The translations under genes and the position numbers were made by a program. Below the pieces are notes generated by a model. The model ran no database searches. It saw only the letters and a program-made list of their open reading frames with translations, and was not told the DNA's origin. From contig NC_087082.1 in assembly GCF_026151205.1 (NCBI RefSeq), positions 584,401 to 648,400 of the forward strand: DNA of 64,000 nt, read 5' to 3'. Below are positions 1 to 64,000 of this stretch, in pieces (within the stretch, counting starts at the first letter, position 1; each line of letters opens with the position of its first letter). This DNA comes from Bolinopsis microptera (taxonomy: Eukaryota; Ctenophora; Tentaculata; Lobata; Bolinopsidae).

Positions 1-136
1 CGGCTAAAACCCTAAGTACTGATACTTGATGGCTGATAAATCCTAGCGTCAGAACCTCGGTATTATTATATTTGTTTAGCTGACAAGATTAATTAAGACT
101 AATATACAAAACATTTGCACTACAGTGAAGATTGTT

Positions 137-2335
137 ATGACCAAGAAGGAAACACAGTACGATAAATACCTGCGGAATGGGAGTGAGATATTTGAAATCT
201 ACTGTTCGACTGGCAACAAACATCCCATCATGTTACCCAGAGCTCCTCAACAAAAGTATGTAGACCTTTACCCTGAAGATCAGCCCGGATGTAGTTTTGA
301 AAACGACAGAAACCAGCAACTCAACTACGAGGCTGAGGTAATTGTATACAGAGCTTTAGAGAAACTGAGTAGTGAAGATTTTATTGTTCTTCATAGTTTT
401 GAATATACTCATTTCCAATATTATTTGGGAGATTTAACCCATGTCAAACGGAAATGTACAGAGTGTAAGAAGAGAGCAACTAACCGAGAAGGCGAGTGCG
501 ACTTTTTAGTGATAACACCAAACTGCTTTGTAATTATTGAAGTGAAGAATATTGGTCATATCGGGAATCAATCAGACCCTGGGTGTAACAACGATCAACA
601 GTCGCAAGCATTGGGCAAAACGTTTCAGAAATCACTGGACCAGAGGAACAAGATGGTAGAATTTGTTAAAAGATTTTGTAAACGGTTAACAGTTCTCCAG
701 TTTACCGTTTACCCTAACTTTGAAAAAACATTCAAGAAAGATTTTCAGCTAAGCAGGGATCAACTTTCGACAATTATTTTCAAAGAAGATTTGGAAGATT
801 TTAGTAATTGGTGGAAAGACAATGTAAGCGATCTTGTCTTGGATGAGCCTTTACATCCTGAGTTTCGCACCAAACATGAACATGTTAGGAACTTATTATT
901 AGCTATTTGGTGCACAGAAAAGACTAATTGTGATAAGTCCAAATGTAGTTTGGGCAAGTGTATAGTTAAAATCGGCGAACAACTGCGTTCAGGAAGATTT
1001 ACCTTTAGGAGCAATAACCCTGAAGTTATTCCATCACCCAAGATCGTCAAGGACTTTTTAGGGATAGACAACTTGACTAAACAACAATACGATTTGATAG
1101 ATTCAAATGAGACGTTATTGTGGATCAATGGACCCGCTGGAGCTGGTAAAACTGTTGTACTACTAGCTAAGATACTACAGCTAGCATTGTCAAGTGAAGA
1201 TAACAAAATTGTGCTATTCTGTGAATCTTGTAACATCGGTGACGCCATGACATCCCCACAGCATCTACAAAAGCCGCTACAAAAAGCAGGTGTTAAGCAC
1301 GTTTCTCTTGTTGTTAGAGAAATGGTTGATAAACCTGCTGATGAAATCTGGCGTAAAATAAGAGGCTATCTTAATGACAATCAAGTTGTCATAATAATGC
1401 TTAGGGATTTTAATACTGAAACTAAGCATATCGGAGGCATCGATAATACATCGCTAATAATCTTAATACGTTTATTTCAAGGAAAAGGAATTCACGTGTT
1501 TTTCGACGATATTCAAGGAGTGTTACGCATGTGGAATAAATTAAAAAAAGAAATCAATAAAAACTATGAGATATTTAAAGCATTGTTTGAACTGTCATGT
1601 TCTTGTCACGTTGGGATCTCATGTGACACGTTACAAAGCCCAATTTATGATACTGATGAGGAGGAAAGGTTGGGACATGACTCTAAACTAACGACACTTT
1701 TTAACAACAAATTATCATCTACACAGCTTGTAAGTCTATCAAAGAATTTGAGAAACACTTCTGATTTGTCGAGAACATTGTCAGTCATTCGAGAACATAT
1801 AATTGAGCCGGAAAACCACGTATCAACATTTATAAATGATTTCGCCATTTTACAAGCTCCCGGGCACTACATACATGGACCAAAAACTATAGTGCATGTT
1901 CTGCAAAAGTTTAACGAGGAACTTATATATTCTATTTTTGACAAAAAATTTAATGAATTATGTTTTGATGATATGATAGATAGTAATGATGTTGGTATTC
2001 TTTACAATGTTGGGGCTAATTTAAGTAAAACGATTGTGGATGGGATATTATTTTCAAAGGATATTACACCATGCCATGTGATGTCAACATATTCAAAAGA
2101 ATGGTCTGCAGTTATAGCACTGCAACAGGTATGTGATCGTGAAGCTGAGACACTGACTGGAGTTTCTGAAAACATTTCAATTGAATCAGAAATTTTATAT
2201 CTTGCTATGACACGAGCACGAGTTAAGTGCACAGTAATAATGTATCCTGCAAAAGGTACTATACTTGATGAATCTTATCGCATATGTAGTCTACTTGATA
2301 AGCTCAAAGACTCTGCTGAAGTAAAATATCACTAA
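137..2335 (+). CDS. NERD-nuclease / superfamily 1 helicase-like protein
   Basis: Single open frame of 732 aa from ATG 137; the frame is open a little upstream from a GTG at 125, but in an animal the ATG is the likely start. Around residues 64-140 lies a nuclease-related (NERD-like) region with spaced acidic residues and a Glu-Val-Lys triad (GECDF then IIEVKN), the usual PD-(D/E)xK pattern. A P-loop (GPAGAGKT) follows near residue 332, a Walker B-like FFDDIQ near 454, and a C-terminal motif VI (YLAMTRAR) near 688. Together this resembles nuclease-helicase proteins with a Schlafen-type helicase domain that are expanded in many invertebrates. A role in nucleic-acid processing or defence is inference. 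No intron or frame break is seen, which fits a retrocopy or mobile-linked gene. It could also be the last exon of a larger gene, because an acceptor-like ctacag lies just before the start. Confidence 0.8.
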   Translation: MTKKETQYDKYLRNGSEIFEIYCSTGNKHPIMLPRAPQQKYVDLYPEDQPGCSFENDRNQQLNYEAEVIVYRALEKLSSEDFIVLHSFEYTHFQYYLGDLTHVKRKCTECKKRATNREGECDFLVITPNCFVIIEVKNIGHIGNQSDPGCNNDQQSQALGKTFQKSLDQRNKMVEFVKRFCKRLTVLQFTVYPNFEKTFKKDFQLSRDQLSTIIFKEDLEDFSNWWKDNVSDLVLDEPLHPEFRTKHEHVRNLLLAIWCTEKTNCDKSKCSLGKCIVKIGEQLRSGRFTFRSNNPEVIPSPKIVKDFLGIDNLTKQQYDLIDSNETLLWINGPAGAGKTVVLLAKILQLALSSEDNKIVLFCESCNIGDAMTSPQHLQKPLQKAGVKHVSLVVREMVDKPADEIWRKIRGYLNDNQVVIIMLRDFNTETKHIGGIDNTSLIILIRLFQGKGIHVFFDDIQGVLRMWNKLKKEINKNYEIFKALFELSCSCHVGISCDTLQSPIYDTDEEERLGHDSKLTTLFNNKLSSTQLVSLSKNLRNTSDLSRTLSVIREHIIEPENHVSTFINDFAILQAPGHYIHGPKTIVHVLQKFNEELIYSIFDKKFNELCFDDMIDSNDVGILYNVGANLSKTIVDGILFSKDITPCHVMSTYSKEWSAVIALQQVCDREAETLTGVSENISIESEILYLAMTRARVKCTVIMYPAKGTILDESYRICSLLDKLKDSAEVKYH

Positions 2336-2409
2336 CACTTCAAACTTTAAAATACAATTTATTAACTGAACCGGATTAATTAATTAACTAGGGATTTAAA
2401 TATATTGTG

Positions 2410-2415
2410 AATAAA
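2410..2415 (+). terminator. Candidate polyadenylation signal
   Basis: An AATAAA hexamer lies about 75 bases after the stop codon of the helicase-like gene, at normal spacing for a short 3' UTR. No downstream element was tested. Confidence 0.35.
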
Positions 2416-2962
2416 CATCGGTATAATTTGAAAAGTATAAGGCCTGATGTTGTACTATTTTATCTTCGCTTGTAGTTGATGATATGATTGAGCCAGGACA
2501 CAGACACAGTTGCAGTGACTTTGTCAGTTTAACAGAATATTTATCATATATATGTAAAAATTGGATTATAACTGTTTTATTAAGTTATTATAACGTGTAA
2601 CAACTGCTTTATAATTATCACTTTACAACATCTAAAATTAAATATCCGTCTAAATCCGGTTTCAGCCCTGGTCCGGTTTAAAAGCTGCTGGAAATCAACC
2701 GGAAATTGCAAACCGTCCAGAGATAATACACGAACACTGCAATACCATGATATAAGAAAAGTAGTTCTGTTATTGTTCTGGACATCGTTGTTAAGTACGC
2801 CGAAAAACCGATCGAAAATACGCCGTTTGTCAAAATTCTAAGAAATACGTGGAATACGGCCCATTTTGCGGTTTCAAAAAAAATTTGTTTGATGTTAAAT
2901 TTTGTCCAAATACGCACTTATTTCTTGCGATAAACGTATCCGCAAAGTACGCAAGTACTTAG
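2416..2962. other. Non-coding interval
   Basis: AT-rich sequence between the helicase-like gene and a LINE tail. Only short chance frames are present. No feature could be supported. Confidence 0.5.
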
Positions 2963-4149
2963 ATTGATTGATTGATTGAGGAGCACTACCCGAAGGCATT
3001 ACTCGGCACTAACGCCTTAAAATCTTTAATTACAATCAAATATAAATATATGCACACAATGTATAAAGTATTAATAATGTATGAAATATGATTATGCTAT
3101 TAGCAAATTTAAATAGTAGTATTAAGAATTTTAAATAACTCTTATCTCTTGACATAAATTTAGAACAGCGACACAGGGTCTGAAGAATGCGCGGTGATAT
3201 TTTTATCTTTTAAAAGTTGTAAATGACAGTGAAATTGCGCGGTGTCGATAGCATTGTAAAAAATGCTCGAAGATAGTCATATTTTGTTATGAGGTTAAAG
3301 TTTTGTTGCTCGTTATTATGATCAACGTATGTTGTACCAAATTATTTAAATTTCTAAAAGTACGAAATTTGAGTTGTCCCAGTCCTTGTCATCCGGTTTA
3401 TGTGCTTGTGCAGTAAGCACATGCTTGTTGACTGTAGACTTGAATGAATTTAGGAATTTGTCTTGTAGGCAAGTGGTGACATATTTTATGTCCTTGTTAA
3501 TAATGTTGACTGTTTGGTTATATAACTTAGGCCCAATGTAAGAAATGCTCTTGTCTGAATTACATAAACGGTTAAATGGTACTGCAAAGAACTCAGGTTC
3601 TCTTCTAGGTGCGTTTAAGTTTGAAACAGTGAACATTCTTATAATATTTGGTGGTGCAGTGTTAGAATAAACTTTGTGCATTAAGCATAATATACATTTA
3701 GCTATCACGTTCGGTAAAGCTAATACTTCTAGTTTATTGAAAATTTCCTTTGTGTGTGAAGGTGTGCTATTCAGATCTTTGTCATAAAAATAGCGGTGGT
3801 ATTGGTTATCTGCAGCGCGAATGCCCTTTTTCTGGGCCGAGAAGACTCTTTTAACGGAGTTTAGCGATCTTGTTCCCCAAACTGTGCAGCAGTAGTACAA
3901 GTGAGACTGAACAAAGCTGTTGTATATCAACTTGAGTGCTTTGTTAGGTACTGAGCCTTTGAGTTTGTAGAGAATACCCGCATTTCTAGATACTTTAGTG
4001 GCTAAATGTCTAATGTGGTGGGCCCAATTTAGCTTAGTATCAATGATCACGCCAAGAAACTTTTCGTGATAACTTTGCTTTAGTCGCTCACCTCCCATGT
4101 TAATTGACGATGTCAATTCATGGCAGCTCGGCGCGGCACAGTAGCGCAT
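2963..4149 (-). pseudogene. 3' fragment of a CR1/L2-like non-LTR retrotransposon
   Basis: The reverse-strand frame from 4149 to 3346 (267 aa, no in-frame ATG needed) is the thumb and C-terminal part of a reverse transcriptase. It shows FLGVIIDTKLNW, the hallmark block after the YxDD palm, then a connection domain with YCCTVWG. Endonuclease, fingers and palm are missing, so the copy is 5'-truncated. Downstream, at 2963-3020, the reverse strand ends in a hairpin-like GCCTTCGGG segment followed by (AATC)n, as expected for a LINE 3' tail. The upstream edge (4128-4150) shares a 22-base motif with the broken edge of the CR1-like element near 17.93 kb. Assignment to CR1/L2 rests on the motif style only. 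Confidence 0.7.
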
Positions 4150-4218
4150 CTCGCCGATCTAGCCAGGAATTGAGGAATTCCAGCAAGATACGCGCCAAAA
4201 GACGCGCAGTTGCGGAGT

Positions 4219-4495
4219 GATGTCAACGATTACTTTACACACTGATATCATTATAATTTGGCGTGACACACGTGTAATAGTAGAAATTACTAAGCAAGAA
4301 GTATACTTTTACAGGATTGACTTCGTGCAGTGATGTCAATGATTTCTTTGAGTTTGAGCACACCGATGTCATTATAATTTGGCGTAACCTGTGATATATA
4401 TATAATAGTCTGAAAAGGAAAAAAACATGGAGATTGTAGAAATTACCTAATTACTAGACAAGGAGTATACATTTACAGGATTGACTTCGTGCAAT
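4219..4495. repeat. Diverged direct duplication
   Basis: Two neighbouring units, 4219-4331 and 4332-4495, share the opening GATGTCAA, the middle ATTATAATTTGGCGT and the end TTTACAGGATTGACTTCGTG. The second carries roughly 50 extra bases. No coding potential is seen. Confidence 0.7.
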
Positions 4496-5279
4496 CTTTC
4501 AAGACGGTAATCACATTCAACCGAAAGAACGCGAAATAGATTCGTTCTGACCTATGATATACTTTTTCCTCATCAAGGGTGTACACATGAGACAGCGGGA
4601 CTATTATTAACCCTATTAACGGGACCATTATTAACCTTGCGCAAGTTTGTACAATACCTTATAATAATAACAAATAATTATATTCTCATCTCGGTAACTT
4701 TTTAAACGTTCATGAAGGCAGTTTTCGACAGAATGGCAACTTGTAATCAGTGTTCATTGTCATGTTAAAGGTTTCCTTTATACAAGTGGTAGCTTAGGCC
4801 AACTTAATTATACTGTGTCATAACAGAGTATTTAATATTATTATGCGGCAAGTATCAGTATTTATGCGGCAATGCAAGGAATAAAAGCAAAAGAATCACA
4901 ATGTTAATTGTTCACTCTCCGACCTTCCGCACCCTGACAGAACAGATTGTCCTTGCATGGTTTTACCATTACAACATGATGAATTAGGTAAAACTATAGC
5001 CGAGCACTCCCCAGCAAAAACGTGACCAATGCAATTCAATGTAATTCTACCATATCTATCAATCGTGTTAATGAACACAAAAGCCGGAGGTACACCGGTA
5101 AATATAATCAAGTGGAAAAAGGTGGTAGACATATCACAAAATCTTTGTTAACTTTCATATTCTAATAATTGGGAACAATTTGATTACATACTTTAAAGAG
5201 AACAGTACATGATCAATGATGGAGACATTCGTAAACTATTGACAAATAGATTTACGAGAGTGCTATGGCCAGTACCAAA
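4496..5279. other. Non-coding interval
   Basis: AT-rich sequence with only short unconvincing frames, for example 78 aa on the reverse strand at 4896-5132. No recognisable domain or repeat family. Confidence 0.45.
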
Positions 5280-7890
5280 TACATACATACATGTTACATG
5301 GCGAGATCTCCATCCAAAAGGATTAGTCTGCGTCATCTGCGTCATTACTTTGTATTATACAACTTCGGCGGGTAATATTTCTCCATCCTTTTCGATCTGC
5401 AGCCAATCTTCTCATACAATCAATCGTGAGTCCATTACGATCCAATCTCTGCTCAGCATCTTCAATAAATACATCATTTAAGCTCTTCCTAGGCCTGCCT
5501 CTTGATCGTTTCCCATGCTTGGGTTTCCATTCAAGTAGATAGTTAGGTAACCGATCTTCAGGCATTCTACTGACATGTCCAAACCAACGTAGCCGTTTTG
5601 TTGCTATTATGTCAGTAAGAGCAGTTATTGAAGCCCTTCTTAAAACATCTTCATTTCTTACTCGATGGAACCACCTCACTCTCAGGATTCTGCGTAAGCA
5701 GTACTGATGGAAAGACTCTAATCTTCTTGTCTGCACTTGAGTCGTGTTCCATATCTCACTTCCATAGGTCAGAATGGTAAGAACAGCTGCGATGTAGATT
5801 CGCACTTTGTTGTTAATGCTTATGTTCTTATTCTTCCAAATGTTATTGAGTTGGTTAAAAGCTCCGGTTGCTTTTCCAATCCTGACACTTATTTCTTTAT
5901 CGATCTTGCCATCCGATGTAATTTTGGCACCCAAATAAGTGAATTGAGTGACCTGCTTTGCAGAGTTTCCATCGACAGTAATATCTATGGTCCTATTCTC
6001 TGGGAGTGGGTGCTGCGACGTATCTTTCCCAATTACCATGATCTCTGTTTTCTTTGCGTTCATCTTTAAACCCCCAAGCCCACAGTATTTCGCAATATTG
6101 TCCGTTGTTTCTTGCAGTCCCTCGACAGTGTCATCCATGCCTGCTATGTCATCAGCATAGTCCAAATCAATGACACATTTTTCCGGTTGTCTGGAACTTT
6201 GTCTGTACTGAAGAGTAAAACCACGCGATATATTTTTAAACTTCTCGGCAAGTTCTAATCCCCAGTTAAGTACAAGGTTGAAAATGGGAGGCCCTTGCAC
6301 ATCACCTTGTCCAGTCCCCGAATCGACATCAAACCATCTTGTCAATTCCCCATTGACACGAACTGCACTTTCAGTTGCTCTAAAGAACGCTTTGAAAACA
6401 TTGATGTATTTTGTTGGAAGACCATAATGTTCAAAAGCTTTCCAAATAAAGTCACGATTGATTGAATCAAAAGCAGCTTTAAAATCAATAAAGTTTATAT
6501 ACAAAGGGACGTTGAATTCTATACAATTGTGTATTATACAATGAAGGGAGTATAGCTGATCTATACAAGAACGGTTTCTCCTGAAACCACACTGATTTTC
6601 TCTAAGTAACTTTTCAAGCCCATTACTTAGTCTTTTTAACAACACGATTTGAAATAACTTCGATACGGTGGAGCGTAGAGTTATCCCTCTGTTGTTGTTG
6701 CAATATGTGAGGTCCCCTTTCTTTGGGATGATGGTGATGATTCCTTTCCTCCAATCACTAGGAATATCCTCACTTTTCCATACAGTTTCAAACAAATCTT
6801 TTAACCAAGGCAGAAGTCCAGGAGAACCGTACTTTAACTGCTCATTTGAAATTTCATCAATTCCAGCACTTTTGTAGTTCTTCAACTTCTTGATAGCTTC
6901 CTCAATTTCAAACAAGGACGGTGGCTCATCATCATTACTAAGATATTCAAAAGAAAGTACCTTTTCGTCCTCATCCAATAGAGAGAAATCCACCGCATCT
7001 GCTGCTGGCGTCAAGAGTTCTTCAAAATATTCGGCCCAGCGATGTGACTGAGCTTCGGGATCTGATATAAGTGTCCCATTCTTATCCCGCACTGCCGCAG
7101 ATCTGTTTACTCTCTTGTTTGTAAGGGATTTTATTTTCTGCCAAACATCTCTTTGTTGACCCTGCTTGGCAGCCTCTTCCAATTCCTCAGCTACTCTAAC
7201 AGCCCAGGCATTATCATCTCTTTTACAGTTCTGCCTAACAAGACCGTTAATCTGCGAGTACTTAGCACGATTCTCAGCAGTACTAGGTTTCTTTTTAATC
7301 TCACCTCGTTCTTTTAGGAGATTCTTAGTATCCTTTGAGAGGTGTTCTGTTCTCTTTTTCCGGCCCCTTTCACCCAGAACTTCAAACGAGACATCAGTTA
7401 TAATGTCTCTCAATTTCTTCCATTGTTCTTCTAAAGGAGAGTTTCCAAGCTCCTGATCGTTGGTATAGTATTTTTCAGCTATTTTGTTACTATATTCCTG
7501 GCTCTTAGATCTATCACGCAAGTTCTCTAAAGCAGGCTGTCTTACACGCTTCTTTCTTTTCTGTGGACACTTAAGCTTAATAGATACATATCCTCTTACC
7601 AGATAGTGAGTAGTATTTATATCTGCTCCTCTCATGCTCCTGACATCAAGCAATGAATGGCTCCATCTCGTTGAAATACAAATATGGTCAATTTGAGTGA
7701 CGGTGTTACCATTTGGGGATCTCCATGTTGTCTTGTGGATATCCTTGTGTTCAAAAAGTGTGCCTCCGATCGTCAGCTGGTGCATAGTACAGAAATCTAG
7801 CATCCGTTTTCCGTTATCATTGGATTCTGTGTGATATGAGTGTTTTCCTATAACACCAGGGTGAGCATCAGTGTCCCTTACCAAATACAC
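5280..7890 (-). mobile_element. 5'-truncated APE-type LINE (RTE / craniofacial-development-2-like)
   Basis: A reverse-strand LINE starting inside its endonuclease domain near 7890 and ending near 5280. The 3' end reads into a short (TGTA)n stretch at 5280-5296, a microsatellite tail of the kind left by target-primed insertion. The single ORF is uninterrupted, so the insertion looks young. I could not define the target-site duplication. Confidence 0.8.
5323..7890 (-). CDS. Endonuclease (partial) - reverse transcriptase ORF
   Basis: 855-aa open frame. Residues 1-110 are the C-terminal half of an APE-type endonuclease: ..GGTLFEHKDIHKTTW.. then QIDHICIS, as in craniofacial-development-protein-2-like endonucleases. 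The catalytic N-terminal blocks are missing. The RT follows: IIPKKGDL and NNRGITL (fingers), FIDFKAAFDS and GTGQGDVQGPP (palm), LDYADDIAG (the YADD active site), then a C-terminal RRILRVRW..RLRWFGHVSRMPEDR..GRPRKS segment common in RTE-related elements. The start shown is where the frame opens, not a true initiator. The element would copy itself by target-primed reverse transcription; without its full endonuclease this copy is probably dead. Confidence 0.85.
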   Translation of the reverse strand: MYLVRDTDAHPGVIGKHSYHTESNDNGKRMLDFCTMHQLTIGGTLFEHKDIHKTTWRSPNGNTVTQIDHICISTRWSHSLLDVRSMRGADINTTHYLVRGYVSIKLKCPQKRKKRVRQPALENLRDRSKSQEYSNKIAEKYYTNDQELGNSPLEEQWKKLRDIITDVSFEVLGERGRKKRTEHLSKDTKNLLKERGEIKKKPSTAENRAKYSQINGLVRQNCKRDDNAWAVRVAEELEEAAKQGQQRDVWQKIKSLTNKRVNRSAAVRDKNGTLISDPEAQSHRWAEYFEELLTPAADAVDFSLLDEDEKVLSFEYLSNDDEPPSLFEIEEAIKKLKNYKSAGIDEISNEQLKYGSPGLLPWLKDLFETVWKSEDIPSDWRKGIITIIPKKGDLTYCNNNRGITLRSTVSKLFQIVLLKRLSNGLEKLLRENQCGFRRNRSCIDQLYSLHCIIHNCIEFNVPLYINFIDFKAAFDSINRDFIWKAFEHYGLPTKYINVFKAFFRATESAVRVNGELTRWFDVDSGTGQGDVQGPPIFNLVLNWGLELAEKFKNISRGFTLQYRQSSRQPEKCVIDLDYADDIAGMDDTVEGLQETTDNIAKYCGLGGLKMNAKKTEIMVIGKDTSQHPLPENRTIDITVDGNSAKQVTQFTYLGAKITSDGKIDKEISVRIGKATGAFNQLNNIWKNKNISINNKVRIYIAAVLTILTYGSEIWNTTQVQTRRLESFHQYCLRRILRVRWFHRVRNEDVLRRASITALTDIIATKRLRWFGHVSRMPEDRLPNYLLEWKPKHGKRSRGRPRKSLNDVFIEDAEQRLDRNGLTIDCMRRLAADRKGWRNITRRSCIIQSNDADDAD

Positions 7891-7921
7891 AAATCACTAA
7901 TCATGATTCCTAGCTTTGAAT

Positions 7922-8043
7922 TTACCCGGGAACCCCGGGCTTTGTGTTCTCAAACAGTCGTTATATTAATATGAGACTTAAGTTAATTTTAATAATATTC
8001 AATTGATACGTGTATGAAAACCTAAAACGGGGTCCCCAGGTAA
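7922..8043. repeat. Small element bounded by TTACC-type palindromic ends
   Basis: Begins TTACCCGGGAACCCCGGG and ends GGGGTCCCCAGGTAA. The two ends are inverted relative to each other and each is itself nearly palindromic. The same end motif occurs at 11205-11278, 13807-13878 and 47921-48004, so this looks like a dispersed miniature element. No coding capacity. Confidence 0.5.
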
Positions 8044-8652
8044 TAAGACTCGATCGATTAGATATTTCAACGATTTCGATACGAGAGGTATTTATTATAC
8101 CTCATGCTACTGCTAGCTATGCATTTTCGTATAATACAGCTCAGAATGACATTAACTGCGGAGCACCGTACTAAGTTTCTACAACAAGGTCTATACTAAA
8201 CATGCGAAGATGATTAATCACTCAACACTCAACACATAACATACTTAAACACGTATACTTCAAGTAGTCCTTAGTGACTATTTAGAATCCAAACCCAAAC
8301 TAGAGTGTAGAGCGTATGTTTAAAACCCTAATCCGTACGAGAAATAAGACCAACATCCTTATTTGGTCATACCACCTGGTCATTATAAAGAGGTTCATAA
8401 AACCAAAACATATCCAAATAATTTTTGATCAATTAGGCTTAATTGACGTTCATAAGGCTCAATAACAACCAAACAATTTGTCAAGTCTCAAGAAGAGCCA
8501 TCTTCATAATGTAGATGGCATGGTGGACGGTGGTCAGCTCCAGGTCTTTGTATCTGGAAGACGTATCTCTATGCTTTCTCCATGTATTAGTTAAGCAAGC
8601 TATAGGAATTCCTTGTAATCTCCTGGGCTGGTTGTTGAGTTGGTGGATGTGA
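8044..8652. other. Non-coding interval
   Basis: No repeat structure or convincing frame was seen. It lies downstream of the decayed transposase-like gene. Confidence 0.4.
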
Positions 8653-9266
8653 TTAATTAAGGATAGAAGGTCTCCTATTATATATATAATACACGTCGTT
8701 CCTGTAGCAAGTAGGGATATCGGGAAAGACGATGTTCTGCAGATTGAGATCTTCCCAGGAGGTCTTCGTGATCTTGAAAAGGGTTATTTCGAGTGATGTT
8801 GTGTCACCGAACAGTTGCTTGGAGACAGATCCTCTGACAAGCTCCGCCTCCAGGACGTGATGTCTGCAGGCCATCCAGAGAATCTGTTGATTGAGGAGCT
8901 GCTGAAGAATAGTACCTGCTTTTTTGTGAACTCCAGTATTGAATGTCTTATCAAATCCAACGGCTATTATTTTATCTGCTAGGCTACGGTCGTCGAGCAT
9001 CTTCTTCACTTTGTCTGCTTCGTCCTAGTCCCTGTAGAGTCACTCGTCTTACAGATTGCGAGTATCTTGTTCTCCTCATCTTGTTCTAGGACCACAGCCA
9101 GTCTGTTTACTTTGCTAAATCCTCCGAGGTCTGCTAGGAGTTTTCCGTCGAAATTTATCTGTCTGACATTGGACGTAAAGTCTCTTTTGATATTTGCTGC
9201 TTGCTTTGATCGGACTGAGGCTCTGTGACGACTTGCAGTGGACTCTGAGAGAGATAACAGCTTCAT
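8653..9266 (-). pseudogene. Decayed transposase-like (RNase H-like) gene fragment
   Basis: Two reverse-strand frames, 9266-9006 and 9009-8653, join by a one-base shift near 9020-9030. In order they show NFDGKLLADL, NRLAVVL, then VGFDKTFNTG, ILWMACRHH and a LFKITKTSW block. This pattern (DGKLLPD, FDTTASNTG, LLWLACRHH, LFKRF..W) is one I recognise from a large family of uncharacterised, transposase-like proteins repeated in cnidarian, arthropod and mollusc genomes. The second Thr of the usual FDTT motif is changed to Lys-Thr here and the frame is broken, so this copy is inactive. Family identity is from recalled motifs, so moderately sure only. Confidence 0.5.
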
Positions 9267-10145
9267 ATCCCCGTGTATTTACCGAGCAGTGAGATGCAGT
9301 GTCTCCTTGAACTGTCACTGAGGGAAAGAAAATAAGATACTACGTGTGAAAATGAGATAATGTTCAACTTCTATCATGAAATTACCAAGGAGATGACAGT
9401 AAATTATTCACAAATCTGATTTATTTTTAACTAACGATGAACATGCAAGAAGGCTTTTAGTTTTAATAACCAGGGTTTAAGCCAGGCAGGATAGTTAAAT
9501 AGTATATACCTGATTTTGAGAGAAACAACCAGACTGCAGCCAAGACTGATAGCAAGACGAATGAACTCCGCAAATTTCTGGTCAAAAATAGACCGTCTTA
9601 GTTTATTGTAGATCCCCTGCTGAGAAATAAGTGTGCGTTCAGAATCTATATAAAACCCATTTATTACGGCTTCTAGCATAGCCGTTCTGTTTAGCGTAAA
9701 AATCGATTGGGATTTTAATAGCTAAGTCTAATAATATCCCAGTTACGTTGGATGAGTTGCATGTATAAAAATTGTTCAAAAAGTGATTGATTACGTAATA
9801 TAAAGTGATTACGTGTACGTAATATGCAAACAAAATACAAATTCATGAGATAAGTGCGTGGCTGTATTGACGTTGATTGATCCATGTTACTTGTTATATG
9901 CAATGTGGTATCTTGAAAATTCCTAACACGTTCAAGTTGTAATATAAACTAGTGTCCTAAACAGTCAACATTCTTCTTAAATTTTTGACGGAAATGACCA
10001 GTAAGTAAAGAAAAAATCAAATATTTTAACCGGAACATCAAAACTATCGTCTTCAACCGGCGAGGTTTTCTTTTTCATTAAAACTAGTAACTTAGTAGGG
10101 TTACCAGTTTTGATGAAACTAATTTGCCAAGTTCACTTTAAGTTA
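9267..10145. other. Non-coding interval before the foldback element
   Basis: AT-rich. Short frames at 9431-9679 and 9639-9903 have no recognisable motif. No repeat was noted. Confidence 0.4.
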
Positions 10146-10153
10146 CCATTTTC

Positions 10154-10575
10154 GGCACTATCCGTCGCGGAGTAGAGTCCGCGGCGGAGCCGCCGGACTC
10201 CGAGCGGACTCCAGCGGAGCCGCCGGACTCCGAGCGGACTCCGGCGGTGCTCCGCCAAAATGTATTTACACTGGACTCGAGTACATTTTGGCGGACTCCG
10301 AGCGGAGCCGAGCGGACTCCGAGCGGACTTTAAAGTCCGCCGCGGACTCCGAGCGGCGGCTCGGCGGAGTGTCCGCCGCGGACTAAGCCACTAGGCGGAC
10401 TCCGGTCCGCCGCGGACTCCGGCGGAGTGCTTGGCGGACTCCGCCGGACCTCTCCGCCAGACTTGAATCCGGCGGAGTCCGGCGGAGCTTGGCGGAGTCC
10501 GCCAGCTCGGCGGACTCCGCTCGGAGTCCGCCGGACTCCAACAGAGTCCACTGACTTCCGACTTCCGACCCTCGG
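10154..10575. repeat. Left GC-rich tip of foldback arm
   Basis: About 420 bp built from reiterated and mutually complementary modules such as GCGGACTCCGAGCGG and GGCGGAGTCCGC. It is strongly GC-rich in an AT-rich window. Frames running through it are repeats of the module, not genes. Confidence 0.85.
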
Positions 10576-11204
10576 CTAAATTTGTCACGTGACATACAAC
10601 ATAGCCAATAGCATTTTGCGATATTGTGGTCAGATGATAAACCTTAACCATTACCCTCACAATGTCAATAGTGTACAACTCTAGTCCTAACTTTGACCCT
10701 ATAATGTATAAACGTTGACCCTAACACCTAACCCTCCACCAAACAGCCAGCAGCGAAATATCAATGTCATTGACTGGTCACGTGACCAAAACAATTTTTG
10801 TCATATTATCTCATATAGGGAAGCGTTTTTAGTTTTACCCTACACGTTGCATGTGGCGTCATTCGGCCGGATCCCAGCAAGCAAAAATACGTCGACCATC
10901 ACAGGACGACGCCAGCACTCTCTACGCTCGTCGAGCTCCGATCGTCCTGTGACGAAGTAAGGACGAAGCCTGAGGTCCTCAGGTAACATCGACCACCGAT
11001 TGAAAATTCAGAGATTTTTTGACATAAAGGTCAAATGTAAAACTAAAATCTTGATGTTAATTGATTGACGACGCGACGTCAATTTTTGAGCACAGCGCGA
11101 GCGCATGCGGAAAAGGACCGCGTAGCTAGTCAAGATGTTGATAAATATTTGGCTTGTGGCGCGATGTGTTGCTCTAAGTCTAACTATAGCCCTCTCGCTT
11201 GCAG

Positions 11205-11278
11205 TTACTGGGCCGCGCTCAGCCTGTCATTCCGCCTAATCTCTATTAACAATATTAAAGCCTGGGGTCCTCAGGTAA
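11205..11278. mobile_element. 74-bp miniature element nested in the left foldback arm
   Basis: Starts TTACTGGGCCGCGC, ends GGGGTCCTCAGGTAA, and is flanked by the 8-bp repeat GCTTGCAG (11197-11204 and 11279-11286). The right arm lacks it and keeps a single uninterrupted copy of the target, so insertion after arm formation is directly visible. Related copies lie at 47921-48004 (inverted) and probably 13807-13878. Confidence 0.75.
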
Positions 11279-11471
11279 GCTTGCAGTAGCGCGCGACCGC
11301 CGGAGGCGGAAATGACCTGGTTAGCTAGGTAAACGCGATGTGCCTTGTAGGATGAAATCCTACTAGCTGACGCCACTCGCAGCTGTGCTGCTCGCTGTAC
11401 GTCAGCGATCGAAATTTATACGCGTATCACCCGTTAAGATGTGCCACCCGACGTGCCACACAATTTTTCTC

Positions 11472-11746
11472 CAAAAAGGTATAACAAATTTGGTATTGTG
11501 AAAATTCTCACAGTCTCTAGAAAACAGTGCAGGTACAAAATTTTTTTAAATCCAAGCAACTTTATTTTTATCGTGCACCCCCTATAAGAAGAAACCTAGC
11601 CAGAGTGGAAGTCGGCGCCCTCATTAAATTTTTGGAGAAAATCGCTCGCGCTCGCCAAAATTTGTTGGACCAGGACGATGTCCTAGCCTGGCAGCTCATT
11701 GCGCGTCGCAACGAGCTTCGTTGTTCTTCGACGTGCGACGAGCAAC
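11472..11746. other. Unique loop of the foldback element
   Basis: The only single-copy part of the element. It holds an 85-aa frame (+, 11527-11784, read partly into the right arm) beginning with a run of Lys/Arg-rich residues. No homology is recognised, and most likely it is not a gene. Confidence 0.4.
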
Positions 11747-12599
11747 GAGAAAAATTGCGTGGCGCGTTGGGTGGCACATCTTAACGGGTGATACGCGTAT
11801 AAATTTCGATCGCTGACGTACTATACGTATACAGCGAACATCACAGCTGCGAGTGGCGTCAGCTAGTAGGATTTCATCCTACAATGCAAGGCACATCGCG
11901 TTCATCTAGCTAACCAGGTGCTTTCGCGCCGCTGCGGGCGCGCTTGTTCCACAAGTCATTTCCGGCGGTCGCACGCTACTGCAAGCGAGAGGGCTATACT
12001 TAGAGCAACACATCGCGCCACAAGCCAAATATTTATCAACATCTTGACTAGCTACGCGGTCCTTTTCCGCATGCGCTTGCGCTGTGCTCAAAAATTGACG
12101 TCGTCAATCAATCAACATCAAGATTTTAGTTTTGCATTTGACCTTTATGTCAAAAAATCTTTGAATTTTCAATCGGTGGTCGATGTTACCTGAGGACCTC
12201 AGGCTTCGTCCTTACTTCGTCACAGGACGATCGGAGCTCGAAGAGCGTAGAGAGTGCTGGCGTCGTCCTGTGATGGTCGACGTATTTTTGCTTGCTGGGA
12301 TCCGGCCGAATGACGCCACATGCAACGTGTAGGGTAAAACTAAAAACGCTTCCCTATATGAGATAATATGACAAAAATTGTTTTGGTCACGTGACCAGTC
12401 AATGACATTGATATTTCGCTGCTGGCGGTTTGGTGGAGGGTTAGGTGTTAGGGTCAACGTTTATACATTATAGGGTCAAAGTTAGGACTAGAGTTGTACA
12501 CTATTGACATTGTGAGGGTAATGGTTAAGGTTTATCACTAGCGACCTTTTCATCTGACCACAATATTGCAAAATGCTATGTTGTATGTCACGTGACAAA

Positions 12600-13020
12600 T
12601 TTAGCCGAGGGTCGGAAGTCGGAGGTCGGAAGTCAGTGGACTCTGTTGGAGTCCGGTGGACTCCGAGCGGAGTCCGCCGAGCTGGCGGACTCCGCCAAGC
12701 TCCGCCAAGCTCCGCCAAGCTCCGCCAAGCTCCGCCGGACTCCGCCGGATTCAAGTCTGGCGGAGAGGTCCGGCGGAGTCCGCCAAGCACTCCGCCGGAG
12801 TCCGCGGCGGACCGGAGTCCGCCTAGTGGCTTAGTCCGCGGCGGACACTCCGCCGAGCCGCCGCGGAGCCGCTCGGAGTCCGCGGCGGACTTTAAAGTCC
12901 GCTCGGAGTCCGCCAAAATGTACTCGAGTCCAGTGTAAATACATTTTGGCGGAGCACCGCCGGAGTCCGCTCGGAGTCCGGCGGCTCCGCCGCGGACTCT
13001 ACTCCGCGACGGATAGTGCC
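12600..13020. repeat. Right GC-rich tip of foldback arm
   Basis: Inverse of the left tip with small differences, notably an extra run of four GCTCCGCCAA modules near 12686-12730, showing slippage within one arm only. Confidence 0.85.
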
Positions 13021-13028
13021 CCATTTTC

Positions 13029-16000
13029 GATATACCTGCTCAATAAAAGTTACTAGTTTCGATGTACCTTATTCTTCAAGGTAATTAATATTTTTCAGTT
13101 TTCACGTACCTTGTTACTTAGTTTGCTGAAAGCAATCAGTTCTATTAGTGCTTTTCATGCAACAAGTAAAACAAATCCTTTATGTCATGTTTCCAGGGTT
13201 TGGACTGGAATTTCCCGCTTAAACTTTTTCGCCTTATCCAGTGTTCACCTTTCTCGTTTCATCTTGATTTTAGTCTATGACCTATAACTGCAGTGGAAAT
13301 TTTAGTGTATACCCCCTTATATTAATATGAAAGGTAAGCCTAAAGTCTAAACTACATATTGACCGTCATGTAGCTGAATATTTGTTGAAAGGTCAAATCA
13401 CCCGAAAAGCCTAAAACCCAGATTTTGTCGTCTGAACTCGTATATGAATTTCCATCCAGATTAGATATTAGATACGTATGGGCATATGTACAAAATTTCA
13501 CTGCATATACATCTTAAAGGGGAACTTACAAGCGGTTATTTAATGGCGTAACTAAAGGGTTACCATTACAGTCGGCACTCGACTTCATGTAACGTACCAA
13601 TAAAAATCCAAAAGTTCTGGCGTAGACTGATTTATTTCGACTGGTCATGGTGATTAGCATTAGAGCGCGAATAGCGGACATATTCAGGCTAAATGCTGAC
13701 AGAAGTGTTATTTAGATGGAATTATCAGAAACATTTGGTTTGCTATTCTGTGTGAGTGTAACCACAGTTGTGGCATTGTTAGAGCCGCGCGCACGTGTGG
13801 AGTTACTAGGCGGCGCCGGTCAGTCTGTCGAGTCTCTATGTTTATGTACATAGTATAGCCTGGGGTCCCCCGGAAAGTGTTGAATACTAATAATATGTGT
13901 GTGTGTGTGTGCAGTGTGTAAGGGGCCCATTTTTGACATTTAGCAGCTGTACAAATATTTGTTATGACTATATGTTAACGATATCTGCCGTACACATTAA
14001 GACATAATACCAATTAGTAATTACTTTCACTATAATAATATGTTACCTGTTTAAAGAAATATTCTATCCTATAGCACGTTCCCTGATTCCTAATGCCGCT
14101 TTCTGTCTCAATTACTATCTCTAATTTGAACCTGGAAATATCACTAATTTAACAAATGGCAAATAATATCAATAAAACATAATAGGGGGGTTAATTAAAA
14201 GAAGCTATCGAGTAAAGTCAAAAGTGAATTGTTGAATGAATGTACTTGATTCAGAGTATAACTATAAAATAACAACCTTTATCCTATAAGTATAATATGA
14301 ATATGATGATACAGCTTTGAGAATTGAGAAGTGAAGAAGTCTGTCATCTTGCAAATGAAACCACCAATCCGTTGTATGAGGCAGCTCCAGGGCTGGTACC
14401 ATATGAAAAATTCGTTGATCCTCCTTTTTAACATTATCTCCTAAATTATTGCGTTAAGGTTTTAAAAAGCAACTGTCGAAATGTACGTATTTTATGACAA
14501 ATCATAGACTAAGAGGGCTAATTAACCCGACACATCCTTAACAAATACACCACACTCTAAACAAATAGATAGACACGATCGAAATAGACAATAAATTGAA
14601 CATTCGCATAATCGGAACTTCGGTAAGTATTATATGTAGGGCGGGCTAAAACAATTAATCTGTTTGTAGAAATACGTTATAGATAATAACTTACCTTGGG
14701 CTTGAGCGAGTCCTTGACAATTGACGCGGACTATCTCGAAGAGGGAGAGAATGGAATTTAGCTAAAATAGAGAGAGGGTTAAACTGAGAAGAATAAGAAT
14801 GCACAGTTGCGTTAATAAAGACGCTGATAAACCTGATTGTTACACTGTGCAGATATGCGAAAACATACATTCACCAACTTACGATAAACAACGAGAACGA
14901 ATAATCACAATATGTAAGTTCCGTATAATTGTAGGCCTCATTAGCCTACAAGCATTGCAAATAATCTCAGTCATGGATTGTTGACACCTAGGCCCAGAGA
15001 CCGTACAAATTAGAGAGCTGAGGCCATTAATCATTACAACCGGATATTGCTACTGACCTAGGAGGCCACAGTCTAAATTAGTAATTTCGGCTGCAATTAA
15101 TCAATGAGCACTACCGCTATAGTACATACAATATACATATGTATATACAAGTTCTAGAGTTCTGGTTAATAACAAGTATCTCAGTTCCATAATTAAGAAC
15201 CAATAAAAACCATAATTATACGGCTCGGTGGATGCCGGAAGGACTACCAAGAATCACCACCGGAAAAAACGTCATGTTATTGGATTGCAGGATCAAGCTC
15301 ATCGGCTGACTCACAAGGAGTGCCAGTAAAAGTGAATCGTAAAAGTTATCTCTCAATAGTTAATCAACACTTATATAGTTTCGTTTTAAAATTGTTTCCT
15401 TAAGTTCCCGAGTTTCATTTCCGAGTCTACAATCAACTAAAATTACACAACGCATTGAAGTCCTAACTTGGAAGCACTAACTACCGGAGCAAGTCTAACT
15501 CACTAACTGGTAGTTACATAATAGTGAAATTTAGTGGACACCTTGGCCTTATTCGGAATATAGTCAAGGAGTGTACGGGGTAGATTAAAGCGCCAAAGAA
15601 TGAGTGTAAACTAATGTATTTATATTATATGACACACCTTGGAAAAGTGGACTGGTTCATGAACTATATCCAGCTCATGTACTGTCTAGACTCTAGATCT
15701 GTTGCTATGGCGACGGGGACGGGTTACTACTTACTAAGGAGAATTATGCAGTGTAAGAACTAAGAAAGAATATTATTATGAGTTAGTGAGGAAGGCTATA
15801 TGCAATATACCTAGACAAAAAGGGGTGTTGTTATGTTAAGTTAAATTGAGGACAGCTTTTTAGTTGTCTGAAGGAAAATGTTGGACAGTGTCGCCAAGTT
15901 AGGCTGTGTTTGGGTTTTGAAGTGATTTTACCGTAGAAGCTTGTTACGTATTTATACTCTCACCTGCATGTGCAGTAACATCTTGAATAGCTGGGTACAT

Positions 16001-16926
16001 TGTTACATTCATAGTTATAGACAAACAGGCCGGACGGTACCTTTGAAATAAATCAGACAACTGAAAACAATTAGACAACTGACAACCAACTCAAGGTGAT
16101 ATCTCAAATTTTGCAGATAGAAACTAGCTCAATCTTACACAGATTATCCGTCCTATAACCACCATACTTTATGGAAAGTTTAAAGAAAATCGTACGGTAG
16201 GATCCGACATAAACTATTGTCCGAATAAACTATTTTCTGAGTCGGACAGATGTCGCTGTCGGACAGATGTCGCCCAATCTGCAGTTAGTATGCTTTTATG
16301 TCATAAACAGCCGGTGATAATGATATACTGTAATATTACGGTCAATTTGACACGACAACTCGTGCATGTTCTACTTAAGGCTGTCTCCATGGTAACCAGA
16401 GTTTAAAATATTCTTCATCTTACATTATGCGGCAGGAGCTATAACACTTAACATATTTTAAGCATTAACCATGTACACGCTATTACATTTTAGTTAAGCT
16501 CAAATAATTTACACTGGGCGGTTGCCTTTTTCCACTAAATCCTTCTAGCGAATCTGGGTAGAATGATAATGCACAGTGCGTTAATAAAGACGCTGATAAT
16601 CCTGATTGTTACACTGTGCAGATATGCGAAAACATACATTCACCAACTTACGATAAACAACGAGAACGAATATAATAATCACAATTGGTATCGGTCATTG
16701 TTTAGTTGAGATATTGTGATACCATGAAACAAATAATTGAACTTTAAACACTGCACTTCCTTGTGAGGAAAAATAACATTAAGAAATACGTACTAGTGTA
16801 CTGTTACGAAAATCAGCTGGTTCATAAGATTAATCAAGAAAATTCGCAAACACGATTTAAAATAGAATTGTAGCAACGTAATCGAAAGACAAACTGAACA
16901 AATAAAGGTTTCGTACTGAAACGAGC
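13029..16926. other. Long non-coding interval
   Basis: About 3.9 kb without a convincing gene. It contains a short (GT)n at 13895-13911, a probable copy of the TTAC-ended miniature element at 13807-13878, and two copies of an approximately 115-bp repeat (separate entry). Only chance frames were found. Confidence 0.5.
14798..14911. repeat. 115-bp dispersed direct repeat, copy 1 (copy 2 at 16568-16685)
   Basis: Both copies read AATGCACAGT..GCGTTAATAAAGACGCTG..TACACTGTGCAGATATGCG..GAGAACGAATA with a few indels, 1.7 kb apart in the same orientation. GCACAGTTGCG/CACTGTGC could form a hairpin. Function unknown; possibly a short SINE or MITE. Confidence 0.7.
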
Positions 16927-16928
16927 TA

Positions 16929-17782
16929 CCGTAGATTGGGGTAAAATCGCCGTGTCGGGGAACTTCGCCACTATTTTTCAAATAATCATTTTACTGTTTT
17001 GAATTGTTAGGAGATCGAGTTTTTGTATAGTATTGTGTTGAACAAATGGTTATAAAGGTATTCCTATTAAAAAATAAACGTTTACCATGTTAATTAAACT
17101 CAGGCAACATGAAATATTGCTATAAAGTGGCTAAAATTTCCTGCTTGCATATTTCCCATATTTTACAATTATATCCTTAACTAATTCTGTGTGACATCAT
17201 TAGCATATGTCCTGTTCATTTAAGGGCAAATTTAGTTAGCCATGATGCACACAACTAATATTATAAAGTTTTTAAATTTGTGTGTGGCGAAGTTACCCTC
17301 TTCTGATCCCATCTGTTCGGCGAAGTTTGGCGCGAAATTCGCGCGCGGCTGGCAAAGTCACGCACGTGTATTGGCGAAGTTCGACTACATTTCTACTTCA
17401 TCCCGGCGATGTTACCCGCAGCATGGCGATGTTACCCCGGCGACCAAATTGCCCATTGTAACACGCAGGCTAGATCTAGATAAGTAAAATTGGCAGGTAT
17501 ATCAAGGAAATATAATTGAGTTTCGAGTGGTATGGTGCTTAGCACCGAATATGGTATAGTTTCAGAATGGCGAAGTTACCCCATATTGCAGGGTAACTTC
17601 GCCCTGATTTCAGTGGCACCAATCTAGCTGACTATTTATGCCTGGCTGATGTGGTTCATACGAAAACATTTGCTTTACCAATCCTGTTCATATGAGCTAT
17701 AAACTTTTTCAAGTACTCGTGTCGTATTTTCTAAATAACATGAAATAGCTGTAAAACAGGGCGAAGTTCCCCCATTCTACGG
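16929..17782. mobile_element. TA-flanked non-autonomous DNA element (Tc1/mariner-like)
   Basis: Ends are inverse: CCGTAGATTGGGG on the left and CCCCCATTCTACGG on the right, each flanked by TA (16927-16928 and 17783-17784). Inside, the 13-mer GGCGAAGTTACCC recurs at 17285, 17574 and (inverted) 17590, with variants at 17319, 17374 and 17407. Two copies at 17574-17608 form a perfect hairpin with a 9-base loop. No transposase frame exists. Confidence 0.7.
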
Positions 17783-17823
17783 TATATATCGAGTATAACG
17801 TAGCGCTCGACTCCAATTTGAAT

Positions 17824-20341
17824 TCAAATAAAAATGCGCTCCGGTAGTTTCAACTCCCAGCAGCTGGGAGTTGGAAAACTGGAATTCCCGTTACTGTCGC
17901 TGTGAGAAGCCTTATTAAGTGCGCGGCGCGGCACAGTAACGCATCGCGCTACAACTCCCATGTAGATTTCTATATCCTTAGTTTTTTTATTTGTAAAGAT
18001 CATATATTTAGTTTTGCTAGTATTTAATTTAAGCCCGTTATTAGTAGCCCAATCAATTATCAAAGTCAGAATCTCATTCACCAATGCATTAAGTTGTTCA
18101 AATGTATCTGTACTTATTATTAGGTTTGCGTCGTCAGCGAAATAAATATGTTTAGCTAAATTACTAATCTGAGGAAGGTCGTTGATGTAGATTATGAACA
18201 GAATTGGTCCGAGAATGGAGCCCTGTGGTACTCCGTAGTTAAGTTTGAGGTGAGAGGACTTGCAGTTGTTGACGCTCACGTATTGCTCTCTATCGGTTAG
18301 ATATGAGTGAAACCAAGATAAAGCCAACCCCCGAACTCCATAGTGCTCAAGTTTTCTCAGAAGAATACTGCTGTCAACCATGTCAAAGGCCTTGCTGTAG
18401 TCCAATAGAAGCAGTGCTGTGACCTGCTTTTTTTTCTAGTGCCCTGTGAATATGGTTTTGGGCTTTTAGTAAAGCATGTTCGCAGCTGTGCCCAGCCCGA
18501 AATCCGTATTGAGAGTCAAATAGGATTTTCTCTGTCTTTAAGTGATCTAATAGTCGCGCTTGCATAATTTTTTCAAAGATTTTTGAGAAACATGAGAGTA
18601 GTGAGATAGGTCGATAGTTTGAAACTTCAGCACGTGACCCACCTTTGTGAAGTGGAACTACTTTCGCGATTTTCAATTTATGCGGAAACTTCCCCTGATG
18701 TAGAGACGCAGAGACTAGGCAGCTGAGCACTGGTGCAAGTATATTGCTCACTTTTTTCAGGGGAAGTATACTCATATCAGAAGTCGACTTAATCTTCAAA
18801 CCCTTAACTATTTCAATTATTTCTGATGCGGACGAATCTTCTAGATTCATGCTCCGCTGGCATTTGCTATCTTGAGTTTCTGTTACGATAGTCCTGCCCT
18901 CAGAGCATACGAGACCATTTTCTCTCTTAAGAGTCTCAGCTATATTGCAGAAATAGTCATTGAAGCTATTCGCAATTTGCTGAGAATCTGTTATCTCGCT
19001 CCCATTATAGTTAATTTTGTTTATCTTAATTTTGCCTTTTTTCTTTCTGTTTAACAAGTTATTAACCATTTGCCATTGTTTTCTGCTGTCGCTAGAATAT
19101 TTTGTAAAGTACGCGTTGTAATATTTGTTTTTGGCCTTATCCACGTGTTTATTCACAAATTTCTTCATTTTCTTGTACCTAATATCATTTTCAGTGGTCG
19201 GGTTTGTGACAAAATCTTCATAAAATTTATTTTTGCGATCACATGCGCACCGTAACCATTCTTGGATCCACGGCTTTGTGTTTTTACGGCGGCCTGGTTT
19301 ACTCTTTTTTGCCTTAATTGGGAAATTTCGGTCGTATAGTTCACTATATTTTTTATCGAAAGCCTCAAATTTTTCATCTACAGAATCATAGTTATTAACC
19401 AAGTTCCAGTCTACCGCAGAAATGTCGTTCTCGAACTTTTGGATACTGTCATCGTTTATTACTCGAGAAGACATTTCTGTTGTATCTTCTTGAAGTTTAC
19501 AACTGAGCCTATTCTGATCAACCATGATTGTGACAAAAGTTGCCAAGTGGTCAGAGATTGACTCAGAAATTACTCCCGATTTTGTAACAGCGTGGCAATT
19601 ATTGACGAAAATATGGTCAATGATTGTCGCACTGTGATCTGTGACTCTAGTTGGTCTAGATATCACAGGAGCGAATCCATGCTCTGCTAGAGTGTCCACA
19701 TACTTAGTAACAGAGTCTATTCTCCCGTAATCTAGTAGGTCTATGTTAGTATCACCGGCCAGTATGATATTTTTGTTTCGATGTCTTGCTAAGTTACGGA
19801 GGAAAATTTTTAATTGTTCAAGGAAACCATTCAAATCCCCACTTGGAGAGCGATATATATTACAGATTAACGCGTTTTTGTGCCCTTTCAAGGTAAGTTC
19901 TGCAACCAAGAATTCTCCTATCTTAGGATTATCGTGGCAACATAGAGCGCTCTTAACGTTTATGTCAGATAATTCACATAGTTTTTTGTTAACATATATA
20001 ACTAATCCTCCACCACGATTTGACGCTCTGGCGGGAGTCTGAACATACGGTGGATAGAAACCGTCTAGTTCGAGCTCCTCTCCCTGAAAAGGCAAACATT
20101 CCGTGTTACAATTTGTTTCATTGAAGTAGAGAACGTCGTATTTTGTGTATTGATCTATATTCTCCCGAAATTCTTCAATGTTCCCATTAAGTGACCTAAC
20201 GTTCAGCGAGAAAAGTTTTAATTCATACTCCTTCGTATTTTTTATTGCTTTCGCGGTATAGTATTTGCAGTTATTTAGAAGACTAGACGTTGTTTCCCAT
20301 GGATTCAAATCAGCATCAGTATCATCACGATCACCTATTTG
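17824..20341 (-). pseudogene. CR1-like LINE ORF2: APE endonuclease - reverse transcriptase, frameshifted and 3'-broken
   Basis: The frame opens just inside the end of ORF1, with no ATG nearby, and runs from about 20350 to 18383. It then continues one frame over from 18405 to 17824. The endonuclease shows LNVRSLNGN, IYRSPSG, LAGDTNIDLL, TIIDHIFVN and a final SDHLATF block. The RT shows VVPLHKGG, NYRPISLLS, QYGFRAGHS, then DYSKAFDMVD, GVPQGSILGP and the YFADDANLI active site. The break is in a run of eight A on the coding strand (18428-18435), a classic slippage site. RT stops abruptly after ..KDIEIYMG near 17955, and the thumb and 3' UTR are absent. The first ORF2 codons overlap ORF1 in the -1 frame, so ORF2 may be reached by frameshift or re-initiation. 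Confidence 0.85.
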
Positions 20342-20820
20342 ATTTGATAGGTGGTCGCGATTAAGGGGTTAAACCTAATAGTGTTACTGAGATTTATCAT
20401 GTGAAGCTGTCTAATGGAGACATCATATGCTGGGAAAATTTTTCTCAAGCATTCTTTGCAGCCTGTTGAGCCAGCAGAACATCTTGTGTGGGATAGGTTG
20501 TCACAGTAGCAACATTTGGTCATTTGTCTTACATTCCCAATTTTTGTGCAAGTGTGACATTTTTCTCGTTTATTGGAGACTGGGATTTGTATAGGCCGTG
20601 ATGGTAATAGAGGCATGACGGCGCCCACTGGAAGAATTTCTGAAATGCAGCTGTAGCAAGACCATTCTCCAGTAAGTTCAGTTATGTCGCAAGGTGTTAG
20701 GTGAGCACATTTTGGGTGATATGCCATATAACAGATACTACAAGTGATGCTTATCTTGTGTGAGACTAGGCGCTTTGTACAGGCCTTACAGCTACTTTTA
20801 ATACTTCGGATAACTACCAT
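20335..20820 (-). CDS. CR1-like LINE ORF1: double zinc-finger (PHD-type) protein
   Basis: 161 aa, starting at an ATG 14 bases before ORF2's open frame overlaps its end. Residues 10-53 carry spaced Cys/His pairs CKAC, CSIC, H..C, CYSC in PHD order (C4HC3). A second Cys/His cluster follows at residues about 88-125 (CHTC, CCYC, H..C, CKEC). PHD fingers are known in ORF1 of CR1-family retrotransposons, where they are thought to help bind nucleic acid or chromatin. The frame is intact, unlike ORF2. Confidence 0.75.
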   Translation of the reverse strand: MVVIRSIKSSCKACTKRLVSHKISITCSICYMAYHPKCAHLTPCDITELTGEWSCYSCISEILPVGAVMPLLPSRPIQIPVSNKREKCHTCTKIGNVRQMTKCCYCDNLSHTRCSAGSTGCKECLRKIFPAYDVSIRQLHMINLSNTIRFNPLIATTYQIK

Positions 20821-21302
20821 TTTTTGGCTGTAAATGATACTCTTGTTTAAATGTAGATATAGGTTTGCTACTGTATATTAATATATAATAAAGTACACGG
20901 AAAAACAGTTACTGAAAGTATCTACTCCAGATGAGTGAGCCAAGAAAATGGGGCCAGGGAAGAGTGAGAAAACGTGCGAGGTTTTGTGAACACTCTGTCC
21001 GGGTCCCTAACTTCAGCTCCTAACTAGAGAAATCAATTCAGTTAAGTGTTATTCTGTGGGAATAAGTTTAAAAAGTTAATTGAAGTATGTGAAATGTGAA
21101 TGTGACTTGTATTCTGTATTTGTAACTTGTAAGTGTATGTACTTAGTGGTCTGATTACGTGATTCAAATTAGTAAAGATAAGATTTCGATTAGCCGTAAG
21201 CTGGTGCAGATAAGACATGGTTCGTATACTGTACGATTCTTAGTAGATTAATAATTATGTCCAAATTTTCGATGTAGTATGTTTGTATATTGTATTGCTG
21301 TT
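20821..21302. other. Spacer between esterase-like fragment and PHD ORF
   Basis: Non-coding as it stands. If both flanking pieces belong to one retrotransposon, this is degenerate ORF1 or 5' UTR sequence. Confidence 0.35.
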
Positions 21303-21640
21303 CTAAGGTCTGCCCAATGAAGAAACATACTCCCGTCTTAGCGGCCAGTGTTTTCGAATTAAGTAGCTGCGCCCCATAAATTCTTTGACACAGGTAGCAA
21401 GAGAGCGAGCTATCTCTCTCTTGGACAGTACTGTTAGGTGGATTCCGTTTCCATCAGGATCTACAATGACCTCTCTTCTCTGGTATAAAACAGTACAAAT
21501 ATGGTGCGAGTCAAAGAACCATAGCTTAGACACTCTATTGCTTAGTTCAAAAATAAAACTGTTAAAAAGCTTAACCTCCTCATTAAGCCACGAGAAACGT
21601 GTGAGAACTAAAGAATTAAATATAAAAGTCGTGTTAGTAC
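21303..21640 (-). pseudogene. SGNH (GDSL) esterase-like fragment, probable upstream part of the CR1-like element
   Basis: The reverse-strand frame reads ..NSLVLTRFSWLNEEVKLFN.. then FFDSHHI and a C-terminal DGNGIHLTVLSKREIA segment. The D..G.HL block matches the catalytic Asp-x-x-His of SGNH hydrolases, and the Asn/Phe-rich run before it matches the usual penultimate helix. The upstream GDS and GxND blocks are absent or out of frame. It lies 480 bp upstream of the PHD ORF on the same strand. Esterase plus PHD is a known CR1 ORF1 combination, which supports reading this as part of the same, decayed element. Confidence 0.5.
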
Positions 21641-22019
21641 ATCATGCTCAGCTGCCACGCGCCGCACATCTGACATCATAATCTGCTTAATCAGTAATCG
21701 GCATCATAATCCGCTTGAATACAAATTGCTACCAAGTACGCAAAACACTCTTGAGAAATACGGATTCGTATGCCGTACGTTTATAAGATACGCTACGTAT
21801 TTCACATCCTTGATAGATACACCTGGGTAAAACACAACCGTGACATTGCTACACATGGGAATAAATGACCAGCAACACCGCATATGCACTGGGAAGTTTA
21901 ATTCTGTTGTTAGAAAAGTTTGTGGTAAAAGAAAAGTCTGCTACGTGTCTGTGTTGTCCCAGTTATGTTCACCCATTGGATTTATATTTCTCAGTTCTCT
22001 AATTTTATATTTGTCCGGA

Positions 22020-22375
22020 TTTCAAGCTACTTTTAAGAGTACAAATAAAACCAACTCGAATCCATTGTTAATAAAATGTGTAGTTACTTAAAATATAGAC
22101 AATAATACATTTAGTGTCTAACAAGTTTAGCACAGTTACATTTAAGTAAATTTAATTAGTACTCGTTCAAAACACAGGGATCTAAACTTGCAAAGTAATT
22201 AGTGTCAAATAGTTGAAATAAATGGGACTTTTTCGTTGATTCTGCCAAAATTTCCGGACGTCCGGATTTTCAAAAACCACCCCCTGTCCGGAATCCGGAT
22301 TTGTCCGAAATTCCAAAACCGCACCTCCTCCCCTCCCTATTTGTCGGACGTCCTAAGTAGATGGCCCCTAACCAA
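22020..22375. mobile_element. Fragment of a MITE family with CGGACGTCCG cores
   Basis: Shares blocks with 47143-47700 (GCTACTTTTAA..AGTACAAATAAA, AATGGGACTTTTT, TTCCGGACGTCCGG, CGGACGTCC..AAGTAGATGG). The right end AAGTAGATGGCCCC is inverse to the family's left end GGGGCCATCT..CTACTT. Its own left end is lost or diverged. No coding capacity. Confidence 0.6.
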
Positions 22376-23191
22376 TGTTTTTTGCATTAATTGATTGATA
22401 AGTTATGGTGAATAAGGATTCACTCAATAATAGTCGACTGTAGTTGCAAATTGCTGCAATTAATGTGGTCAGTAACAAATGAAAATGCGCAATATAAAAT
22501 ATAAAACGATATGGAAACTGGAAACGTCATCGGACTTCAAAATATAAAATAAAAACTCCTATTTCAAGTGGGCTATAATGCGATCCTTTTTTGTAAATAT
22601 TCATGGTATCTCATAGTTATACAGTATAAACAGTAAACACTAAACAGCATAATTAAAACTGCATTTCTAACACATAAAACTTAATTTATCTTTCTGCAAA
22701 ATCTGCAGTTACATTATTATTAATAATAATTGATAATGCAATTATTAAACTTAATTAACTTCAAATAAAATATGAAATAAAACGCCAGGATATTTATCGA
22801 ACTGATATAGTCTGAGTAAAGCGCGGCGTTGGCTATATACTATATACTATGGACGGAGAGGCGCGATAGTTAAAGAATCTATGCAAAGTTATAATTGTTA
22901 AAAACATAGAAATGTATTTGACACGGTTGAACCCCTAGAGTAGTTGTAAAAAGGACACAAATTTTATTCGTCCTATTTTCAAAGAATTATACCCAAACAT
23001 TTTTGCCATTCTATGCTGGCGGCATCCTAAATTCCTCGGCTAATTAATTTCAAAACATGACTTCACTTAAACATAGACTATTTCTGTCATTTCTTCGCCT
23101 ATAAGCCTATAGCCAAGTCGACAAAATAGTATGAAAATAAAAACGAATCGAAATAAAAATCGAATTAAAACCTATTGAATAAAAGAACTTA
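22376..23191. other. Non-coding interval before 39-bp array
   Basis: AT-rich; nothing recognisable. Confidence 0.4.
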
Positions 23192-25920
23192 TTAAAGCTT
23201 AGCAGTTCCTTGGAGTAAAGGGTGATGTGATTAAAGCTTAGCAGTTCCTTGGAGTAAAGGGTGATGTGGTTAAAGCTTAGCAGTTCCTTAAAGTAAAGGG
23301 TGATATGGTTAAAGCTTAGCAGTTCCTTGGAGTAAAGGGTGATGTGGTTAAAGCTTAGCAGTTCCTTGGAGTAAAGGGTGATGTGGTTAAAGCTTAGCAG
23401 TTCCTTGGAGTAAAGGGTGATGTGGTTAAAGCTTAGCAGTTCCTTGGAGTAAAGGGTGATGTGGTTAAAGCTTAGCAGTTCCTTAAAGTAAAGGGTGATA
23501 TGGTTAAAGCTTAGCAGTTCCTTGGAGTAAAGGGTGATGTGGTTAAAGCTTAGCAGTTCCTTGGAGTAAAGGGTGATGTGGTTAAAGCTTAGCAGTTCCT
23601 TGGAGTAAAGGGTGATGTGGTTAAAGCTTAGCAGTTCCTTGGAGTAAAGGGTGATGTGGTTAAAGCTTAGCAGTTCCTTGGAGTAAAGGGTGATGTGGTT
23701 AAAGCTTAGCAGTTCCTTGGAGTAAAGGGTGATGTGGTTAAAGCTTAGCAGTTCCTTGGAGTAAAGGGTGATGTGGTTAAAGCTTAGCAGTTCCTTGGAG
23801 TAAAGGGTGATGTGGTTAAAGCTTAGCAAGTCCTTGGAGTAAAGGGTGATGTGGTTAAAGCTTAGCAATTCCTTGGAGTAAAGGGTGATGTGGTTAAAGC
23901 TTAGCAGTTCCTTGTAGTAAAGGGTGATGTGGTTAAAGCTTAGCAGTTCCTTGGAGTAATGGGTGATGTGGTTAAAGCTTAGCAGTTCCTTGGAGTAAAG
24001 GGTGATGTGGTTAAAGCTTAGCAGTTCCTTGGAGTAAAGGGTGATGTGGTTAAAGCTTAGCAGTTCCTTGGAGTAAAGGGTGATGTGGTTAAAGCTTAGC
24101 AGTTCCTTGGAGTAAAGGGTGATGTGGTTAAAGCTTAGCAGTTCCTTGGAGTAAAGGGTGATGTGGTTAAAGCTTAGCAGTTCCTTGGAGTAAAGGGTGA
24201 TGTGGTTAAAGCTTAGCAGTTCCTTGAGTAAAGGGTGATGTGGTTAAAGCTTAGCAGTTCCTTGGAGTAAAGGGTGATGTGGTTAAAGCTTAGCAGTTCC
24301 TTGGAGTAAAGGGTGATGTGGTTAAAGCTTAGCAGTTCCTTGGAGTAAAGGGTGATGTGGTTAAAGCTTAGCAGTTCCTTGGAGTGAAGGGTGATGTGGT
24401 TAAAGCTTAGCAGTTCCTTGGAGTAAAGGGTGATGTGGTTAAAGCTTAGCAGTTCCTTGGAGTAAAGGGTGATGTGGTTAAAGCTTAGCAGTTCCTTGGA
24501 GTAAAGGGTGATGTGGTTAAAGCTTAGCAGTTCCTTGGAGTAAAGGGTGATGTGGTTAAAGCTTAGCAGTTCCTTGGAGTAAAGGGTGATGTGGTTAAAG
24601 CTTAGCAGTTCCTTGGAGTAAAGGGTGATGTGGTTAAAGCTTAGCAGTTCCTTGGAGTAAAGGGTGATGTGGTTAAAGCTTAGCAGTTCCTTGGAGTAAA
24701 GGGTGATGTGGTTAAAGCTTAGCAGTTCCTTGGAGTAAAGGGTGATGTGGTTAAAGATCAGCAGTTCCTTGGAGTAAAGGGTGATGTGGTTAAAGCTTAG
24801 CAGTTCCTTGGAGTAAAGGGTGATGTGGTTAAAGCTTAGCAGTTCCTTGGAGTAAAGGGTGATGTGGTTAAAGCTTAGCAGTTCCTTGGAGTAAAGGGTG
24901 ATGTGGTTAAAGCTTAGCAGTTCCTTGGAGTAAAGGGTGATGTGGTTAAAGCTTAGCAGTTCCTTGTAGTAAAGGTTGATGTGGTTAAAGCTTAGCAGTT
25001 CCTTGGAGTGAAGGGTGATGTGGTTAAAGCTTAGCAGTTCCTTGGAGTAAAGGGTGATGTGGTTAAAGCTTAGCAGTTCCTTGGAGTAAAGGGTGATGTG
25101 GTTAAAGCTTAGCAGTTCCTTGGAGTAAAGGGTGATGTGGTTAAAGCTTAGCAGTTCCTTGGAGTAAAGGGTGATGTGGTTAAAGCTTAGCAGTTCCTTG
25201 GGGTAAAGGGTGATGTGGTTAAAGCTTAGCAGTTCCTTGGAGTAAAGGGTGATGTGGTTAAAGCTTAGCAGTTCCTTGGAGTGAAGGGTGATGTGGTTAA
25301 AGCTTAGCAATTCCTTGGAGTAAAGGGTGATGTGGTTAAAGCTTAGCAGTTCCTTGGAGTAAAGGGTGATGTGGTTAAAGCTTAGCAGTTCCTTGGAGTG
25401 AAGGGTGATGTGGTTAAAGCTTAGCAGTTCCTTGGAGTGAAGGGTGATGTGGTTAAAGCTTAGTAGTTCCTTGGAGTGAAGGGTGATGTGGTTAAAGCTT
25501 AGCAGTTCCTTGGAGTAAAGGGTGATGTGGTTAAAGCTTAGCAGTTCCTTGGAGTAAAGGGTGATGTGGTTAAAACTTAGCAGTTCCTTGGAGTAAAGGG
25601 TGATGTGGTTAAAGCTTAGCAGTTCCTTGGAGTAAAGGGTGATGTGGTTAAAGCTTAGCAGTTCCTTGGAGTAAAGGGTGATGTGGTTAAAGCTTAGCAG
25701 TTCCTTGGAGTGAAGGGTGATGTGGTTAAAGCTTAGCAGTTCCTTGGAGTGAAGGGTGATGTGGTTAAAGCTTAGCAGTTCCTTGGAGTAAAGGGTGATG
25801 TGGTTAAAGCTTAGCAGTTCCTTGGAGTAAAGGGTGATGTGGTTAAAGCTTAGCAGTTCCTTGGAGTAAAGGGTGATGTGGTTAAAGCTTAGCAGTTCCT
25901 TGGAGTAAAGGGTGATGTGG
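23192..25920. repeat. Minisatellite, ~70 copies of 39 bp
   Basis: Unit TTAAAGCTTAGCAGTTCC + TTGGAGTAAAGGGTGATGTGG. Because 39 is a multiple of three, the reverse strand stays open for 253 and 365 codons as a 13-residue repeat (LSFNHITLYSKEL). The two stretches are separated by a one-base deletion near 24226 and by unit variants with stops. Very low divergence, recurring identical variants (for example CCTTAAAGTAAAGGGTGATATGG twice, 234 bp apart) and shared HindIII-type sites indicate recent homogenisation. It lies immediately 3' of anoctamin copy A. Confidence 0.95.
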
Positions 25921-26490
25921 TTTGGAGACTTCCTCTATAACTTCGTCCGTCGGTGCGTATCTGCAAGTGTAGCAATTCAAAAAAGAAATTGTAGAATTAT
26001 TGAGTCAAACATAAAAATGTATGAATATGAGTTTTAATTGATGTTTGTGTACAATCAGACATGCAACGCAAATTTTTGTTGAACAAATAAATCTCACTAA
26101 TTTATTTAGTCATCATAAGATCATATGAATATGCTTTAATTGATTTTTTTTCGTATGATCAGGGAAAATCGAACACAGCGCAAATTTATATTCACACTCA
26201 TGCAAACTGCAAAGCAAAACAAACTAGTAACACTCTCGCCCTCGCCTCACACTCATACACTCACGGTACACACCTTTCAAATTCGGTTTACTGAGAAATA
26301 AATGTTTTCGTAAAACTACAAGAGTTGTGTACTCTAGTACAGAGTTGTGTTTGCGTAATGCGGGAAACTAAAAACTTACTCTTAAACTTGAAAGCGATAT
26401 TTATTTGTAAAACTGAAATGAAAGGGGTTATTACCATTACCCAGAATGTAAATTATCTAGAACAAATGTATCAGAAAATAGGCTTGTATA
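25921..26490. other. 3' flank of anoctamin copy A
   Basis: The first 40 bases (ACTTCGTCCGTCGGTGCG.. CTGCAAGTGT) match the sequence at 50091-50125, 3' of copy B. This marks one edge of the duplicated unit. The rest is AT-rich and unassigned. Confidence 0.6.
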
Positions 26491-29400
26491 TTACCGTTTG
26501 GACATAAAAGCGCGGGTTATAGTTTCAGTAGCACTTCGGTCGTCACCAACTTCATCCTCACCTCCACTGTCGTCATCAGAGCTGAGCCACTCTTGTGCTA
26601 TCTTCTCTTCCAACACCACTGCAGGCAATACAGGTATAAAACATGGACCTTGAAAGTTTAAACTATTGCATTACTATATTAGTACATATAATGAAAAAAT
26701 GAAAAAAGTAAAATGTACAGGAAAATTCTGTCACTTACTTCTTTCCTTCACAAATTTAGGAGTGCTGTCACAGAGCAGTTCGATGACTCTGACCGCCGCC
26801 CACACCAGGTTTTGGAACAGGAATATGAAGAGCATTCTCGCTAACATTAGCTCCAACCAAAATCTGGACTGATCTGCCCTGGCCGGTTGGATGTAGGACC
26901 AATATCTGGGAATAAAGAGATTAGTATTAGAACGAGGGAACTGACAGCGGGCAATAATACTGAAAAATAAACAGCTGACAGTGAAAATTAATAGTAAAAA
27001 GAATGAAGGTGCATTCTCTCAACTCTGGGTTGTAAAGATGGAAAAAACAAGTTAAACACTGACTATCACGTGACTTGTATGTAAGTATAGTGCTTGTTGA
27101 GAATGGGAACGGCTTCAATGCTTCATTCGCGGTCACTAAAATAATCAATCAGCTTCTAGCAACTTCTCGACTAAATCGAAAATGTGTTTACCTGCACGTT
27201 TGGTTTGTTTGAGATCCATCAGATTCTTCACGGACAAAGTCATGGCTAGCCAGCATGAAATCCACGTAGCTGCTCCCTTCGGTCTCGTAGTTACGCTTAT
27301 ATATCATTAACGGTAACCAATCAAAAGTAAATGCTATCAAAATAGCGTTCACAAGGATGGCTATTCGGGACAGAACTTCTAGAATGTTCATCCACGTTCC
27401 TGAGTGGATGAATTAGTTAGAGGTTATAAATTAGTTTTCTTATCAACTAGGTTACTATCAAAATATCATCAACTGTTCACCGTAAAGTAAAAACTGTATA
27501 CCTTACTCGGGAATATTATGACTGGGATAAAGTGGTGGGTTTTGGAAAATTCCGCCATATTTTCCCCGGTCATTAATTTTCCCAGTCATAAATTAACCCG
27601 CTATAATGTTCCCGAGTAAGGTAAACTAAAAGTAATACATTTTGATGCTTGGTGGGTTTTGGAAAATTCCGCCATATTTTTCCCGGTCATTAATTTTCCC
27701 AGTCATAAATTAACCCGCTATAATATTCCCGAGTAAGGTACTAAATACTAAATACTAAATATTGATTTTTATACATATACCAACATATAATACATGTATT
27801 ATCTTTTGTAATACTAAAAACAGTCACCTATTCCCTCGGATCTGAAGCCGATAGGTCTACGAACCCTCTTTACGTATCTGGTAGCATCCTGACGTAACTG
27901 AGAGGTCCACAGTCAAGTTACTTGAATAAATTAAAAGCTATCATTCCAAGCTATCGTGGCGGAATTTGTCGCAATATGGTAAAAATTTACAATCACAAAT
28001 CTAAATAGCGAATTTTTTAAATGTCAGCAAGAATATTGATGTCATGATATAATTGAATACGAAAAGCAGTACAATTTAAAATTGTTTTTTAATTTTATTA
28101 GGTTATATTACCTGCCATATGTTAATAAAGAGACAAATAAGGGGAGCAAGCGGGAAAGCAGTAACGAACATAGTTAGGAAACCTGTGTGAAATTGGAGTA
28201 AAATGAACACAATAATATACAAGCATTGATGTGTGAGAATAATCACTGTTACAATTAAAATTTTATTCTTAATCTTTGTTAATGAAAAATAATTCGGCAT
28301 TTACAAACAATTGCAGCTTACCAAGCTGAATGATGTTATTGACATACTCCTGGTACATCTCTGTAGGTTCAGCAAGTTCGAAATCTTGAACATATTGAGA
28401 TCTGGAGTTTTCTGGAGATGTTAAATTGAGTTAAAAATTGTAACTTAAAATTAACAACCCAATTCTAACTGAACAATGTTGATCAAGAGTATAATGATTG
28501 AACCATATTAAGGTTTTGTTTAATAATATACTCACTGAAGTCTTCAAGATTTTGTTTGGCCATGTTTTTCCACCTTTGAGCGAATTCACAGCAGCCAACA
28601 AAAGGAGAAAGTAACTTCAACTTCAACTCCTCCTGGATCCTGTTTATATTCAGGGTTCTGATTATGTCCTTTAGTATCGGGACCAGCTGTTTTACTGACA
28701 TGATTAATATCATCTGTATTGATACCTGTGTTGTTGGTTATCAGGTAAATTATAGTGGCAGTTATTTGTCAGTACGTATATAGAAAATCATGGATCATCA
28801 AACGGTATTTCGAAACTGGGAACCGAAAAGGAGGAGAAAGACACTCTCTCTGCATGCTACCGTACTGTGGAGGAAGAGCTGCTTAAACAGAAAATAAGTA
28901 AAGCTGAAAACGCAGCCGATAGATGCAAGAACAAAGAGAGCTGGAATCTTGTTAATGAGGTCAGTGGGAGAAAGAAGAAGCCATGTGGTCTTGTAGAAGG
29001 AGGTAGTAGAGAGGGTAGATTGAGAGCCTGGAAAGACCACTTTACCAAGCTACTTGGACAACCTCCAGTAGTCCCAAACGAAGAAGTGGACATACCAGTC
29101 GTACATCCACCACAAAACATCAGTGTGGATAAGTTCACCAAGACCGAACTGGAGGAGGCTACGAAATCGATTAAAGAAGGTAAGGCATTTGGAGAGGATG
29201 GAGTTGCCCCTGAAGTGCTGAAGAGGGTAGATGTTGATGATTTGATCCTTGACTTCTGCATTAAAGCACTAGTTGATGGCGATGTCCTGACCAATGGAAG
29301 CACCTAAACATTGTGCCTGTTCCAAAGAAAGGGAATTTGACCAAAGTAGATAACTATAGAGGTATTGCACTGACATCTATAGTGAGTAAGACTCTTAATA

Positions 29401-32400
29401 AGATGATACTGAACAGGATCAAACCTGCCGTGGAAGACATCTTGAGGATCAATCAGAACGGATTCAGAGAGAGTAGGTCAACAACTAGTCATATTCTTGG
29501 CCTAAGAAGGGTATTTGAGGGAGCCCGGGATAAAGATCTGACCGCGGTAATGCTCTTCGTTGATTTCAAGAAGGCATTCGACAGCGTGCACCGTGGACTC
29601 CTCATGAAGATCCTCCTGGCATATGGAATTCCCAAGGAGATTGTAGGCTTGATACAAAGAATGTATGCAGATACATTTGCTCGTGTGATTACCGAGGATG
29701 GTCTGAGTGAAGCATTCTTCATTCTAGCAGGAGTGATGCAGGGAGACACTTTGGCGCCCTACCTATTCATAATCGTAATTGACTACATTATGAGGGTGTC
29801 CCTAGAGGGAAGGGACTTTGGGTTTACTCTACACCCTAGAAGAAGCCGTCGCTATCCGGCAGTCAAGGTCACTGATGCGGACTTTGCTGACGACCTTGCT
29901 CTTATAACAGATAGTGTTGCGGAGGCACAAGATTTCCTCAGGAGTCTGGAACTGGCGGCCAACTCAGTTGGACTCCACCTCAACGAGGGGAAAACTAAGT
30001 ACATGGGAATCAACATAAGAGATGATGATAACCCGACTCTGGTTGCTGGGAGTGGGAAGAACATTGAGAAAGTCGATGACTTCGTATATTTGGGTAGTAG
30101 AATGAAGAGTTCGGAGAAGGACTTCGAAGTGAGGAAAGCTAAGGCATGGGGAGCGTGTCACCAGATGAAGCTTGTATGGAAGTCGGATATGCGTAGAGAT
30201 CTCAAGATACGACTGTTCCTGGCTACAGTCGAGTCCATCCTTCTATATGGCTCTGAAACATGGACTGTCAGCCAGACCCTCGCAAAACGTATTGATGGAT
30301 GTTATACGAGAATGCTGAGGATGGCACTGAACATTGACTGGAAAGAGCGGCAGACTAACGCCAAGGTGTATGGACACCTCATCAGAGCATCTGATAAGAT
30401 AGCTGCACGGAGGATGAGACTCGCAGGTCATTTAGCCAGACATGAAGAACTATTGAGTCATCAACTTCTCTTCTGGGAACCCCTTCAAGGACATCGTCGA
30501 AGGGGAAGACCACATCTCACATACATTGACATCCTTCGGAAGGACACGGGGCTTGACGACAGCAAAGAGATTAACAAACTCATGCTGGATAGACAGATTT
30601 GGAAGAAGACTATTTCTGTTCGGACGCTGAAGCCGCCCTAAGTCGAGTCGAAGTCGAACCGAAAATATGCGAATAAATAAGGACCTATATAATTAAGACT
30701 CGGTGTAATTTAAAAGATTAGTGAGGTAATGCCATTACCTCACTAACTAATTACTAACTAATTACTAACTGATTACTAACTAATTACCTCACTCATGCAC
30801 CCTCCAGGAGCACAGCCCTGTATCTTCAGTGAAGTTCCGTACAGATATCTCGGGTTAGATGGCGACGTTATACTGAAATACCGTTGTTATCAACTTTTAT
30901 TTTCCCTACTCTTGCCGAAGGCAAAAAGGTCGTAGGGAATAAGTAATCGGGTTTGGATATATGAGGTGGCCCGATGGACCTGCGATGATGACAAAAGTCT
31001 GCTCCTTCGCAATATAGACCATTCCCCTAAAATTAAGTTTATAGGAAGCGTCTGTTATGCTGCGCGCGACGCTAGCCATGTGTTAATTAATTACAGTGAA
31101 ATTCCTCCTTCGCAAAGTTATTTTCCGAAATTTTCTGGATCCTTTTTTGTTGATGCGCGGCGCTGCATTGGTCAAATAAATTGTCAATTTTTACCATGCA
31201 GGAATCCCACTCATTTATAAAAAAACATAGTATGTAAATATGGTGCACTTTTTTCCAGTCACACTTTTCACTCAAAAGAATTAATGGTACAAGTACATCG
31301 TAGGGAAAATTGATCGTGCGTGGCTTAACCGCGGCGAAATTCTTGTTATATTAGGATTTAGGGGTTACAATAAATTCAGCAATGTAATTAAAGATTTATC
31401 ATTACTAAGTGGCTCATCGTACTCACTTTCCCTTGAAGAAGGCAATATAGAACAAAGTGCTGTAGTAGTTGACAAACTCAAACAGGTAAATTTTAAAAGA
31501 AAGATGATTGTCGTGATCACGCTGTGTTCTGTGATTTTCCATGTTGGTTAACTTGTTCGCTATTATCCTGTACACCTGGTAACATTATCTGTGTAACTAT
31601 GGTAACTAGTAGTGTAACTATGGTAACTAGTAGTGTAACTATGGTAACTAGTACTAGTAGTGTTGGCTAACTTGTTCGCTATTATCCTGTACACCTGGTG
31701 AAGATCAGGAAATATTCATCAAATTTTTAAACCAGTCAAAAAACGTGAGTAAATTAATGCATCAGGTATTCAGTAATGGGAAAGTGTGGTTATTATTCCT
31801 CACAACGTTGTTGACGGAATAAAGGCTAACTTTCTCGACCTAACTGAAGACTTATCTATTAAGACTCACGTATGATAGGCAGATGATAAGCGTAGCGCTG
31901 AGACTTCCCGTCACACAAATAGCTATCTCATTAGCATATTTTCTAGTAAAAGGGTTGTAATCCTTGGCCCTTTGTATTGAAAGGCTTAGCGAGTAGTTGT
32001 AGACAGTTATTGTAAGGGTCATCATAACTGCCATAGCCAGCTGAAATCAGATAAATATATATTAGAAATAGATTAAAAATAGATTTTGAAAATAGATTTT
32101 AAAATAGATTTAAAAAAATAGAAGATTAAAATAGATTTCAATGCTAGACTTTATTACTAATATAGCTACTAACAAATATAGTGACTAACTGATATATAGC
32201 TACTAACTAATATAGCTACTAACTAATATAGCTACTAACTAATATAGCTACTAACTAATATAGCTACTAACTAATATAGCTACTTACTAATATAGCTACT
32301 AACTAATATATAGCTACTAACTAATATAATAATTTTATTGTGTATTAGAGGATCAAGAAATACCTCAAACAAAACTTACGAATTATCTAACATGGATGAT

Positions 32401-33744
32401 TTAGAATTTAACTCTTTCGAATCGAAAGTCAACTAATTTTTTCAGTCCCATGGACTGGGTTTTATTTTTGCAATGATGATTTTCATAATATATAACCTGT
32501 AATACTATTCTGTATATATCTAATTTCGTTTTCCAAAAAAAACAAACTAATATAGCTACTAACTAATATAGCTACTAACTAATATAGCTACTAACTAATA
32601 TAGCCACTAACTAATATAGCTACTAACTAATATAGCGACGACGGTGAACCCCAGGAAGTATTGAGGAAGTCTGTGTAGAAAGGTTATGTGTTGTTCTCTT
32701 GTCTTCGTTACATCATTCCATCGGAACACTTTAGTTTTGGTCAGTTTGTACTTTACCCTCACTTCTGCCTGAATGCAGAGTGAACTAAGAATATCTTGAA
32801 AAATTTAAAATTCGCATGACAGGGATGTGATGATGGTGAACTCATATTAAAATTGATATTATCAATATTTCATTTAATATAGTAGTGTAACTATGGCAAC
32901 TAGTAGTGTAACTATGGTAACTAGTAGTGTAACTATGGTAACTAGTAGTGTAACTATGGTAACTAGTAGTGTTACTATGGTAACTAGTAGTGTAACTATG
33001 GTAACTAGTAGTGTTACTATGGTAACTAGTAGTGTAACTATGGTAACTAGTAGTGTTACTATGGTAACTAGTAGTGTAACTATGGTAACTAGTAGTGTTA
33101 CTATGGTAACTAGTAGTGTAACTATGGTAACTAGTAGTGTAACTATGGTAACTAGTAGTGTAACTATGGTAACTAGTAGTGTAACTATGGTAACTAGTAG
33201 TGTAACTATGGTAACTAGTAGTGTAACTATGGTAACTAGTAGTTAATGTGCCTTACCGAAGCACTCCTACTGTTAGTTGTACCCCAGGTGTGTGCTATAG
33301 TACTCTGCTGTCGCTTCCAAAACGTCACGAATATCGCTAGCCAGGCCATCATGATTATAGAAAATACTATAACTGCACCGTTGTTAGCCACACTCGTTAT
33401 CTACAATGGAGAATCAATAATTCAAAATGTTTATTACAACGAGAACTGGCGAGTACATTATTAACGATGAACAGAAAAAAGTAAATATGAATGAAATAAG
33501 AACTTCTTGATTATTACACTGGTAGTGAAGCAATAGTCTGACAAATAAGTAGCGTTGCAGGTTCCATCTATATAGCAGTCCGCACACATCAAATATTTTT
33601 CCCCGCTTTCACAAATATGCCGTGCTGTGTCAGTCCAAGTCATCTGCAGCAGACCGTATATGAAAACAGCAGTTCCTGCTATAGCAGGTATCACCAGGGA
33701 CATGTTGTAGAATCCTGGAATACACACACCGGCTTTAGTGGGGA
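26491..33744 (-). CDS. Copy A: transmembrane core and C-terminus exons
   Basis: Exons 11-23. TM1 (GFYNMSLVIPAIAGTAVFIY) is followed by the extracellular Cys-rich loop with NAT glycosylation site, TM2 (VIVFSIIMMAWLAIF) and the FWKRQQ motif. Then come TM3-TM5, TM6 after APGGCMSE (VSIQMILIMSVKQL), TM7 (EYVNNIIQLGFLTMFVTAFP), TM8 (LICLFINIWQ), the basic VKRVRRP linker, TM9 (ILVNAILIAFTFDWLPLM) and TM10 (FWLELMLARMLFIFLFQ). The last exon adds an acidic tail (SSDDDSGGEDE) and stops at 26493-26491. An LxxLL-free, unremarkable cytosolic end. The insertion history of the introns is given in separate entries. Confidence 0.88.
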
Positions 33745-34785
33745 CTACTCTAAAGGTTTTAAACGGACAAATTAAATTCAAGTGTTCCTAGATGTTTATT
33801 CGCTTATAGTATAGGTCCCAATGTTATTGCGGGTATGGTATTTCTTACTGCACACTACGGTGTTTTGGTGACATAATTCCGATATACTGAGCTACTCCTT
33901 GTATAATGTATATCTGGGTTTATTTAGAAGCATTCAATTCTACACAATTATGAATTGTTTGAAAAGATTTACATTTTTTAAATGTGTGAGTTTCTGAACA
34001 TCCAACTGTATCAGAAGCATGGAAAGTTTGTGACTGGATTCCATAAAAATTATTTGCTAAGTCTATGATGCTGATATCTCAGAAGAAATGTGACTCACCC
34101 ACCCCCCCCCCCCCCCCCCTAGCATGTGACTCACCCCCCCCCCCCCAGTATGTGACTCACCGACATAAGCAAAGTACATGGCAGTAACAGATCCGAAGTA
34201 GTTTCTCACAATGTTGAGGGGTTGGAACTTCCACTTCATATGAGACGAGCTCCAAAAGTACCGCAGTAACTTTCTGGGATTGTCTATCTGTTCTGAGGGC
34301 GAGGAGAGAGCTGTTACTGCTGATCTTGCTGGAAATGAAATAACCTGTTATCATAATCTGATATTTCAGAGCAAAAAGTTAAGACACAAGTGCCATACCT
34401 TCGATGTCGATCTCACTCCACTTTTGTTTTTTTCCAGAGACATCACATCTAATCTTATACCCTCCAGCATGTAGCGGGTATGCTGTTTCAAAACACCCCT
34501 CTCGGTACATGTCGCTCAGCTTGTAACCAGCTTTTAACTTGCTTTCATTTGCTTCTGGGTTTTCGAGAATCCTGAATACCTGGGAGAAACAGCATTACAA
34601 CATCTCGAGTACCAAGGAGACTGAATCAGTCCCTACCAGTCTCAGACTGATAGCGGGCAACATTAACATGATCAAACTGAACTGCAAGTAAGTTTGAAAT
34701 TCCGATTACAAGACCCACAAAAAGGTATTCAATATTAAAATATACTATACGTATTATATATAATAATATATATAATACTAATTAT

Positions 34786-34826
<41 letters not shown>

Positions 34827-37800
34827 ATTACCATTAGTGATCTCTCTGATCTGTTGTAGAACTCAGGGTCATCGTGACCAAGAAATTTAGTTTTCTTTGA
34901 GTAGTTGAACGGAGCTCGGATCGCTCTGTAAAGAAGATATTTGTGAGTAGTTAGTAGCTATATAAGTCTGTTGTATAGTCAGATACAAAACTTAATCTCT
35001 TTAAACCAGGTCAGATGGACAACAAAGATATCAAATGATCTGTATTAAATGATCTGTTCTGATAATTTGCCTTTCTCTAGACTTAGAGTTAGAGTTATAG
35101 AGTATGAGGTATAACTGTACTAAAGTATTTAAAAAACCTGGCGAGGAGATTGTCTTTAGTTAAGTTGAGTCTGTCATCGCTGCGATGTAGGATAGAAAAG
35201 ATAGCGTTCTCTATTTTAGTGGTCCACAACTTGTGATACCGTTCATTTTGGAAGGTAAGTTGTTTGAACGCAGCTGACTCTCTGTACTCGCTTTCACCTT
35301 TCTTCCTACCGTTCTCCATCTAGGTTTATAAATTGTTTAGATTCACAACTAAGCAAGAGCGAATAAACATAATACATATACATTATACATGTATCTATTC
35401 ACTAAAAGTCAAAACAAGCAGTCACTCTATTAATTTTAAAGAATCAAATCTGACTTAAAAATAATAAACATTTTAAATAACCTGCGCTTTTAATCTTGAA
35501 TCGTAGTCCCCCTCCGCATCAGAAGACTCTGACTTGAACTTGCCTATAACACTCTTCACAGCAGACTTCAGTGTCTGAGGAACGTACCTGGAAGCGTCAA
35601 ACGTTCTGCCCCTGTCTAAATCGTCATGTTCTGGAGGGGGCAGTTCGTAGAGACACTCATTGTACATAGCTATCATTCTGTCTACCGGTTTATCGTGCTC
35701 CAAGGTTAGAACAGCTCCTGAGGGCGGATAAATTAATCAGTGCTGGAAGAAAGATAAGCTTCAGAAATAAGGCATTCGGCCATGTCAGGAGTTCGTGTAA
35801 AGAGAGATAATCAGTAATCATGCTAATTGCTAATAGTGGGCGGGTTAAGAGAGTTAATTAGGTCCTTTGTAAAGACTTAAATAAGGATAATGTTAATTAC
35901 TGCGGTCTTTAGGTTACTTTGTAAAGACTTAAATAAGGGTAATGTTAATTACTGCGGTCTTTAGGTTACTTTGTAAAGACTTAAATAAGGATAATGTTAA
36001 TTACTGCGGTCTTTAGGTTACTTTGTAAAGACTTAAATAAGGGTAATGTTAATTACTGCGGTCTTTAGGTTACTTTGTAAAGACTTAAATAAGGGTAATG
36101 TTAATTACTGCGGTCTTTAGGTTACTTTGTAAAGACTTAAATAAGGATAATGTTAATTACTGCGGTCTTTAGGTTACTTTGTAAAGACTTAAATAAGGGT
36201 AATGTTAATTACTGCGGTCTTTAGGTTACTTTGTAAAGACTTAAATAAGGGTAACGTTAATTACTGCGGTCTTTAGGTTACTTTGTAAAGACTTAAATAA
36301 GGATAATGTTAATTACTGCGGTCTTTAGGTTACTTTGTAAAGACTTAAATAAGGGTAATGTTAATTACTGCGGTCTTTAGGTTACTTTGTAAAGACTTAA
36401 ATAAGGATAATGTTAATTACTGCGGTCTTTAGGTTACTTTGTAAAGACTTAAATAAGGATAATGTTAATTACTGCGGTCTTTAGGTTACTTTGTAAAGAC
36501 TTAAATAAGGGTAATGTTAATTACTGCGGTCTTTAGGTTACTTTGTAAAGACTTAAATAAGGATAATGTTAATTACTGCGGTCTTTAGGTTACTTTATAA
36601 AGACTTAAATAAGGGTTATGTTCTAATGATCGTATAACCCTTTGATTAAGTAGTTCTCATACAAGGTTTATATAAGTTTCATGATTTGCACACTGTATCT
36701 CGACATACACTGTATATCGTCACGCATGTTATATCGCCCTGTAGTAGAATGACTTACAGGCATTTTCTGCTCGATACACTAGGGACTCCAGATATTCCGT
36801 ATTTTTGACTGTAGGTATAATTCAAAGTGGTCCTGAGATAATTAGATTGAGTTTACGCGGTTGAAACCCAATTTAGGCCAAAACAACATGTTTTTTTATT
36901 TTTTTATTTTAGAGCAAGTTAATTTCGTTGGCATATCAGCAAAATTTTCACTAAAGTGTATTAGAACTAGCCTCACAAGATAGTATCAATATTGTGCTAA
37001 TATTGCAGGACTTCCCCTGTCAGAAATCCAATCGAATGGCGATATAAGGTTGTCAATATACAGTGTGATTTACTGTGATTACCAAGTTGCATGTATGAGC
37101 TTATAATGATTGCACTTTACAGTAGAGAACGGAGACAGAAAGCATTTGTTTTGACACGCGAACAGCTACCAACCAATCAGCTTGGAGTTAGATATGAACA
37201 AACCCCCTGGACACAACACAATTAACAAATGTTCGTTGGGAGAACCTATTAAACTACCACCATGTTATTGATTTTAGATTATGTTAGATTATAAAATACA
37301 CATGCATATCGGTTTTCGTACATAAACATAGGAAATAAAGACCAGCAATCTCATCAGCATCCTCTAATAATCCCAGCCATAATGAGAGGGTGATTCCACA
37401 GACAAGCAAAGAAATCGTTTATAATCATAATATCTGTAATATAACTCGGAAAATCAATCGAGCACAACATATGTCAGGTAATATGCACATAATATGTCAC
37501 ATGTCACGTGCAGCGAGCTGTTAACTTACGGATCCTGCCCCAATGATCCCTGCCCTCCATGTACCCACTAAGAGAAGGGTAGAGTCTGGGAGGGTGGGTA
37601 GAGTGGCGAGGAGGAGCTGGTTCAGACTGCTGCCGAGTAAAAGAGTGGGAGATTTCGGCTCCCTGTTGTGGTGCACTCCCCTCCGGCATTTCATCACATT
37701 CCTCACACTCTGCTATCACTTCAGCCTGTTCTATTGGACACACGGGTAAAGCTAAATCTGACACTAATATACACTGTATATACGTACTATAACACTGTGT

Positions 37801-40800
37801 ATAACACGGTGCCCAAATGTGCCCATCTTGGCCACCATGCACTAGCTAAGCAAGCGTACCTCGGAGAAATGCAAGAGAAACATGGTTGCTGTGATGATAG
37901 CACGTAAAAACCATGTTTCTCCGACACAACCCCGCAGTTCAGCGCTCACTTCATGGCAAGTATAGCGCTCATTTCATGGCAAGTTCAGCGCTCACTTCAT
38001 AGCAATAATATTTGCTACTTTTCGTGATCAACATTTCATCTCACAACGTTTGACCCTCAGTATTCACCCTAACCCAACCGCAACCCTAAGCCTAACACAA
38101 ATACCCAGACAGACCCAAAATTTGAATGTAGATGGGGTAAAACGTCGAATGATGAAATGTTCGTTCCAATCCAGACAAACCACTCGCTATATAACTCACA
38201 CAAAGTCACACAAACTCACACAAACTCACAACTCACACAAACTCACACATACTGATCACACAAACTCACAAAAACTCACACAAACTCACAACTCACACAA
38301 ACTCACACAAACTCACACAAACTGATCACACAAACTCACACATACTGATCACACAAACTCACACATACTGATCACACAAACTCACACAAACTCACAACTC
38401 ACACAAACTCACACATACTGATCACACAAACTCACACAAACTCACACAAACTCACACAAACTCACACAAACTGATCACACAAACTCACACAAACTCACAC
38501 ATACTGATCACTCAAACTCACACAAACTCACACAAACTCACACAAACTCACACAAACTCACACAAACTCACACAAACTCACATAAACTCACACAAACTCA
38601 CACAAACTCACACAAACTCACACAAACTGATCACACAAACTCACACAAACTCACACATACTGATCACACAAACTCACACAAACTCACACAAACTCACACA
38701 AACTCACATAAACTCACACAAACTCACACAAACTCACACAAACTCACACAAACTCACACAAACTCACACAAACTCACACATACTCACACAAACTCACACA
38801 AACTCATACAAACTCACACAAACTCACACAAACTCACACAAACTCACACAAACTCACACATACTGATCACACAAACTCACACATACTGATCACACAAACT
38901 CACACAAACTCACACAAACTCACACAAACTCACACAAACTCACACAAACTCACACAAACTCACACATACTGATCACACAAACTCACACATACTGATCACA
39001 CAAACTCACACATACTGATCACACAAACTCACACAAACTCACACAAACTCACACAAACTCACACAAACTCACACATACTCACACAAACTCACACAAACTC
39101 ACACAAACTCACACAAACTCACACAAACTCACACAAACTCACACATACTGATCACACAAACTCACACATACTGATCACACAAACTCACACAAACTCACAC
39201 AAACTCACACAAACTCACACAAACTCACACAAACTCACACATACTGATCACACAAACTCACACAAACTCACACAAACTCACACAAACTCACACAAACTCA
39301 CACAAACTCACACAAACTCACACATACTGATCACACAAACTCACACAAACTCACACAAACTCACACAAACTCACACAAACTCACATAAACTCACACAAAC
39401 TCACACAAACTCACACAAACTCACACAAACTCACACAAACTCACACATACTACTCACACATACTACTCACACATACTGATCACACAAACTCACACAAACT
39501 CACACAAACTCACACAAACTCACATAAACTCACACAAACTCACACAAACTCACACAAACTCACACAAACTCACACAAACTCACACAAACTCACATAAACT
39601 CACACAAACTCACACAAACTCACACAAACTCACACAAACTCACACAAACTCACATAAACTCACACAAACTCACACAAACTCACACAAACTCACACAAACT
39701 CACACAAACTCACACATACTGATCACACAAACTCACACAAACTCACACAAACTCACACAAACTCACACAAACTCACACAAACTCACACAAACTCACACAT
39801 ACTGATCACACAAACTCACACAAACTCACACAAACTCACACAAACTCACACAAACTCACATAAACTCACACAAACTCACACAAACTCACACAAACTCACA
39901 CAAACTCACACAAACTCACACATACTACTCACACATACTACTCACACATACTGATCACACAAACTCACACAAACTCACACAAACTCACACAAACTCACAT
40001 AAACTCACACAAACTCACACAAACTCACACAAACTCACACAAACTCACACAAACTCACACAAACTCACATAAACTCACACAAACTCACACAAACTCACAC
40101 AAACTCACACAAACTCACACAAACTCACATAAACTCACACAAACTCACACAAACTCACACAAACTCACTACTCACTACACGCACCCTGTTCGGACTTCTG
40201 TCGAGTGTAGAGGTCCCTGTCTTGGTGTAGTCGACGCTCCGTCCTCCAACCGCTCACTAGGTTATCTTGAGAAACAGGAGGTGTTTGGTGGATCACGGTG
40301 ACTAATGTGTCGTGCTATCATAGCTGCACTATCATATTCTATTTGTTTTATCTGCACTATCATATTCTATTTGTATTATCTGCACTATCATATTCTATTT
40401 GTCTGTAGACCAATATGATGGTACGGTCATGTTGGTAATCAGCCGTTAGTAGAAAAACAAAAAGGATTGCCATTGATGGCTCCAATGACCAATCTCAAAG
40501 TAAAGCCGCTTCAAATTTCAAATTATGTATTTATCATATACTTTTCACCTAGCTATAAGTGGCTTCTCTGTGTAGCTCTCTGATAGCGTAAAATAACGGT
40601 TCTATCAATATTTAAGCGTACCGATCTAAGAATTTCCAAGTCTACTGTTAAAAATAAAAGTAGCAAGCCAGATCTATCATCACTCTTGATGACTCTCACT
40701 CACCAAAAGGTGGCTCCACTGGTTTCATGAGCAGGAACTTTTCTGCCCAGTTGTCCATTGCGTAATCAGTTCCACATATTTTGATCGCTCTATACTCCTC

Positions 40801-41731
40801 AAACTTGGAACAGAAATTCTGAAAAAATAACGTTTCAAAGACATGAACACACTTTAAAAACAGTAACTATTTCTGACGTTAGTTTTTGGTTCAGAAAATA
40901 AAAGCAAAAACCTCAATTTCTATCTCGAGCCCATTCTCCCGGAGCAGGTTGATATATTCGACTCTCATGATGGCCGCTTTATCTCCCTTTGCTCCCTTCT
41001 TCAACTCCTCTATATCATCCTGATCTATCTGTCGGGGGTTTGCGTCCACTGAAGGGGAGGTGTTAGCTGGACATACCCTTCTATATACACATACATACCC
41101 TTCTATATACACATACTTGTGTAGTATGTGTATTAGTATTCTTAATACTAACAACTTTATAAAAACTTCAAGGAAACTGTAAACAGCCTGCACCAAAAAC
41201 TTGACAGAGTGTATTATTACATGTATTTAACTTATTGATTTTAAATCAAACCTAATCCATTGGAAGAGTCCATGTATTTCTTTATGGGTTGGTAGACCAG
41301 CACAAAGTCTATCTTATGGTCCTCCGACCAAGGCTCATAGTTAACTCTGTCCACTACGTCTTCCAACAACTGCAAAACTATTGTTAAATCTGTCCACTAC
41401 GTCTTCCAACAACTGCAAAACTATTGTTAACTCTGTCCACTACGTCTTCCAACAACTGTAAAACTATTGTTAACTCTGTCCACTACGTCTTCCAACAACT
41501 GCAAAACTATTGTTGAGTCTCGTATCATGTAGGGGTGGAGCATGTCGGGCTAACAGAAATACAAGAGATACAATTGTCCGGCCTAATTCGGCTATCAATT
41601 GATTGGTTTACCTGTCTGGCATTTTTTCTGAATTGTCGTCTGAGTTTCTTCTTGGCATGACTCCAAGTTCTTTGAGCGTCTGCTATACTGCACTGATCAC
41701 TTAGAGTGTCAAATGTTCCGGTTCGTGTCAT
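26491..41731 (-). CDS. Anoctamin (TMEM16) family protein, tandem copy A, 23 exons
   Basis: Exons in transcript order, from my reading of GT/AG sites and phases: 41731-41612, 41369-41252, 41066-40912, 40818-40704, 37757-37530, 35717-35482, 35319-35138, 34925-34832, 34579-34399, 34292-34161, 33744-33518, 33400-33257, 32768-32628, 32040-31870, 31575-31427, 30872-30788, 28725-28536, 28411-28322, 28182-28112, 27897-27828, 27399-27192, 26905-26739, 26618-26491. The phases chain without a break into about 1133 codons ending TAA; family members are usually 900-1100 aa. Diagnostic blocks: DFVLVY; AYPLHAGGY; QPLNIVRNYFG; the Cys-rich loop MCADCYIDGTC..LSDYC; TFWKRQQ; FVNYYSTLFYIAFFKG; CAPGGCMSE; FVTAFPLAPLICLF; VLSRIAILVNA. 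Anoctamins are ten-TM dimeric Ca-activated chloride channels or lipid scramblases. Which activity applies here is unknown. Exon 3 could start 18 bases later (41048). Confidence 0.92.
27501..27738. mobile_element. TA-flanked MITE with internal duplication, in copy A intron
   Basis: CCTTACTCGGGAATATTAT at the left and its inverse at the right, each beside TA (27499-27500, 27739-27740). A third terminus at about 27604-27622 shows that a 122-bp element was tandemly extended. Each half carries GGTGGGTTTTGGAAAATTCC. Absent from the matching intron of copy B, so it inserted after the gene duplication or was lost there. Confidence 0.8.
28789..30641 (+). pseudogene. Reverse transcriptase of RTE-like LINE, one frameshift
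   Basis: Before the break: a linker and FGEDGVAPEVLKR. After it: PVPKKGNL, NYRGIALTS, NQNGFRESRS, FVDFKKAFDSVHR, GVMQGDTLAPYLF, the FADDLALI active site (Phe for Tyr), LNEGKTKYM, VYLGSRM and a C-terminal RRMRLAGHLARH..GRRRGRPHLTY block. The endonuclease is missing. The break at about 29286, in GATGTCCTGACC, looks like loss of one C, which would otherwise read on through DQWKHLNIVPVPKK. The end of the RT is intact, so little decay has occurred. Confidence 0.85.
28789..30690 (+). mobile_element. 5'-truncated LINE inside a copy A intron, antisense to the gene
   Basis: A forward-strand LINE fills the intron between the exons at 30872-30788 and 28725-28536. The frame is open from about 28789 to 29307 and resumes in another frame from 29313 to 30641. 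Copy B has a 98-bp intron at this place, so the insertion is younger than the duplication. No target duplication could be fixed. Confidence 0.85.
30718..30790. repeat. 11-bp repeats derived from the exon-16 (30872-30788) donor
   Basis: On the gene strand the donor GAG|GTAATTAGTTA is followed by about five copies of GTAATTAGTTA, ending in an inverted second copy of the junction at 30721-30743 (GTGAGGTAATG-C-CATTACCTCAC, a perfect palindrome). Confidence 0.8.
30899..31309. mobile_element. Possible inserted element in copy A intron
   Basis: TTTTCCCTAC at the left and GTAGGGAAAA at the right bound about 410 bp that the corresponding copy B intron (110 bp) lacks. No clear target duplication and no gene. 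Classification open. Confidence 0.4.
31590..31710. repeat. 21-bp repeats and partial exon duplication next to an acceptor
   Basis: Three or four copies of AGTAGTGTAACTATGGTAACT lie between the exon ending at 31575 and a second, partial copy of that exon's start (31663-31700) with its own acceptor CACCAG. On the gene strand the spare copy encodes VYRIIANKL again. Copy B has about four 21-bp units at 53318-53405 but no spare exon start. Confidence 0.75.
32163..32637. repeat. 16-bp repeats containing the exon-12 family donor (two blocks)
   Basis: Unit on the gene strand GCTATATTAGTTAGTA, at 32545-32637 and 32163-32337. The first copy is the real exon end: ..GCTATATTA|GTTAGT at 32628. Each unit therefore repeats the donor. 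Copy B has a 111-bp intron with no such array. Confidence 0.85.
32883..33245. repeat. 21-bp minisatellite, ~17 copies, in copy A intron
   Basis: Unit AGTAGTGTAACTATGGTAACT with alternating A/T variants. It begins 12 bases from the donor of exon 33400-33257. It stays open as MVTSSVT repeats only because 21 is divisible by three; not a gene. The same unit occurs in a different intron of both paralogs (31.6 and 53.3 kb). Confidence 0.95.
34098..34147. repeat. Poly-C tracts
   Basis: Two C runs separated by TAGCATGTGACTCAC, in the intron before exon 34292-34161, next to its donor. Copy B has a G run on the same strand in the corresponding intron (54883-54900). Confidence 0.9.
34161..41731 (-). 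CDS. Copy A: cytosolic N-terminal (dimerisation) exons
   Basis: Exons 1-10 of copy A. Exon 2 holds the conserved KIDFVLVYQP strand that opens the anoctamin dimerisation domain. Exon 3 ends with a VEYINLLRENGLEIEIE segment matching the family's helix-strand before the nucleotide-length loop. Exons 7-10 carry TKDNLLAR..IRAPF, GHDDPEFYNRSER, MVFRILENPE, AYPLHAGGY and then QPLNIVRNYFGSVTAMYFAY leading to TM1. All are soluble and basic or acidic in turn, as expected for the cytosolic side. Copy A has one exon more than copy B here (37757-37530). Confidence 0.85.
34786..34826. repeat. (AGT)n microsatellite at a donor site
   Basis: On the gene strand the donor ATG|GTAATTACTAC runs straight into (TAC)n. 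Confidence 0.9.
35876..36617. repeat. 52-bp minisatellite, ~14 copies
   Basis: Unit TTTGTAAAGACTTAAATAAG + GGTAATGTTAATTACTGCGG + TCTTTAGGTTAC. It lies in the copy A intron upstream of exon 35717-35482. GGATAATG and GGGTAATG variants alternate in blocks. It does not include exon sequence. Confidence 0.95.
37530..37757 (-). CDS. Extra exon unique to anoctamin copy A
   Basis: 228 bases with acceptor AGTGTCAG and a consensus donor GTAAGT, phase 1 on both sides, so it can be included or skipped without changing the frame. It encodes about 76 residues: an acidic, Cys-containing stretch (AECEECDEMPEG) then a Pro/His/Ser-rich stretch (EPAPPRHSTHPPRLYP). No membrane segment. Copy B has only a 126-bp intron here. 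It may be an alternative cytosolic insert or a chance exon; only the matching phases and donor support it. Confidence 0.5.
38196..40170. repeat. 10-bp satellite, ~190 units, with interspersed ACTGATCACAC
   Basis: Unit ACTCACACAA. ATACTGATCACAC units appear at intervals, and blocks of about 480 bp (for example 39356-39480 and 39836-39960) repeat almost exactly, giving higher-order structure. On the anoctamin strand every unit reads TGTGAGTTTG, containing GTGAGT, the same hexamer as the real donor at 40703. Confidence 0.95.
40171..40703. other. Intron remainder
   Basis: Unique sequence between the 10-bp satellite and exon 40818-40704, with three copies of a 29-base TCTGCACTATCATATTCTAT-type unit at 40323-40402. 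Confidence 0.6.
41341..41515. repeat. 43-bp repeats containing the exon-2 acceptor of copy A (4 copies)
   Basis: On the gene strand each unit reads ..AATAGTTTTGCAG|TTGTTGGAAGACGTAGTGG.., that is intron end plus exon start. Only the last copy continues into the exon body at 41369. One copy has TACAG for TGCAG. The unit is not a multiple of three, so use of an upstream acceptor would shift the frame. Confidence 0.9.
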
Positions 41732-41876
41732 CCTACGTCACTTATACAGACCACTATCTTACAATTGGAAGTAGTCATGGAAACATGAAGACGATGTACC
41801 TGATCGAGGCGACCCGCTTGTGACTCGACTAGTTTCGGCTTTTTACGGCCATCCACAAGCTCACAAGGGAGTATCA

Positions 41877-41955
41877 CCTCAATACATTTATTTAATTGTA
41901 GTTGTGAATAGTTTTAAATAATGTTCACAACTACAATTAAATACATTTATTGAGG
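41877..41955. repeat. Perfect-looking hairpin, 32-base arms
   Basis: Arms 41877-41908 and 41924-41955 are inverse with two mismatches (CCTCAATACATTTA.. / ..CATTTATTGAGG), with a 15-base loop. It lies 150 bp upstream of the copy A start codon; a MITE remnant or a transcribed hairpin are both possible. Confidence 0.75.
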
Positions 41956-43540
41956 TAATACTACAAAAAAAACAACAAACATTACGACATTTCAATGTAT
42001 AAGGCTCAATTTCTTAGTGTTTATAATTTAACTGGACAGCTTACAACTATAAATGACTAGAACTGTGGATATTTATAACAAGTACAATGTACATATACAT
42101 GCGATAATATATACATTTAACAACGTCCAACGCAGAAAGCGAGTAAATGATAATCCAACAACGATTATTGGGATAAACTCGAGAATTTGATCAGTTATCT
42201 GATGTACAGTGAGTTGTAACACAAAACCAGATTAAACTGCAAGAAGCTCATAATTCTTAGCATAATTATAGCGAAATTGATGGAAGGTCTTTATGCATAT
42301 ACCTCTATAACAGAGTGAAGACTAGAAAGGAAGGGGTGTAGGAAGTGTACATATTACTAAGCTAAACCTTAGAGTGAACTCATACTCCTTATTTACGTAG
42401 GACTAGACGAGAGGAATTCTAAATATTTCACAAACACCTCGATATATCATGACGTACTGACTAATGATTATCATAGTAAATCTGATACTTGATATCAATC
42501 GTTGGCATGTCAAACATTTAATGTTTAAGTATCGCAAGTGTAGACTCTCTGTATATCTGAGTGCACCCTATACTGTTGACTAAAACAATATTGTGAGAGA
42601 ACCAACAGCATTCCGAAGATAAACCGACAAGACAAAAGTGAGTTTGAGTAGGCGCTTATAGGATAAGGGGGTCGGGGAAGCGTGTTCAGCAAAGTAACAC
42701 ACATGATGGCTGAACACTGCACAGTAACACACACCTTGTAACACAAAGTAACACATTTCACACCTTGTGCAATGTGCAGTCTCCCTCACAAACTAAAAGT
42801 GAGCATTCTACAAATATCTAGGTTAATATTACTACCATTAAACATGAATAGATGCAATGGTAAGCAGAGTTAAGAAACTGACGGCTTGCAAAACATCGCC
42901 AGAAAAATGTTGGATGGTGGATAAAAATAGGTGCAATATAACAATAACACACTCTCGAACAAGCTATATAACAGATTAGATAAACACAAAGAATTTCATA
43001 TAGATCAACTACACTGCGATGACAAATTACACGCTCTCACACCCGACCAATCACCATTTACAGCTAGGAATGTGTACATTGTACATTGTACATTGTACAT
43101 TGTACTTGGGTATCGTACAGATGTTTTGTGTGAAGGAAACCTTACACAAACAACAGAATAGCTCCTCCCTGCTACAGAATACAAGCGTGTGTAAAACACC
43201 CAGCTGGGAAATGGCAGTGTTTTCAACAAGCATAGAGTTATGCATTATGAGGGGGATGCCAGTGTAACGCTTCTGAACGGGAATATTCAATTAGGTGCAC
43301 AAATGTGTTCACAGGAGAATTTGGAAGGCAAAAAGACTGTATATATAGGATTAGTATCTTAGTATAATATATACTTATATAGGTATATAGTATATATACT
43401 TTATATATAGGCGAATAAATATAAGTTATAACTGTTTGCCGGACTGTCATCTGGACAGTGTACGTATTAACACGGACAGTGTATCAAACAGTGCAGTTCA
43501 GCAATTACGAGAGAGACGTTTTGCATTTATATATAATGGG
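41956..43540. other. Intergenic sequence upstream of anoctamin copy A
   Basis: No gene found. Holds an array of four TGTACATTGTACAT-type units (43073-43107) and AT-rich stretches. The promoter of copy A should be here or nearer the start codon but has no recognisable element. Confidence 0.45.
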
Positions 43541-43544
43541 CAAA

Positions 43545-44462
43545 AACCTCAAATTAAAACTATGAAACTATAACACGTTGAATTAAAACTATGAAACTAT
43601 AACACGTTGAATTAAAACTATGAAACTATAACACGTTGAATTAAAACTATGAAACTATAACACGTTGAATTAAAACTATGAAACTATAACACGTTGAATT
43701 AAAACTATGAAACTATAACACGTTGAATTAAAACTATGAAACTATAACACGTTGAATTAAAACTATGAAACTATAACACGTTGAATTAAAACTATGAAAC
43801 TATAACACGTTGAATTAAAACTATGAAACTATAACACGTTGAATAAAAACTATGAAACTATAACACGTTGAATTAAAACTATGAAACTATAACTCGTTGA
43901 ATTAAAACTATGAAACTATAACACGTTGAATTAAAACTATGAAACTATAACACGTTGAATTAAAACTATGAAACTATAACACGTTGAATTAAAACTATGA
44001 AACTATAACTCGTTGAATTAAAACTATGAAACTATAACACGTTGAATTAAAACTATGAAACTATAACACGTTGAATTAAAACTATGAAACTATAACACGT
44101 TGAATTAAAAATATATGAAACTATAACACGTTGAATTAAAACTATGAAACTATAACACGTTGAATTAAAACTATGAAACTATAAGTTATAACACGTTGAA
44201 TTAAAACTATGAAACTATAACACGTTGAATTAAAACTATGAAACTATAACACGTTGAATTAAAACTATGAAACTATAACATGTTGAATTAAAACTATGAA
44301 ACTATAACACGTTGAATTAAAACTATGAAACTATAACACGTTGAATTAAAACTATGAAACTATAAGTTATAACACGTTGAATTAAAACTATGAAACTATA
44401 ACACGTTGAATTAAAACTATGAAACTATAACACGTTGAATTAAAATTATGAAACTATAACAA
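43545..44462. repeat. 29-bp minisatellite, ~31 copies
   Basis: Unit AATTAAAACTATGAAACTAT + AACACGTTG. Contains CACGTT; two places carry an added AAGTTAT, showing local slippage. Confidence 0.95.
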
Positions 44463-44538
44463 GTTCCAAACGCATAACATTATACACGAGTATGACGTAT
44501 CTGGTGCCATAGCGCTACAAGTTTGAAGTTACAATTAA

Positions 44539-44998
44539 GAAGTGTAGTTCCCAGCGCTACAAGTTACAAAGAAGTGTAGTTCCCAGCGCTACAAGTTACA
44601 AAGAAGTGTAGTTCCCAGCGCTATAAGTTACAAAGAAGTGTAGTTCCCAGCGCTACAAGTTACAAAGAAGTGTAGTTCCCAGCACTACAAGTTACATAGA
44701 AGTGTAGTTCCCAGCGCTATAAGTTACAAAGAAGTGTAGTTCCCAGCGCTACAAGTTACAAAGAAGTGTAGTTCCCAGCACTACAAGTTACAAAGAAGTG
44801 CAGTTCCCAGCACTACAAGTTACAAAGAAGTGTAGTTCCCAACGCTACAAGTTACAAAGAAGTGTAGTTCCCAGCGCTACAAGTTACAAAGAAGTGTAGT
44901 TCACAGCGCTACAAGTTACAAAGAAGTGTAGTTCACAGCGCTACAAGTTACAAAGAAGTGTAGTTCACAGCGCTACAAGTTACAAAGAAGTGTTATAG
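44539..44998. repeat. 32-bp minisatellite, ~14 copies
   Basis: Unit AGCGCTACAAGTTACAAAGA + AGTGTAGTTCCC. Follows the 29-bp array after about 75 bp; both contain short AAGTTA-type stretches but are otherwise unrelated. Confidence 0.95.
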
Positions 44999-45344
44999 TT
45001 CCCAGAATGTACAGGGTGTACCGTATAAAGTGTGAAGAATGTATTTAATAATGTTGGTCTGACTTAGACGACGAAGGTGAAAATTGCTATGCGGTAAATT
45101 TGTATACAAGATAGTAATACATTGTGGCTTATAGTTCCGGAGTTGACAAGTTGTAGACTGCTATTTCAAGGAAAATAAACAAAGCGTTCATCGAATCATA
45201 AACTGTAGTTCTATGTGTGTGTAATTGACACGTTTCTGATAGGCTTAAAACCAATTATATGATGGATATTGTTAGTTCATATTCCAGTAGGTATGTAGAC
45301 GTTTTCTACAATCTACACGGAGAGATAGTAGTATAGTGACACGC

Positions 45345-45489
45345 TCATCAGCACGAGCGTGACGTGATACGAGCGTGACGTGACACGAGCGTGACGTGAC
45401 ACGAGCGTGACGTGACACGAGCGTGACGTGACACGAGCGTGACGTGACACGAGCGTGACGTGACACGAGCGTGACATGACACGAGCGTG
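45345..45489. repeat. 16-bp minisatellite, ~9 copies
   Basis: Unit ACGAGCGTGACGTGAC, with a TGACGT (CRE-like) core in each unit. Intergenic. Confidence 0.95.
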
Positions 45490-46190
45490 ACGTTCAACAA
45501 GACACAGTACTATACATTATTAACACGACTTTTATACGAGGCAAATCACCATCTGGTGCACTTGTAAAATATAACATATGTATATATATGTATAAAATGT
45601 AACGATACAATTAAAAAATTAAGCAATTACGACAATAAAGCGTGTGAATAAAATTCGGAGCGAATAGCAAGCTGCGGTGCGTATATAAACAATTAACAAG
45701 GAATTTAAGACAGTTCAGAGCACAATAATTGCGTGTGCGCTGGTACCGGTGAAGTGTACAATAAAAGTGCAATTGGACGAGCCCGGAAATAGGAGTGCTC
45801 TTTATTAAGCTGTGTATAAACAGGGCTATAATAACAAACCTGAGACAACTATCTGATTAACAGCGTCTCATACACTAGTAACGCAAATACTACTAGTACG
45901 CTAATAGTAATACTTTCAACACTACTATATAACAAATAATTTGAGGTGACACTCCTGTGGATTTTTTCTGCCCCATGAGTTTGTAACTTTACTATGGATT
46001 TTCAAATTAATTAACCGTATGTTTACTAATATGACATATTCTTCTGATATCAGTTTATTAAATTTATTAAATTTTTGACTTCTGCTAGGTGACAGTGACA
46101 CTCCTGTGGATGGCCCTCAAAGGCCGAAACTAGTTGAGTCTTCAGCAGATCACCCTGGAATACGTCGTATCATTTGTTTGATGACACTTA
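45490..46190. other. Intergenic sequence with a dispersed repeat
   Basis: Contains GGTGACACTCCTGTGGAT twice (45955, 46089). It also has GGCCGAAACTAGTTGAGTC at 46122, the inverse of GACTCGACTAGTTTCGGC at 41823. These are likely pieces of one dispersed repeat. Confidence 0.5.
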
Positions 46191-46432
46191 ACTAATAGTA
46201 ATAAAGCAAATACGCAACTAGTAATAAAGCAAATACGCTAATGGTAATAAAGCAAATACGCTAATAGTAATAAAGCAAATACGCTAATAGTAATAAAGGA
46301 AATACGCTAATAGTAATAAAGCAAATACGCTAATAGTAATAAAGCAAATACGCTAATGGTAATAAAGCAAATACGCTAATAGTAATAAAGCAAATACGCT
46401 AATGGTAATAAAGCGAATACGCTACTAGCTAG
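46191..46432. repeat. 23-bp minisatellite, ~10 copies
   Basis: Unit TAATAGTAATAAAGCAAATACGC.. given here as TAATAGTAATAAAGCAAATA + CGC. A/G variants alternate (TAATAG / TAATGG). Confidence 0.95.
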
Positions 46433-46451
46433 TAGTAGCTACACTAATAAC

Positions 46452-46560
46452 AGTGCTGGCAAGCTTGCTCTAACCAGAGCCCTCTCGCTTGTGAAACAAG
46501 CGCGTCACGCAGTACGCGTTTACACATGGCTATGTGAACTGGCAAGCATAACCGTTGCCC
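46452..46560. repeat. Dispersed repeat piece (CAGTGCTGGCAAGC type)
   Basis: CAGTGCTGGCAAGC also opens a similar stretch at 47709, and AAACAAGCGCGTCACGCAGT recurs at 48285. The start resembles a hAT end (CAGTG), but no matching inverted end was found. Confidence 0.45.
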
Positions 46561-47142
46561 TTATAGTTATAGTTATACCTCCCATTTAATAATACTATTA
46601 CCCCCTTTAATGTTTTTTAATGCATTAATAGTCCTAAAAATTCTACTGGATATTTAATACTCATCTACTTTTACCCACTGATTGTGAACATGGCGTTAAT
46701 TGCCTCGTGAGTATATTAGTACTTTTAGTACTAATATTTTAAGATTTAAAGGAAAATTATTTTCAAAAATTTTTAATCTTGCTTCAAATATTATAATTTT
46801 GGTACTAAAAGTTGCGTTTGACTACAGACTAAGTTCATTACGATCCTGTAAGAATTATTTCAAAACATTCAATATTTTAGGAGTTATAGGCATTTTGAGC
46901 AATAAATTACCCATTTTTCGTCCTTTGTACACTTTTGCGATGCACAGGAGGCCCACATACAGCTCGACGTTATGGTGAATTTTCATTATTCACACTTAGA
47001 GGCAACTTTTGGTACCAAATTTATCAAAATCAGAGACAAAAAATTCTGTGCCAGCTCATAGCACTTATTAATTACATAGACTAGCTGGTAGAGTTGATGT
47101 AAATTGTGCAAAAACTTACTATATATAATATAAATATACCAT

Positions 47143-47499
47143 AGGGGCCATCTTGCATCTACTTAGGACGTTCGCGAAAATCACAAATTTTCAGACCACC
47201 CCTCTCTGGGTGTATCCGAATTTTCAAAACCACCCCCCCCCCCCCTCCCCCGGACGTCCGGATTTCCAGCTACTTTTAAAAGTGCAAATAAATATAACCA
47301 ACTCAAATTCATTGCGTAATTAGTGTCAAAGAGTTGAAATTAATGCCAATGGGACTTTTTGTTAATTCTGCGAAAATTTCCGGACGTCCGGATTTCAGAT
47401 TTTCAGAGACCTCTCCCTTACCGCATTTGTCCGAAATTCCAAAACCACCCCCATGTTCCCCCTCCCTATTTGCCGGACGTCCTATAAGTAGATGGTCCC
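47143..47499. mobile_element. MITE with GGGGCCATCT / AGATGGTCCC ends
   Basis: About 357 bp. Ends are inverse, with CTACTTAGGACGT on the left and inverse ACGTCCTATAAGTAG on the right. Internally GGACGTCCGG appears twice. Related pieces: 22020-22375, 47567-47710 and a solo end at 49082-49125. Non-coding. Confidence 0.65.
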
Positions 47500-47566
47500 A
47501 TGGTAAAACATATATCAACTAAAATTATATTGTTTTCAATTCTTTCGTTCCATGCCAGTTAGATTT

Positions 47567-47710
47567 AGGCGCCATCTACTTAAGACGCGTCCGCCAAAAT
47601 CGCAGATTTTCAGACCCCTGTCCGGGTGTGTCCGAATTTTTAAAACTACCCCTTCCCCCGGACGTCCAGATTTCCAGCTACTTTTAGGAGTACAAATAAA
47701 ACCAACTCAA
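47567..47710. mobile_element. Second, partial copy of the CGGACGTCC MITE
   Basis: Starts GCGCCATCTACTTAAGACG and contains CCCCCGGACGTCC and AGTACAAATAAAACC; its right end is replaced by the CAGTGCTGGCAAGC repeat. Confidence 0.55.
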
Positions 47711-47920
47711 ATCACAGTGCTGGCAAGCACGACCGCCGCCATTATACTTATAGTTATACTCGCCATACTATTAGTAATAGTATTTACCCCCTATACTATT
47801 ATATTTATATCCCCTTTACTGTTTTCAGGCATAAAGACTCACCGAAAGTAATATTTTAATTCAATGTCAAAGATTACAGGAATAAAAAATAGTTGTGTGG
47901 AGGTTTTAAAAAAATGTTTA

Positions 47921-48004
47921 CCTGGGGACCCCAGGCTATTAGTATTATGTTCATAAACATTAAATAAAGATTTGGCGGAATGACAGGTTGAGCGCGGCCC
48001 AGTA
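47921..48004. mobile_element. Miniature TTAC-ended element (inverse of 11205-11278)
   Basis: TTACCTGGGGACCCCAGGCTA at one end and GCGCGGCCCAGTAA at the other, with TGACAGG between. It is the reverse orientation of the 74-bp insert in the foldback arm. Confidence 0.6.
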
Positions 48005-48710
48005 AAGAAATTTGTGCAAAATACGAAATTCGGTGAAAAACCCAAAAACGCCATAAAACCCAAAAACGCCCATATTATATTCAGGTGCCTTAAAAACCAT
48101 GTTAAAATTGAGTTAGAGATCTGCAACTTTGCAGGGCGTCTAGACACTAATAGACGGTGACCAAATCGACAGTAACAAAGTTTCAGGAGTATCACTATCA
48201 GGAAATGGGTTTTCTGGAACCCCTGTTTTACAACTTGCTCTAACGTACCAGAGCCCTCTCGCTTGCAGTAGCGCGCGACCGCCGCAGAAACAAGCGCGTC
48301 ACGCAGTACGCGTATACACATGATCGATGGCTATGTGAATTTTACAACAGATTGTCGTGAAGTATATAATTATATTAATTTATGTATTTTAATTTATGTA
48401 TTTGACCAAAACCCATAATCATGGGTAGAGTGGACCTCTGCCAGTGTCTCTCTTTCCCAAACAAAAGGAAATGATATAAATATAATTGATATTAATTTGA
48501 TTGACCGTCTGCAAATGCAAAATGATACCGAAAATGAAATCGGTCGCTCGCTTTTCCCATTAACTTACAATTGTATTTGTAATATATTAAAAATAACTAC
48601 TCGAAGGCAGCTGTACTCGGCAATAAAGATTCAATAAACTTCAGCCTATTCACTAACTACCAGTACTACCCTTATCCCGAAATAGTAATACTACTACTAG
48701 ATATCGACCT
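48005..48710. other. Intergenic sequence
   Basis: Holds another copy of CAGAGCCCTCTCGCTTG..AAACAAGCGCG (48249-48310) and a LINE-tail-like CTACTCGAAGGCAGC..ACTCGGC (48599-48629) resembling 2984-3008. No gene. Confidence 0.5.
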
Positions 48711-49012
48711 CAGTGCTGCACGCCGCCGTTTTTTCAAAACGGCGGCAGCGTGGTTAACATCGTCGGCGGCGTAATCGGCGTTAGGTCACGTAATTTCACA
48801 GATTAAATTTTCCTCTTATAGAATAATGCCATGCACGGAGAGCAATTTTAACAGTTTTTTGACACGAGGCTCGTAATATCATTATTTGTGAGTTCGCGTC
48901 GTTCAAAAGATTCTTGCCAAAATTACGAAACGGTGCATAAACAGGTTCAAGCCGTTTGAAAACGGCGGCGGCGGGGTGGCCGGAAAATAATAGGCGGCGG
49001 CGTGCAGCACTG
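48711..49012. mobile_element. hAT-type MITE, 302 bp
   Basis: Begins CAGTGCTGCACGCCGCCG and ends with the inverse CGGCGGCGTGCAGCACTG. Flanked by ATCGACCT (48703-48710) and ATCGACCC (49013-49020), an 8-bp duplication with one mismatch. CAG ends plus 8 bp fit hAT. GC-rich internal stems (AAAACGGCGG). No transposase. Confidence 0.85.
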
Positions 49013-49206
49013 ATCGACCCGAACGCAACCCAAAGAGATTTTTACAGCATGTGATTGATGTACCTTATCGGACCTATGGCTATTTGCTGGACGTCCTAAT
49101 ATATATTATATAAGTAGATGGTCCCTTATAAGCAATTATATGGTCATTATCAAGTATAGTATAGTATAGCGTTGATACTATTTAGCATAGCATTTTATGG
49201 TAATTA

Positions 49207-49497
49207 GGGGGGTGGGTGGGGGGTGGGGGGATCATGAGTATTTTTGAATCTGAGAATTTGACCATTTTCGTCAGGATTACTCAAAAATGTCCCAAAAATT
49301 ATTTTTGAATCTGAGAAATTCGGTATGGATTTCTCATTATCTCAAAAATTGTCCACTCAAAAATATTGATATACCAAATCATTCTTCATTTCAGTGCAAT
49401 GTGGTCCAAAAATAAATAATTTTTGAGAATGAGAATTTGGCCATTTTCGTCAGGACTCTCAAAAATACTCATGATTTCCCCCCCCCCCCCCCCCCCC
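49207..49497. mobile_element. MITE with G-run termini between TAATTA repeats
   Basis: TAATTA at 49201-49206 and 49498-49503. The left end runs GGGGGGTGGGTGGGGGG, the right end is an unbroken C run. Just inside, ATCATGAGTATTTTTGA and its inverse, then CCATTTTCGTCAGGA on both sides. A TTA/TAA-containing duplication would fit PIF/Harbinger. The G runs could fold as quadruplexes. Confidence 0.75.
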
Positions 49498-49815
49498 TAA
49501 TTAGCATAGCAGTTGATGGATATCATCAAGACGGCAAAAATCACCATCTATGAATTATATTTCGATTCGATTGTTTTACAATCGATTCTTCATTGTTATT
49601 TAGGCCTGAGGTCGAGTAAGGGAAAGGGCACGGACTACGTCGAACAAATGAAAATGCGTTCAATATCAAAATAAAATATCAAATGATATAGAAGTTCACA
49701 TAATAATTATATTTACCCTCAATAAAGAAGAAGAGAAGTAAAGCATTCGAGTAAAAGTAGATACTAGATCTACTAGATTTAAGGCAGAGTGTTCTCCTGA
49801 AGTAAAGGGACTTTG

Positions 49816-50100
49816 GATTCTTCTTCTTTTTACTTCGTCCGTCTTCTTTTTACTTCGTCCTTCTTCTTTTTACTTCGTCCGTCTTCTTTTTACTTCGTCC
49901 TTCTTCTTTTTACTTCGTCCGTCTTCTTTTTACTTCGTCCTTCTTCTTTTTACTTCGTCCGTCTTCTTTTTACTTCGTCCTTCTTTTTTTTACTTCGTCC
50001 TTCTTCTTTTTACTTCGTCCTTCTTCTTTTTACTTCGTCCTTCTTCTTTTTACTTCGTCCTTCTTCTTTTTACTTCGTCCTTCTTCTTTTCACTTCGTCC
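49816..50100. repeat. 20-bp minisatellite, ~14 copies, 3' of anoctamin copy B
   Basis: Unit TTCTTCTTTTTACTTCGTCC/G. The flanking single-copy sequence matches that flanking the 39-bp array 3' of copy A (AGTAAAGGG.. before, ACTTCGTCCGTCG after). Polypyrimidine on this strand; polypurine on the gene strand. Confidence 0.95.
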
Positions 50101-50453
50101 GTCGCTGAGTACCTGCGAGTGTTGTAGTATAAATAGTTTAAATACTTAAATAAAGATAGAAATTTGGACAGAATGATCCAAAATTTCAAAAATGGTCTTA
50201 AAGCACTTTTGTCAGAAAACGGCAGAGTTATGCATGTGGTATAATTAATAAAGAATAAACTTGAAAGCATTATCTGTCTTTAAAAGTGAAAGAGAACTGT
50301 CTACCAAAAACAAGAATTTTATAAAGAATTTCCCACGACCCAAACATTGCAATTGCATGTCCCTTTTCGGCCGCTTTTGCACTGATGCGCGATTAAAAGG
50401 GCATACAACGTGTGCCAAGCAAGACAAAATGCAGTTGAAAACATAAGAGCATA
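50101..50453. other. 3' flank of anoctamin copy B
   Basis: Unique sequence between the 20-bp array and the stop codon. AATAAAG-type hexamers on the reverse strand were not conclusive. Confidence 0.45.
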
Positions 50454-53400
50454 TTACCGTTTAGCAGGTTCCCCCTCAAGCCACTCTTGTGCAATCTCTT
50501 CTTCTAGCACCACTAAAGGTAAACGTAATATTTACTTTTAGTGTGTTACTGTGTTTACCACACTAATGTTTAACACACTTAATTAACGGATCTGTATCCA
50601 TTTATAGCGATAATCAGAGCTTAGTCTAGATATTTATACGTCATCACTCTCAAAATTAGCAAAAGAATAATATATTTTAAAGAGTAGGATAAAAACGCCA
50701 GTTTTCTAAAATGTCATATAAGGTATGGACAACATTTCTCCATCAGTATAGGGTAAGGAAATTACTTACTTCTTTCCTTCACATATTTAGGAGTACTACC
50801 ACGACGTAGTTCAATCATCTTTACTGCGCCCAACACCATGATTTGGAACAGGAATATGAAGAGCATTCTCGCTAACATTAGCTCCAACCGAAACCTGGAC
50901 TGATCTGCCCTGGCCGGTTGGATGTAGGACCAATATCTGGGAATAAAGAGATTAGTATTAGAACGAGGGAACTGACAGCGGGCAATAATCCTGGAAAATA
51001 AACAGCTGACAGCGAGAATGAATAGTAAAAAGAATGAAGGTGCATTCTCTCAACGATGGGTTGTAAAGATGGAAAAAACAAGTTAAACACTGACTATCAC
51101 GTGACTTGTATATAAGTATAGTGCTTGTTGAGAATGGGAACGGCTTCATTCGCGGTCACTAAAATAATCAATCAGCTTCTAGCAACTTCTCGACTAAATC
51201 GAAAAAGTGTTTACCTGCACGTTTGGTTTGTTTGAGATCCATCAGATTCTTCACGGACGAAGTCATGGCTAGCCAACATGAAATCCACGTAACTGCTCCC
51301 TTCGGTCTCGTAGTTACGCTTATATATCATTAACGGTAACCAATCAAAAGTAAATGCTATCAAAATAGCGTTCACAAGGATGGCTATTCGGGACAGAACT
51401 TCTAGAATGTTCATCCACGCTCCTGATAAAAAAGGTGCATTAGCTTTTTGTCACCACCTATATCCTCAGTTCTAATCCTCAGTATTCTACAGTAACTCAC
51501 CTATATCCTCAGTTTTAATCCTCAGTATTCTACAGTAACTCACCTATATCCTCAGTTCTAATCCTCAGTATTCTACAGTAACTCACCTTTATCCTCAGTT
51601 CTAATCCTCAGTATTCTACAGTAACTCACCTATATCCTCAGTTTTAATCCTCAGTATTCTACAGTAACTCACCTTTATCCTCAGTTCTAATCCTCAGTAT
51701 TCTACAGTAACTCACCTATATCCTCAGTTCTAATCCTCAGTATTCTACAGTAACTCACCTATATCCTCAGTTCTAATCCTCAGTATTCTACAGTAACTCA
51801 CCTATATCCTCAGTTCTAATCCTCAGTATTCTACAGTAACTCACCTATACCCTCAGTTTTAAATCCGATGGGTCTACGAACTCTCTTGACATATCTCGTA
51901 GCGTCCTTGTGTCGCTGACAGGGGGGGGGGTCATGTTACAAGTTCATAGTTAAGATTTTAGAGCAAATCGAATGCTATAATTTCAAGCAATCATGGTGGA
52001 CATAAAGTCCCTATCGTTATCAGTGCTCCTTAATATGATCACCATGTGCATGAGAAACTATGGTGCCATTTCAGTAGACGAAAGAGGTATCCTTACCTTC
52101 GATAATTGTGAAAAAGATGGCATCAGTGGGAAATGGCTATTTTTTAATGAAAGCAAGAGATTATTGAATACGAAAAGCAGTACAATTTAAAATTGTTTTT
52201 TAATTTAATTAGGTTATATTACCTGCCATATATTAATAAAGAGACAAATGAGGGGAGCTAGCGGGAAAGCAGTAACGAACATAGTTAGGAAACCTGTGTG
52301 AAATTGGAGTAAAATGGACACAATAATATACAAGCATTGATGTGTGAGAATAATTACTGTTGCAATTAAAATTTTATTCTTAATCTTTGTAAATAAAAAA
52401 TAATTCGGCATTTACAAACAATTGCAAAACCAACTTACCAAGCTGAATGATGTTATTGACATACTCCTGGTACATCTCTGTAGGTTCAGCAAGTTCGAAA
52501 TCTTGAACATATTGAGATCTGGAGTTTTCTGGAGATGTTAAATTGAGTTAAAGATGTTAACTTAAAATTAACAACCCAATACTAACTGAACAATGTTGAT
52601 CAAGAGTATAATGATTGAACCATATTAAGGTTTTGTTTAATAATATAACAAATTGCTTATACTCACTCAAGTCTTTAAGATTTTGTTCTGCCATGTTTTT
52701 CCACCTTTGAGCGAATTCACAGCAGCCAACAAAAGGAGAAAGTAACTTCAACTTCAACTCCTCCTGGATCCTGTTTATATTCAGGGTTCTGATTATGTCC
52801 TTCAGTATCGGTACCAGCTGTTTTACTGACATGATTAATATCATCTGTATTGATACCTGAGTTGTTTTATTCGTTATCTAAACAAGCAGGGAGGTTATAA
52901 CCAGATGAACGCATGGCTGATCTGATTCAGAGAGAAGACTTTAAAAGGAGTTACCTCGCTCATGCAGCCCCCAGGAGCGCAGCTCTCTATCTTCATTGAA
53001 TTGCCATATACATACCTCGGGTCTGCTGGCGACGTTACACTGAAATAGTATGTATATCATCAATGTCTGATTCAAAGTTCAAACGAGACTTAAAATCAAT
53101 TCAGCAATGTAAAAGATATATCATTACTAAGTGGTTCAGCTCATACTCACTTTCCCTTGAAGAAAGCAATATAGAACAGAGTGCTGTAGTAGTTGACAAA
53201 CTCAAACAGGTAAATTTTAAAAGAAAGATGATTGTCGTGGTCACGCTGTGTTCTGTGGTTTTCCCTGTCCGTTAACTTGTTTGCTATTATCCTATACACC
53301 TGGTAACATTATCTGGTAGTGTAAATATGGTAACTAGTAGTGTAACTATGGTAACTAGTAGTGCAGCTATGGTAACTAGTAGTGTAACTATGGTAACTAG

Positions 53401-54731
53401 TAGTGTATCCGATTCATTATAATGTATCCAACTTTTAAACAATGCATCAACTAATCTGTACTACGAAAGTTAAATCTCGGTCCTCATTTCGCTGTTATGA
53501 CAGAATTCCTTACTGAAACTGAAACATAACGGGATCTGGGGGACGGGCCCTTGTGTAAAATATTAACCTAAAACTAATTTATTATATTACTCAACACTCA
53601 CGTATGATAGGCAGATGATAAGCGTAGCGCTGAGACTTCCTGTCACACAATTAGCTATCTCATTAGCATATTTTCTGGTAAAAGGATTGTAATCCTTGGC
53701 CCTTTGTATTGAAACGCTCAGCGAGTAGTTGTAGACAGTTATTGTGAGGGTCGTCAGTGTAGCCATTGCCAGCTGCAATCAAGAAAAGGAGTTATAAAAT
53801 CTTAATTTCTGTAAATTATGAAAAGCATTTAAATAAGTTTGCCAGATGGGGTTGGTGTATCAGAAATAGTCATTTGAACTTACAAATATAGCGACGAAAG
53901 TGAAGGCTTGGATGTATTTGGGAAGTCTATGGAGAAAGGTCATGTGCTTCTCTCTTTTCTTCGTAATTTTGTTGTACTTGTATCGCAACACGTTTGTATT
54001 GGTCAGTTTGTACTTCACCCTCACTTCTGCCTGAACGCAGAGTGAACTTAGTATATCTTGCAAAGTGTAAACATCACAATCTGACTTCCAACAGAGATGA
54101 TGAGCTCACGCAGCTCACATTAACAAACTGATATGAATATCAATATTTCTTGAAGTCAGCTGCCTTACCGAAGCGCTTCCACTGTTAGTTGTACCCCAAC
54201 TGTGCGCTATAATACTCTGCTGCCGCTTCCAAAACGTCAAGAACATCGCTAACCAGATCATCATGATTATAGAAAATACTATAACTGCACCGTTGTTAGC
54301 CACACTCGTTATCTAGAACAGAGAATCAATAATTCAACATCATCACGATGAGGGCTTCAGTTTATATCATTAAAGCATTTACAGCGTCTAACGTATCCTG
54401 TCTAAAATTATTACTGGTTGCACAAACCAAAAAATGTAAAGATTCAGTATTATAATGATTAATTATACAATGAAAGGTGAATGAATGTAATGTTTGATTA
54501 TTACACTGGTAGTGATGCAATAGTCTGACAAATAAGTAGCGTTGCAGGTTCCATCTATATAGCAGTCCGCACACATCAAATATTTTTCCTCGCTTTCACA
54601 AATATGCCGTGCTGTGTCAGTCCAAGTCATCTGCAGCAGACCGTATATGAAAACAGCAGTTCCTGCTATAGCAGGTATCACCAGGGACATGTTGTAGAAT
54701 CCTGGAATACACACACCGGCTTTAGTGGGGA
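50454..54731 (-). CDS. Copy B: transmembrane core and C-terminus exons
   Basis: Exons 10-22, compactly spaced with introns often of about 110 bp, against 0.5-2 kb in copy A. TM segments, Cys-rich loop (MCADCYIDGTC), APGGCMSE, AFPLAPLICLF and VNAILIAFTFDW are all present. TM9-TM10 exons are nearly identical to copy A. The last exon is short (MVLEEEIAQEWLEGEPAKR) and lacks the acidic tail of copy A. Confidence 0.88.
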
Positions 54732-57700
54732 CTGGCTTGGTAATTGGTATTACTATTAAAGTGATACATCTACTACAAAACGTTCAGACATGTATTTATA
54801 GATTTATTTAGTTGTTTCAGAAGAATGCATAATTTTGAAGAAGTGCCAAGAGTAGGTATGTAGGTTGTCTATTTGCTAGTATGTGGGGGGGGGGGGGGGG
54901 TACACTACAAAAAGGCAAAAAGTGTAAAAAAGTGTAGTGTACTTACCGATATAAGCGAAATACATGGCAGTACCAGAACCAAAGTAGTTTCTCACGATGT
55001 TGAGGGGTTGGTACTTCAAATTCATCTTGGAAGAGCTCCAAAAGTACCGCAGTAACTGTCTGGGATTGTCTATCTGTTCTGAGGGCGAGGAGAGAGAGCT
55101 GTTACTGCTGATCTTGCCGGAAATGAAACCAACTGTTATCATAATCTGATCTTTCAGAGTAAAAAGTTAAGAGACAAGTGTCATACCGATGTTGATCTCA
55201 CTCCACTTTTGTTTTTTTCCAGAGACATCACTTCTAATCTTATACCCTCCAGCATGTAGCGGATATGCTGTTTCAAAACACCCCTCTCGGTACATATCGC
55301 TCAGCTTATAATCTTTATCGTCATCTAATTCTGGGCTTTCACTTAATGAGTTTAACTTTCGATATTTCTTTTGTTTTTCGTCATCTGTCTCTGGGTTTTC
55401 GAGAATCCTGAATACCTGTGAGAAACATAGTTGCATGTATAGCTTTTAAGACGAAAAGCTAGAATTTTTCACTTATTTTTAAATGATATATTCCGATTAA
55501 AAACTCCTTATGAATTTTACCATTAACGCTCGCTCTGAAGCGGTGTAAAATTTAGCAGGATCGTCGTGACCGAGAAACTGTTTTCCTTTGGATACCCTGA
55601 ACGGCGCTCGAATGGCTCTGTGATGGAGAAATGTCGGTGAGTTGATATTATATATTATATCAATTATATATAAACTAATAGCCTGTTCAAACCAGGCTAC
55701 ATAACATGAACACTTTGTTGTAACTTGCATGAAAAGCATTCATATGCTTGCTTTTAAACTGAATCATATGGCCGATAAGAATATCGAGATTCGAGTCATA
55801 CATTTTAATGAACATTCTTTACAGTCTTTGGATTCAGATATCTTCAGAATTACTTAGATATTCAACAAGAACCTGATCAGTGGATTGTCTTTAGTTAACT
55901 TAAGCCTGGGATCGTGCCCATATAAGGCATCAAAGATGAAGTTCTCTATTTTGGTAATCCATTTCTTGCTGTGCCATTTGTTTTCAGAGATAAGCTGTAT
56001 GAACGCATCTGACTTTTTGTACTCTTTGTACTTCTTCTTCAACTGAATTCATCAATTCGATCAGACTCACAACAGCAAGCGAGTGTATAATAATATATCC
56101 ATATTTAAAGAATCAATTCTGACTCATTAATATTAAGAATAAATATCTGAAATCACCTGCGCTTTTAATTTTGTTTCGAAGTCCTCCTCCCCATCATGAG
56201 ATTTTGGCTTGATCTTGCGATACATAAAATCCGTCGCTGATTTCAAGGTCGGAACACACCTAGATGGAAGGAATAATGTCCTATAAGAACCTTCTATATC
56301 ATCATGTTCTGGTGGAGGTGGTAGTTCGTAGAGACTCTCATTGTACTTGGCTATCATTCTGTCCACCGCCTTCCCGTGTTTCAGGTGCAGAACAGATCCT
56401 GGGACAGATAACAGATTATAGACAGAACATTTTAGGAGATAAAAGATTAGATATTAAAGGATCATGAATCATCTTGTATGCTCATTTGCTGATCCTTTTC
56501 AAAATATTCCTAACTCTCACTCACCTAAGGGTGGCTCAACTGGTTTCATGAGCAGGAACTTTTCAGCCCAAAAGTCCATAGCTGTATTGGTTCCCCATAT
56601 TTTTATCGCTCTATACTCCTCAAACTTGGAACGGAAATTCTGGAGAATGTCTTAAAATTATGGGGGGGGGGGGGGGGGGGGGGGGGGTGGTTAAAATAAC
56701 CTTTTTTAAGACACTCTGCTATGCAGATAAAATCAAAGATTGAAAGATTGAAAGCGTGATCTCCGATTTGGAAACATTCCGACTCTACAACTCATGAACT
56801 GCTACTATATATACACGCTAATGTTCCGACTCTACAACTCATGAGCTAATGGCTAAATATTCCTTATCTTAAGAAGTAAGAACTAAGAAAATAAGACCAA
56901 AAACCTCAATTTCTATTTCAAGGCCATTTTCCCGGAGAAGCTTTATGTACTCAATTCTCATGACGGCTTGTTTGTCTCCTTCCTTCCCTTTCTTCGACTC
57001 CTCATAGTCCTCCTTATCTGTTCGTCTGGGATTAGGATCCCCTGAGGGTTTGTTAGCTGAAAACTTCTCAACCGTTTGTTGTATAGTGTTTGAACCAAAT
57101 ATTATTTTGCCAGCAAGCAAAACTTAGAGCTTGCTTTAAAACATATATCTAAAGTTTCACGTGTTTGGATATTGTATTTGCTGATTAGAATCTAACCTGT
57201 GGTGAGTGTAGCTGTGTTGTGTCTTACAGCTGCTGTACTAACCTGTAGTGAGTGTAGCTGTGTTGTGTCTTACAGCTGCTGTACTAACCTGTAGTGAGTG
57301 TAGCTGTGTTGTGTCTTACAGCTGCTGTACTAACCTGTAGTGAGTGTAGCTGTGTTGTGTCTTACAGCTGCTGTACTAACCTGTAGTGAGTGTAGCTGTG
57401 TTGTGTCTTACAGCTGCTGAACTAACCTGTAGTGAGTGTAGCTGTGTTGTGTCTTACAGCTGCTGTACTAACCTGTAGTGAGTGTAGCTGTGTTGTGTCT
57501 TACAGCTGCTGTACTAACCTGTAGTGAGTGTAGCTGTGTTGTGTCTTACAGCTGCTGTACTAACCTGTAGTGAGTGTAGCTGTGTTGTGTCTTACAGCTG
57601 CTGTACTAACCTGTAGTGAGTGTAGCTGTGTTGTGTCTTACAGCTGCTGTACTAACCTGTAGTGAGTGTAGCTGTGTTGTGTCTTACAGCTGCTGTACTA

Positions 57701-60317
57701 ACCTGTAGTGAGTGTAGCTGTGTTGTGTCTTACAGCTGCTGTACTAACCTGTAGTGAGTGTAGCTGTGTTGTGTCTTACAGCTGCTGTACTAACCTGTAG
57801 TGAGTGTAGCTGTGTTGTGCCTTGCAGCTGCTGTACTAACCTGTAGTGAGTGTAGCTGTGTTGTGTCTTGCAGCTGCTGTACTAACCTGTAGTGAGTGTA
57901 GCTGTGTTGTGTCTTACAGCTGCTGTACTAACCTGTAGTGAGTGTAGCTGTGTTGTGTCTTACAGCTGCTGTACTAACCTGTAGTGAGTGTAGCTGTGTT
58001 GTGTCTTACAGCTGCTGTACTAACCTGTAGTGAGTGTAGCTGTGTTGTGTCTTACAGCTGCTCTACTAACCTGTAGTGAGTGTATCTGTGTTGTGTCTTA
58101 CAGCTGCTGTACTAACCTGTAGTGAGTGTAGCTGTGTTGTGTCTTACAGCTGCTGTACTAACCTGTAGTGAGTGTAGCTGTGTTGTGTCTTACAGCTGCT
58201 GTACTAACCTGTAGTGAGTGTAGCTGTGTTGTGTCTTACAGCTGCTGTACTAACCTGTAGTGAGTGTAGCTGTGTTGTGTCTTACAGCTGCTGTACTAAC
58301 CTGTAGTGAGTGTAGCTGTGTTGTGTCTTACAGCTGCTGTACTAACCTGTAGTGAGTGTAGCTGTGTTGTGTCTTACAGCTGCTGTACTAACCTGTAGTG
58401 AGTGTATCTGTGTTGTGTCTTACAGCTGCTGTACTAACCTGTAGTGAGTGTAGCTGTGTTGTGTCTTACAGCTGCTGTACTAACCTGTAGTGAGTGTAGC
58501 TGTGTTGTGTCTTACAGCTGCTGTACTAACCTGTAGTGAGTGTAGCTGTGTTGTGTCTTGCAGCTGCTGTACTAACCTGTAGTGAGTGTAGCTGTGTTGT
58601 GTCTTGCAGCTGCTGTACTAACCTGTAGTGAGTGTAGCTGTGTTGTGTCTTACAGCTGCTGTACTAACCTGTAGTGAGTGTAGCTGTGTTGTGTCTTACA
58701 GCTGCTGTACTAACCTGTAGTGAGTGTAGCTGTGTTGTGTCTTACAGCTGCTGTACTAACCTGTAGTGAGTGTATCTGTGTTGTGTCTTACAGCTGCTGT
58801 ACTAACCTGTAGTGAGTGTAGCTGTGTTGTGTCTTGCAGCTGCTGTACTAACCTGTAGTGAGTGTAGCTGTGTTGTGTCTTACAGCTGCTGTACTAACCT
58901 GTAGTGAATGTAGCTGTGTTGTGTCTTGCAGCTGCTGTACTAACCTGTAGTGAGTGTAGCTGTGTTGTGTCTTGCAGCTGCTGTACTAACCTGTAGTGAG
59001 TGTAGCTGTGTTGTGTCTTGCAGCTGCTGTACTAACCTGTAGTGAGTGTAGCTGTGTTGTGTCTTGCAGCTGCTGTACTAACCTGTAGTGAGTGTAGCTG
59101 TGTTGTGTCTTGCAGCTGCTGTACTAACCTGTAGTGAGTGTAGCTGTGTTGTGTCTTGCAGCTGCTGTACTAACCTGTAGTGAGTGTAGCTGTGTTGTGT
59201 CTTACAGCTGCTGTACTAACCTGTAGTGAGTGTAGCTGTGTTGTGTCTTACAGCTGCTCTACTAACCTGTAGTGAGTGTAGCTGTGTTGTGTCTTACAGC
59301 TGCTGTACTAACCTGTAGTGAGTGTAGCTGTGTTGTGTCTTACAGCTGCTGTACTAACCTGTAGTGAGTGTAGCTGTGTTGTGTCTTGCAGCTGCTGTAC
59401 TAACCTGTAGTGAGTGTAGCTGTGTTGTGTCTTGCAGCTGCTGTACTAACCTGTAGTGAGTGTAGCTGTGTTGTGTCTTACAGCTGCTGTACTAACCTGT
59501 AGTGAGTGTAGCTGTGTTGTGGTCTTACAGCTGCTGTACTAACCTGTAGTGAGTGTAGCTGTGTTGTGTCTTACAGCTGCTGTACTAACCTGTAGTGAGT
59601 GTAGCTGTGTTGTGTCTTACAGCTGCTGTACTAACCTGTAGTGAGTGTAGCTGTGTTGTGTCTTGCAGCTGCTGTACTAACCTGTAGTGAGTGTAGCTGT
59701 GTTGTGTCTTACAGCTGCTGTACTAACCTGTAGTGAGTGTAGCTGTGTTGTGTCTTACAGCTGCTGTACTAACCTGTAGTGAGTGTAGCTGTGTTGTGTC
59801 TTACAGCTGCTGTACTAACCTGTAGTGAGTGTAGCTGTGTTGTGTCTTACAGCTGCTGTACTAACCTGTAGTGAGTGTAGCTGTGTTGTGTCTTACAGCT
59901 GCTGTACTAACCTGTAGTGAGTGTAGCTGTGTTGTGTCTTACAGCTGCTGAACTCTGGGAGGTTCTTTCCACGGGTTTGTAGACCAGCACAAAGTCGATA
60001 TTTTTATTCTTTTCAACTGACCAAGGCACATAGTTCAAGTTTCCTACTGCATCTGCCACCAACTGAAAATAATAAGTAAGCATTACAACACTGTACTAAC
60101 ACTAGGTAGGTAACACGCCACAACTGAACATTCCCAGTGAGCGGGGTATTGATATTACCGCAACTTAGTGTTTTACAGCAAATTCTGGTAATTAATATTT
60201 AGATCTGCGATTTGACTGAAAAGTATTTCTAATAAAATTTGCCTTTTTGTAATTTTGTCTGAGTTTTCTCCATCTTTGAGCTGCACTTATGGTGTCCGTA
60301 TCTGATACCCCTGCCAT
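50454..60317 (-). CDS. Anoctamin (TMEM16) family protein, tandem copy B, 22 exons
   Basis: Exons in transcript order: 60317-60243, 60062-59912, 57056-56905, 56639-56525, 56398-56157, 56042-55873, 55617-55521, 55415-55187, 55078-54947, 54731-54505, 54312-54169, 54030-53884, 53772-53602, 53299-53151, 53039-52955, 52856-52667, 52528-52439, 52293-52223, 51914-51845, 51422-51215, 50936-50770, 50512-50454. Phases chain into about 1046 codons ending TAA. Many exons have exactly the length of their copy A partner (115, 132, 227, 144, 171, 149, 85, 190, 90, 71, 70, 208, 167), which supports both models. Protein blocks match copy A; differences are a shorter N-terminus and C-terminal tail, no extra exon after exon 4, and a 16-codon insert in exon 8 (DDEKQKKYRKLNSLSESPE). 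The exon-1 donor would be a GC site (AAAAAG|GCAAAT), the only non-GT donor. Membrane channel or scramblase by family. Confidence 0.92.
51437..51850. repeat. 43-bp repeats containing the exon-19 donor of copy B (~10 copies)
   Basis: On the gene strand the unit contains ACTGAGGATATAG|GTGAGTTACTG. The true exon end at 51845 is the first such junction; the rest run on into the intron. Copy A has a single junction here (27828) and no array. Confidence 0.92.
53318..53405. repeat. 21-bp repeats in copy B intron (~4 copies)
   Basis: Same unit as at 31.6 and 32.9-33.2 kb (AGTAGTGTAACTATGGTAACT), beside the acceptor of exon 53299-53151. Confidence 0.9.
54947..60317 (-). CDS. Copy B: cytosolic N-terminal exons
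   Basis: Exons 1-9. MAGVSDTDTISAAQRWRK opens the protein, and NIDFVLVYKP is the dimerisation-domain strand in exon 2. Exon 2 ends with SSAAVRHNTATLTT, residues that lie wholly inside the first unit of the 46-bp array, so the exon's own end has been recruited from, or has seeded, the repeat. Exons 5-9 carry KAVDRMIAKYNES, LTKDNPLIR, AIRAPF, MVFRILENPE, AYPLHAGGY and QPLNIVRNYFG as in copy A. Confidence 0.85.
56660..56687. repeat. Poly-G tract
   Basis: Run of about 27 G broken once by T, next to the acceptor side of exon 56639-56525 in copy B. A run of this length may have the wrong count in the assembly. Confidence 0.9.
57196..59955. repeat. 46-bp minisatellite, ~60 copies, each with a splice donor
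   Basis: Unit on the + strand: ACCTGTAGTGAGTGTAGCTG + TGTTGTGTCTTACAGCTGCT + GTACTA. On the anoctamin strand each unit contains CACTACAG|GTTAGT, identical to the exon-2 donor at 59912. On the + strand each contains TACTAAC followed 36 bases on by TCTTACAG, a branch-point and acceptor-like pair. Variants (CTTGCAG for CTTACAG, GTATCTG, one extra G near 59521) cluster in runs. 46 is not a multiple of three. Confidence 0.95.
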
Positions 60318-60904
60318 GGCACCAGCCACCCTTTATCTTTTCGAGCCGACACTAAAGAATGTCTGTTGCATTCTTACATATTTTATATTTTCAATCTGGG
60401 AAGTTCATTTGGGTTAAATAATTATATTACTGATATAGTTAATATTCAGTCAAACTAAAGAATATAGATAATTATGTTATCACGACATTAATGCCATAGC
60501 TTGGCCTAATGGCATCTATTTCTATTGTTGCGATATATTTGTTGCACGTGTTGAATTTAGTTTTATAATAACTTTGCAACGGCGCAAATCGGAGTCTTAG
60601 AATTGCGCGGGAGATTACGCGGGAGATCTATTAGTTTAATTATTGGGCAGTTCGTTTCATGACGTGTTGACTACGTTTCAATATACTTTATCCCTACCGT
60701 TTTATTACATTTTTTACTTTATTTACCTATTACTATACATATTTAATCTTAAATTATCATTTTAGTGGAACTATGTAAAAGGGGATCGTTGCTAGCGTCG
60801 AGATTGTCTTAACCCTGCCTTAGTCAGTTGAAAGTCTGATAGCATATGTTCCGTTTGATTTGACCAAACTAATGCCTTTCATTGCTTTATAACTAATAAC
60901 TATG
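60318..60904. other. Upstream region of anoctamin copy B
   Basis: AT-rich, no gene seen. Probable location of the copy B promoter; no motif is distinct. Confidence 0.4.
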
Positions 60905-60913
60905 TGTACTGTG

Positions 60914-61161
60914 CAGGGGTGTAGGAAGCGGGGGGGGGGTGTAGGAAGCGGGGGGGGGGTGTAAGAAGCGGGGGGGGTGTAGGAAGCGGGGGGGGGTGTA
61001 GGAAGCGGGGGGGGGGGGTGTAGGAAACGGGGGGGTGTAGCAAGCGGGGGGGGGGGGGGGGTGTAGGAAGCGGGGGGGTGTAGGAAGCGGGGGGGGGGTG
61101 TAGGAAGCGGGGGGATGTAGGAAGCGGGGGGGTGGGGGGTGTAGGAAGCAGGGGGGGGGGG
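60914..61161. repeat. G-rich repeats GTGTAGGAAGCGGGGG, ~11 copies
   Basis: Units of 18-27 bp differing mainly in G-run length (5 to 12). Strong quadruplex potential on the + strand. Reverse-strand proline-rich frames (PPPLPTP) are by-products. Confidence 0.95.
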
Positions 61162-61256
61162 CTGCTAAACAAACCCTCACATACACAACACCACATTCTG
61201 ATCAAATAAAATTGGCTCATCAGAGTGGGAAATGCTGGGGCTATAGCTTAGCTATA

Positions 61257-61500
61257 GTATAGCTATTCACGTGTATTAGCTAGTCACGTGTATTAGCTAG
61301 TCACGTGTATTAGCTAGTCACGTGTATTAGCTAGTCACGTGTATTAGCTAGTCACGTGTATTAGCTAGTCACGTGTATTAGCTAGTCACGTGCATTAGCT
61401 AGTCACGTGTATTAGCTAGTCACGTGTATTAGCTAGTCACGTGTATTAGCTAGTCACGTGTATTAGCTAGTCACGTGTATTAGCTAGTCACGTGTATTAG
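61257..61500. repeat. 17-bp minisatellite, ~14 copies, each with an E-box
   Basis: Unit TAGCTAGTCACGTGTAT. Every unit contains the palindromic E-box CACGTG. Lies 300 bp upstream of the ORF1-like gene. Confidence 0.95.
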
Positions 61501-61819
61501 CTGTCCAAAAAGGAGGGTCAGCAAAGCAAAACAGCGGGAATTCTATTTACAACGTATAGCAAGAGCAGGGAAACAGGCACGCAGCAAACATTTCTCAAAC
61601 ATTTTTATACATTATGTTGTTATCTAGTCTTGCTGCTAAATAGATAAGCCGACAGTGCAGCAGCTCATCGTGACGTGGCTTATAAGCTAATACTACGCAC
61701 ACTGACTACAACACTACAGATAACAGAAACCCCTAGGCTCGGTGGCCCCAATTTAATTGGCCCCTCCTTCCTGATAAGTCCACCGTAGCCCTCCTTGAAG
61801 CGTACGTTTACCTTTCTAC
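61501..61819. other. Putative 5' region of the ORF1-like element
   Basis: Unique sequence between the E-box array and ATG 61820; no element could be assigned. Confidence 0.4.
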
Positions 61820-64000
61820 ATGACTGAATCGACGGAACGCCCGTTTTGTTTCTCAACTGCAACCTGTTTGGAATTGGTCGATAAACTCATTGTACCTCAA
61901 CTCGACCGCGAATTGCTGCTCTTTGGAGCGACTGACGATGACCTTCAGTTATCCAAGCAATCCAAGCAGAAAATGCTACGTGCACACATTCTTGACAGTC
62001 ATAAGTGTACCTCTACATTAACCGAAACTACTGACAAACTTATCTCTCTAACTCAAACTTTTTCGAGATCGTCCAATGACCGGCCTCCAGAACAGCGTTA
62101 GTGAAGCACAGTCCCTTGTCCAGTCTCTACGTGACCATTCTGCTCACCCTCCTACTCAACCTACAACCACCCTCCCCGAAATACCTGCACCACCAACACC
62201 GGTCCAGACTGTGGAACAGCCCTTCTTCAAGCTCGAAACTGGTGACCAGCTGAAGAGGTTTGACTTTAAGAGATTGGACTCTGAATTAACCTATGATAAA
62301 GTTTTCTCGAATAGAAAGGTTGCATATTTTGGCGATGCTCCATACAAGTATTCACTATTCAGGAGGGTACCACAGGGCAAATCAATTAGACCCTGAGACG
62401 TACCTTGCTGAAATAATTGTAGCAGTTGTTGACGTGTGCAGGACCAACAACATCAACTAACGGGTGATGACTAAAAAATGGGACTTTTTTCAAGGGTCTT
62501 TTTAGTGTCGATAAAACTATTTTTGGTTCAAACCAATGAAACAGCGTTGTAAAACGGGCAATTTTGAACGAGTATGGTCAATGACAAGCGCCCATGAGCC
62601 CATTTTGATTGGTTCAGGAGGGCTTCTTTCATCAAGCTCAAAAATCCGTCTGTACAGTTGGGCCTAAAATCGTGTTGGCGCAGTCTCTTCTTTTGTGCCC
62701 TAAGGCCCATGTATGCTTGTAAGCCATATTCCGGGCATGTACATGTGTTGCCAGGACTCTAAAGAAGTCCTCTATGGGTTGAGATTGTCAAAATTTACTT
62801 TGGTCGATAACTTTTGGGACGAAATTGGCCCTTATGGCAAATAAAGATGTGGTTTTCCCAGAAAAATACGATCTAGCCCCATCCTAACGAACCACCTTCC
62901 ACCCTTTGGGGATATTTTCTTGTAGGAACAACACCTGGCAAGGCTTCAAGCACTTTGATTTTTACGTGGTACCATTATAGACCATGCTAAAGCCGATAGT
63001 TGACCTAGCCTCGATCTTTCACACGGTAAAATTTTACCCCTCAGGTGGTTTTGAGCTCAAATATCTTCTTACTGGTTTTAGCTACGCTGATGGGTGTTGA
63101 ACCCTCGTCTTAAGCATAACATTCGGCATACTCTCTGCTAAATATTTTTTGGTATGGAAGCTTTAACTACCTGTGAGGCGACTTCTGTGAACAGAGCTTT
63201 ACTGTAAAGTTTTTATAGGACCCCTCCCCTAGTTCGAGACTATTATCGGGGACAAAGATCAACCAATTTTATCAAATGGGGGTGGAAACTGTTCGAGTAT
63301 CGTTCAGAGTAACTGGTGGTTGTGGTAAAATATCAAAATTTTGTTCAGGTGGAATCTGAGGGCTAAAAAACATGTAGTCCCATTTTTTATTCATCACCCG
63401 TTATAAGGATTTCCATAGCTGCATGATCATCAAATATGAATCACACGTCTCGTGTAACTGTATACCTCCTCATTCCGATGATGAATCGTGTATAGTACCT
63501 GACAGCATTATACTTACCATTTCCTTGGGGGGGTAAAAGGGATTTAGTAGACGTCCTCCAGGCGAGTATCGCAAAGAAACCGTAACAGTTCAACACGGCG
63601 ACTGTATTACGTTTTACCTTTTTGACCATTCTGTTCCTCCGCAAACTCAGACGGATTTTGAAGGTCCTCGAATCAGCTTAACCTTTAGACAGTTGGCCTC
63701 GGCACATTCCAGAGCAGCCATCATTCGCGACCTCTACCCCCTCTTAAAGTGAACCAGACCAAACGAGTGCTGATACTGTCTGACAGCAAAAATTGTAATT
63801 TTGACTGTTCTCAATTTCGTTCACCTGTCATAGCGTTCCGGAAAAAATTATTTTTTCTCCGCGACTTAAAGGAACACCGGGAATCGATTCAGCAAGCCGA
63901 CATTGTACTCATAAGTGCTGGCATAAACGATATCCAGAAAAACATAGCGAGTGCCGTCCAGCTGCATAATCACATCAGAAGTTTCATTAGAACAGTTCCC
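61820..64000 (+). pseudogene. Decayed ORF1-like gene: AlkB-type oxygenase + SGNH esterase domains (runs off the window)
   Basis: Starts at ATG 61820. Residues 1-90 are a helical, coiled-coil-like region, broken by a frameshift near 62060-62076. A Pro/Thr linker leads to an AlkB-like domain: KVAYFGDAPYKYS, then DPETYLAEI, INYKDFHSCMIIKY, the iron-binding IPPHSDDE (63465-63488), LTISLG, a second His (FYLFDHSVPP) and RISLTFRQL with the 2-oxoglutarate Arg. An SGNH hydrolase-like domain follows: VLILSDSKN (GDS block) and ISAGINDIQ (GxND block). Breaks seen: the early frameshift, a 7-base duplication TATTCAC/TATTCAG near 62350, the 942-bp insertion, TAA at 63534, and a lost C near 63737. Esterase domains are known in CR1-type ORF1; the AlkB partner is unusual. 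Inference: ORF1 of a CR1-like LINE whose ORF2 lies beyond 64000. Confidence 0.7.
62460..63401. mobile_element. 942-bp TA-flanked DNA element inserted in the AlkB domain
   Basis: ACGGGTGATGA.TAAAAAATGG at the left, inverse at the right; TIRs of about 26 bp with one mismatch. TA at 62458-62459 and 63402-63403. Removing it with one TA restores the INYKDFH reading. No transposase frame, so a Tc1/mariner-like non-autonomous element. A 60-aa reverse frame (62528-62710) has no recognisable motif. Confidence 0.9.

Follow-up and report, generated by a model that had tools for sequence, protein, structure and literature searches.

A 60-unit tandem array across an exon-intron boundary in an anoctamin gene copy of Bolinopsis microptera

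An anoctamin gene copy of the ctenophore Bolinopsis microptera, referred to as copy B, contains 60 tandem units of 46 bp that start in exon 2 and extend into intron 2. Judging from the sequence, we read the array as a passive, recently expanded boundary minisatellite ('mirage') that would be spliced at its exon-proximal site, and assign this reading a probability of roughly 0.7. It is favored because the paralogous copy E has a single junction and aligns with copy B on both sides of the array, and because the junction expected from the founding duplication is found in unit 55. Furthermore, only donor 1 in copy B and acceptor 4 of an array in copy A leave the frame open, splicing of a second array in copy B at its first donor gives an unbroken anoctamin segment, and arrays at other genes as well as the mirages of amphioxus are of the same kind. 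The copy B array is a fresh example of a known oddity, not a new device.

The analyzed stretch of DNA, referred to as the window, is 64,000 nucleotides long and covers positions 584401-648400 of its contig in an assembly of 264.65 Mb. The features are listed below in window positions, with a slash marking the splice junction.

60243-60317, minus strand: exon 1 of copy B, donor AAAAAG/GCAAAT versus CAAGCAG/GTGAAT in copy E
59912-60062, minus strand: copy B exon 2, 151 nt long if it ends at donor 1, placed from sequence, Pfam Anoct_dimer and homology to copy E
57192-59954, minus strand: 60-unit array, unit length 46 bp (47 bp in a single unit), from TRF and direct parsing
57426, minus strand: unit 55, the sole GTTAGTTCAGCAG, which is the junction expected from the founding duplication
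57196, minus strand: last donor, unit 60; the intron sequence behind it matches that immediately behind the lone copy E donor
56905-57056, minus strand: exon 3 of copy B
51455-51862, minus strand: second donor array of copy B, about 9.5 units of 43 bp, starting in the exon at 51914-51845 that ends ...RRPIGFKTEGIG/GTGAGT
41340-41514, minus strand: array of the exon-2 acceptor junction in copy A, four units of 43 bp; the junction is single in copy C

Structure of the array and its paralogues

TRF reported a period of 46, 60.0 copies and 98% matches for the array, and direct parsing gave 60 units with donor G positions running from 59911 to 57196 at a spacing of 46 throughout, except for a single 47 at unit 10. 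Each unit comprises 38 nt resembling the end of exon 2, the donor and the start of intron 2. A preliminary description of this DNA had noted about sixty near-identical 46-bp units with about 38 nt of coding exon end and the exon-2 donor, and both points are borne out by the parsing, the latter also by comparison with copy E. Its position for the donor, 59912, is that of the final exonic base, while the GT itself starts at 59911. The motif CAG/GTTAGT is intact in 59 of the 60 units and AG/GT in all 60; the last unit reads CACCACAG/GTTAGA. The mean identity of the units to the consensus is 99.0%, with 39 of 59 being identical to it (unit 10, which has an extra base, was excluded). At the edges, the first unit equals the consensus and the last one has private changes. 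An extra GT inside the unit is seen as GTAAGA in 46 units, the other 14 having GCAAG.

On the opposite strand, the array contains TACTAAC 58 times, TCTTACAG 46 times and TCTTGCAG 13 times. The branch-point and acceptor motifs described earlier for this strand are thus present, but TACTAAC is the reverse complement of GTTAGTA and is therefore not independent evidence of acceptors. Antisense splicing was dropped as a candidate, as the case for it consisted of motif content that is mostly forced by the sense donor.

The identity of copy B as an anoctamin (TMEM16) gene follows from homology to both the dimerisation and the transmembrane domains. Paralogues on the contig of the window include copy A, which is located within the window, copy C at about 668-684 kb and copy E, which lies at 7.25 Mb. 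Further PF04547 matches were obtained near 699 kb as well as on additional contigs, the overall list comprising at least 53. In copy E, the junction is unrepeated, GCAGCTAAAG/GTTAGATTCTAATC, and intron 2 is 143 bp long. The alignment of copies B and E flanks the array at 88% and 90%, reaching B position 1358 and resuming at 4103, with 2744 bp of copy B between the two aligned blocks. Since copy E keeps a single junction and its 143-bp intron, an existing exon-intron boundary appears to have been multiplied in copy B. The suggestion that a junction was duplicated holds in this form; intron gain, which had been proposed along with it, does not, as copies E, A and C have the intron at this very position and lack the array. 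The exon-2 end of copy B (59912-59949) also includes 27 nt, or nine in-frame codons, that are absent from copy E, and a source for these nucleotides just before the exon-2 donor was looked for and not found.

The simplest founding event, we infer, would be a tandem duplication of a 46-nt segment reaching from the exonic TTCAGCAG to the intronic GTTAG, in which a 2-nt AG overlap was used, AG being present at both breakpoints. This model predicts the junction GTTAGTTCAGCAG, of which unit 55 has the sole example; the remaining internal junctions of the array read GTTAGTACAGCAG (56) and GTTAGTAGAGCAG (2). Slippage or unequal exchange could then have enlarged and homogenised the array.

When the second array of copy B is spliced at its first donor, the resulting peptide matches Anoctamin-1 without a gap at the joint (2.7e-12) and Pfam Anoctamin (PF04547) at 4.5e-12, which is above the cut-off. 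Copy E shares this array, broken by about 480 bp of other sequence, and copies A and C have a single junction here. Array copy number differs among the anoctamin paralogues, and at least 3 of the 12 arrays in the window (period at least 20, at least 4 copies) cross a junction.

Elsewhere in the window, an inverted duplication is located amid GC-rich short repeats (10123-13056) and carries near-identical frames on opposite strands (10712-10960, plus; 12212-12460, minus). Long frames that by eye resemble non-LTR reverse transcriptases were observed at 5323-7893 (minus), 18383-20368 (minus) and 29277-30641 (plus), the last of which sits inside copy A.

Reading frames and the choice of splice site

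With exon 1 assumed to end at its altered donor (AAAAAG/GCAAAT), exons 1-3 of copy B are open for 126 residues if exon 2 ends at donor 1. All of the other donors (59 of 59, donors 2-60) lead into a TAG just past donor 1 (GGT TAG) and yield a product of 76 residues. The choice of donor can therefore not diversify the protein, which contradicts the earlier claim that the product varies with the donor used and removes the proteome-diversifying device built on it. Pfam Anoct_dimer (PF16178) matches exons 2, 3 and 4 joined at donor 1 at 9.5e-7, above the cut-off. Likewise, acceptors 1-3 of the copy A array give stops after 63 residues and acceptor 4 alone stays open. The only workable site in copies B and A is, as predicted from these frames, the one that adjoins the intact exon.

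If exon recognition runs from the acceptor of exon 2 to the closest donor, donor 1 would be used and units 2-60 would leave with the intron, and any use of another donor would result in the same truncated product, that is, in waste rather than variants. Exon definition hence predicts the exon-proximal site in both copies, and intron definition the opposite end. Measured from the last donor, intron 2 of copy B is 140 nt long, which restores the ancestral short length (143 in copy E), and intron definition would therefore favor the last donor, at the loss of the protein. Copies B and A are natural tests of site choice by the spliceosome, and the interest of the locus lies mainly in this contrast.

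Alternatively, the array may dampen expression, in that several donors are used and array length tunes the amount of functional mRNA via the same premature stop. Besides donor 1, there are 59 donors with an equal core, every one of which leads to the same stop product, and the short 140-nt intron after the last donor could favor the wrong end. We consider damping unlikely, however, since boundary arrays in amphioxus are reported, in the excerpts consulted, to occur without disturbance of regular splicing (PMC3087553, PMC3902484), and since similar arrays are present at genes of unrelated function, for which tolerance is a better fit than regulation.

Copy B is probably functional, or was so recently. 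Its 20 coding segments contain zero stops, and the comparison with copy E over 987 codons yielded a dN of 0.0437, a dS of 0.0756 and a dN/dS ratio of 0.58, below 1 (Fisher p 0.004). The ratios were 0.28 for copies B and A (1 of 20 segments missed) and 0.26 for copies B and C (2 of 20 missed). The exon-1 donor of copy E is replaced in copy B by a site that fits the frame only if it serves as a weakened GC donor, and copy B may rely on it; this alteration and the B-E ratio of 0.58 may point to weak constraint. A gene in decay, in which the array is tolerated as the gene no longer matters, would be consistent with the change from GT to GC and the loss of neighboring bases at this donor, with the 27 extra nt in exon 2 and with the B-E ratio, but is improbable given the uninterrupted coding segments, the Fisher test, the lower ratios in the comparisons with copies A and C, and the occurrence of boundary arrays at other genes.

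Recursive splice sites consist of juxtaposed AG/GT, and an AG/GT is also present at each unit boundary of the array. If each of these acted as both acceptor and donor in a ratchet, units could be removed stepwise and every path would lead to the same mRNA, as a unit runs from GTTAGT to CACTACAG, which is a GT-AG segment, and the donor-1 junction is restored whenever a whole number of units is removed. Such a ratchet is very unlikely since 46 nt would be a very short intron and the tract before CACTACAG is T-poor by eye, unlike the acceptors TTATTATTTTCAG and AAGTTTTCAG of the gene. The AG/GT sites would here, unlike recursive sites, be a by-product of tandem copying, and their acceptor side looks weak by eye. 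An array copy number produced by the assembly is also highly improbable: long near-identical arrays are hard to assemble, and the draft genome of amphioxus had one mirage wrongly assembled according to an excerpt of the report (PMC3087553), but the units of copy B carry scattered private variants and a 1-bp insertion in no repeating order, and single- and multi-copy junction states differ cleanly between the paralogues.

Comparison with known systems

In the portions of the amphioxus papers that we consulted, mirages are boundary-spanning tandem repeats at the 5' or 3' side in the globin genes BflGb6 and BflGb9, and RT-PCR suggests that they do not interfere with regular splicing (PMC3087553); mirages are also described at PGBD5 and TnC (PMC3902484), and the Adh3 mirage has a unit length of 10-72 bp (PMC3087553, PMC3902484). 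The defining features are a unit that spans the boundary, occurrence at both 5' and 3' sites, AG/GT signals, homogenised units with the edges excluded, undisturbed splicing, and length or somatic instability. In the anoctamin copies, the unit spans the boundary, donor arrays are present in copy B and an acceptor array in copy A, and the units contain AG/GT. The arrays resemble those of amphioxus in being splice-junction repeats with AG/GT in the units, copies that appear homogenised and an overlapping unit length. They differ in size, with 60 units here compared to 3 and 6 in the two BflGb6 haplotypes, in the host animal, here a ctenophore, and in that the paralogues display the state before and after for both splice sites of one exon, donor and acceptor.

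There is also a likeness to intron gain through tandem duplication of segments that contain AGGT, as in the Rogers model and the potato RdRp case (PMC4974935), in that the duplication puts GT and AG at the two ends of every unit. Unlike intron gain by that route, the intron pre-exists in the unrepeated paralogues, and has been lengthened and not created. The array has in common with ordinary intronic VNTRs and minisatellites that it is a homogenised intron array in a genome rich in such arrays, whereas its first unit is coding exon including the predicted working splice site. No paper on such arrays in ctenophores was found among the titles and abstract beginnings listed from one open-licence library. 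The novel elements are the host lineage, the run of 60 donors, the before-and-after paralogues and the frame tests, which leave the exon-proximal site as the sole workable one in both copies.

Arrays at splice junctions of other genes

To the assembly-wide matches, which are labelled by L numbers, we assigned classes by eye and not blind. The donor-motif arrays surveyed were 13 among the matches listed (5 plus 8), with flanks read for 12, one of these on a single flank. Six of the eight with units of at least 28 bp cross a splice junction, again among the matches listed:

L012: donor array, sushi-like exon
L015: donor array, Img2-like exon
L017: donor array, ADAM-like exon
L011 and L019: donor arrays, two unclassified exons
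L014: acceptor array, copine-like exon

The other two (L013, L023) cross no junction by eye, and a crossing was observed in none of the four donor-motif arrays whose units are shorter or composite. In L011, L014 and L013, the listed donor motif is antisense to the gene. Pfam matches of the exon pieces did not reach the curated cut-offs (sushi 0.022, reprolysin 6.1e-4, copine 1.5e-4, Img2 1.1e-5, and dynein 9.3e-4 for an exon among the controls below), and the pieces from L011 and L019 had no Pfam match. The ADAM-like case is firm: a first-donor splice gives a continuous metalloprotease-disintegrin segment (5e-12 in a search of solved structures), to which Pfam Disintegrin matches at 3.4e-6, below the cut-off. 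The Img2-like peptide had no reliable match in the solved-structure search.

For comparison, 14 of the 28 control-motif arrays among the matches listed were fetched, mostly with units of at least 28 bp, and L028 (2.2 copies) was excluded. Three of the remaining 13 cross a junction, namely a dynein-like acceptor (L030), a donor (L051) and a probable acceptor (L048). The L051 exon is one that we take to be RNase-H-like. One array was ambiguous (L031), two were coding repeats (L029, L053) and in seven no crossing was seen, with one edge unreached in some. The difference between 6 of 8 donor-motif and 3 of 13 control arrays has a Fisher p of 0.03 for these by-eye, non-blind classes of listed matches; the copine-like L014 was also listed by a control motif and not counted there, and its addition would bring the controls to 4 of 14. 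A random sample of eight 10-kb segments (one with 2797 N) contained 7 arrays of period at least 20 and at least 4 copies; flanks were read for 2 of the 7, and neither crosses a junction.

The presence of boundary arrays at other genes of this genome suggests that mirages are more than an amphioxus curiosity. Counting against the mirage reading of the copy B array, three junction arrays out of six in the two gene copies correspond to a P of only about 0.09 at the junction density found here, assuming about 42 junctions per copy. A further reading, that minisatellites in this genome arise preferentially at splice junctions, with a boundary-tied mutational process seeding arrays that survive through exon-proximal splicing and lengthen introns with decoy sites, is doubtful. 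If it were true, exon definition could be read from DNA, and mirage formation would be genome-wide in a second, distant animal phylum.

We also counted motifs across the genome. Triples of AGGTRAGT at 23-53 bp spacing gave 2793 matches versus 215 for the reversed motif, and 510 versus 12 at 43-44 bp spacing, with single sites numbering 19244 versus 15618. Triples and single sites of permuted motifs were 1098 and 13618 for GTAGRGAT, 246 and 10634 for TAGRGATG, 906 and 21664 for GAGATRTG, and 2278 and 16756 for GTRTAGAG. A 13-fold genome-wide enrichment of donor arrays was rejected on these counts: the donor motif is the top one of six, yet its rate is only 1.07 times that of the next permutation, and large arrays dominate the counts.

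Some other repeats were observed along the way. The 33- and 39-bp tandem repeats at L029 (913-1049) and L053 (593-1306) are each within one long open frame and are probably coding repeats, unlike the boundary arrays. A 21-bp minisatellite unit, TAGTAGTGTAACTATGGTAAC with its rotations, recurs at unrelated places of the window (31591-31653, 32880-33243, 53316-53407) and at L005 (8971-9031) and L028 (866-938), and is a dispersed tandem repeat. Finally, TAATTTGAGGT, which equals the end of a ctenophore spliced leader as given in an excerpt of its description (PMC8527503) followed by a donor GT, occurs 651 times in the whole assembly versus 204 for the reversed sequence, a difference of about threefold.
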